A DNA stretch of 40,774 nucleotides from Desulfomonilia bacterium (GTDB lineage: Bacteria > Desulfobacterota > Desulfomonilia > UBA1062). Location of the stretch: positions 1 through 40,774 of the forward strand of contig DATCTV010000011.1 of the NCBI GenBank assembly GCA_036567785.1, read 5' to 3'. The position numbers and the translations under genes were made by a program. Shown one piece after another: positions 1 through 40,774 of the stretch. The notes beneath the pieces are model-generated. The model saw nothing but the letters and a program-made list of their open reading frames with translations, had not been told where the DNA came from and searched no databases. Positions within the stretch are counted from its first letter, which is position 1; each line of letters opens with the position of its first letter.

Positions 1-191
1 CTTATGGTGTCGGTAGGCACATCACCGTGGAACTGAAAATCCCATCCCGCTTCAACCCATACGCTGGCGCCAAGTGTCGCCTTGGCATCGCCGACATTGA
101 AGTCAACCCCTGCAAAAACCGGCGTGGCAAACAGCATTATCGCCACCGATATAATGAATAACCCCTTTAATTTTTCTTTTGTTTTCATCAT
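1..191 (-). CDS. Secreted protein, N-terminal part (possible outer-membrane porin), runs off the window
   Basis: Reading the minus strand from the tandem ATGs at 191 and 188 gives a lysine-rich N-terminus, a hydrophobic stretch and an A-x-A-type cleavage site (TPVFAG) at about residue 27. The mature part begins with alternating polar and aromatic residues (GVDFNVGDAKATLGASVWVE), as in outer-membrane beta-barrels. A GAGGAG ribosome site lies just upstream. It is the last visible gene of the amt-glnK-PII unit, and porin-like proteins are often found downstream of ammonium transporters, but only about 63 codons are visible, so the family cannot be assigned. The signal peptide is seen directly; the porin role is inference. 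Confidence 0.7.
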   Translation of the reverse strand, partial: MMKTKEKLKGLFIISVAIMLFATPVFAGVDFNVGDAKATLGASVWVEAGWDFQFHGDVPTDTI

Positions 192-230
192 AAAACAGTC
201 TCCTCTCACAGGAATATATAATGTGTGTAG

Positions 231-569
231 CTATCTCGCGTTTTTACTCCACCATAAACCGGTGCTAACCACCATTGCATCATCAACGGGATGGACGAAT
301 ATTTCCCCATCACCGATGCTGCCTGTTGATGCAGCTTCCCTGATCAGATCGACCACCTTGGCCGCTTCGGCATCCTTCACAGTCACCTCGATCCTGGCCA
401 TCATCGTATCAATATCGTATGAATTTCCCTTGACCATAACCTTTAAATGCTCAGATGCGCTCCGGTCTTCTATCGCTGAAAATATAACACCTTTCTGCCC
501 GGTTCTGTTCAGTGTATTACACACATCTTCAACCTTGTCCGGACGTATTATAGCCTCAATTCTCTTCAT
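231..569 (-). CDS. Divergent PII-family signalling protein
   Basis: This 112-residue protein has the length and fold pattern of GlnB/GlnK: an N-terminal KRIEAIIRP strand, Tyr51 at the canonical T-loop position, and a TGSIGDGEIFV B-loop. It differs from the neighbouring canonical PII at key sites. The T-loop stretch that holds GYGRQKGH in the canonical copy (Gln39 contacts Mg-ATP/2-oxoglutarate) reads EDRSASEH, and the C-terminal RIRTGE, whose arginines bind ATP phosphates, is VVSTGL. It therefore probably senses nucleotides or 2-oxoglutarate differently, or binds another ligand. It is third in the amt operon and separated from glnK by a strong stem-loop. The family is clear from sequence; the altered ligand binding is inference. 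Confidence 0.88.
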   Translation of the reverse strand: MKRIEAIIRPDKVEDVCNTLNRTGQKGVIFSAIEDRSASEHLKVMVKGNSYDIDTMMARIEVTVKDAEAAKVVDLIREAASTGSIGDGEIFVHPVDDAMVVSTGLWWSKNAR

Positions 570-602
570 GGTATGTTACTCCTTCATTGGCCGTAAGATT
601 AA

Positions 603-625
603 GGGCGGAAATATCCATTCCGCCC
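603..625 (-). terminator. Stem-loop between glnK and the second PII gene
   Basis: GGGCGGAA (603-610) pairs with TTCCGCCC (618-625) around a 7-nt loop, with outer AAGAT/ATCTT arms that extend it across a small internal loop. It starts about ten nucleotides after the glnK stop. No U-run follows on the minus strand, so it is more likely a partial terminator or an mRNA 3'-end stabiliser lowering expression of the downstream PII gene than a full stop. Confidence 0.5.
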
Positions 626-634
626 CTGATCTTA

Positions 635-2207
<1,573 letters not shown>

Positions 2208-2246
2208 AACTGCTTCCTCCCTTTGATGTTTAGTTGGATTGTTAAG

Positions 2247-2263
2247 AAGCAAGAGGCATGCCA
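2247..2263 (-). promoter_or_regulatory. Sigma-54 (RpoN) promoter of the amt-glnK operon
   Basis: The minus strand reads TGGCATGCCTCTTGCTT, matching the -24/-12 consensus TGGCAC-N5-TTGC with correct spacing and one change (C to T) at a tolerated position. The predicted start, about 2236, gives a 5' leader of about 30 nt before the amt ATG. Nitrogen control by an NtrC-type activator would be expected; I could not recognise a convincing activator site in the 190 bp further upstream. Confidence 0.82.
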
Positions 2264-2456
2264 CCGTGTATCTTTATGATATTACTTAGGTTATTATTTA
2301 CCAGTACGTTCTATTGGTTCATTTATGTATCAATTAATGTTTTTAGGTGTTTTATTGTATCATTTTACAATTGGTGTACAATATCTTCACTTCCCTGGCA
2401 CTCATTACAATTCAGGCCGTGTTCTTGAATAATATTTTCTTTATCTTCCCGGTTGC

Positions 2457-3548
2457 TTAAGTTCTTGCAAAAAGGCTCTTCAGCTCATCGGGTTGACTTG
2501 ACTTAAGAAGTGCATCTTCCTGAGAGATGGCACCGCTTACAACTAGCTTGTGAAGCGCTGAATTAAGAGTTTGCATACCGTCTTTCACTCCGGCTTGGAG
2601 CATGTTGACTATCATATGCGTCTTGCCTTCCCTGATAAGATTCTTTACGCCCAGAGTGCCAATAAGAATCTCCATTGCACAGACCCTTCCCTTTCCCTCC
2701 TTTTTTGGCACAAGGGTCTGGCAGATAATTCCTTCAAGTGTGGTGGAGAGCTGCATCCTTATCTGAGCCTGCTGGTTTGAGGGAAATACGTCGATAACAC
2801 GATCGATAGTCGATGCGGCGCTTGTTGTATGCAGAGTGCCGAAAACAAGATGCCCTGTTTCGGCTGCGGTAACGGCAAGCGATATTGTATCCAGGTCCCT
2901 CATTTCACCGACAAGTATAACGTCCGGATCCTGTCTGAGCACATGCTTCAATGCCTCGGAGAAGGAAAGAGTGTCGCTTCCGAGTTCCCTCTGTCTTATT
3001 ATACTTTTCTGGTTTTTATGAAGAAACTCTATGGGGTCTTCTATGGTTACAATATGTTCAGCCCTTGACCTGTTGATATAATCAACCATTGAAGCAAGAG
3101 TCGTAGACTTTCCACTGCCCGTGGGACCGGTAACAAGTACAAGTCCACGGGGTTTTTTGCTGAGTGCGGTTATTACGGGGGGAAGGTTCAGCTCTTCGAT
3201 TGTAGGGGGATTTGCAGGAATGGAACGGAATACGGCGCCGAGAGTATTTCGCTGATAAAGCATGTTCCCCCTGAATCGTGAGACCTGCGGTATGCTGTGC
3301 GAGAAATCGAGTTCCTTGTTCTTCTCAAATGTCATCTTCTGATCGTCTGAAATTATGGAATAAAGAGCGCTCTTAAGCATTTCATTGCTGATGGTACCGT
3401 AATCCGTAAGAGGGACGAGCTTGCCGTCAATACGTATATTGGGAGGAGAACCTACTGCAAGATGCAGGTCGGAGGCTTTCATTGTAACCATTTTTCTCAG
3501 GATTTCATCAATACTGAAAGCGCAAGCAGGAGTTTCTACCGGATTCAT
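2457..3548 (-). CDS. pilT: Type IV pilus retraction ATPase PilT
   Basis: The 363-residue protein begins with the PilT N-terminal domain (KASDLHLAVGSPPNIRIDGKL) and continues into the GspE/PilT ATPase core: Walker A GPTGSGKST, an Asp box, Walker B with RQDPDVILVGEMRD, the His box (TGHLVFGTLHTTSA) and the C-terminal AIRNLIRE-like motif (VKNLIREGK) needed for retraction. Length is usual for PilT. It acts as a cytoplasmic hexamer at the pilus base, driving pilus retraction and twitching. It stands alone; no other pilus gene is in the window. PilU is the main alternative, but the motif set favours PilT. Confidence 0.94.
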   Translation of the reverse strand: MNPVETPACAFSIDEILRKMVTMKASDLHLAVGSPPNIRIDGKLVPLTDYGTISNEMLKSALYSIISDDQKMTFEKNKELDFSHSIPQVSRFRGNMLYQRNTLGAVFRSIPANPPTIEELNLPPVITALSKKPRGLVLVTGPTGSGKSTTLASMVDYINRSRAEHIVTIEDPIEFLHKNQKSIIRQRELGSDTLSFSEALKHVLRQDPDVILVGEMRDLDTISLAVTAAETGHLVFGTLHTTSAASTIDRVIDVFPSNQQAQIRMQLSTTLEGIICQTLVPKKEGKGRVCAMEILIGTLGVKNLIREGKTHMIVNMLQAGVKDGMQTLNSALHKLVVSGAISQEDALLKSSQPDELKSLFART

Positions 3549-3663
3549 TATTAATCCCCCATTATATTTTTGATAATTTATCTATGATAACTGGCTGAAT
3601 TACTTAACGGCGTTTTTCTTGATAGAATTAGGATTTTTTTAATATTGAAGTAATTTTTTAAAT

Positions 3664-3697
3664 GACAGCCGGAGCGGTCTCAATATTTCCGGCTGTC
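3664..3697 (-). terminator. Hairpin terminator downstream of the PHP-type lipoprotein gene
   Basis: GACAGCCGGA (3664-3673) and TCCGGCTGTC (3688-3697) form a perfect 10-bp stem with a 14-nt loop, 36 nt beyond the stop codon at 3733. The minus-strand 3' flank reads CATTTAAAAAATT, so the T-tract is short; termination is plausible but could be partial. Confidence 0.6.
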
Positions 3698-3732
3698 TTC
3701 GTCGTTAATTGTACATCACCAAACTCGTTTTA

Positions 3733-5367
3733 CTAATTTACAAAAATAGCATTAGCGTAAATAAACGGGTATTCCTTGATAAAAGGTTTGGTGTGATCCC
3801 CAAGCCATTTCCTCAAGTGATATGGAACAATCTTGATTTCAGCCCTGTATGCACCTTTTTCCGTCACTGCATATTCAAGATCGGAATTCAGACTCCCGGC
3901 GACCACTATTCCTCCGTCAGGACCGGCCTTAATAAGCCTCACCCTGAATTCGGGTTTTTCAAGGCCCGGATCCATCCTGAAAAATTCAGGCACCTTTATA
4001 TGCATAACAGGCGAGTCAGCCAGCGATACATTTTCCCCCATTTCAGATATCTTACTTCCGGCTTCGGCATAAAAATCAAACCCTACCGGTTCGCCGAAAA
4101 CCTGAAAGGCGCCATACATACGGCCTTTAAAGACCGCGCTTTCAATTTCTTCAAGTGTTTGATTCTCAACAAGGACATAATTTGCAAACCATCTCATCAT
4201 ACGGCGGTAACTGTCACCCCTGTCTCCGTCAGGAAGAAGGAACGGCAGAGAATTTCTGTGTGCATCCGTTGCCATAAAGCCTGTTGCGGCACGGGAATAA
4301 AGCATCCTGTCCCAATGGGCGATATCAGGTTTCAGTTCCTCTAAAAAGCTCAGAAGCAGGAGATCGGAATGCGCATCAGCCCATGAAGGTGTGAGCATAT
4401 CCAGTATGCCTGGAATGAAACCAAGGGAAGGCAGCCCCAGATAATCCTCCCTGATGCCGGGATCGATGTTCGCATGCAGGTTATATACATCGATGCCGTC
4501 TATCGGAAGATCCAGAAGGTCTTCGGTCTTCCAGCTTTCCGGATGCGTGACAAAAACCATGGCTCCCAGCGCATGCAGGGCATCCACGGTTTCAACGCTC
4601 GTACTTGTCAACAGTGCATGCCTCTCTTCAGGCGTGCCGTCGGGCATTCTTTTAAGACCGATCGGCATAAGGTTATTTTCGCTTCCCGCAGTGATTATCG
4701 CATTGTTGCCGCAGTCGCATTTTATTATATTCGCTACCGGCCTGCCGTCCCGGTATATCAGCTCGTCACCCTGTTCCGGCTGATAGAGCAATACATCGGG
4801 AAACTCATGCCATGAAAAATTATCCGAATGGTCGGACATCATCACAAACTGCTGGTTGGTACTGCATATAGCCTCACGCAGCTGACAAAAGCACTCTGTA
4901 TTGGGCTTGCCGTCAATGAAAGGCTTGTTGTCGCATGCATCATGCGAATAGATTGAATGCAAATGTATCAGACCCCTGATCACTTTTTGTCCTCTAATAT
5001 CAGGGTGAGCCTGGATCGGAACTACAAGCGACGGGTCCCAGTAAACATCATTATCTGAGAGTCTAGAGAAATTTGCTTTAACTGCTTTGAAGTTTCTAAC
5101 ATAAACCTGTTTGGCCGTCGGCAGAAAAACTCCACCCCCATCCGGGACAGGTGTCACGATGTAACTGCCATTGCCGACTGAAAACTTGTAGTTGCCCTGG
5201 CCATCGGTTACAGCAGTTGCACTTTTATCTCCGCTCAATATTACGGTAAGTCCGGGAATGCCTGTTCCGGCTTCGGTAACAGTGCCTGTAATTTTGCATG
5301 CGGAAAAAGCAAAAGCCATAAGAAAAACGAAAACCGGAATAAGATAATTCCCCCTGTTGCTCCTCAT
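3733..5367 (-). CDS. Lipoprotein with N-terminal carboxypeptidase-regulatory-like domain and PHP-like phosphoesterase region
   Basis: A signal peptide ends in a lipobox-like FSAC at residues 21-24. Residues 25-100 resemble a carboxypeptidase-regulatory beta-sandwich (TVTEAGTGIPGLTVILSG, then TDGQGNYKFSV). The remaining part carries PHP-superfamily metal motifs in order: HLHSIYSHD (135-143), MMSDHSDNF, VTHPESW and ATDAHRN. PHP enzymes use a multinuclear metal site to hydrolyse phosphoesters. Being surface- or periplasm-anchored is unusual for this superfamily, which is mostly cytoplasmic. The substrate is unknown. It precedes a hairpin terminator and lies 64 nt downstream of another lipoprotein gene, with which it may be co-transcribed. 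Confidence 0.75.
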   Translation of the reverse strand: MRSNRGNYLIPVFVFLMAFAFSACKITGTVTEAGTGIPGLTVILSGDKSATAVTDGQGNYKFSVGNGSYIVTPVPDGGGVFLPTAKQVYVRNFKAVKANFSRLSDNDVYWDPSLVVPIQAHPDIRGQKVIRGLIHLHSIYSHDACDNKPFIDGKPNTECFCQLREAICSTNQQFVMMSDHSDNFSWHEFPDVLLYQPEQGDELIYRDGRPVANIIKCDCGNNAIITAGSENNLMPIGLKRMPDGTPEERHALLTSTSVETVDALHALGAMVFVTHPESWKTEDLLDLPIDGIDVYNLHANIDPGIREDYLGLPSLGFIPGILDMLTPSWADAHSDLLLLSFLEELKPDIAHWDRMLYSRAATGFMATDAHRNSLPFLLPDGDRGDSYRRMMRWFANYVLVENQTLEEIESAVFKGRMYGAFQVFGEPVGFDFYAEAGSKISEMGENVSLADSPVMHIKVPEFFRMDPGLEKPEFRVRLIKAGPDGGIVVAGSLNSDLEYAVTEKGAYRAEIKIVPYHLRKWLGDHTKPFIKEYPFIYANAIFVN

Positions 5368-5431
5368 CTCATACCTCCAAATGATATTACGGCAGGACCT
5401 CCTGACGTAGAATTTACAATCTGCAACTATA

Positions 5432-6913
5432 TTATTTCGGCCTCAGATTTACAAGTCCTATTGCCGTACCCGAGTATATGCATCCGTCAAGCCCCACCTG
5501 TGTTGCAGCATATGCACTGTTATATTGAAGCCCGATACCGATGTTAGAATAAAATGCGGAATCACCGGTGTCCCAGTCAACCGCCTCAAGAGTCCAGTAA
5601 ATGCCGCGCTTGCCTATTGCATATAAAAGTTTTGTTGAAGCGCTCATACAGGGAATGCCGTTGGGAACTGATATTTGTGTGTTTGCCCATACCGATGAAA
5701 ATGTCCTTGTTTTATGATTCCATTCAAATTTTTCCATACCCCTTGGCGCTATTAACGGGATGCCTGAAATAATGATATTCAGGGTGCGGTTGCCCAGGTC
5801 CGCGCCGAGTTCATTGTTTACGACAACCGCTCCATAGCCTCGAATACACAGAGACTGATCAGTCTGCGAATGCTTCGCTTCAGGATCACCGAATCTCACG
5901 GGTACCTGTGCAGCAATTCTCCTGTCTTTGGTGCCGGGGATCTGATGCCAGTCAGCTGGGATCTCATCGCGCCAGAAAAGGACTATGTTCATCAGCTCGC
6001 TGCCGTCGGTAATGGCCACGAACCTGTCCTGAGAACCTGTTCCCATAAGGGTCGGAGTCGTACCAGAACCATTTCCGAGACGGATCCCGGACTGATCTCC
6101 TCCTGTTTCATAATCGGCAATCCATCCGCCTTTTGCTTCGTCGGTTGAAAGTTCCGTACCCGTCCATTGAACACGGTACATTTTCCTGCTTGTTACCACA
6201 TAGATTCCGCCCTTCTCGTCACAGGCGATAGAATTCGATATCTCATCATCCTCGCCAGGCATTAGGTAATACCCCTTCTCAAAGCTTCTCGACAGAACGC
6301 ATACTAATCCATTGTTTGTGGCAAAGGCCAGCATGCCGTCATAGGTCATTACAAGGCCTACTATCTTATCATCCGAGCCTTTCAGATACTGTTCAGGAAT
6401 ACAGTAGACATTCCGGATCTTTATTTTTGAAGACGGATCACCCGGAACACTGTCACAATATGCAACAATTCTGGTCATATCAGGGACGAAAAATACGCCA
6501 TCCTTATCCACAAGGGTATAAGCGCCCGAAACTCCACTTTCGACAAGACCTTTTTCACCGTCCCCGTTTGGGTCTTTTTTGATCTTGTCAATTTCGTGAA
6601 GCATCTTGTTCTTTGTGCTCAACTTGAATACATGGGTCAGGTTATTGCCCCATACAACACGGCTGCCGTCATGATATTTCCCTGATATCGGCATGGTGAT
6701 GCAACCCGGCATGCCTATGATGTAATCCTTGCCTCTTATGCCTGCATCAGGTCCAGGATAGGGGGACGATGCCTGACAGTACGAATTTCTGTGCGTCATG
6801 CTCCAGGGAGAATCGGCAAGATAAGGATTGGCCGGAGGCTCGTTTCCGTCATTAACAACTTGAGGGACACAACCCGCTAAAAGAACCGCGATAAGCAAAA
6901 TCATCCTTTTCAT
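5432..6913 (-). CDS. Lipoprotein of unknown function, probably a beta-propeller
   Basis: A clear lipobox (VLLAGC, Cys15) predicts a lipidated 493-residue protein. The body is rich in short beta segments of the form 'YVVTSRKMYRV', 'LLYAIGKRGIYWTLEAVDWDTG' and 'GCIYSGTAIGLVNLRPK', reminiscent of PQQ/YVTN-type propeller blades, but I do not recognise a named family. It is upstream of the PHP-type lipoprotein in the same direction, so the two may form a cell-surface pair. The lipoprotein call is strong; the fold is a guess from repeat texture. Confidence 0.7.
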   Translation of the reverse strand: MKRMILLIAVLLAGCVPQVVNDGNEPPANPYLADSPWSMTHRNSYCQASSPYPGPDAGIRGKDYIIGMPGCITMPISGKYHDGSRVVWGNNLTHVFKLSTKNKMLHEIDKIKKDPNGDGEKGLVESGVSGAYTLVDKDGVFFVPDMTRIVAYCDSVPGDPSSKIKIRNVYCIPEQYLKGSDDKIVGLVMTYDGMLAFATNNGLVCVLSRSFEKGYYLMPGEDDEISNSIACDEKGGIYVVTSRKMYRVQWTGTELSTDEAKGGWIADYETGGDQSGIRLGNGSGTTPTLMGTGSQDRFVAITDGSELMNIVLFWRDEIPADWHQIPGTKDRRIAAQVPVRFGDPEAKHSQTDQSLCIRGYGAVVVNNELGADLGNRTLNIIISGIPLIAPRGMEKFEWNHKTRTFSSVWANTQISVPNGIPCMSASTKLLYAIGKRGIYWTLEAVDWDTGDSAFYSNIGIGLQYNSAYAATQVGLDGCIYSGTAIGLVNLRPK

Positions 6914-7049
6914 AAACAGCCCCCGCTATAAAAACAAATGATTCATTTAATAATGATTAATAATATCGTTGTTTAACAGCAAGGCAAGTCCTGTCGTAAA
7001 TCCGGTTAAATCACTTTGATCTCATCCGATTTTCTGTTAGATTTTTTTG

Positions 7050-7784
7050 ATGGCATTCAATTCAAAATCAGTTCTGTCTGCAATTGTCATTGCTGCCTTT
7101 ACTGTTGCGGCATGTTTCACCACCTGGTTCATAGGCTACACCTTTAAAATGAATTATGAAACGAGAAGCTGGGAACAAATCCCGGCGAAAGTCCTGGAAT
7201 ATGGCATCAAAACCAGCCGGTCTCAAAGTACAGGTTCAATGAGATCAACACTGAACAGCAGCCTCAAGGCTAAATATTCATATTTCTTCAACGGGAAAGC
7301 TTATGTCGGCGACAAGGTCGACTACAGCTTCGGTTCGGATAATTTCAGCGACAAAAGACGCGCAAGACAGCTGGCTGCACTCAGTGAGGGTAACATCACT
7401 GTTTATGTCAATCCCGAAAATCCCGGGCAGAGCGTTTTTGACAGAAGCCTTCCCGCTCCGCAGATAGCATTCGCAATCATATTTCTTCTCTTCCCCTGCG
7501 GTCTGGGCACCATGTTCATAATAGGTACTATTTTTCGGGTTCTTCAAAAAGCCGGCTTCACCTCAACCGACAGGTTCATGATGCCGGTTGCAGGCCTTTT
7601 CCACGGCGCCCCAGCTATTTACCCGGTTTTCTTCGATCCGGGCTCGCTCGGATTCGGGACCTGGACCATCATGCTTGCATTTCTGGGACTTTTTACTGTG
7701 AGCCTGATATCAATCTATCGGCGCATAATCGACCCGTCTCTTGGCGGGCCCAAATGGCCAGACAGGCTCAAGAAACCAAGTTGA
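7050..7784 (+). CDS. Membrane protein with DUF3592-like domain
   Basis: A 244-residue protein with a first membrane helix near residues 8-28, an extracytoplasmic region of about 110 residues, and three further hydrophobic helices. The segment from SWEQIPAKVLE through KAKYSYFFNGKAYVGDKV to ITVYVNPENPGQSVFD matches the DUF3592 pattern (a beta domain between helices, ending in a Y-x-N-P-x-x-P motif). Function is unknown for this family. ATG 7050 is preferred over TTG 7047; no good ribosome site is visible for either. It is the last ordinary gene before the RiPP locus. Confidence 0.75.
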   Translation: MAFNSKSVLSAIVIAAFTVAACFTTWFIGYTFKMNYETRSWEQIPAKVLEYGIKTSRSQSTGSMRSTLNSSLKAKYSYFFNGKAYVGDKVDYSFGSDNFSDKRRARQLAALSEGNITVYVNPENPGQSVFDRSLPAPQIAFAIIFLLFPCGLGTMFIIGTIFRVLQKAGFTSTDRFMMPVAGLFHGAPAIYPVFFDPGSLGFGTWTIMLAFLGLFTVSLISIYRRIIDPSLGGPKWPDRLKKPS

Positions 7785-7817
7785 TAACTGTATGAAACTC
7801 CTGCACAACTTTATTTA

Positions 7818-7849
7818 TTGTCATTTCGAGCAAAGGGAGAAATCTTGGC
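7818..7849. repeat. Dispersed intergenic repeat-like element
   Basis: The stretch contains TGTCATTTCGAGC and GAGAAATCTTGGC, which I recognise as the common 'gtcatttcgagc..gcgagaaatct' intergenic repeat found scattered in many bacterial genomes; its ATTTC/GAAAT arms form an imperfect hairpin. Only one copy is in this window, so the assignment rests on memory of the motif. Confidence 0.45.
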
Positions 7850-7876
7850 CAAGGGTGGGCGTGCAGTAACTACTAC

Positions 7877-7906
7877 TGGAAATACACTCATGGCTTGTGT
7901 TATAAT
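7877..7906 (+). promoter_or_regulatory. Extended -10 promoter of the first precursor peptide gene
   Basis: TATAAT at 7901-7906 is preceded by TGT (extended -10) and, 18 nt upstream, by TGGAAA, a four-of-six match to the -35 hexamer. It would start transcription near 7913, about 40 nt before the peptide ATG, leaving room for the TGGGAGGAG ribosome site. Confidence 0.6.
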
Positions 7907-7952
7907 TATATCAAAGCAAAATTTTCTTCTTATTGGGAGGAGTTTTATAACC

Positions 7953-8135
7953 ATGAAGAAAAAGATATGGCAAACGCCAGAGTTGTTGGTATTGACCCGC
8001 AATAATCCGGCAGAGTCTGTTTTAGCCGGGTGCAAAACAGAAGGCAGTCCTATTGATAGTAATCAAAGGGAGAATAACTGCTATGCTGGTATGGATCCCT
8101 GTGCAGATGGTTGTTGGTGGACACTTGAAAGTTAA
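7953..8135 (+). CDS. Candidate RiPP precursor peptide 1 (four-cysteine family)
   Basis: A 60-residue peptide behind a strong TGGGAGGAG ribosome site. The leader half has W6, PELLVLTR and ESVLAGCK; the core half is Gly/Asp/Asn-rich with Cys at 27, 43, 50 and 54 and ends WWTLES. Two further peptides at 18512-18932 share the leader pattern W-x2-P-(E/D)-L-x-V-L-x-R followed by E-x-V-L-x-G-C-K and a terminal C-x3-C. Downstream genes are three radical SAM/SPASM enzymes and a PqqD homologue, the usual partners of a modified peptide. Precursor status is inferred from conservation and context; the product is unknown. The longer frame beginning at 7818 lacks a ribosome site and is not used. Confidence 0.85.
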   Translation: MKKKIWQTPELLVLTRNNPAESVLAGCKTEGSPIDSNQRENNCYAGMDPCADGCWWTLES

Positions 8136-8190
8136 ATATCATCGTTAATTTCTCAACTTGATATTCACAATCTTGGGACTCGAAATGTCC

Positions 8191-8206
8191 TGGCATAAAA
8201 ATTGTT
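8191..8206 (+). promoter_or_regulatory. Possible sigma-54 promoter before the radical SAM operon
   Basis: TGGCATAAAAATTGTT has the TGGCAY -24 element and correct 5-nt spacing to TTGT, one mismatch (T for C) from the -12 TTGC. It lies in the 202-bp gap between the first precursor gene and the first radical SAM gene, a sensible place for independent control of the enzymes. The mismatch is at an important position, so this is tentative. Confidence 0.35.
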
Positions 8207-8337
8207 GAAAATGCTCTAAGAGGATTTCTTCAGGCAGGACGACAGAAGACCCATGTGCATTTATTCTTTAGTTTTCACATCAGAAAATGTAAGTTGTGTC
8301 GGATTTAAAACAAAAAATTAACGGAGAAAAATGATTC

Positions 8338-10347
8338 ATGCCTGTAACTATAAATACTTTGAGAATGCCAAGACTCCCGCTCGAATGCAGAATCGACCTT
8401 ACCTACCGCTGCAACAACTCATGTCTGCACTGCTGGCTCAGACTCCCTGCCGATGCGCCTGAAAAAGAAAACGAAATGTCCTTTGATGAGATTTCAAGCT
8501 TTGTCGGTGAAGCAAGAAAGATGGGCTGCCGCAAGTGGAGCATTTCAGGCGGTGAGCCAATGATCAGGCCTGATTTTAAAGATATTTTCGAGTTGATAAC
8601 CTCTAAATGTACCGGCTACACCCTTAACACAAACGGCACGCTTATAACGCCAAAGATTGCCAAAGCAATGGCTCGCAAAGGATCAAAGATGGTTGCCATT
8701 TATGGCGCAACGCCTGAGACCTATGAGAAGGTCACGGGCAACCCGCATGGATTCGAACAGGTTATGAGGGGCCTTTCATACCTGAAGGAAGCAGGTACCG
8801 GGTTCATTGTTCAGCTTATTCCAATGCGCGCAAACTGGCATGAATGGGAGAAAATGCAGGAACTGGCAAAACGCTTCAGCAAACACTGGCGCGTCGGGGC
8901 CCCCTGGCTTTACCTCTCGTCCAGCGGCTCGCCTGAAAGAAACCGCCAGATCGAGGCACAGAGGCTTGACCCTGCTGACGTCATCGAGCTCGACAAGCCC
9001 AATCCTTCGGATGATGAACGATTTCTTGAAATAATGAATACCGAAAAAGCAGAATCGTCATGCGGCTTTGTTTCCACCAATGACGACCGGTTGTTTGCAA
9101 GATGCATCGCATGCCGTCGCGATTTCCACATTGACCCGTATGGCGGGATTTCCTGGTGCAGCTTCATAAAAGACCCTGAGTTTCGTTACGACCTGAGGAA
9201 AGGCTCTGTCAAAGACGCCTGGGAAAACTTCATTCCCTCATGCACCGACAAGGTTCATGGTGGAGATGAATGGAGGAAGCACTGCGGCTCCTGCCCCATC
9301 CGCTCCGGCTGCCGCTGGTGTGCGGTCTATGCTTATCTTGAAACAGGCAGGTATTCGGCACCTTTACCTTATCTGTGCGAGGTCGCTAAAGAGGCGCAAA
9401 AGTTCAAGGCCGACTGGAAGAAAAACCACCGCAAATATTTTCAGATTGCAGGAATCACGGTACGGATGGAAAGCGACCTCGACCTGAGCAAAATCAGATT
9501 CAAGAATGAACTTGAAGCATTTGAAACAAGCGGCCCCGGTGAAGACAATGTATCGTTCAGGCACATATTCGAACTGCCTGACCTTGCAGGCAAAGATCTT
9601 GGGACAGAGCTCTACCGCAAGCCTCCCTGGGCTATTTCCAGAAAGAACGGGGCATGGTTTTACAAAGGCATTTCGCCTGAGCCAGATGACCCATCCATTC
9701 ACAGGGTCGCTGTATTCAACAATGACCATACGAGAGGAACCATATACAGCAGGCCAGACTATAAAACACGGATTATTAAGGACGGATGGTATTCTCTTTC
9801 GCTTTTTCCAACCGACCAGATATGGCTTGGCCCCCTGCTGCCTGACAGAAATGCAGTGTTGATTCATTCGGCAGCAGCAATTGTCAATGGCTCAGGCCTT
9901 GTTTTTGTCGGGCATTCGGATGCTGGCAAGTCTACGACAATGGAGATGCTGAAGGCTGCAAGCAGCCAGGGGAAACTAGACGCTGAAATCCTGTGCGATG
10001 ACCGGAATGTCATAAGAAAATGGCAGGAAGGCTGGAAGGTTCACGGCACATGGAGCCACGGCACGACAGCCGATGTCTCCCCGTCGTCGGCCCTGCTTAA
10101 GGCAATCCTGTTTTTGAAACAGGACACCAGGAATATCATCGAACCACTCGACGATAAAAAAGCTATCTGGAAAAAGCTTCTCGCAACACTCATCCGGCCA
10201 ATGGTAACCGCTGAATGGTGGCAGAAAGAGATGGATATACTTGAAGAGATCATTGCCCAGATTCCCTGTTACACCATGCATTTCGACAAATCAGGGGTAA
10301 TCGTAGACAAAATAGCAGAAATGACAACAGGTTCAATCGATGAGTGA
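8338..10347 (+). CDS. Radical SAM/SPASM enzyme fused to an HPr-kinase-like (ScmC-like) P-loop domain
   Basis: A 669-residue two-part protein. The first part has the radical SAM cluster motif CNNSCLHC (Cys25, 29, 32), the SAM-binding ISGGEP motif and an iron-sulfur SPASM region with CIACRRDFH, CGSCPIRSGCRWC and a final Cys in YLCEVAKEA, ending near residue 365. The C-terminal part, about 370-669, has Walker A GHSDAGKST (525-533) and an LCDDRN motif, as in HPr kinase-like proteins such as ScmC and lasso-peptide kinases. It begins the enzyme operon with a CGGAGAA ribosome site and overlaps the next gene by 8 nt. Likely role: modify the Cys-rich peptide core and possibly phosphorylate it. Domains are seen; the chemistry is inferred. 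The fusion is unusual. Confidence 0.88.
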   Translation: MPVTINTLRMPRLPLECRIDLTYRCNNSCLHCWLRLPADAPEKENEMSFDEISSFVGEARKMGCRKWSISGGEPMIRPDFKDIFELITSKCTGYTLNTNGTLITPKIAKAMARKGSKMVAIYGATPETYEKVTGNPHGFEQVMRGLSYLKEAGTGFIVQLIPMRANWHEWEKMQELAKRFSKHWRVGAPWLYLSSSGSPERNRQIEAQRLDPADVIELDKPNPSDDERFLEIMNTEKAESSCGFVSTNDDRLFARCIACRRDFHIDPYGGISWCSFIKDPEFRYDLRKGSVKDAWENFIPSCTDKVHGGDEWRKHCGSCPIRSGCRWCAVYAYLETGRYSAPLPYLCEVAKEAQKFKADWKKNHRKYFQIAGITVRMESDLDLSKIRFKNELEAFETSGPGEDNVSFRHIFELPDLAGKDLGTELYRKPPWAISRKNGAWFYKGISPEPDDPSIHRVAVFNNDHTRGTIYSRPDYKTRIIKDGWYSLSLFPTDQIWLGPLLPDRNAVLIHSAAAIVNGSGLVFVGHSDAGKSTTMEMLKAASSQGKLDAEILCDDRNVIRKWQEGWKVHGTWSHGTTADVSPSSALLKAILFLKQDTRNIIEPLDDKKAIWKKLLATLIRPMVTAEWWQKEMDILEEIIAQIPCYTMHFDKSGVIVDKIAEMTTGSIDE

Positions 10348-11485
10348 TTTTGTACGATATATAAAACTTACCGAGAAAAGGATTGTTACAAAACTTGGAA
10401 ACCTTGACATAGAGCTGACCGAGCGCTGCAATAATGACTGCATTCACTGCTGCATAAATCTGCCGGCCAATGACAGAATGGCTAAAGCCCGTGAGATGGG
10501 TATCGCTCATATAAAGGATTTGCTTGTTCAGGCTCAAAAGCTCGGCTGCATGCAGGTCAGGTTCACAGGTGGGGAACCTCTTCTGCGGCCTGACTTTGAA
10601 GATATTTACCTCTTTGCACGAAAGCTGGGCATGAAAGTACTGATTTTCACCAATGCAAGACTCATAACTGAAAAGCTGGCGGATCTGTTCAAACGCATCC
10701 CGCCTCTTGTAAAAATAGAAATCACTTCTTACGGCATGCATGAGGAATCCTACGAGTCGGTGGCCCGTGTTTCCGGGTCATTTAAACAGTTCTGGCGCGG
10801 TATTAATCTGCTGCTTGAACGTAACATCCCATTTATCGTCAAGTCCGCACTCCTGCCCCGGAACACACATGAAATTGATGAATTTGAATCATGGGCTTCA
10901 GCCATCCCCTGGATGGACAAAAACCCAAAATATTCCATGTTCTTCGATTTGAGAAACAGATGTGACAACGAAGAAAAAAACGCCATGATCAGGTCATTGC
11001 GCCTGTCACCTGAAGAAGGCATGAAAATCCTTACACGCGATGCTGATAAATACCGTAAAGACATCAACGAGTTCGCATCTAAATTCATGAGGCCTGCGGG
11101 CGACAAACTGTTCGGCTGCGGCGCAGGCTGCGGCATGTGCATTGATGCCTATGGAATGGCACAACCTTGCATGGGGGTGCGCAGTCCTGAATTGATATAT
11201 GACACTTCCCGGCATTCGCTTGAATCTGTGCTGGAAATATTCAAAAACTTAAAAGAAATGTGCGCAACGAACCCTGAGTATCTGAGGCGATGTGCCAGAT
11301 GTTTTTTGAAGGGGCTCTGCGAACAGTGCCCTGCAAAATCATGGGCCGAACACCAGACCCTTGACACGCCGGTGGAATACCTGTGCAATATAGCGCATGC
11401 CCAGGCCAGATGGATGGGCTGGCTGGATCAAACGGAATTCGGTTGGGAAGTGACTGACTGGAAAGAAAGAATTACCAGCAACTGA
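10340..11485 (+). CDS. Radical SAM/SPASM peptide maturase 2
   Basis: A 381-residue PqqE-like protein with CNNDCIHC (Cys30, 34, 37), the FTGGEPLLRPDF motif of the SAM site, a conserved CINLPAND tail after the cluster motif that the other two enzymes share as xxLPA, and a SPASM region with CGAGCGMC, CARC, CEQCP and YLCNIAHA. Its start overlaps the previous gene, implying translational coupling. It is probably one of the two SPASM maturases that act on the peptide in SynChlorMet-type cassettes (ScmE/ScmF). Which bond it forms (thioether, C-C or other) cannot be read from sequence. Confidence 0.9.
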   Translation: MSDFVRYIKLTEKRIVTKLGNLDIELTERCNNDCIHCCINLPANDRMAKAREMGIAHIKDLLVQAQKLGCMQVRFTGGEPLLRPDFEDIYLFARKLGMKVLIFTNARLITEKLADLFKRIPPLVKIEITSYGMHEESYESVARVSGSFKQFWRGINLLLERNIPFIVKSALLPRNTHEIDEFESWASAIPWMDKNPKYSMFFDLRNRCDNEEKNAMIRSLRLSPEEGMKILTRDADKYRKDINEFASKFMRPAGDKLFGCGAGCGMCIDAYGMAQPCMGVRSPELIYDTSRHSLESVLEIFKNLKEMCATNPEYLRRCARCFLKGLCEQCPAKSWAEHQTLDTPVEYLCNIAHAQARWMGWLDQTEFGWEVTDWKERITSN

Positions 11486-11510
11486 AAATTATTCTCGGAG
11501 GTTTAATTTT

Positions 11511-11816
11511 ATGGAGGTCAATCTGACAAAAGAAAGCATTTGCCTGCCGTCTGAAGACATAGTTGCCCGTGAAATAGAAGGCGACATCATAATCGTCCCT
11601 CTTGTCGCAGGCATCGGAGATGCTGATGATGAACTGTACACCCTTAATGAGACCGGCAAGGCCATATGGAAGAAACTGGACGGCGGAAAATCGCTTGGTA
11701 AGATTGCGACGGAACTTTCCGACGAGTTCGCATCCGAAGCCGGCGAGATAGAAAAGGATGTTATAGGCTTTGCATCAGAAATGGTCAGCCGCCGCATCCT
11801 TTCAATAAAAAACTGA
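11511..11816 (+). CDS. PqqD-family peptide chaperone (RiPP recognition element)
   Basis: A 101-residue protein with the PqqD winged-helix signature: ELYTLNETGKAIWKKLDGG, then KIATELSDEF and ASEMVSRRIL. PqqD proteins bind the leader of a precursor peptide and hand it to the radical SAM enzyme. It has a good CGGAGG ribosome site and lies between the second and third radical SAM genes, nine nucleotides before the latter. It probably recognises the shared W/PEL/VLVR leader of the three peptides; that is inference. It corresponds to ScmD in the SynChlorMet scheme. Confidence 0.92.
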   Translation: MEVNLTKESICLPSEDIVAREIEGDIIIVPLVAGIGDADDELYTLNETGKAIWKKLDGGKSLGKIATELSDEFASEAGEIEKDVIGFASEMVSRRILSIKN

Positions 11817-11825
11817 AACTCTAAA

Positions 11826-12935
11826 GTGCCTGGAAAACTCGAAATCCAGCAGTTCGGCCTCTGGGACAGGCTGAAGTTGAAACGTTCTCCGATATCGTTC
11901 GATATCGAAATAACCGCCAGATGCAATATGGACTGCCGCCATTGTTATATCAATCTTCCTGCAGGCGATAATGAGGCTCTCTTAAGGGAAATGAGCATCG
12001 ATGAAATCGCATATATTGCCGCTCAGGCCGTCGACATGGGTGCAGCCTGGTGTCTGATTACAGGCGGAGAGCCTCTTCTCCGGAAGGATTTTTCAGAAAT
12101 TTATATGATGCTGAAGAGAAAGGGCCTGCTTGTTTCGGTTTTCACGAACGCCACTCTGTTTAGCGATGAGCACATAAGGCTTTTCAAAAAATATCCGCCG
12201 CGCGATATTGAAACGACCGTTTACGGGGTGACAAAGGAAACCTTCGAGCGTGTAACCCGCCGCCCCGGTTCTTTTGAAAAATTCATTAACGGGCTAAATA
12301 TGCTTACCGATAACGGCATTAGGATACGGCTTAAGACAATGGCGATCAGATCAAACCTCCATGAACAGAATGAAATTGCAGAATTCTGCCGTGCACGGAC
12401 AAAGGACTTCTTCAGGTTTGACCCGCAGCTTCATTTGCGTTTTGACGGTAATGAAAAAAGAAATGATGAAATACGCTCCGAACGCCTGACACCTGAAGAG
12501 ATAATCGAACTGGAGACATCCGATAAGGAGCGGTTCGCTGCTTTGACAAAGAATTGCGGGACTCTGATCAACGAAGAATTCGCACATATGAACTGCAATC
12601 ATTTGTTCCACTGCGGGGCTGGAAAAGGCAGTTTTAATGTCAGTTATGATGGAAGATTCCGCTTATGCTCATCGTTGTGGGCCGAAGGAACGACTTGCGA
12701 CTTGAGGAAGAACAGACTGGAATACGCATGGAATGATCTCGTCCCAAGGGTCCGGGACATGCGTTCGGACAAAAAGTCCTTCCTCGAGACATGCCGGAAA
12801 TGCGCTATCGTCAATCTGTGTCTCTGGTGTCCTGCGCATGCGCACCTGGAAACAGGAGAACTTGACGGCGCAACCCCATATTTCTGCGAGGTCGCGCATA
12901 CACGCGCAGCAGCCATTAAAAAACCGATTGCATAA
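11826..12935 (+). CDS. Radical SAM/SPASM peptide maturase 3
   Basis: A 369-residue protein, GTG start, nine nucleotides after the PqqD gene. Cluster motif CNMDCRHC (Cys33, 37, 40), ITGGEPLLRKDF, and a SPASM region with HCGAGKGSF, LCSSLW, CRKCAIVNLCLWCPAH and YFCEVAHT. It shares the xxLPA segment after the cluster motif with the two upstream enzymes, and all three end their SPASM part with a Y-x-C-(E/N)-(V/I)-A element, so they are paralogues. It is expected to modify the same peptide family. No strong ribosome site is seen, which fits coupling to pqqD. Confidence 0.9.
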   Translation: MPGKLEIQQFGLWDRLKLKRSPISFDIEITARCNMDCRHCYINLPAGDNEALLREMSIDEIAYIAAQAVDMGAAWCLITGGEPLLRKDFSEIYMMLKRKGLLVSVFTNATLFSDEHIRLFKKYPPRDIETTVYGVTKETFERVTRRPGSFEKFINGLNMLTDNGIRIRLKTMAIRSNLHEQNEIAEFCRARTKDFFRFDPQLHLRFDGNEKRNDEIRSERLTPEEIIELETSDKERFAALTKNCGTLINEEFAHMNCNHLFHCGAGKGSFNVSYDGRFRLCSSLWAEGTTCDLRKNRLEYAWNDLVPRVRDMRSDKKSFLETCRKCAIVNLCLWCPAHAHLETGELDGATPYFCEVAHTRAAAIKKPIA

Positions 12936-13182
12936 GGAAAACCCGGGCCTGAAATAGCATGACCGGGTCCGCCCTTACCTGACAGTTTTCTTTTCCAGGA
13001 GGTTGCATGTACTATCCAATATAATCCGACATATTAGGCTGGTGCCGCTGTACATATTCATATGATCTTCTGATATATGCCCGGCTGCAATCTCCCATTC
13101 TTTGAGACTTACAAGACTGCCTTTTCAAGAAACCCCGGAATAAAATTAAAGAACATACCCTGTTTGATGTATGACAGGTATT

Positions 13183-13218
13183 TCGACAATATTGTCGATG
13201 TCATTCGGTCATTGTCGA
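13183..13218 (+). promoter_or_regulatory. Candidate activator binding sites (palindrome plus half-site)
   Basis: TCGACAATATTGTCGA (13183-13198) is a perfect 16-bp palindrome, and its half ATTGTCGA recurs at 13211-13218, 20 bp (two helix turns) downstream. The sites are about 75-110 bp upstream of the predicted start of a sigma-54-like promoter, the usual place for enhancer-binding activators. The sigma-54 activator encoded three genes downstream is the natural candidate to bind here. Confidence 0.6.
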
Positions 13219-13269
13219 GCCAATTTGTTCCATCATTCCTCAACTTATCGATATTCCTAAGTAATTTTC

Positions 13270-13285
13270 TGGCACAGCTTTTGAT
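13270..13285 (+). promoter_or_regulatory. Sigma-54-like promoter of the PepSY/two-component operon
   Basis: TGGCACAGCTTTTGAT carries a perfect -24 TGGCAC and correct spacing to TTGA, one mismatch (A for C) in the -12 element. The predicted start, near 13296, leaves a short leader with the AAAGGAGAG ribosome site before the ATG at 13322. An activator with an intact GAFTGA loop is encoded in the same operon. Confidence 0.6.
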
Positions 13286-13321
13286 TATACATAATCAAAA
13301 AAAACACAAAGGAGAGAAATT

Positions 13322-13933
13322 ATGAAATTAAAGGGAATAATGTTATTTGTTACAGTATTAATGCTGGTCACAATAACAGGGACATCCTGGGCTCGTGTTC
13401 ATGATGAGCGCCTGCAAGCCCAGAAGATTGCGCTTGAAAAAACAGATGTCAGCTTAAGCCAGGTCATAGATTCGATTGAATCCTCTCATCATGTCAAGGT
13501 GATAAGGGCTGAAGTCGAACCTTACAGCCTGTCGGAGGGGCCCATGTGCTATGAGCTTTACGCCTCTGACGGCTCCAGTTCATGGATTGATTCGGTTTTC
13601 ACCTACACAAAGGCAAAGAAATTCTATGTGGATGTAAGGACTGGGAATTTGCTTGGTCAGGGGAAACCGTTCTGGAGATATTTCTATTTCAGTGCTGCCG
13701 GCAAGGCCAATGCCGTTAACCGGGTCAAGCTGTCCATGTCTCAGGCAATTCCGATTGCCGAGAGCGCCACCGGCGGAAAGACGGTACTGGTAAGGGTACA
13801 CAGGGATAGTGGAATTGTCTTCTATCAGATAACAATGATAGTTAACGATTCTCTCAAACGCGTGCTGGTGGATTCCTATAACGGAAAGGTCACTGAAGTG
13901 CCTGCAGACCGGCATGGTCATTTTAAAGACTAG
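13322..13933 (+). CDS. Secreted PepSY-domain protein
   Basis: A 203-residue protein with a cleavable signal peptide (GTSWARVHDE; cleavage near residue 25). Two PepSY-like segments are visible: one from ALEKTDVSLSQVIDSIE to FYVDVRTGNLLG, and one from VKLSMSQAIPIAES to VLVDSYNGKVTEV. PepSY domains occur in protease propeptides and in periplasmic sensory partners of two-component systems. As first gene of the unit with the kinase and regulator, and with a promoter the regulator may control, it could feed a periplasmic signal to the kinase. The start has an AAAGGAGAG ribosome site. Confidence 0.82.
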   Translation: MKLKGIMLFVTVLMLVTITGTSWARVHDERLQAQKIALEKTDVSLSQVIDSIESSHHVKVIRAEVEPYSLSEGPMCYELYASDGSSSWIDSVFTYTKAKKFYVDVRTGNLLGQGKPFWRYFYFSAAGKANAVNRVKLSMSQAIPIAESATGGKTVLVRVHRDSGIVFYQITMIVNDSLKRVLVDSYNGKVTEVPADRHGHFKD

Positions 13934-13967
13934 ACCGGTATCGATGCAGAGGTGTAAGAGGAATGCC

Positions 13968-14366
13968 ATGAAGTACTGCCGCCAATCCTTTCTGCGCCTC
14001 TGCATTCTGATTTTGCTCTGCAAGACCGTATTGGCAGGGTCTGCCCTGGCCGATGATCACATTACAGGAGAGATCCTGACTTTTGATTCCGAACAGCGCA
14101 TTATTATCGTGCAGCCCCACTATGAGCACAAGCATCGGGATAATGTAACCATTCACGTGCCTCGAATGCCGCAGGAGCTTGAAACCGGAATGCTGATTCA
14201 CGTACACGGAAGGTATCGTAAGGATGACCGTTCCCATTTTGATGCTACCCGGGTTAAAATAGAGAACAAGGACCTGACAGGTGTCCGGAAACGGCTGCAA
14301 AAAATAAAAAACTCTATCAAGAGCAGCCAGCCGGAAGACATAAATATGCCGGAGAGTTCCCCTTGA
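13968..14366 (+). CDS. Small secreted protein of the two-component operon
   Basis: A 132-residue protein starting MKYCRQSFLRLCILILLC behind AGAGGAA, with a signal peptide ending around SALAD. The mature part (DHITGEILTFDSEQRIIIVQ, then MPQELETGMLIHVHGRY and DATRVKIE) has the pattern of a small OB-fold or DUF5666-type beta barrel, followed by a lysine-rich helix. I do not recognise a named family. It is 34 nt after the PepSY gene and its stop overlaps the TTG of the kinase, so it is surely co-transcribed. A longer frame back to 13914 overlaps the PepSY gene and is unlikely. Confidence 0.72.
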   Translation: MKYCRQSFLRLCILILLCKTVLAGSALADDHITGEILTFDSEQRIIIVQPHYEHKHRDNVTIHVPRMPQELETGMLIHVHGRYRKDDRSHFDATRVKIENKDLTGVRKRLQKIKNSIKSSQPEDINMPESSP

Positions 14367-15955
14367 AGCCTTTGTTCAAACGCCTTGCCTCGGCTATCAT
14401 CAAGAAGTTTCCCATCGAACGGCTGATTCCGACCTGGAAAGGGAATTTTCTTGTTGTAGGGATCATCGTTGCCGTTGTCCTGGGCTATTCCCTCTGGCAG
14501 GTCAACCGTGCACAGCGTGTCTTCATCTCACAGGTAAAAATCGACGCCCAGATCATCATTGAAGCCATCAAGCTCAATGCAAACAACGCGATCATATCAG
14601 AGACCGTCATCGACGAGGTTGTGCAGTCATTCCTTGACAATTCGGCCCGCTTCATAGATTTCCTCGATTCCATTGAACCTTTTTCAGTCTCCGAACTATC
14701 GGCATTCTGCCGCCAGTCCAACCTTGAATGGGCCGTCATTTATCGCCCGAACGGATTTATGACAAGGGGCCAGGGCCAGGATGTAACAGACGGCAATAAT
14801 CAGCCGAAGATTCAGTCAAAAACATACACATTCAAACGTCAGAGGCTTCCCGGAACAATTACCGTCGGATTCTCTTCCCCTCACATCGATACCCTGAAGC
14901 GCCAGGTGGACCTTCAGCAGACCCTTGAACGGCTCCAGAAACTGCCAGGCATCGCATATATCCGGATTGAAAACACCCCGTTTCAAGACTCCGGTCACAA
15001 GTCCGGCGTCATTCTCCATGATAATAATCGAATCGCTGAAACACGCCTGAGCTTTAACCGCGACAAAACTCTTGTGGTCGGTATTTCTGCAGCCCCTTAT
15101 TACAATGAACGCGATCGTCTGTGGACACAGTTCTTTTTCTTCGCCATCCTTGCAGGCTGCATCGGCGCGCTGGTCTCATGGCTTCTATATTATTATCAGA
15201 CCGCCACTCTCAATCAGGCGCTGAGTTTCGAACGCAGACTGGCCCGGCAGCAGGAGGATGCCGCACTGGGACAGGCTTCGGCAACAATAACACATGAATT
15301 GCGCAACCCACTGAGCGCCATCAGCATGGGACTGCAGCGTTTGGATATCGAGGCCGGAGAATTGACAAGTGAACACAAGGACCTTGTCAATACCATGCTC
15401 AGGGCCCTGCAGCGGACCAACGGGATCATCAGCAACCTGAGCCGCTACACCAGTTCCTTCAAACTACAGTTTCAGCAGGTCGATATAAAGTCAGCCATCA
15501 GCAGGCTCCTCACACTCTACGATGGTATGATAAGCTCCCAGGGCATCGAGGTAACGTTCAATTCCTGCACCGATGCCACTATACCCGGCGATCAGCACCT
15601 TCTGGAGGAGATGCTTGAGAACCTGATTAAAAATGCCATCGAGGCACAGCAGCATGGCGGGTACATCAATATTGATGTGACCCGCCGCGGTGAAATGCTG
15701 GCCATCGAGTTGAAGAATCAGGGCCTTGAAGCAGTCAATGAAAATATCGACCGGATTTTTGAAGCCTACTTTACCACCAAGGCAACCGGTTCCGGACTGG
15801 GGCTTGCTATTGCCAAGCGGATTATAGAAGCCCATGGCGGGAGCATTGACGGCCACAGTCCTCACAAAGGTGAGTTGCATCTTCAAATCTTGCTGCCTTT
15901 GAGCCATGTTCGTGAAGGACATGATGCAGGAAGCACAGGTATCCATGATGAATGA
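14363..15955 (+). CDS. Membrane sensor histidine kinase
   Basis: A 530-residue kinase with TTG start overlapping the previous stop (TTGA) behind CCGGAGAG. Two membrane helices (about 29-46 and 258-278) flank a 210-residue periplasmic sensor region. The H-box is ITHELRNPLSAI with phospho-acceptor His311; the N-box is ENLIKNAIEA; F- and G2-boxes are IFEAYFTTK and GSGLGLAIAKRI. The G1 box, normally D-x-G-x-G, reads LKNQGLEAV, so its ATP-lid aspartate appears to be missing. Activity may be weak or the site rearranged. It is coupled to the downstream sigma-54 activator, its likely phosphorylation partner. Confidence 0.9.
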   Translation: MKPLFKRLASAIIKKFPIERLIPTWKGNFLVVGIIVAVVLGYSLWQVNRAQRVFISQVKIDAQIIIEAIKLNANNAIISETVIDEVVQSFLDNSARFIDFLDSIEPFSVSELSAFCRQSNLEWAVIYRPNGFMTRGQGQDVTDGNNQPKIQSKTYTFKRQRLPGTITVGFSSPHIDTLKRQVDLQQTLERLQKLPGIAYIRIENTPFQDSGHKSGVILHDNNRIAETRLSFNRDKTLVVGISAAPYYNERDRLWTQFFFFAILAGCIGALVSWLLYYYQTATLNQALSFERRLARQQEDAALGQASATITHELRNPLSAISMGLQRLDIEAGELTSEHKDLVNTMLRALQRTNGIISNLSRYTSSFKLQFQQVDIKSAISRLLTLYDGMISSQGIEVTFNSCTDATIPGDQHLLEEMLENLIKNAIEAQQHGGYINIDVTRRGEMLAIELKNQGLEAVNENIDRIFEAYFTTKATGSGLGLAIAKRIIEAHGGSIDGHSPHKGELHLQILLPLSHVREGHDAGSTGIHDE

Positions 15956-16008
15956 CAATGTCTTTGGTCCACGGTAAAATAGATAAAAATATAAAGAACA
16001 GGAACGGT

Positions 16009-17343
16009 ATGCGCATACTGATAGTCGATGATGAAGAAATGCAGCGCGGACTTCTGGAGGGTTTTCTCTCCAGGCAGGGATATGATGTTATAACGGCCGC
16101 CAACGGGCATGAAGCACTTGCGCGATTTCAGGAGCTGCCCATTCAGCTTGTGCTGCTCGATCACCGCATGCCGGACATTAACGGCGACGAGGTTTTAAGG
16201 CGGATGAAAGCCATCAACCCGATCTTTGCATGCATCATGATCACTGCTTTCGGAACGGTACAGACAGCCGTGGAGGTTATGAAGCTCGGGGCCGTTGATT
16301 TTCTGGAGAAACCGGTCGACCTCAAGGCGCTGCTGGAAAAAGTCCGGCTGACGGAAAATCAGATGAACATCATGGCAGACGCCGAATACGTGAACAGCAC
16401 GATTAAGCAATCCGATCTGCCTTTCCCTGTCGTGGCCGGAGCTCCCGCCATGCAGGAGGTGTTGTCTCTGGCACAACGCGTTGCAGCAACACCATGGCCG
16501 ATACTCATCTATGGCGAGACAGGAACCGGCAAGGAAGTCATCACCCGTCTGATTCACATGATGAGCCCGCGACGTGACGCGCCTCTGGTGGAAGTCAACT
16601 GTGCGGCTGTACCAGAAAATCTCTTCGAATCAGAACTTTTCGGCCATGAAAAGGGGGCCTTTACCGGCGCTACAGCCAGCAGGCAGGGGCGTTTTGAACA
16701 GGCCCACGGCGGTACGCTCTTTCTTGATGAAATAAGTGAACTTTCGCTCAACCTGCAGGCCAAACTCCTGCGTGTACTCCAGGAGAACAAGATTAACCGC
16801 GTCGGCGGATCGCGCACCATACCGGTCGATGTGCGCGTCCTTGCTGCGACCAACAGGGACCTCACGGCAATGATAGCAGAAGGGACTTTCCGTGATGACC
16901 TCTTTTACAGAATCAATGTGCTGACCATACCCCTGCCCCCCTTGAGGGAACGCAAACAGGATATCCCAGCCCTGGCAAAACTTTTTATCGAACTCTACAG
17001 CCCGCAGCCTCTCGAATTCGATAACGATGCCATGAATATGCTCATGAAATATGACTTCCCGGGCAATGTCCGGGAGCTTGAGCATATCATCAAGCGCCTG
17101 GCTGTACTGAGCCGTTCCTCTGTCATACGAACATCCGACCTGCCCGAAGAGGTGCGCATTCCTAAAGCACAGGGTTCCGGTTTCCTGAACAGCCGTTTGT
17201 CCTCAGTAGAGAGCGACCTGATCCTGCAGGCCCTCGAACGCCATGACTGGGTGCAGACTCGCGCGGCAGAAGCTCTGGGCATCAGCGAGCGGGTGCTTCG
17301 CTATAAGATTGAAAAGCTCGGGATAAAGAAACGATCCCGCTGA
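16009..17343 (+). CDS. NtrC-family sigma-54-dependent response regulator
   Basis: Receiver domain (MRILIVDDEE; acceptor Asp in LLDHRMPD, residue 51 from this start), AAA+ domain with Walker A GETGTGKE, the sigma-54 contact loop GAFTGA, Walker B GGTLFLDEI, the arginine-containing FRDDLFYRINV and a C-terminal Fis-type helix-turn-helix (TRAAEALGISERVLRYKI). It is expected to open sigma-54 promoters when phosphorylated. ATG 16009 has AGGAAC upstream and begins at the natural receiver N-terminus; ATG 15952, overlapping the kinase stop, is the alternative and would add 19 residues. The palindromic sites and sigma-54-like promoter before the first gene of this operon make autoregulation likely. Confidence 0.93.
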   Translation: MRILIVDDEEMQRGLLEGFLSRQGYDVITAANGHEALARFQELPIQLVLLDHRMPDINGDEVLRRMKAINPIFACIMITAFGTVQTAVEVMKLGAVDFLEKPVDLKALLEKVRLTENQMNIMADAEYVNSTIKQSDLPFPVVAGAPAMQEVLSLAQRVAATPWPILIYGETGTGKEVITRLIHMMSPRRDAPLVEVNCAAVPENLFESELFGHEKGAFTGATASRQGRFEQAHGGTLFLDEISELSLNLQAKLLRVLQENKINRVGGSRTIPVDVRVLAATNRDLTAMIAEGTFRDDLFYRINVLTIPLPPLRERKQDIPALAKLFIELYSPQPLEFDNDAMNMLMKYDFPGNVRELEHIIKRLAVLSRSSVIRTSDLPEEVRIPKAQGSGFLNSRLSSVESDLILQALERHDWVQTRAAEALGISERVLRYKIEKLGIKKRSR

Positions 17344-17425
17344 TGACAGCTGTGTATTCATTGCTGCTCATGTCGTACTGTCTCAAATGACCAGACAAAG
17401 ATCTGGAACTGATATATCTAAGAAG

Positions 17426-18457
17426 TCATATCAAATCTTTTTTCATGACTATCCTTCTGAGCCCGGTATGCCGCTGTTCAGAAGAAAACAAAGGTTCAAG
17501 AGCTTTGACCTCGGTACGCACAAAACCAAGCTTGCCGTAAAGATTTATGGCACGTCTGTTATCCTCATAGACAACAAGGTAGAGCTCTTTTGCACCCATC
17601 TCGACAGCCTTTTCAATACCTCGCTTAACCAGCTTTTCGCCAATACCTGTTCCACGGTATAAACTCCATACGTTAAGAGAAAAAAGCCAGAACCCCACCC
17701 ATGGAAAATGCTCTTCGGGATGATACACAAACTGTATGAATCCAATCACTTTACCTGATCGCCTGGCTATCCAGTTTGTTACATCAGGATTATAAGGCTG
17801 CCTGCGATATAGATCATATGGATTCAGGCGGTTGTGTACGGCTTCCATATCGCTTTCACTGGCCTCTTCGATGACGATTTGATGCGACAGCCTCCTTCCA
17901 AATCTTCGATAGAACGGAAAACCCTGCAGAAAAATCAGAACACGACCTGCGGCGCGTCGCGGCAGAAAATAGAGACGCTTAAGCCGTAAGAGAAAATCGT
18001 CTCTGTTCAATATGGATATCAGGATACCGGAGAAACCAAGGCCGAGACGAACATTCCGGCCATAACGTTCTATTTTCGTCACATATCCGAGTATATTTTC
18101 CGGCATGATTGTCCCGTCCGTCTGAGAACAGTTGTCTCCGCGGATCAGAAAACCGGAACGGGCTCTGGAAATAACTCGATGGACTGCAAGTCTTCCCGTT
18201 TCAGGCTTCACAAAAGCGACCACATCCCCGGGTGAAAGTTTCCTGCCGTTTACAGGAGAAATTGTAAGCACATCTCCGTCCCTTATAAACGGGTACATGC
18301 TGAACCCGCGCACCATCGTACGCAAAGAAACCCCTCGTTCCATCATTCCTGTAAGCAGTTCGAGCTGGCCCGTATTGGATAAATGAAGTTCTTCGCCTGT
18401 AGATACATAATCCGAAGATAGGCTTTGCTGGCTGGACTGAAGCGTATGAGTCTTCAT
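17426..18457 (-). CDS. S26 signal-peptidase-like domain fused to a GNAT acetyltransferase
   Basis: A 343-residue fusion. Residues 40-130 are S24/S26-peptidase-like: RGFSMYPFIRDGDVL with catalytic Ser53, SPGDVVAFV, and LAVHRVISRARSGFLIRGDN. The residue at the general-base position is His93 rather than Lys, the Ser-His arrangement of Sec11/SipW-type enzymes. Residues from about 194 form a GNAT domain with the acetyl-CoA site SLYRGTGIGEKLVKRG and NRRAINLYGKLGF. It follows two precursor-peptide genes in the same direction, so leader removal and N-acetylation of the product are attractive roles, both inferred. No ribosome site is evident at this ATG; a later start is possible. Confidence 0.88.
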   Translation of the reverse strand: MKTHTLQSSQQSLSSDYVSTGEELHLSNTGQLELLTGMMERGVSLRTMVRGFSMYPFIRDGDVLTISPVNGRKLSPGDVVAFVKPETGRLAVHRVISRARSGFLIRGDNCSQTDGTIMPENILGYVTKIERYGRNVRLGLGFSGILISILNRDDFLLRLKRLYFLPRRAAGRVLIFLQGFPFYRRFGRRLSHQIVIEEASESDMEAVHNRLNPYDLYRRQPYNPDVTNWIARRSGKVIGFIQFVYHPEEHFPWVGFWLFSLNVWSLYRGTGIGEKLVKRGIEKAVEMGAKELYLVVYEDNRRAINLYGKLGFVRTEVKALEPLFSSEQRHTGLRRIVMKKDLI

Positions 18458-18511
18458 TTATTTAAATAAAACACAGTCTTTTATAATCTCTTGACATCCT
18501 GATTAATGCAC

Positions 18512-18718
18512 TCAAGATAACTGGAGGGCATTGCATATATTCGGACAGGGATTGTATCCTCCAAAGGCGTAACATCCTCCCCAATAGTCATTGGCCGACA
18601 CGGTATAAATCGGTCCGTTTTTACATCCGGTCAAAACCGCCTCCTCAGGCATGTTCCGTACAAGTACGACCAAATCCGGCCTTATCCAAGCCTTTTTATT
18701 TCCTTCTTTTTCACCCAT
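18512..18718 (-). CDS. Candidate RiPP precursor peptide 3
   Basis: A 68-residue peptide with CCGGAGG upstream. The leader has W11, RPDLVVLVR, PEEAVLTGCK; the core is rich in Gly, Asn, Tyr with Cys at 32, 49, 58 and 62, the last two as C-x3-C. Compared with the other two peptides it has five extra N-terminal residues and a slightly longer core (Cys49 to Cys58 with eight residues between, instead of six). It lies between precursor 2 and the S26-GNAT gene in what looks like one minus-strand operon. Confidence 0.85.
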   Translation of the reverse strand: MGEKEGNKKAWIRPDLVVLVRNMPEEAVLTGCKNGPIYTVSANDYWGGCYAFGGYNPCPNICNALQLS

Positions 18719-18749
18719 TTTCCATTACCTCCGGATAATATTTATCTTT

Positions 18750-18932
18750 TCAGCTTTGAACAGGATCACTGCACAGAGTAGTGCATCCGGGTGCATCTGA
18801 ATGGCAGCCGTCCTTGTGCGACAAAAAGCTCGTTATCGATCCTCCGCCTTTGCACCCGTTCAAAACAGCCTCTTCAACCTGATGTCTAACCAGGACAATC
18901 AGCTCAGGTTTTTTCCATTGCGCTTTCTTCAT
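18750..18932 (-). CDS. Candidate RiPP precursor peptide 2
   Basis: A 60-residue peptide with GCGAGG upstream. Leader W6, KKPELIVLVR, EEAVLNGCK; core with Cys27, 43, 50 and 54, exactly the cysteine positions of precursor 1 although the core residues between differ almost completely. That pattern, constant leader and cysteines with variable loops, is typical of RiPP precursors diversifying under one set of enzymes. It is divergently oriented from the ABC exporter; only 63 bp separate the two, so their promoters must overlap. A weak TTGTAT/TTTATA pair can be drawn for this gene. Confidence 0.86.
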   Translation of the reverse strand: MKKAQWKKPELIVLVRHQVEEAVLNGCKGGGSITSFLSHKDGCHSDAPGCTTLCSDPVQS

Positions 18933-18995
18933 AACAATCCTCGCATATTAAGAGACACGTCCTTATAAACTCAGGCTTACAGAATTTATACAAGG

Positions 18996-20906
18996 ATGGC
19001 AATACAGCGAAACAATCATGGTCATAAAAACAGGTTGTATCAAATTGATTGTAATGAGATAGTTTTCTTTGTGGATGAAAATATATTTAAAAATCCGAAA
19101 GAGATCTGGGACAATATAAGTTTACTGACAAGGAATCTTTTAAAGGCAATCGGCCTTGTCTGGGACATTGCCCGGAAATGGACAATATTGTGGGCATGCC
19201 TTCTTGTCGTTCAGGGCATTCTTCCGGTTGCAACCGTGTATCTTACAAAGGCATTCATAAACAGCCTGACCATAACCGTTTCAGGGGGAGGAACAGGCGT
19301 CTCGAAAACAATATCCCTGGCCCTTATGTTTATTATTATTTATCTTGCAAACAGTATAGCCGGATTTGCCCAGAAGCTGGTAAAGATAAAGCAGTCTGAA
19401 ATCATACAGGACTCCATGACAAACAGGATCCATGAAAAGGCCCTCGAAATGGACATGGCCTTTTTCGAATCCCCTGAATCTTTCGACAAGCTCTACAGGG
19501 CGCAGATCGATGCCAAGAACATGCCGCAGACACTGCTGGACAATCTGGGCATGCTGGCTCAAAGCTGCATTACCCTTTTTGCAATGGCGGGTATTCTTTT
19601 TTCCTTCGGAGTCCTGCTGCCAGTCCTTCTGTTTCTGGGCACAATTCCGGCACTGTTCATAATGGGATACTACTCCAGAAAGATGAACAACTGGAGAATA
19701 AAGAGAACACCCGAATCCAGGATGGCCAGTTACTATGATCATATGATCACCCATAGGAACTCCGCACAGGAAATAAGGCTTTACGGCCTGGGTAACAGTT
19801 TCCGGAAAAGCTATCAGGACTTGAGGGCCGTATTGAGGAACGAAAAAATCTCCCTTACGAAAGAACAGGCCATAGCCGAATTCGCTGCGCAGATCTTCGG
19901 TATGGCAGTGATCGGGGTTGCTGTTGTATGGATACTTTTAAGGGCCGCACACGGTAAAGCAAACCTGGGAGAAGTCGCAATGCTCTATCAGGCTTTCAAC
20001 CAGGGACAGAATCTTATGCGCAACGTCCTGGGCAATGTAGGTACCATATACAGGAACAGCATGTTCGTTGATGACCTCTTCCTGTTCTTCAGTATTGAAC
20101 CCAAGGTTAAGAACCCTGATAATCCAGTGGATGCCCCGCCATCACTGGGAGACGGCATCATATTCGATAAGGTAACCTTCAGATATCCCTGCGGCGCCGA
20201 TGATGTAATAAAGGATTTCAGCCTGAAAATACCCGCAGGCCTGACAACCGCCATCGTGGGACCGAATGGTGCGGGCAAGAGCACACTCACCAGGCTCATA
20301 TGCAGGTTCTATGACCCTGAAAGAGGCAGGATACTCCTGGACGGCGTCGATGTGAGGGACATCGACCTGAAAAGGCACCGGGGCAGGATAAGCATGCTCT
20401 TTCAGGAGCCGGTCCATTTCAATGCAAGCGCTTTCGACAACATAGCATATGGAAGCATCGAGTCATCACCGGGCATCGACGATGTGAAGAAGGCGGCCGC
20501 TTCGTCCGGTGCTGATGCACCCATTTCCAGACTTCCCAAAGGCTATGAAACCGTCCTTGGCAAGTGGTTCGGGGGTTCTGACCTGAGTATGGGCGAATGG
20601 CAGAGGGTTGCCCTGGCAAGGGCATTTTTGAGAAAGTCGACCATACTGTTGCTCGACGAGCCTACAAGCTCGATGGATTCATGGGCCGAGAATGACTGGA
20701 TCAGAAAATTCAAAGGTCTTGCCATTGGCAAGACCTCACTCATAATAACGCACAGATTCACCACGGCCATGCAGGCGGATATAATTCATGTGATGGATAA
20801 GGGCGTCATCATTGAATCCGGAACTCATGAGGAACTGATCAGAAAAGGCGGCATGTATGCCAGGTCATGGAATGAGCAGACAAAAGAATACGACCATACC
20901 ATCTGA
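18996..20906 (+). CDS. ABC transporter, fused permease and ATPase (peptide exporter candidate)
   Basis: A 636-residue half-transporter: a 60-residue N-terminal extension, a six-helix ABC exporter membrane domain, and a nucleotide-binding domain with Walker A GPNGAGKST (422-430), signature LSMGEWQRVALARAF (LSGGQ variant) and Walker B TILLLDEPTSSMD. There is no C39 peptidase domain, so leader cleavage must be done by another protein, plausibly the S26-GNAT fusion. The position between the precursor genes and the nucleotidyltransferase supports export of the mature product. The N-terminal start is uncertain; ACAAGG sits very close to this ATG. Confidence 0.9.
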   Translation: MAIQRNNHGHKNRLYQIDCNEIVFFVDENIFKNPKEIWDNISLLTRNLLKAIGLVWDIARKWTILWACLLVVQGILPVATVYLTKAFINSLTITVSGGGTGVSKTISLALMFIIIYLANSIAGFAQKLVKIKQSEIIQDSMTNRIHEKALEMDMAFFESPESFDKLYRAQIDAKNMPQTLLDNLGMLAQSCITLFAMAGILFSFGVLLPVLLFLGTIPALFIMGYYSRKMNNWRIKRTPESRMASYYDHMITHRNSAQEIRLYGLGNSFRKSYQDLRAVLRNEKISLTKEQAIAEFAAQIFGMAVIGVAVVWILLRAAHGKANLGEVAMLYQAFNQGQNLMRNVLGNVGTIYRNSMFVDDLFLFFSIEPKVKNPDNPVDAPPSLGDGIIFDKVTFRYPCGADDVIKDFSLKIPAGLTTAIVGPNGAGKSTLTRLICRFYDPERGRILLDGVDVRDIDLKRHRGRISMLFQEPVHFNASAFDNIAYGSIESSPGIDDVKKAAASSGADAPISRLPKGYETVLGKWFGGSDLSMGEWQRVALARAFLRKSTILLLDEPTSSMDSWAENDWIRKFKGLAIGKTSLIITHRFTTAMQADIIHVMDKGVIIESGTHEELIRKGGMYARSWNEQTKEYDHTI

Positions 20907-22119
20907 CGCGCTGAAAGAGCGTTATGGCAATGACGGCAATCTGCTGAAGATTTATCTTGATATCTGCAGATGCCTTTCGGGCAGATGTGAAGAAGCGGAC
21001 TGGAAAGAATATTCAGATGCGGATTGGCAGTTGTTTGAAAGGCTCGTACTGGAAGAAGGTGTCGCAGCACTGATAAACAGCAAAAAATCAGATCTGAAGC
21101 CGTTGATTGACCGGATACCACTTGAGTCATGGCTAAAATTCAGCACCATGAGAGTCCGCATCAGATATACAAATGAGATGCGCTACAAAGAGCTTTCCGG
21201 GAACGTGTTCCCCGCTGTACTGCCTCAATTCCAGCCTGTAATAATGCTCAAGGGAAGCGCACTTGCACTTGCGCTCTATGAAGACATCTCTCTCAGGGAC
21301 ATGTGCGATACCGATCTGCTTGTCAGACAAGAGTTCCTGGATCAGGCCTCTGATATGCTGAAAGAAGCCGGATACCGCATTTTCATTGAATCCATAACCC
21401 ATCTGAGACCTGTTTCCTCAACTCTTATCGAAGACAAGCACCTGAGCCTGAAAAAACAGGGGGCAAAAGGCCAGCTCATAGAGCTTCACTGGAGACTCGT
21501 CAACCTGTATCACAAGAAAGATTTCGACCTCGACAGCTGGTTCTTTGAACATATTATGCCGATAGAGGATGACGGGACATTCAAAAACGTCTCTGGACTT
21601 TATATGCTTTCACATACAGCCGCTCTTGCTCACCAGGTGCTTCATATATACTTCTGCCACAATATTGCCGCTTCAAGCCTGTTCCACTTTTATGAAACAT
21701 ATTTCATGGCTCAGAAATGGAGGGACCTTATCGACTGGGATGAGTTGTCGTATATCTTTGATAAACTGGGTCTTGGAGAAATCCTCCTTCTTGCATCAGA
21801 CATGTCCGAAGAACTTTTCGGCGCTGCCCTGCCATTAAGAGTTCCGGCCGGTTCAGATTCGAACACATTCATACTGAAACTCAGGTCTCAGCCCATGAAG
21901 ACATCAGCCGCAAAAACCCTTTACATAATCAAGGAGCTTCCCTTCAGAGAAAAACTCAAGTTTGTCCTTGAAGCAGTATTCCCGCCCCCTGAATATATGA
22001 AAAAACGCTATATAAACAAAAAACGGGTAAGTCTTCCTTTTCTTTACCTTCGAAGGTTTTCAGACGGCCTTAAAGATTTTCCAAAATTTGTCAGGGCCCT
22101 GCGGGCGAAACGGTCATAA
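20857..22119 (+). CDS. Nucleotidyltransferase-family protein (PF14907-like)
   Basis: A 420-residue protein whose central segment IMLKGSALALALYEDISLRD followed by DTDLLV and LKEAGY matches the uncharacterised nucleotidyltransferase family PF14907 (K-G, then R-x2-x-D-x-D-L-L-V). Such proteins are frequent in lasso-peptide and other RiPP loci, with unknown substrates. The gene overlaps the ABC gene by 50 nt from ATG 20857 (AAAAGGCGG upstream); ATG 20872 is an alternative. It is the last gene of the locus, before a carAB promoter. Transfer of a nucleotide to the peptide, or to a partner, is speculation. Confidence 0.85.
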   Translation: MPGHGMSRQKNTTIPSDALKERYGNDGNLLKIYLDICRCLSGRCEEADWKEYSDADWQLFERLVLEEGVAALINSKKSDLKPLIDRIPLESWLKFSTMRVRIRYTNEMRYKELSGNVFPAVLPQFQPVIMLKGSALALALYEDISLRDMCDTDLLVRQEFLDQASDMLKEAGYRIFIESITHLRPVSSTLIEDKHLSLKKQGAKGQLIELHWRLVNLYHKKDFDLDSWFFEHIMPIEDDGTFKNVSGLYMLSHTAALAHQVLHIYFCHNIAASSLFHFYETYFMAQKWRDLIDWDELSYIFDKLGLGEILLLASDMSEELFGAALPLRVPAGSDSNTFILKLRSQPMKTSAAKTLYIIKELPFREKLKFVLEAVFPPPEYMKKRYINKKRVSLPFLYLRRFSDGLKDFPKFVRALRAKRS

Positions 22120-22173
22120 ACAAATCACAATGATACAGATTCAAAATTAGTATCAAAAAACAGCTTAATATTG

Positions 22174-22202
22174 TTGACAAAAGGTACACCGCCCGATTAA
22201 AC
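22174..22202 (+). promoter_or_regulatory. Sigma-70-type promoter of carAB
   Basis: A perfect -35 TTGACA (22174-22179), 17-nt spacer, and a weak -10 TTAAAC (22197-22202). Transcription would begin near 22209, about 40 nt before the carA start. It separates the carAB-Nudix operon from the RiPP locus. Confidence 0.6.
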
Positions 22203-22248
22203 AGAAATCTCAAAAATCCCTTCCGCGGATTTTATTGAGGAGGAAAAA

Positions 22249-23379
22249 TTGCCTCTCTTCAGGACTGACCCGCCGGCCCTGCTCATGCTCGAGGATGGCA
22301 GCGTATACAATGGATATGCCTTTGCAGGCAGCGGTGAGGTATTCGGCGAAGTCGTCTTCAACACCGGAATGACAGGATATCAGGAGGTTCTCACCGACCC
22401 CTCATATAAAGGGCAGATACTTGTGATGACCTATCCTCTGATCGGCAACTATGGAATAAACCGCGATGATATGGAATCCGATGCAATCCACATGGAAGGT
22501 TTCGCAGTCCGGGAATATGAAAATCTCCCGAGCAATTTCCGTTCGGAAAAGACCCTTAAAAAATTCCTCGAAGAATACGGCAAGCCCGGGCTGGATGATG
22601 TCGATATAAGGGCTATAACCAAAAAGCTCCGCACGGCCGGCGCCATGAAGGGTGTCATCTCAACTGATATCCATGATACGGACAAGCTTTTCGAAAGGCT
22701 CAGTTCCTATCCTGGCCTTGTCGGTCAGGACATGGTCAGGCATGTAACAGGCAGGGAGGCATACCTGTGGAACAACGGCGCAAAAAAAACCATATCGGAG
22801 GCAGGGCCCAGAGGCAGTAAAAAGCGTGTTGTAGTTCTGGACTGCGGGGTAAAATACAACATACTCAGGCATCTTGAAAGGCATGACTGCCAGGTTATCG
22901 TGGTTCCATCCACAACCTCCTCTTCTGACATCCTGAATTGGGAGCCTGACGGCGTCATGCTTTCAAACGGCCCCGGAGACCCGGAACCTCTGGAATATAT
23001 AATCGACACGGTCAGGAATCTTCTCGGAAAATTACCTGTTTTCGGGATATGTCTGGGACACCAGCTCATGGGTATTGCAGCGGGCGGCAAGACATCAAAA
23101 CTCAAGTTCGGCCATCACGGCGTAAACCAGCCTGTCAAAAATCTTCGAACCGGCCGCGTTGAAATCACCTCACAGAACCACGGCTTTGTCGTTGTTGCCG
23201 AAACCCTGCCCGATGATGCAGTTGTCACGCACATAAACCTCAACGACAATTCTCTCGAAGGTCTGGCATACCCGAAAAAGAAGGCCTTCAGCGTGCAGTA
23301 CCACCCCGAGGCCGCACCCGGGCCCTTTGACGCAGACTATCTTTTCAGGGATTTCATGGCGCTCATGGAGGATAAATAG
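22249..23379 (+). CDS. carA: Carbamoyl-phosphate synthase, small (glutaminase) subunit
   Basis: A 376-residue CarA. N-terminal domain with VVFNTGMTGYQEVLTDPSY; C-terminal class I glutamine amidotransferase with nucleophile Cys268 in FGICLGHQLMG and His352/Glu354 in QYHPEA. It hydrolyses glutamine and passes ammonia to CarB for arginine and pyrimidine synthesis. The start is TTG, directly behind a strong GAGGAGG ribosome site; the family N-terminus would not allow the next ATG. carB begins at the very next base after the stop. Confidence 0.97.
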   Translation: MPLFRTDPPALLMLEDGSVYNGYAFAGSGEVFGEVVFNTGMTGYQEVLTDPSYKGQILVMTYPLIGNYGINRDDMESDAIHMEGFAVREYENLPSNFRSEKTLKKFLEEYGKPGLDDVDIRAITKKLRTAGAMKGVISTDIHDTDKLFERLSSYPGLVGQDMVRHVTGREAYLWNNGAKKTISEAGPRGSKKRVVVLDCGVKYNILRHLERHDCQVIVVPSTTSSSDILNWEPDGVMLSNGPGDPEPLEYIIDTVRNLLGKLPVFGICLGHQLMGIAAGGKTSKLKFGHHGVNQPVKNLRTGRVEITSQNHGFVVVAETLPDDAVVTHINLNDNSLEGLAYPKKKAFSVQYHPEAAPGPFDADYLFRDFMALMEDK

Positions 23380-26300
23380 ATGCCAAGACGCACTGATATA
23401 AAGAAGATCCTCATTATAGGCGCCGGGCCGATAGTAATAAGCCAGGCCTGTGAATTCGACTATTCAGGCTCGCAGGCATGCAAGGCACTCAGGGAGGAAG
23501 GATACGAGGTAATCCTCATAAACTCCAATCCCGCGACAATCATGACAGACCCCGACATGTCGGACAGGACATACATCGAACCCGTAACGGCTGAAGCCGT
23601 TGCAAAGATAATCGAAAAGGAAAGGCCCGATGCCCTGCTCCCGACTTTAGGCGGCCAGACAGGCCTCAACACCGCCGTTGAAGTGGCTGAAATGGGTGTG
23701 CTTGAAAAATTCGGCGTAGAGATGATCGGGGCATCGCTCGATGTAATTCACAAGGCCGAGGACAGGGAAAAATTCCGGGACGCCATGAGGAACATAGGCC
23801 TCAGGGTTCCCAGGAGCGGCTTTGCAAGGAATATGGATGAGGTATTCAGCGTCGCCGCCGGAATCGGATTTCCGATAATCATCAGACCGTCGTTTACACT
23901 GGGGGGCATCGGCGGCGGTGTGGCATACAATACCGAAGATCTTGCAGTTCAGGCAAAAATGGGTCTCGATGCAAGCATGATAAGCGAAATCATGCTCGAG
24001 GAATCAGTCATAGGATGGAAGGAATTCGAACTCGAGGTCATGCGTGACAAGGCGGATAACGTTGTCATCATCTGCTCGATTGAAAATCTTGATCCCATGG
24101 GTGTTCATACGGGCGATTCAATAACCGTTGCACCCGCTCAGACGCTTACCGACATAGAATATCAGCGCATGAGGGATGCAGCCATTAAGATCATGCGCGA
24201 AATCGGCGTCGAGACCGGCGGTTCGAATGTCCAGTTTGCGGTAAACCCGAAGGACGGCGAACTCGTCGTCATCGAAATGAACCCCAGGGTCTCCCGCTCT
24301 TCCGCGCTCGCATCGAAAGCGACGGGGTTTCCTATTGCCAGGATAGCGGCGAAACTGGCATGTGGGTACACTCTAGATGAGATCCCGAATGACATCACAA
24401 AAGAAACATACGCGTCATTTGAACCAACAATAGATTACTGTGTTGTCAAATTCCCGCGATGGACATTTGAAAAATTCCCTGAAACCGACGACCTTCTGAC
24501 AACATCCATGAAGTCAGTGGGCGAGACGATGGCCATAGGACGAACTTATAAGGAAGCGCTCCAGAAGGCTGTCCGCTCGCTTGAAACAGGAAGGTTCGGA
24601 CTCGGTTCGCTTACTGTCGAGAAGACCCCTGCAAACAAGAAAGCCCTTATGGGCCTTCTTTCGACTCCTAATTCCAAGAGGCTTTTTGCAATTGCCGAGG
24701 CCATGCGGTTCGGTATGGACGACGAATCCATAAACCGTTTGACAGGCATAGACCCGTGGTTCCTTACGCAGATGAGGAACATTGTCGATGCGGAAGAGGA
24801 ATTGAAGAATCAAAAACCTGATATGGCCGTTCTCAAGGCCGCGAAGCGCATGGGATTTTCAGACAGGAGACTGGCAGAAATATGGGGGATGAAAGAGCTG
24901 GAAATCAGGCAGCTTAGATATGACAACGGAATCGAACCTGTCTACAAGCTTGTCGATACGTGCGCCGCGGAATTCGAGGCGTACACCCCGTATTACTATT
25001 CTTCCTATGAAACGGAATGTGAAGCAAAACCAAGCGAAAATAAGAAGATAGTTATCCTGGGTGGAGGCCCCAACCGTATCGGACAGGGCATAGAATTCGA
25101 TTATTGCTGCACGCATGCCTCTTTTGCCCTCAGAGAGATGGGATACGAGAGCATCATGGTGAATTCTAACCCTGAAACCGTGAGCACCGACTACGACATA
25201 TCGGACAAGCTCTTTTTCGAGCCGCTCACGCATGAAGATGTCCTGCATATAATAAGAAAGGAAAATCCTCTCGGCATAATCGTGCAGTTTGGCGGGCAGA
25301 CGCCTTTAAATCTTGCAAAAGGTCTTGCCGCTGCTGGCGTTAAAATCCTGGGCACTTCGCCCGAATCAATCGACAGGGCCGAGGACAGGGAACTCTTTAA
25401 TGAAATCGTTAAAAAGCTTGGGCTCACTCAGCCGGACAGCGACATCGCGTTCAACACTGAAAAGGCGGTCGAAGCAGCCGAACGCATCGGCTACCCTGTG
25501 CTGGTCAGGCCGTCATATGTCCTTGGCGGGCGCCTGATGGAAATCATCTATGACACAAAAACGCTTGAGGACTTCATGACAAGGGTTTTCGAGGCATTCC
25601 CCGATAATGCGATCCTCATCGATAAATTCCTTGAAGACGCCGTCGAGGTTGATGTCGATGCTATCAGCGACGGTAAAATGACAGTCATAGGCGGAATAAT
25701 GGAACACATCGAGGAGGCGGGGATTCATTCCGGCGACAGCGCATGCGTGCTGCCCCCCGTTACAATATCTCCCTCGCTTATAGAAAGGATCAGAAACCAG
25801 ACAAAAATGATAGCAGCAGAACTTAATGTCGTTGGGCTCATGAATATCCAGTTTGCGATAAAAGACGACGTCCTTTATGTACTTGAGGTAAACCCCCGTG
25901 CTTCAAGAACAGCGCCGTTCGTTAGCAAGGCTATCGGCAGGCCGCTCGCACAACTGGCGACAAAGGTCATGCTGGGTAAAACTCTTCCCGAACTGGGGTT
26001 CACCGAGCAGGTCTGGCCCGGGCACATATCGGTCAAGGAATCGGTTTTCCCGTTTTCCCGCTTTCCTAATGCAAACGTAGTCCTCGGTCCCGAGATGCGC
26101 TCAACCGGCGAGGTAATGGGCATAGATTCCTCGTTCGGCCTTGCCTTTGCCAAGGCGCAGATGGCTACAGGCTTCAAGCTTCCGGTTTCAGGAAGCGTTT
26201 TTATCAGTGTGCACGACGCCCACAAGGGACGTGTTATCGATATTGCAAAGCGCTTCTCGGAACTTGGGTTCACTATTCTTGCCACACGCGGAACCGCGTC

Positions 26301-26589
26301 TCAGCTCATCCTGAACGGCATCCCCGCATCCATGGTAAACAAGGTCAGCGAAGGCAGGCCGAATATTGTGGATCACATAAAGAACGGCTGGGTCCAGCTG
26401 ATAATCAATACAAGCATAGGCAGAAGGCCTTCGGCAGACGCCATAAACATACGCCAGAGCGCCATCAGATATAACATTCCCTATACGACGACACTCGAGG
26501 CATCCCGGGCTATAGCAGAGGCCATCATGGCCCTCAAGTCTGGCAAATGGGATGTGAACCCACTCCAGGAATTCTACAGGAAACTCTGA
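23380..26589 (+). CDS. carB: Carbamoyl-phosphate synthase, large subunit
   Basis: A full-length 1069-residue CarB: two homologous ATP-grasp halves (first beginning [20 protein letters not shown], second [20 protein letters not shown]), the oligomerisation region between them, and a C-terminal MGS-like allosteric domain ([19 protein letters not shown]) that binds UMP/ornithine in related enzymes. It makes carbamoyl phosphate from bicarbonate, ammonia and two ATP with CarA. The ATG follows the carA stop with no gap, and its own stop overlaps the Nudix ATG by one base. Confidence 0.98.
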
Positions 26590-27113
26590 TGCCGGAAAGA
26601 GATACTTATCCGGAGAGGATATTGAAGTTCTGTCCCAGGTGCTCGGGGCCTTTCGTACCTCAGAATGACTTTTCTTTTATTTGCAGTGACTGCGGCCTTC
26701 ACTTTTTCAGCAACGCCTGCGCAGCGGTCTGCGCACTTATATTCGATGACAGCGGCAGGCTGCTGCTCACCAGGAGAGCGAAGGAGCCGAAGAAAGGCAT
26801 GCTCGACCTGCCCGGCGGATTCGTTGACCCGCTGGAGAGCATAGAGGACGCGGTGAGGCGAGAGATAAGGGAAGAGCTGGGCGTCGATGTGACTGGCATG
26901 AGATACCTCTGCTCCTTCCCCAACCGCTACGTCTATTCAGGTCTCACGTATTTCACCATTGACCTGGCGTTCATCTGCAGTATCGACGACATCACGAAGA
27001 TAAAGTCTGCCGACGACGTAGAGGACGCGATCTTCTTCGAGCCGGACAAGATCGATCTGGACCTGATAGCCTTTGAGTCGATCAGGAACATCATAAAAAC
27101 GATCGTGAAGTAA
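26589..27113 (+). CDS. Zinc-ribbon Nudix hydrolase
   Basis: A 174-residue protein with an N-terminal zinc ribbon (CPRC at 15-18, CSDC at 32-35) and a perfect Nudix box from GGFVDPLES to REIREELGV (76-99). This layout resembles NudC-type NADH pyrophosphatases and ADP-ribose or nucleotide hydrolases; the SQPWPFPxS NudC signature is not seen, so the substrate stays open. Its ATG overlaps the carB stop (TGATG), so it is translated as the third gene of the carAB operon. A frame extending further upstream overlaps carB and is discarded. Confidence 0.9.
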   Translation: MPERDTYPERILKFCPRCSGPFVPQNDFSFICSDCGLHFFSNACAAVCALIFDDSGRLLLTRRAKEPKKGMLDLPGGFVDPLESIEDAVRREIREELGVDVTGMRYLCSFPNRYVYSGLTYFTIDLAFICSIDDITKIKSADDVEDAIFFEPDKIDLDLIAFESIRNIIKTIVK

Positions 27114-27140
27114 AAAGGGCGGGTACTGTCGCCGCCCTTT
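27114..27140. terminator. Bidirectional terminator between the Nudix gene and the LRR lipoprotein gene
   Basis: AAAGGGCGG (27114-27122) and CCGCCCTTT (27132-27140) form a 9-bp stem immediately after the Nudix stop. On the minus strand the stem is followed by TTTTTAC, a proper U-tract, so it serves the convergent lipoprotein gene best; on the plus strand the tail is TTTCCC. Confidence 0.75.
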
Positions 27141-27150
27141 CCCATCAGCG

Positions 27151-28233
27151 TCAAGGACCGGTGTAGTCCTTGTTGTTTTTGATGTATACGGTCCCCCCGA
27201 TGCCTCCCCTTGAAAGTACCTGGTCCTGGAGCTGTACCGCCAGGGAGGTGCAAAGCAACGGGTTGTCGGTTATTTCAAAATCTCCATCAACTTTCTGCAG
27301 GTCTGTCATTCCCAAGGCTGTCAAGGCTGCATTGCTCCAAATTCTCAAGTTCCCGCTGACTGAGGCTATGCCCTGCAGGCCGGACAGACTTGATAAGGCG
27401 GCATTGTCTTGAATATTCAGATCCCTGCCGACCGATGTTAAACCATCAAGGCCGGAAAGATCCGTCAATGAGTTATCACCCAGGATTTCCAGGTCCCTGC
27501 CGATCGACTTGATGTTCTGAAGGCCGGAAAGGCTTTTTAAGGCTTCATTATTCTCGATATAAAGGTCTCCGCCGATCGATGTGATATTACGCAGACCGGA
27601 CAGGCTGGTCATGAGGGTTTTTTTATAGCCTCCGTTAATACAAAGGGACCTGCCTATCGATGTCAGACTGTCAAGGCCTTCGAGGCTTTTGACTTTGCCG
27701 CGAACAACCAGCGAGCCGGCAATGGCTGTATAATCTTTCAGCAACTCGACATCCCGACTTTCCTCGATGTAATAGTTGCCCTGCCAGACGGGTGCCGTGT
27801 TCTGCAGCACCCTGATGTCCCAGGATGTTGAATTTATCAATACCCAACTCCAATATGGTTCGCAGTTTCCCTGGGGACAAAAAACAGGAACGATATACTT
27901 GTACGACCAGTAATCACAGGTTATCCTGATCCTGTTCGTCTTCTCGCCTTCCGGATCGGCTGTGAACTCAAATATGTTCTCGCCGGAAAGCACGCTTACT
28001 TCATTGACATATTCAAGCTCGCTGTAGGATTCACTGTCCATTCTCCCGACCGACCACACGCATTTGGTCATGGAAGAATTTACGGGCCCTTTCACCTCGA
28101 ACAGCTTTGTCTCGCCAGGCCTCATCTCAATGATCGCAAGCGGATTCGGCGATGAAGAAATTATGCACCCCGACAAGCTGGCAGCAATGACCATTCCAGC
28201 CAGCAGGTAGATTAGAAACATCCGGCTTTTCAT
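27151..28233 (-). CDS. Leucine-rich-repeat lipoprotein A (paralogous family)
   Basis: A 360-residue protein starting MKSRMFLIYLLAG behind GAGGAGGAG, lipobox LSGC. Three regions: an N-terminal beta domain (IIEMRPGETKLFEVKGP, then KCVWSVGR), a linker ending TAPVWQGNYYIEESRDVELL, and about five 24-residue leucine-rich repeats of the type SLSGLQNIKSIGRDLEI. It closes with a conserved cap (EITDNPLLC, then VLSRGGIGGTVYIKNNKD). The repeats resemble receptor-L-domain solenoids. Surface adhesion or ligand binding is a guess. Three paralogues lie downstream on the same strand; repeat number varies among them. Confidence 0.8.
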   Translation of the reverse strand: MKSRMFLIYLLAGMVIAASLSGCIISSSPNPLAIIEMRPGETKLFEVKGPVNSSMTKCVWSVGRMDSESYSELEYVNEVSVLSGENIFEFTADPEGEKTNRIRITCDYWSYKYIVPVFCPQGNCEPYWSWVLINSTSWDIRVLQNTAPVWQGNYYIEESRDVELLKDYTAIAGSLVVRGKVKSLEGLDSLTSIGRSLCINGGYKKTLMTSLSGLRNITSIGGDLYIENNEALKSLSGLQNIKSIGRDLEILGDNSLTDLSGLDGLTSVGRDLNIQDNAALSSLSGLQGIASVSGNLRIWSNAALTALGMTDLQKVDGDFEITDNPLLCTSLAVQLQDQVLSRGGIGGTVYIKNNKDYTGP

Positions 28234-28299
28234 TATCTCCTCCTCTTTCATCAGATTTCTATTTTTTCAGTTTCAGGTCTTTTCTAGCGCGCTTCCGCC

Positions 28300-29259
28300 T
28301 CACGGCGCCGTGCAGTCTTTGTTGTCATTAATCGCTACGCTGTAGCCGATGCCATCTCTTGCAGCCACCTGTTCCCTCAGACCTTTGGCCAGAGAGACAT
28401 CGAGCCGAGGATTGTAGTTTATCCAAAGGCTCCCGCCGACCCTCTTCAGCTTTGTCATTCCCAGCCCGGCCAGTGATACGTTGTCGTACACATTCAGGTC
28501 GCCATCAATTGAGGTAATGTTCCCTATCCCTCTCAGGCTCTCAAGGGCGCTGTTGCCGCTTATGTAAGCGCTCCCGCCAATAGACGTCAATCCGCTCAGG
28601 CCGGCCATGCTTGAGAGGGCCGGGTTCTGCCAGACATCGAGGTTCCCTCCCAGCGAGGTCAGGCCTTCAAGGCCTTCGAATTCCTTGAGGTTCTTGTTGT
28701 AAAGGACTCCGAGGTCGCCGCCGACCGAGACTAGATTTTCCAGCCCCTTCAGGCTTTCAATGTTGACGCCTATCTTAAGCGAGCCCGTTACCTCGGTGTA
28801 TCCGTTCATGAGCTGGACGTCGATGGAGTCATCCAGATAGCAGTTTCCCCGCCATACTGGGGCAGATTCGTGGAGTACCCTTATCTTCCAGGAGCGAACA
28901 TCTATCAGGACCCATTCCCAGTGGTATGGGACATCGGAGCTGTTGAAGCGGTATTCGTAAAGGCCGCACGTGATGACCAGCCTGTTGCTCTGCTCGCTCT
29001 CAGGACTGAGTTTGAAGACGAACTGGTCCTTGCCTTCCGAGACCATTTCATTGCATCCGCCCATTCAGTTGATCGACCATACGCATTTCGAGTTGACAGT
29101 GTTGATCCTCATGCCGTCGACCTTGAAGAGCACCTGCCTTCCGTGACATACCTCCATGATCTTCTTTGTGCTCGGAAATGCCGAGACAAGTCGGCCTTCA
29201 AGGCCGTCCGTCCTCACTACCCCGAATCCATCATTGAAAATCAGTCTCTCCTTTTGCAT
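28300..29259 (-). pseudogene. Decayed LRR lipoprotein B
   Basis: The two halves are in one frame, separated by an in-frame TGA at 29065-29067. The upper half (from ATG 29259) aligns residue for residue with lipoprotein C: an 18-residue N-terminus, then GLEGRLVSAFPS where C has GLAGCIVSASPD. The lipobox Cys is thus Arg, and the hydrophobic core of the signal peptide is broken by Asn, Asp, Arg and Thr. The lower half keeps four repeats and the C-terminal cap (AVAINDNKDCTAP-like). Lost signal and a premature stop together indicate a pseudogene; reinitiation at the ATG after the TGA could still make a 254-residue cytoplasmic fragment. Confidence 0.75.
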
Positions 29260-29322
29260 CGCATCCCCCTGTTTCATCTTTTCTCCAACTTGCTTTCCCT
29301 GCCTAGTTGCATTTTCCTTTCC

Positions 29323-30729
29323 TTATTCTCCATAGTAAGGCTCGCAGGCCTTCACGGTCTTTCCGCCCCAGTAAGCCGCATGATAGCGCCTGAGCGTTTG
29401 GCCGTAGCCTGATGTCAGCATGAATGCGTCGAACACCTCGCGGATGAGGTTCTCCCCTGTGCCGCATCCCAGCCTGTCCGCCACCGGGTCGGCCGTGTTC
29501 GCGAATATGACTATTGCGTTGCCGTGCGCCGGGTCGAGAATGATGCGGCTTGCCCACCCCATGTGCACCCCGCGGAAGATGTAGACATCAAAGCCTTCAC
29601 TTGTCGGGAATCTCTCGGGGTCGTAATAGGATAGCCTGTTGTTGTCGCAGAAGATGTACCGGCCCTCTGGCGTTCCCGGCCTTATGCCGTCTTGCATCAT
29701 GCGCATAGCGAAGGCCGCGTAATCTTCGACCGTGCTGAAAAGCCCGCCGCTGGCCTTGTTTACGAATAGCCTCAGCCCTGCTTCTCTGTTCAGTTCACGG
29801 TCGGTGTAGGATTTGTAATTCCGGGAAAGCCAAAGGCCCTCTTCCCTGCCATGCCTTTTTTCCAGGTATCCGGCGGGGTCATAGTCGAACGTGCTGCGGT
29901 GCATGTTCAGTTCTTTCTCCATGACATCCTGCATGTATGCGTCAAAGTCCTTGGGACTGGCCTTCTGCTCGATCAGCATCTGCAGCAGCCCGTAATTGCC
30001 GCTGGAATATGTAAATTTTCCGACGAGGTCTTTCCTGAAAACCATCCTGCCGGCAAAGGCAGTGTTGTTATGTCCGTCGAGTTCCCGGCAGAGGCTGGGG
30101 AGCCTTTTCCCACAGGCATTTTCCGGGCCGTAGAGCCAGGCCGGCCAGCCGGAAGGATAAAGGCTATTCCAGCCGCTCATAATGAGGCCAGCCTTGTGCT
30201 GTATGACCGCATTAAGTGTGAAGCCCTGTCCTCTGGTCGGATAGGCAGAGCCTTTCCACGGGTTCCACTCACATCCGTCAAGGTCGAGACTATTCGGCGA
30301 CTCAAAAGGGCTTCGGGATATATCGATGCCCAGTTCGGCCTGATTGTGGATAAGCGCCCATGCAACGATCAGCTTCGTCAGCGATGCCACGCCAAAAAGC
30401 GTGGTCCTGGCATCGACTGCATGCCAGTTCCCGTCAGGGTCGCACCCGGCCGTGCCGCTCTGAATCAGCCGCGGCGCAGGGGCCGAGGCGTCCCCTGCAT
30501 GAACGCCCTCGACCATTGCGACCGCAACACCTGCCACCCTGTATCTGGCGCGTAGCGTATCGAGGCCCACCTCGAGCCTGTCACCGAGATCCTTCATATT
30601 GGCTGGCACTCCACCTTTCAGCAGGACATGCTCGCCTTTCATGTATATCGGGCTGGGCCTTTCCCCAGAGCCCGCATGCACTGGGATGCTCGCGGCAAAG
30701 AATGCGATGCACAGGAAAAACATTTTCAT
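29323..30729 (-). CDS. Secreted serine hydrolase, beta-lactamase/PBP4 family
   Basis: Signal peptide MKMFFLCIAFFAASIPVHA, then a serine beta-lactamase-like domain with the S-x-x-K motif SLTK in FGVASLTKLIVAWAL, a Y-S-S motif in FTYSSGNYGLLQMLIEQ, and VHMGWASR where the third (K/H-T/x-G) motif is expected. It probably hydrolyses a peptidoglycan-like peptide, ester or amide in the periplasm; true beta-lactamase activity is not implied. The frame is open back to an ATG at 30807, but ATG 30729 places the signal peptide at the N-terminus. Neither has a strong ribosome site. A 15-codon frame with a very strong site lies just upstream. Confidence 0.82.
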   Translation of the reverse strand: MKMFFLCIAFFAASIPVHAGSGERPSPIYMKGEHVLLKGGVPANMKDLGDRLEVGLDTLRARYRVAGVAVAMVEGVHAGDASAPAPRLIQSGTAGCDPDGNWHAVDARTTLFGVASLTKLIVAWALIHNQAELGIDISRSPFESPNSLDLDGCEWNPWKGSAYPTRGQGFTLNAVIQHKAGLIMSGWNSLYPSGWPAWLYGPENACGKRLPSLCRELDGHNNTAFAGRMVFRKDLVGKFTYSSGNYGLLQMLIEQKASPKDFDAYMQDVMEKELNMHRSTFDYDPAGYLEKRHGREEGLWLSRNYKSYTDRELNREAGLRLFVNKASGGLFSTVEDYAAFAMRMMQDGIRPGTPEGRYIFCDNNRLSYYDPERFPTSEGFDVYIFRGVHMGWASRIILDPAHGNAIVIFANTADPVADRLGCGTGENLIREVFDAFMLTSGYGQTLRRYHAAYWGGKTVKACEPYYGE

Positions 30730-30814
30730 CAGGGCCAGGGCTTTGCACTCACCACACCGCGCCCTGAAGCTGTGCATCTTCACATCCATGGCCGCATCAT
30801 GCCGCATACCGACC

Positions 30815-30862
30815 TCAGTTCATCTTCCCGTCAGGGCCTACCTTGAGTCTTACATTCCTCAT
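30815..30862 (-). other. Fifteen-codon frame with strong ribosome site
   Basis: AAAGGAGGCATTC precedes ATG 30862, which opens MRNVRLKVGPDGKMN and a TGA at 30815. It ends 8 bases before the longest frame of the serine hydrolase, which has no ribosome site of its own. It could be a leader whose translation couples to the hydrolase, or the remnant of a damaged start region. I see no way to choose from sequence alone. Confidence 0.35.
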
Positions 30863-31219
30863 GAATGCCTCCTTTTCTATCCCATTTCATCTGTTTCCCG
30901 ATCACCGGAAAAGCCGACATCTCAAAACTGCAAAAGCAATCGGGCTCAATCTCTTCCCATTGAGACCATAATGGATGCCAGGTCAGCCGGTGTCAATCCG
31001 TACAGCCCATAAAAACCGATGATCGGCATTTTTTCTTTCTGCCGCGGTTCGCACATTGCGAACATTCTCACATTAAGGACATATCCAGCATTATCATGGA
31101 ATATCATCCAATAATCTCCAGGGCACACCCCCTGCAATGTACAGATTGAAACCTCCATTGTCTAAGCAGGCATTTCTCTCTCATATAATTATGCAAATCA
31201 TATATCTGCTGGGTGTCAG
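30863..31219. other. Gene-poor 357-bp region with a palindrome
   Basis: No convincing gene. A 70-codon minus-strand frame (30946-31158) has no clear ribosome site, no recognisable domain and is probably chance or relic. The one notable element is the palindrome at 31047-31063, repeated in similar form at 36050-36066. Confidence 0.5.
31047..31063. promoter_or_regulatory. Palindromic operator-like site, copy 1
   Basis: GTTCGCACATTGCGAAC: arms GTTCGCA/TGCGAAC around three bases. A second site of the same architecture lies at 36050-36066. The form resembles operators of Xre-type repressors, but no such regulator is in the window, so the binding protein is unknown. Confidence 0.4.
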
Positions 31220-32392
31220 CTACAAAGGAGCGGTGCATTCCTTATTGTTTTTTATAGATACCGTTCCGCCGATGCCTCCTCTTGAAAGTACCTGGTCCCG
31301 GAGTTCCTTTGCCAATGATGCGCAAAGCTTGGGATTGTAAGATATTGAAAAATCCGAACCAACATTTTGCAGGGCAGCCATCCCAAGAGTAGTCAGGACA
31401 TCATTGTACGAAATCATCAGATCTCCACCTACCGATGTGATGTTTTCGAGACCCCTCAGGCTTGTCAGGTTTTGATGAAAATCTCTAATAATCAGGTCTC
31501 CGCCTACCGATGTGACGTTTCCAAGTGCGGCAAGGCTTGCCAAGGCAGGGTTATAATAAATAGTCAAGTCTCCGCCGATTGATGTGATGTTTTCAAGGCC
31601 TGTCAGGCTTGTCAACGCTCGATTATCCCTAATATACAATTCACCGCCGACTGATGTGATATTTTCAAGGCCTGTCAGGTTTGTCAAAGCAGAGTTATAA
31701 TAAAAACTGATGTCTCCCCCGAGCGACGTTATGTTTCCAAGTGCTGCAAGACTTGTCAGGGCGGGATTATCATAAAACCACATGCTTCCCCCGACCGATG
31801 TGATATTCTCAAGCCCGGCAAGGGTTGTCAGGGACTCATTACCTGAAAAGGACAGGTCTCCGCCGATCGATGAAAGGTTTTCGAGGCCGGACATGTATTT
31901 TAGATCACTTCCTATTATTCTAAGATTACCGGTAATGTCAGTATATCCATTCAAATTCTCTATGTCAGCGCTGGTTTCTATATAGTAGTCACCATCCCAT
32001 ACAGGCGCGGTGTCCCTGGGAATGCGGATGCTCCATTCTCTATAGTCAACGGGTACCCATGTCCAGGCCCAGTAATATCCCTGGTCCGTATAAAGCAGTA
32101 TGGAATAAGTAGCAACTATTCTTACCCTGTTTGACTTTTCTCCTCCCGGATTGACAGTGAAAACAAAGCTGTTTGTCCCATACTCCCAAGAAGGGTCGTC
32201 ATCACCCCTGTCAATATACCATTCACACAGCGATATAGGCGACAGGCCATAGACCTTGAAGACCTTTGTCTCTCCTGGTCTCATAACGATTTCCTGATTC
32301 GTGTCAGGCGAAGCGGAGACGATGCACCCGGCAAGCCCCACAATCAGCGCCACTTCAGACAACCCCAGTACGATAAATCTGCTTATCTTCAT
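31220..32392 (-). CDS. Leucine-rich-repeat lipoprotein C
   Basis: A 390-residue paralogue starting MKISRFIVLGLSEVALIV with lipobox GLAGC and an AAGGAGG ribosome site. It has the N-terminal beta domain (EIVMRPGETKVFKVYG), the TAPVWDGDYYIETSADIENL linker, and about seven 24-residue repeats built on GLENITSVGGDLxI-x-x-NxALTSL, more regular than in the other copies. The cap is ISYNPKLCASLAKELRDQ then GGIGGTVSIKNNKE. The protein is probably anchored on the cell surface; function unknown. The near-identical repeats at DNA level suggest recent expansion. Confidence 0.82.
   Translation of the reverse strand: MKISRFIVLGLSEVALIVGLAGCIVSASPDTNQEIVMRPGETKVFKVYGLSPISLCEWYIDRGDDDPSWEYGTNSFVFTVNPGGEKSNRVRIVATYSILLYTDQGYYWAWTWVPVDYREWSIRIPRDTAPVWDGDYYIETSADIENLNGYTDITGNLRIIGSDLKYMSGLENLSSIGGDLSFSGNESLTTLAGLENITSVGGSMWFYDNPALTSLAALGNITSLGGDISFYYNSALTNLTGLENITSVGGELYIRDNRALTSLTGLENITSIGGDLTIYYNPALASLAALGNVTSVGGDLIIRDFHQNLTSLRGLENITSVGGDLMISYNDVLTTLGMAALQNVGSDFSISYNPKLCASLAKELRDQVLSRGGIGGTVSIKNNKECTAPL
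31427..31890 (-). repeat. Tandem 72-bp coding repeats in lipoprotein C
   Basis: Units of about 72 bp recur in this stretch, each containing a form of GATGTGATGTTTTCAAGGCC (plus-strand sense), encoding the 24-residue leucine-rich repeats. Adjacent units near 31580 and 31650 differ at only a few positions. Such repeats can change number by slippage or recombination. Confidence 0.7.
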
Positions 32393-32424
32393 TCATTCCT
32401 CCTTTTATAAATCCATCTTCAAAT

Positions 32425-32454
32425 CCGGCTCTGGGGGCTTGGCCCCGGAGCCGG
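32425..32454 (-). terminator. Terminator of LRR lipoprotein D gene
   Basis: CCGGCTCTGGGG (32425-32436) and CCCCGGAGCCGG (32443-32454) form a 12-bp GC-rich stem with one G-U pair and a 6-nt loop, 18 nt past the stop codon at 32473. On the minus strand it is followed by ATTTGAAG, a short T-tract. Confidence 0.65.
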
Positions 32455-32472
32455 TGCTAAGGTTATATAGAC

Positions 32473-33753
32473 TCAAGGCGTGGTGCAGATCTTGTTGCCG
32501 CTGATTGTTATGACCCCGCCTATTCCGCCTCCTGCAAGTACCTGGTTCATAAGCTCCTCGGCAAGCAATGTGCATAGCATGGGGTTGTCAGTTATTTCAT
32601 AATCTCCGCCAACTCTCTCCAGGCCTGCAATCCCCAAAACCGTCAAGGAGTCATTTCCACTTATCGACAAGTCATCACCGACCGATTTCAGGTTATCAAG
32701 AGCGGACAGGTTCGTTAAGGCGTCATTAACCCAAATAATCAGTCTTCCGCCAACCGATATCAGGTTATCGAGTCCGTAAAGGCTGGTCAAAGCATCATTG
32801 TGTCTAATATCCAGGGTTCCTACAATGGATGTGATGTTTTCAAGACCGTCAAGACTGGTCAAGGATTCATTACACCAAATAGACAGGTATCCACCAACCG
32901 ATGTGATGTTCTCAAGGCCGTCAAGGCTTGTCAGGACGGGATTGCCACCATAATACAATTCACCGATTATAAGGTTTCTATTTACCGAAGTGAGGTTCTC
33001 AAGCCCGGACAGGTTTATTAAGGCATCATTACCAGAAATACTTATGCTTCCTCCAATCGATGTCATGTTCTCAAGTGCAGACAGGCTCGTTAATGCGGTA
33101 TTACCAACAATCTTCAAATCTCTACCAATCGAAGAGACATTTTCGAGCCCTGCCAGGCTCTTCAGCAATTCATTGTTCACTATCTTCAGATCACCGCCTA
33201 TCGTGGTCAGTTTGTCAAGATCTTGAAGGTTTTCGATATATGCAGCGATTATTAAAGATCCTGTCACAGTGGTGTATCCCCTCAGAGACTTAAGATCAGA
33301 GATATAATAAATATAATAATCACCTGATATCACTGTAGAGCTGTTCGGGTTTGTCTTCACCTCCCATGTTCTGGAGTCGACTGTCTTCCATGTCCATATG
33401 ATGTTGAAACAAGTGACATCATCGCAATAAAATTCCGGTTGATAGGTTTGATACTCGCAGGTAACAGTATTGCTCTTATTGGACATCCAGGTATCGGTAT
33501 CAAAACTTAATTCATACTCATTCTTCCCTCTGCTGACTTCTTCATTCAGTGTTGAATGATTACTGATGGACCAGACACATTTACTGGTTGGTGTATTCAC
33601 CGGCCCATCAACCTTAAAGAGAACCTTATCTCCCGGCTTCATTTCGATAACTTGATTCGGGTTCGGCGAGGCTGAAATGATCTTGCACCCTGACAATCCA
33701 AACGCCAAAACCAACCAGACCAATCCGATGACAATCAATCCGCCTCTTTTCAT
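32473..33753 (-). CDS. Leucine-rich-repeat lipoprotein D
   Basis: The longest paralogue (426 residues), starting MKRGGLIVIGLVWLVLAFGL, lipobox LSGC, GAGGAGG ribosome site. N-terminal beta domain with VIEMKPGDKVLFKVDGP and SKCVWSISN, a Cys pair region (FYCDDVTCFN), then about eight repeats such as LENMTSIGGSISISGNDAL. The C-terminal cap is EITDNPMLCTLLAEELMNQ then GGGIGGVITISGNK. It is followed by its own hairpin and precedes, in transcription order, lipoprotein C. Function unknown; a role in surface binding is inferred from repeats and lipidation. Confidence 0.82.
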   Translation of the reverse strand: MKRGGLIVIGLVWLVLAFGLSGCKIISASPNPNQVIEMKPGDKVLFKVDGPVNTPTSKCVWSISNHSTLNEEVSRGKNEYELSFDTDTWMSNKSNTVTCEYQTYQPEFYCDDVTCFNIIWTWKTVDSRTWEVKTNPNSSTVISGDYYIYYISDLKSLRGYTTVTGSLIIAAYIENLQDLDKLTTIGGDLKIVNNELLKSLAGLENVSSIGRDLKIVGNTALTSLSALENMTSIGGSISISGNDALINLSGLENLTSVNRNLIIGELYYGGNPVLTSLDGLENITSVGGYLSIWCNESLTSLDGLENITSIVGTLDIRHNDALTSLYGLDNLISVGGRLIIWVNDALTNLSALDNLKSVGDDLSISGNDSLTVLGIAGLERVGGDYEITDNPMLCTLLAEELMNQVLAGGGIGGVITISGNKICTTP

Positions 33754-33790
33754 TTTTTCCTCCTCTAAATTTACTCAGCAATGCCGTCTC

Positions 33791-35632
33791 TCATTCGCCG
33801 TGCTCCGTAGAGTGCAGCCATTCAGCGAATGGCTTGAGGTCAAGCCTGACCCAGCTGTCATCAACGCCTTTTGCCCAGTCGCCGTAATAGCCGAAGAGCG
33901 CCTTTACGGTTCGGGCCCTGTTGTCTATGATCGCATGGTGCCCCTCTACAGGGCCGCCAATCTTGTAGCGCTTGAGGTTGTCGATATTCCGGTTTGGGTT
34001 CATGAAATCGATTATCTCGCGGGCTTTTTCATAATCGATATTCCCATAGTCATTGCCGATCATTTCTACCATCTTGTTGTAGCGGAACACGGTCGTCTTT
34101 ATCTTGCCCTTGATGAGGATCATGCCAGGGTTGTAGGTGGTGAAGACCATGCGCGGGATGACATAGTTGTTGGCCGTAACCACGACATCCGGCCAGGATT
34201 CCATCTGGTCCGGAAAGTAGAGCAGGTAATTCATTTCATCGCCGTTCATGTAGCCGATACTGATATTCTTAAATTCATCCGGATATATCCATGATTGATC
34301 CCTGATGAGCATGCCCCTGTCAGGAAGAGGCTCATCTTTGAGCTTGTTTATTAGTGGCCAGAGAAGCACCTGGTTCCAGACAGGCATAACGTACGGTCCG
34401 GTATAGGGAGGATCACTGCGGCCCTCTTCAACCACCAGGCCATTCATATATGTAACGCTTCGGTCATCGTCGGCTATAACATACAGCCAGGATACTCCGC
34501 GATCCATTGCCTTCATTCGCGCTACAGCCTCGTCCAGACTGGCGCTATTTTGCATTATGTCGCGGAATACGAAAAGCGAGCCCATGCCTGGAGTCGAACG
34601 CGTGCATGCACCCCGCACTACGTCCACCCCCATCGAAAGACCATCGTCGTTGACAGCGGTAGGATGGCCGACGTACCCTGGTGTGCTCACGGCAATGAAA
34701 GGGTGCCCCTCTTCGGGAAGATAGACCGCCATGCAGGCTACATCCTGGTATATGTCGCCGGTGACGAACATGAAATCCCTGCCGTGATAAACCTCGCCGC
34801 CAACAGTTGAGTTTCCTGACACTACAAATTCATTGCAGCCCATTATGTAAGGATCGGCATTCGGGAATATGATGCGGCCGCCGGAGATGCTGACACTCTC
34901 ATCGAGGCGCTTGAGTGCCACCGTCTGTTTCTGAGAGGTGAGCTTTGCCCTGAGTCCATTTAGAATATCAGCAAATTTCTGTGTCATTGGCATTACACCT
35001 GTGGAGAGTATTGCATACATAGCGTCAAAGCCCTCGTTCATAAGCATTACATCGCGGGCGTCCACCTTGTAACCATGTGCGGTTGCGCCGTCTTCCATGC
35101 CGGCCATCTCATCCTCAAGATAATCGAGGATAACAGGCCTGGCTTCTTCACAGAGTATACGGACCTGGCCTTTCAAAAAGTTATATAGTTCAGGGAAATC
35201 CTCGCTTTTGATTCCGGTCAGTGCCTCAGCGGCCTTATCTATGAAGGCCCCGGTCATCTGCTGGGTCCCAGCCGGCAAGAGATAGCCCATCTGATAACCC
35301 ATGCAGTATGAGCTGCCTCTGAGGACCAGGCAGTATTTTGGCAGCAGTCCAACATGCTGGCCCGAGGCGTTGGTCCCCTCCGAGTAAGCCCCGTCGAAGG
35401 CAGCCAGGTAGCCTGTATAGGTGTTTCCACTGACACGGTCGGTGCATTTAACACTATCGAGCAGCGTCAGACCCTGCGCTGTCAGCATTTCCGGAATGTT
35501 TAATTGAGACTGCAGGACCTGATGATTTTCGTTTATGCTGCCGTTGTCGGAATTCTGGCCTATGCCGGACTGCCGCCCGCAGCCTGCCAGACCTACACAG
35601 ATAAACAATAATACTGTCAGGCTCCTTTTCAT
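33791..35632 (-). CDS. Lipoprotein with C45/acyltransferase-like Ntn-hydrolase domain
   Basis: A 613-residue protein starting MKRSLTVLLFICVGLAGC (GTGAGG upstream; lipobox Cys18). After a 250-residue N-terminal region comes IMGCNEFVVSGNSTVGGE, where Cys266 fits the N-terminal nucleophile of the acyl-CoA:6-aminopenicillanate acyltransferase (AAT) / peptidase C45 group, then GRDFMF, AVSTPGYVGHPTAVNDDGLS and WLYVIADDDRSVTYMNG. In that superfamily the Cys is freed by autocleavage and hydrolyses amide bonds. Whether the protein self-cleaves is unknown. It shares strand and neighbourhood with the serine hydrolase and LRR lipoproteins. Confidence 0.75.
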   Translation of the reverse strand: MKRSLTVLLFICVGLAGCGRQSGIGQNSDNGSINENHQVLQSQLNIPEMLTAQGLTLLDSVKCTDRVSGNTYTGYLAAFDGAYSEGTNASGQHVGLLPKYCLVLRGSSYCMGYQMGYLLPAGTQQMTGAFIDKAAEALTGIKSEDFPELYNFLKGQVRILCEEARPVILDYLEDEMAGMEDGATAHGYKVDARDVMLMNEGFDAMYAILSTGVMPMTQKFADILNGLRAKLTSQKQTVALKRLDESVSISGGRIIFPNADPYIMGCNEFVVSGNSTVGGEVYHGRDFMFVTGDIYQDVACMAVYLPEEGHPFIAVSTPGYVGHPTAVNDDGLSMGVDVVRGACTRSTPGMGSLFVFRDIMQNSASLDEAVARMKAMDRGVSWLYVIADDDRSVTYMNGLVVEEGRSDPPYTGPYVMPVWNQVLLWPLINKLKDEPLPDRGMLIRDQSWIYPDEFKNISIGYMNGDEMNYLLYFPDQMESWPDVVVTANNYVIPRMVFTTYNPGMILIKGKIKTTVFRYNKMVEMIGNDYGNIDYEKAREIIDFMNPNRNIDNLKRYKIGGPVEGHHAIIDNRARTVKALFGYYGDWAKGVDDSWVRLDLKPFAEWLHSTEHGE

Positions 35633-35738
35633 AACAACCTCACTCAACTTTCTATTTTTATGCTTTCAAACAGGACCGGTGGAATTCATCTGGCAATCAT
35701 GTTTTCTATTTCGAATCCCCGTTATCGTAAAGACTTTA

Positions 35739-35807
35739 TTACCCGGAAAATCCAAGAAACATAGTTGTCAAAAGAATCTCCTGGATCTTCACTTTTGTAT
35801 TTTTCAT
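35739..35807 (-). other. Short frame with strong ribosome site, possible gene remnant
   Basis: GAGAGGAGG precedes ATG 35807, opening 22 codons that look like the start of a signal peptide (MKNTKVKIQEILLTTMFLG) before a TAA at 35739. It may be the stub of a lost secreted protein. The rest of 35633-36111 shows no gene; a second AAGGAGG near 35940 is followed by only 13 codons. The region reads like decayed coding DNA. Confidence 0.3.
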
Positions 35808-36049
35808 ATGCCTCCTCTCATATTTCTGGCGGCCTCAATCAGACTGTTCCGGGCCGGTATCTCAGATCATCAGGCCTTTAAACCTGCTATTTGCAGGCTG
35901 AACGGCATGACATTAAAATATAAAACAATAGACCTCCTTTTTTAAAAAATTATCCCATTTCAATTATTTTCATAATGATAGATCACTTTGCCAATGTCAA
36001 TTGCAGTATTCACCTAAAGCTGAACTTTTTATTTTTCTCGACTGAGCAG

Positions 36050-36066
36050 GTTCGCAATTTGCGAAT
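36050..36066. promoter_or_regulatory. Palindromic operator-like site, copy 2
   Basis: GTTCGCAATTTGCGAAT has the same GTTCGCA-N3-TGCGAA layout as the site at 31047-31063. It is about 45 bp upstream of the -35 hexamer of the DAHP synthase leader promoter, so a regulator bound here could affect that promoter, or the site may belong to lost neighbouring DNA. Confidence 0.4.
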
Positions 36067-36111
36067 ACCAATGACGGTGCTAATAATTCACCGATTAAAA
36101 AAACATCCCTA

Positions 36112-36140
36112 TTGCCCATAAACCGAATATAAGATATAAT
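36112..36140 (+). promoter_or_regulatory. Promoter of the DAHP synthase leader transcript
   Basis: TTGCCC (36112-36117), 17-nt spacer, perfect TATAAT (36135-36140). The expected start, seven bases after the -10, is A36147, which is also the first base of the leader-peptide ATG. The transcript may therefore be leaderless, which fits the absence of a ribosome site there. Confidence 0.78.
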
Positions 36141-36146
36141 GATTAC

Positions 36147-36221
36147 ATGATGAACATTACAGCAAACAGGTTCTTTAGCTTTTATTTCTGGTATTTTATC
36201 CAGGAGCCGCCTGTGCGCTGA
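36147..36221 (+). CDS. Aromatic-rich leader peptide of the DAHP synthase attenuator
   Basis: A 24-residue peptide with the core RFFSFYFWYF: five Phe, two Tyr and one Trp in ten codons (36168-36197). Runs of the end-product amino acid's codons are the mark of attenuation leaders such as those of pheA and trp operons. Slow translation for lack of charged tRNA-Phe, -Tyr or -Trp would stall the ribosome here. The stop at 36219 lies just past the 5' strand of the antiterminator. Two tandem ATGs (36147, 36150) are possible starts. Confidence 0.85.
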   Translation: MMNITANRFFSFYFWYFIQEPPVR

Positions 36222-36282
36222 GGTGTTCCTCAAACAAGAACACAAAGGCCGCGGGAGGCTCAAACCCCCGCGGCCTTTTCTA
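36204..36282 (+). promoter_or_regulatory. Transcription attenuator: antiterminator and Rho-independent terminator
   Basis: Terminator: AAAGGCCGCGGG (36244-36255) with CCCGCGGCCTTT (36267-36278), a perfect 12-bp stem ending in TTTTCTATTT. Competing antiterminator: GAGCCGCCTGTG (36204-36215) pairs with CGCGGGAGGCTC (36250-36261), eleven of twelve positions counting G-U pairs, which takes away half of the terminator's 5' arm. A small GTGTTC/GAACAC hairpin lies between. A ribosome stalled on the Phe/Tyr/Trp codons leaves 36204-36215 free, so read-through follows; one that reaches the stop covers it, so the terminator forms. Pairings are seen in the sequence; regulation is inferred by analogy with known attenuators. 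Confidence 0.85.
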
Positions 36283-36336
36283 TTTCAGGCCATCAACAGG
36301 GGGGAATGGGTCAGGCGGCAAAAAAATGGAGGCCGT

Positions 36337-37218
36337 ATGATTCTACCCTTGAGGAAGGAACCACCAGGAAACAATCTGCCACCTCAGACTGTTCAGAGAC
36401 GTCCCTACAAACTCGCCGCGATAGAGAGCAGGAGCAAAACAACGCAGGTGGAGCTCGGTTTCGGAGTAACTGTAGGAAGCAAAAAAATCGTGATAATGGC
36501 CGGGCCCTGCGCCGTTGAGTCGCCTGACCAGATCGATGAAGTCTGCAAATCGATTAAAACAAGCGGCGCTCATGTCCTGAGAGGAGGAGCATTCAAACCC
36601 AGGACCTCACCTTATGCGTTCCAGGGACTCGAAGAGGAAGGTCTCAAGCTTCTCTCATCCGCGAGAAACAGATATATGACCCCAGTCGTGACCGAAGTGA
36701 TGGATATCGAGCATATAGGCATGGTTTCGGAATATGCCGACTGCCTGCAGATAGGGGCAAGAAACATCCAGAATTTTGCGCTCCTGAAAGAAGTGGGCAA
36801 GGCAAAAAAGCCGGTTCTTATAAAGCGCGGCCTTGCAACGACCATCGAAGAGCTTCTTATGTCAGCCGAGTATGTGCTCGCAGGCGGGAATGATCAGGTG
36901 ATCCTCTGCGAGCGCGGAATTCGGACATTCGAAACAGCAACCCGTAACACTCTTGACCTTAGCGCCATACCAGTGCTCAAGGAAAGGACTCATCTGCCGG
37001 TAATTGTCGATCCCTCGCATGCAACCGGACATGCAAGATATGTCGGGCCGATGGCATATGCTGCAATTGCTGCAGGCGCAGATGGTCTTATGATTGAGAT
37101 ACATCCCGACCCTGACAAGGCGCTTTCGGACGGCCCGCAATCCCTTCGTCCCGCTGAGTTCGAGACACTGATGAAAGGGATCAGGCAAATGGCAAAGGTC
37201 ATGGGCAGGGGTATCTGA
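36337..37218 (+). CDS. aroF: 3-deoxy-7-phosphoheptulonate (DAHP) synthase, type I-beta
   Basis: A 293-residue enzyme of the AroF/AroA(Q)-like I-beta class: IVIMAGPCAVES, LRGGAFKPRTSPYAFQG, LQIGARNIQNFALL, VLIKRGL, ILCERGIRTFE, VIVDPSHATG and GADGLMIEIHPDP. It condenses phosphoenolpyruvate with erythrose 4-phosphate, the first step of aromatic synthesis. No fused ACT or chorismate mutase domain is present, so end-product control by allostery is not evident, which gives meaning to the attenuator upstream. ATG 36337 has GGAGG; a frame reaching to 36223 runs through the terminator and is not the gene start. Confidence 0.95.
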   Translation: MILPLRKEPPGNNLPPQTVQRRPYKLAAIESRSKTTQVELGFGVTVGSKKIVIMAGPCAVESPDQIDEVCKSIKTSGAHVLRGGAFKPRTSPYAFQGLEEEGLKLLSSARNRYMTPVVTEVMDIEHIGMVSEYADCLQIGARNIQNFALLKEVGKAKKPVLIKRGLATTIEELLMSAEYVLAGGNDQVILCERGIRTFETATRNTLDLSAIPVLKERTHLPVIVDPSHATGHARYVGPMAYAAIAAGADGLMIEIHPDPDKALSDGPQSLRPAEFETLMKGIRQMAKVMGRGI

Positions 37219-37271
37219 AGGATGAATTATGCATCTTGATTTCACAGCCGTGAGGCTTTAATATTAGGTAC

Positions 37272-37793
37272 ATGGCTCACTTCAATCCATTCCATAAAAG
37301 TGTGCTGAGGGCAGGCTCCGACATAGCCGATAGTATCCTCATGCGTAATACCAGAACTGACTTCAAGAACAGGTATGATGTATCCACACTGGCCGACGGT
37401 TCAGACAATAAAGGCCTGTATGATTCATTCGCAAGACTTATGTCATGTGAGGTGAACGGCAGGATCATACACTACAGGATATGCCTCAATGATGAAGACA
37501 TCATGGAATTTCTCCGGCACAATTCCGAAATTGATATGCTCACTTTCATCGTATTTGTCATGACTCATGAACTTGTTCATATTCACAGGTTTTCTATGGG
37601 CGAAGCCGATTTTGACAAAGTTGATCAGGATGAGGAGATCATCGTGGATAACCTGACGCGTCTGTTTCTGGCAAAATATCCGCCTGCCGGCAGGGAAAGG
37701 GTTTTCAGGCTACTTGACAAACTTACACCACCGCCACTATATAATCATCGCACAATATTTGAAACAGGAGGTCGTTTCAATGCCTATCTATGA
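37272..37793 (+). CDS. Conserved-looking protein with HExxH metalloprotease-like motif
   Basis: A 173-residue protein of unknown family. The segment [16 protein letters not shown] has the HExxH zinc motif with a hydrophobic helix before it, and [18 protein letters not shown] follows with acidic residues that could supply the third ligand. No signal peptide is seen, so it is probably cytoplasmic. Its last 14 bases overlap the zinc-ribbon gene, which suggests co-translation. Only a weak ribosome site precedes the ATG. Peptidase activity is inferred from the motif only. Confidence 0.7.
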
Positions 37794-38061
37794 GTACAAA
37801 TGCTTGAAGTGCAGCAATGATTTCGAGGCAATGCAGAAGTTCTCTGATGCCCCGATTTCAAAATGCCCCAGCTGCGGAGGCAGAGTGAAAAAAAAGATGT
37901 CAAACACTTCGTTTCAGCTCAAGGGTTCAGGCTGGTACATGACAGATTATGCAAAAAAAGGCACAAGAAGCCCTTCAACCGAAACAAGCGATACGAAGGA
38001 CAGCACACCGGCCACTGCTTCAGACGATGTGAAATCTTCAACATCCACCGGTACGGAATAG
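37780..38061 (+). CDS. FmdB-family putative regulatory zinc-ribbon protein
   Basis: A 93-residue protein with [16 protein letters not shown] and [21 protein letters not shown], the CxxC...CxxC zinc ribbon and [10 protein letters not shown] segment of the FmdB family, followed by a low-complexity Ser/Thr/Asp tail. Strong ACAGGAGG site; starts inside the end of the previous gene. Family members are small and of unclear function, first noted near formamidase genes. Longer reading to 37714 lacks support. Confidence 0.9.
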
Positions 38062-38071
38062 GTAATCAAAT

Positions 38072-38545
38072 TTGCCGCTTTCTCACATAAACAAAGAAGG
38101 CGACATCAATATGGTGGATGTCGGGAATAAAGTCCCGACAAAACGTATTGCAGCAGCCCGCGGCAAAATCTCAATGAGCAGAGAAGCCTTTGAGGCCATA
38201 ACATCAGGTACGGTCTCCAAGGGAAATGTACTGGCAACTGCAAAAATCGCAGGCATTATGGCGGCGAAAAATACATCATCGACAATACCGCTGTGCCACC
38301 CCCTGCAGATTGAAAAGGTATCAATAGATTTTTACCCTGACGAGAAAACCTGCTCTTTCGAAGCCGAGGCCATAGTAAGTGTTTCAGGAAAGACAGGCGT
38401 AGAAATGGAAGCGATACACTCAGTCAGCATAGCGCTCATTACAATATATGACATGGCCAAGGCAGTCGATAAATCCATGACAATCAGCGATATCCGGCTG
38501 ATGGAAAAATCCGGCGGCAAGAGCGGAAATTACAAACGACGCTGA
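38072..38545 (+). CDS. moaC: Cyclic pyranopterin monophosphate synthase MoaC
   Basis: A 157-residue MoaC with SHINKEGDINMVDVG, GNVLATAKIAGIMAAK, IPLCHPLQIEKV, SGKTGVEMEAIHSVS, YDMAKAVDK and the C-terminal EKSGGKSGNYKRR. With MoaA it makes cyclic pyranopterin monophosphate for molybdenum or tungsten cofactor, consistent with an anaerobe using formate dehydrogenases or similar. The start is TTG 38072 with AATAGGTAA upstream; the normal MoaC N-terminus begins here and the first ATG (38111) would remove conserved residues. It is 10 nt after the FmdB-type gene. Confidence 0.96.
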   Translation: MPLSHINKEGDINMVDVGNKVPTKRIAAARGKISMSREAFEAITSGTVSKGNVLATAKIAGIMAAKNTSSTIPLCHPLQIEKVSIDFYPDEKTCSFEAEAIVSVSGKTGVEMEAIHSVSIALITIYDMAKAVDKSMTISDIRLMEKSGGKSGNYKRR

Positions 38546-38554
38546 ACTTATCAA

Positions 38555-38568
38555 ACAGTAATTACTGT
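38555..38568. terminator. Short palindrome between convergent genes
   Basis: ACAGTAATTACTGT is a perfect 14-bp inverted repeat in the 44-bp gap between moaC and the convergent membrane-protein gene. It has no strong T-run in either direction (GAATAAAATTT and TTTGATAA), so it is at most a weak bidirectional terminator. Confidence 0.35.
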
Positions 38569-38589
38569 CAGAATAAAATTTGAGAAGAA

Positions 38590-39150
38590 CTACCCGCCGA
38601 GTCTGGCTGAAAACAATTTAGACCCGATATGCCCCAGCACGATCTGGCATCCAAGGCAAAGGATAAGCAGTATTATAACTGCGGCAGCGGCATTTGCCTG
38701 AAAACCGAAGAGGAATACGATCACTGCAATAGCGCAGGTTATCACGAAGAAAAGGCCTGCGAAAATCATCTTTGTTTTCAGAGCCGGCGTAGTCAATTTT
38801 TTAAATCGTACTTTCGCGTCAATCAGACCTGTCAGGATAGCAGGCAAAGAAAATACAGGCAGAAGAAGAGACAGCACTCTGGCACTAATAAGGAAGTTTC
38901 TGCCAAAGATTTGCCCTAGAATAATGCCCAAAATGATAAATGGTATCAGAACGACAACAAAAGCCTGGGGAAAATGAACAGCGATGGGATGCATGTGAAG
39001 ATTAAGAATAAAGGCCCTTTTCGGGGAGATATTCTCCTTGTAGGGTTCAAAAACCGTTTTCGGTAATCCGCAGGCAGGGCAGACATCTTTCAGCTTGTCC
39101 CCACCAATGATATATCCGCAGGCCCTGCATCTCAACAAAGTGCGTTCCAT
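38590..39150 (-). CDS. Rubredoxin-like zinc-ribbon membrane protein (DUF2231-like)
   Basis: A 186-residue protein starting MERTLLRCRACGYIIGG (CAGGAATAATT upstream). The N-terminal CRAC...CPACG pairs form a rubredoxin-like metal site; then four membrane helices with HPIAVHFPQAFVVVL before the first, the DUF2231 pattern. It may be a membrane redox protein. It is next to hemerythrin and a superoxide-reductase-fold-like gene, so an oxygen or peroxide defence role is possible, by context only. Frame to 39204 has no ribosome site. Confidence 0.8.
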   Translation of the reverse strand: MERTLLRCRACGYIIGGDKLKDVCPACGLPKTVFEPYKENISPKRAFILNLHMHPIAVHFPQAFVVVLIPFIILGIILGQIFGRNFLISARVLSLLLPVFSLPAILTGLIDAKVRFKKLTTPALKTKMIFAGLFFVITCAIAVIVFLFGFQANAAAAVIILLILCLGCQIVLGHIGSKLFSARLGG

Positions 39151-39229
39151 AATTATTCCTGAATAAAAAAAACCCGGTTTTGGAATGAAGTCTATACCCT
39201 TCACTCAGATTTACCGTATGCCGCAGTCA

Positions 39230-39772
39230 TTATGGATTTACAACTGATTTTTCAACAGCATCGGCTACCTTATTATATTTCTCATGTATCATGTTCCTGT
39301 CGAACTCATAAAACCCGGAAAGCATGGCATCCTGTTCATCTTTTGAAAAATATTCCATTACCGGAAAGAAAAAGTGCTTGTCCTCTTTTTCTATATGTCC
39401 GGGATAAAATTCCGTAAGCGTTTTGAGACAATCAGTCATTTCAGTAAGCGACCCTGCATTGCCATTTAAAAAGTCTTCTTTGGCCTTGACCAGCCTGCCG
39501 ACTGTTTTTCTTGCAAAGACATGCTCTTCTATTAATTCATTCATGATGCGTTCATGTTCGGCCGACAGGGGCTTCTTTTTCATGTCCCTGAAAAGGATGT
39601 CCTCTTCTTTTCCGTGATGCGTACGGTCTGCATAAATCCGTATGAAATCAACGATCGTATCAACCAGAACCGGATCAAAACCTGAATCGATTCGTGCAGT
39701 CATTTTCTCAACGGAACGAAGCATACGCTCAATCAGCCTGTGTTCCCACATTAATGGTCCGATCGGCTTCAT
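39230..39772 (-). CDS. Hemerythrin-domain (HHE) protein
   Basis: A 180-residue four-helix protein with the HHE iron ligands in order: MWEHRLIERML, RTHHGKEEDILF, LIEEHVFARK and YPGHIEKEDKHFFFPV. Hemerythrins bind oxygen, nitric oxide or iron in a di-iron site. Its start overlaps the next gene upstream by four bases (ATGA), so the two are coupled. No signal peptide, so cytoplasmic. Confidence 0.92.
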   Translation of the reverse strand: MKPIGPLMWEHRLIERMLRSVEKMTARIDSGFDPVLVDTIVDFIRIYADRTHHGKEEDILFRDMKKKPLSAEHERIMNELIEEHVFARKTVGRLVKAKEDFLNGNAGSLTEMTDCLKTLTEFYPGHIEKEDKHFFFPVMEYFSKDEQDAMLSGFYEFDRNMIHEKYNKVADAVEKSVVNP

Positions 39773-40137
39773 TTTACAACCATCTTGACTGTTTTGCTTC
39801 CATACATATTGCAGGTCGCCGTTACTTCAAACTCATCACCAATTCCGGCAGGGATTTTATAAGTATATGTAAAAGTTTTTTTATCGGGCTGATTTTTATA
39901 GGTATTTGCACTTATCATCTGACCGTTCTTTTTTATCTCTACTGTCTTGATGTAATGTATGCCAGGCACAAATGAAGCATGTGTAATTGTTGCTGTCAAT
40001 GTCTGGGTCGAAATATCATATGAAAGCTGAATGTCACTGGGCGGGGTAGCATTGGCCGGAACCGGCAGTACAGATGAGAAACCCACGGCAAGGACTGTCA
40101 AGATAATTATTCCGAAAGTTTTATAAACATATGTCAT
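39769..40137 (-). CDS. Secreted small beta protein, desulfoferrodoxin/superoxide-reductase-fold-like
   Basis: A 122-residue protein with a signal peptide (cleavage near PANATPP). The mature part, THASFVPGIHYIKTVEIKKN then GDEFEVTATCNMYGSKTV, resembles the SOR domain pattern H-x5-HYIxWIEL ... V-x-A-x-CNLHG. Two histidines and the Cys can be aligned, but the His in CNxHG is Tyr here and the first His ligand is not found, so an active iron centre II is doubtful. SoxZ-type Ig folds are another possibility. Coupled to the hemerythrin gene by a four-base overlap. Confidence 0.6.
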   Translation of the reverse strand: MTYVYKTFGIIILTVLAVGFSSVLPVPANATPPSDIQLSYDISTQTLTATITHASFVPGIHYIKTVEIKKNGQMISANTYKNQPDKKTFTYTYKIPAGIGDEFEVTATCNMYGSKTVKMVVK

Positions 40138-40245
40138 TGGAACCTCTCCTTTCTGATCAAGTCTTTTTTTATTTTAAAATATGAAGCCCGGAAATATTGA
40201 ACAATCAGGTAGATACTTATATCAGACTTCCAAATACCTGAAAAA

Positions 40246-40695
40246 TCAAATTAAAAGCAATCTTTCATCAATGGGTACAAACCTTGATGCAGAGTTTATA
40301 AGTGAAACCGCTGTGAGCTTTGGCACCCCATACACCTCAACAGCAGAATTGTAGTCCTGCCTTATCTTCCCGACGAGCAGGTCGAAATCTCCGTCGCCTG
40401 ATGCCAGGACAGTTACGTCCGCCTCTTTTGCATATTCAACCACGTCAAGCGTAATGCCCACATCCCAGTCGCCTTTGGCCGAACCGTCGCTTCGCTGTAT
40501 GAAAGGTTTCAGCTTTACTTCAAATCCGATTCCCCTCAATATGTTGTGAAACTGTTTGTGTTTCTCATCACCCCTGGCTATGGCATAGGCAATGGCCTTG
40601 ACGACTTTTCTGTTTGAAGTAACCTCGGCCCAGAAGGCATTATAGTCAAAATGAGCGTTATAGGCATTGACCTTCCCCCAATTATTAAGCCACCT
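40246..40695 (-). pseudogene. NYN-domain (LabA/PIN-like nuclease) gene, 5' end lost to an IS insertion
   Basis: The frame is open from 40695 down to the stop at 40246, about 149 codons, with the NYN pattern: KVVKAIAYAIARGDEKHKQ, LRGIGFEVKLKPFIQR, KGDWDVGITLDVVEYA and VTVLASGDGDFDLLV. The N-terminal strand with the first catalytic Asp (the F-I-D-x-x-N motif) is missing: the homologous region begins just after it, directly at the end of a transposase gene. There is no ATG in the retained N-terminal part, only a TTG at 40539. It is most likely an inactivated gene. Confidence 0.75.
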
Positions 40696-40774
40696 TTAAA
40701 GCGAGTGTCTGGTTATTTAGCATATTTTTCTGGTTCATGAAATACTCATACGGGGCACAGTTCCCTAGGGAACT
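40685..40774 (-). mobile_element. C-terminal end of an IS3-type transposase (integrase core)
   Basis: Reading in from the window edge gives SSLGNCAPYEYFMNQ and continues to a TAA at 40685, 29 codons in all. The SSLG-x-x-(T/A)-P-x-E motif is the usual end of IS3-family (and related IS481) integrase-core transposases ('RPHSSLGxxTPxEf'). The stop codon lies at the breakpoint of the NYN gene, so the IS end must be within a few bases of 40680-40690. The rest of the element is outside the window. Confidence 0.7.

Follow-up and report, generated by a model that had tools for sequence, protein, structure and literature searches.

Precursor peptides with a C-terminal serine and a radical SAM-kinase fusion in a putative RiPP system of a Desulfomonilia bacterium

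The 40,774-nucleotide stretch of Desulfomonilia DNA analysed here (the window) is an entire contig of a 3.96-Mb draft genome that is 97% complete. It encodes three short cysteine-containing peptides in the company of several radical SAM genes, and it raises the question of what these peptides are and what the neighbouring enzymes might do to them. We think it probable that the locus encodes a RiPP system whose several precursors share one maturation set, their core cysteines being radical-modified, their C-terminal Ser or Thr phosphorylated and the product cut and exported; this reading draws on sequences, a predicted structure and covariation, from which we infer the chemistry. Two features that were absent from an earlier note on this DNA explain most of the observations: the C-terminal Ser/Thr of the precursors together with the kinase domain, and a number of core cysteines that tracks the presence of the first radical enzyme, rSAM1. 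The features of the locus are collected in Table 1.

Table 1. Features of the window and the two further precursors encoded elsewhere in the genome
Feature	Position	Strand	Details
Precursor A	7953-8135	+	60 aa; Cys 27/43/50/54; 3 core Cys; C-terminal Ser
rSAM1-kinase fusion	8338-10347	+	669 aa; radical SAM (PF04055) and C-terminal HprK-type kinase
rSAM2	10340-11485	+	381 aa; radical SAM/SPASM-type; PF04055
PqqD-family discrete leader-binding protein (RRE), predicted	11511-11816	+	101 aa; PF05402 E 3e-14, above cut-off
rSAM3	11826-12935	+	369 aa; radical SAM/SPASM; PF04055 E 6.5e-25
Sensor histidine kinase	14363-15955	+	named from sequence
NtrC-type response regulator	15952-17343	+	named from sequence
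Archaeal/SipW-type signal-peptidase-like domain fused to GNAT acetyltransferase	17426-18457	-	S53, H93, D108
Precursor C	18512-18718	-	68 aa; Cys 32/49/58/62; 3 core Cys; C-terminal Ser
Precursor B	18750-18932	-	60 aa; Cys 27/43/50/54; 3 core Cys; C-terminal Ser
MsbA-like ABC exporter without peptidase domain	18996-20906	+	PF00005/PF00664
PF14907 nucleotidyltransferase-like protein	20857-22119	+	PF14907 E 8e-32
Precursor D	contig C55		61 aa; Cys 32/47/52/55
Precursor E	contig C6		57 aa; Cys 28/43/51; two core Cys

The precursor family

Peptides A, B and C are members of one precursor family. Their translations confirm what the earlier note had described, namely that A and B agree in length and in the position of all four cysteines and that C has them in like order but shifted. 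The leader motifs that it had singled out are present in all three peptides and exceed chance: in a whole-genome search, B as single query found A at E 6e-7 and C at E 2e-7. The family profile matched A, B and C at E 2e-30, 1e-29 and 5e-30, respectively; built from A to E, it found exactly these five members in the whole genome and no others at E<=10. The leader of precursor A reads WQTPELLVLTRNNPAESVLAGCK, and its gene is preceded by GGGAGGAG as ribosome-binding site. Precursors D and E adjoin genes such as lon and a crotonase-like gene, and no modification genes were seen near them on their two contigs. With these two additional copies, a single enzyme set would appear to have five products in this genome; the idea of a single set for several products was sound, but their number is not the three first proposed. 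The constancy claimed for the cysteine frame did not hold up, since E and other homologues have two core cysteines only. Comparison of the precursors with the named models in NCBIfam and Pfam gave no match above cut-off, and no papers on this family were found in the literature searched, most subscription journals being outside its reach.

The leader is far better conserved than the core. In its 23-residue block W1, P4, E16 and C22 never vary, while L6, L19 and K23 exceed 94%, giving the consensus WxxPxL...EEAVLxxCK; a leader column carries 2.5 bits of information on average, as against 0.55 for the first 12 core columns. Paralogues from the same genome make the point directly: leader identity is higher than core identity in 70/70 pairs (which are not all independent), with means of 0.61 and 0.23, and the latter is close to the 0.20 obtained with shuffled cores. 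The proposal of a constant leader and a variable core is thus borne out. The GCK motif named earlier survives in the wider family as Cys (100%) and Lys (96%), but the Gly before the Cys is variable, and the Cys-Lys may sit on either side of the cleavage point. A lipobox, which the VL-x-G-C arrangement might bring to mind, was considered and rejected: the precursors lack a hydrophobic signal region (the Kyte-Doolittle mean over 19 residues peaks at 0.61) and the residues before the Cys vary. Discrete RREs bind leaders through the motif [Y/W]xxPx[L/V/I/F/A] (PMC13381572), and the WxxPxL of this family fits it. The window holds what is expected of a RiPP locus: precursors whose leader is conserved and whose core varies, encoded together with modifying enzymes and an RRE.

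The fused kinase and the C-terminal residue

The first radical SAM protein of the locus has a CxxxCxxC motif and a seven-Cys SPASM-type pattern, and is fused to a kinase domain at approximately residues 366-669 (about 300 residues); no description of a radical SAM-kinase fusion was found in the literature searched. The motif H510-G525-K531-S532/T-D554-D555 is intact in 71/79 fused kinases, and the spacing of its G, K and S (H+15, H+21 and H+22) is that of the lasso kinase BsfK (PMC10368454). Among 72 kinase domains, 68 match ScmC (best E 1.3e-13), 65 match HprK-related kinase B and 40 match HPr(Ser) kinase. By sequence, the kinase profile found only weak matches among solved structures, and so the fold was tested by structure. 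The model has a mean pLDDT of 95.8 and matches HprK/P with a Z of about 11 (rmsd 3.0 over 123 residues) and PEPCK with a Z of 13, so that the predicted fold and the catalytic motif together place the domain in the HprK/PEPCK superfamily. The fused kinase is decayed in two loci (L100 and L104) that contain a second, intact and separate kinase. In two others (L063 and L083) the sole kinase found has lost the motif, no second one was found in the locus, and the precursors still end in Ser.

The last residue of the precursor is Ser in 86 and Thr in 6 of 94 dereplicated sequences (92/94), while 15% of control ORFs end in either. This excess is not circular, because it persists when the count is repeated on matches to a leader-only profile: Ser or Thr is the last residue in 100/102 precursors from rSAM1 clusters and in 9/9 from those whose kinase is separate. 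The same is true of 15/16 precursors in a third group with one radical enzyme; the full profile that collected them was run at a loose threshold, though they occupy the slot adjoining the radical SAM gene. The last cysteine lies six residues from the end in 69/94 dereplicated precursors.

In lasso precursors the C-terminal Ser is the residue that PadeK and ThcoK phosphorylate, and PsmN puts hexoses on the phosphorylated Ser (PMC9266682); BsfK and LppK phosphorylate Ser3 of the core (PMC10368454, PMC13381572). The kinases of SynChlorMet-type cassettes keep the motif, yet the last residue of the precursors there is H, K, P or G. An HprK-type kinase does not, on its own, imply a C-terminal target, given these precursor ends and the Ser3 action of BsfK and LppK. 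The locus could thus be a RiPP cluster whose kinase modifies another Ser/Thr, or works as an ATPase or regulator, with the C-terminal Ser kept for docking or some other modification, and further Ser and Thr are indeed available in the cores (10% and 7% of residues). We regard this alternative as unlikely. Ser/Thr elsewhere in the core is not fixed, and no core position besides the Cys at -7 approaches the conservation of the last residue; the replacement of Ser by Thr in 6/94 is as expected of a hydroxyl target; and the kinase alone among the universal enzymes has chemistry for a Ser/Thr hydroxyl. Phosphorylation of the C-terminal Ser by the fused kinase is therefore the likely outcome, and it is likely rather than proven because of the SynChlorMet-type kinases.

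Radical enzymes, core cysteines and the proposed maturation

Three radical SAM enzymes are encoded in the window, rSAM3 scoring 21.2 bits for SPASM against a cut-off of 21.5; GeoRSP and mycofactocin identities were rejected, as they gave weak superfamily matches only. The number of core cysteines covaries with one of these enzymes. In clusters with rSAM1, 87/102 precursors have at least three core cysteines. In three lineages (G088/G180/G229, G323 and G360, the last being 76% complete) rSAM1 is absent and the kinase is separate, and here 9/9 precursors have two core cysteines and 0/9 have at least three; in the clade with one radical enzyme the figure is 1/16. A FastTree phylogeny of the kinases puts the lineages without rSAM1 in three places among the fused kinases, and puts the one-radical-enzyme clade outside them as a monophyletic group (support 0.999). 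Because the last cysteine stays put near the end, the extra cysteine is the middle one, and the correlation, which rests on few independent events, suggests that rSAM1 acts there. Two-cysteine precursors also occur beside rSAM1 (14/102, including E), so rSAM1 may be necessary but not sufficient for the third cysteine.

These observations can be assembled into a maturation pathway. By analogy with the recognition elements of lasso and LPP systems, the PqqD-type protein would bind the leader through W-x2-P-x-L. The three radical SAM/SPASM enzymes would modify the core, most likely by forming cross-links at Cys, and covariation suggests that the radical domain fused to the kinase would be needed for the extra (third) core cysteine. 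The HprK-type kinase would phosphorylate the C-terminal Ser/Thr, as its fold, its conserved motif and the invariant residue of its proposed substrate indicate. On the precedent of LPP and pseudomycoidin, the SipW-like peptidase would cut off the leader, the MsbA-like exporter would secrete the product and the PF14907 protein, where present, would decorate the phosphate. Precursors encoded elsewhere in the genome would be processed by the same maturation set.

The SipW-like domain reaches 51.9 bits with TIGR02228 (cut-off 51.85), its Ser is found in 59 and its His and Asp in all 66 of 66 homologues, and no transmembrane-like stretch was seen in the protein; judged by its sequence it is the probable leader peptidase, and LppS provides an example of an SpI-type leader peptidase that depends on an RRE (PMC13381572). 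The ABC protein is the probable exporter, and further tailoring of the phosphorylated residue is a possible function of the PF14907 protein. The histidine kinase and the NtrC-type regulator are possible regulators of the cluster, a pair that is not constant across related loci. Control through sigma-54 was considered and set aside, matches to TGGCAC-N5-TTGC in the window being below shuffled expectation, with no enrichment; no common upstream site was seen and no Rfam elements were found. PepSY-like secreted proteins of 203 aa and 150 aa (13322-14366) adjoin the regulatory pair inside the cluster.

Known relatives and distribution

Each of the closest known systems, SynChlorMet, LPP and the paeninodin type, fails in a defining feature. 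The SynChlorMet (Scm) cassette (TIGR04248-TIGR04251), on which no papers were found in the literature searched, likewise combines PqqD, an HprK-type kinase, radical SAM/SPASM enzymes and a SipW-like peptidase, and its hosts overlap (Syntrophaceae, Chlorobi, methanogens). The window might be a plain member of this family as modelled in NCBIfam: most kinase domains do match ScmC, the PqqD protein matches ScmD, and rSAM2 and rSAM3 match ScmF weakly. We consider this very improbable, as the proteins of the window are far below the cut-offs (in bits, ScmC 21.5/125, ScmD 25.6/100, ScmE 60/400, ScmF 77-83/400), the SynChlorMet precursors seen have YxxP leaders and Cys/Gly-rich repeats with no C-terminal Ser, and, unlike the window system, SynChlorMet has no rSAM-kinase fusion. 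Moreover, in the tree the one-radical-enzyme clade separates the two kinds of kinase, and the same genome has a separate SynChlorMet-type cassette (contig C4, 6616-11328) with a different precursor, of 79 aa and ending in His, and an ScmC that exceeds the cut-off and is fused to a SipW-like peptidase. Other phyla have a compact sister cluster (L153-L157, L160-L170) that encodes PqqD, one radical SAM enzyme, a separate HprK-type kinase, a SipW-like peptidase and a precursor of 53-94 aa with a YxxP-type leader.

LPP, described in 2026, resembles the window in its SpI-type peptidase, discrete RRE, HprK-like kinase, PF14907-like NTP transferase and MsbA-like exporter, and in a precursor with conserved leader and variable C-terminus (PMC13381572). 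It differs in its leader, YxxPxVLxHQxIxFETxxS rather than WxxPxL, in having no radical SAM enzymes where the window has three, in its phosphosite, Ser3, in contrast to the Cys core and C-terminal Ser/Thr found here, and in being described as restricted to Bacillota. Lasso peptides of the paeninodin/pseudomycoidin type (PadeK, ThcoK, PsmK, PsmN; PMC9266682) share the discrete RRE, NTP transferase, ABC exporter, an HprK-like kinase with a His-Lys-Asp-Asp motif and, in the paeninodins, the WxxP leader, and the conserved C-terminal Ser with a dedicated HprK-like kinase is common to both. Neither a lasso cyclase nor a B2 protease was seen among the gene products of the window, which has radical SAM enzymes and Cys-rich cores in their place. 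Sactipeptides and ranthipeptides likewise have an RRE and SPASM radical SAM enzymes that act on Cys-rich cores; the window differs in having several dedicated radical SAM enzymes and an obligatory kinase, and its putative cross-links are suggested by Cys content, a SPASM-type Cys pattern and the covariation in Cys number.

With the fusion protein as query, 79 loci were found; these, together with further relatives, contain 107 precursor homologues in 68 loci. The hosts include Desulfobacterota-type bacteria, Chlorobi, Chloroflexi, Acidobacteria, Aminicenantes, Omnitrophota, WOR-1, WOR-3 and Actinobacteria, and, among the archaea, Methanomicrobiales and Methanothrix. Of the loci, 32 have 5 kb of sequence on either side; every one of them contains rSAM2, PqqD, the peptidase and rSAM3 (32/32), while a precursor was detected in 28, an ABC gene in 24 and PF14907 in 16. 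When 395 genomes of the phylum were scanned, precursor and kinase domain were confined to the same nine, a tenth match (G310) falling in the radical SAM domain only; this supports the association with modification enzymes that had been proposed. Homologues occurring broadly away from modification genes had been named as evidence against it. Orphan copies on other contigs do occur, in other genomes as in this one, yet in genomes that also carry the enzymes, apart from a single draft (82% complete) whose peptide is near-identical to one from an enzyme-bearing relative. It is hardly credible that the radical SAM genes are chance neighbours and that the peptides, having nothing to do with modification, are small proteins with a regulatory or metal-binding role, for although two of the five copies (D and E) adjoin unrelated genes, the joint restriction to nine genomes, the constancy of the gene set in well-flanked loci from many phyla and the match of the leader motif to RRE-bound leaders all speak against it.

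Whether the RiPP system set out above represents a widespread, laterally spread class of bacteria and methanogenic archaea, marked by radical cross-links, a phosphorylated and perhaps capped C-terminal Ser, a bifunctional fusion, scattered precursors and a core-cysteine number set by the number of radical enzymes, is in our judgement evenly balanced. If it does, one enzyme set would bring together the cross-linking of radical SAM peptides and the C-terminal phosphorylation of lasso/LPP peptides, the lineages that have naturally lost a radical enzyme along with a cysteine would offer a genetic handle on the assignment of enzymes to sites, and the precursors encoded in trans would be a natural case of a tolerant maturation set handling many cores. 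One isolate is among the carriers, the cultured Desulfofustis glycolicus DSM 9705, and it makes the system testable.

Two neighbourhoods merit separate mention. In a Desulfomonile-type genome an orphan precursor (locus L027, 8684-8887) has a set of ABC-transporter genes on either side, which might provide another route of export. In the window itself, the minus strand at 27151-33753 encodes four lipoprotein-like paralogues that contain repeated units of the GLENITSVGGDL type.
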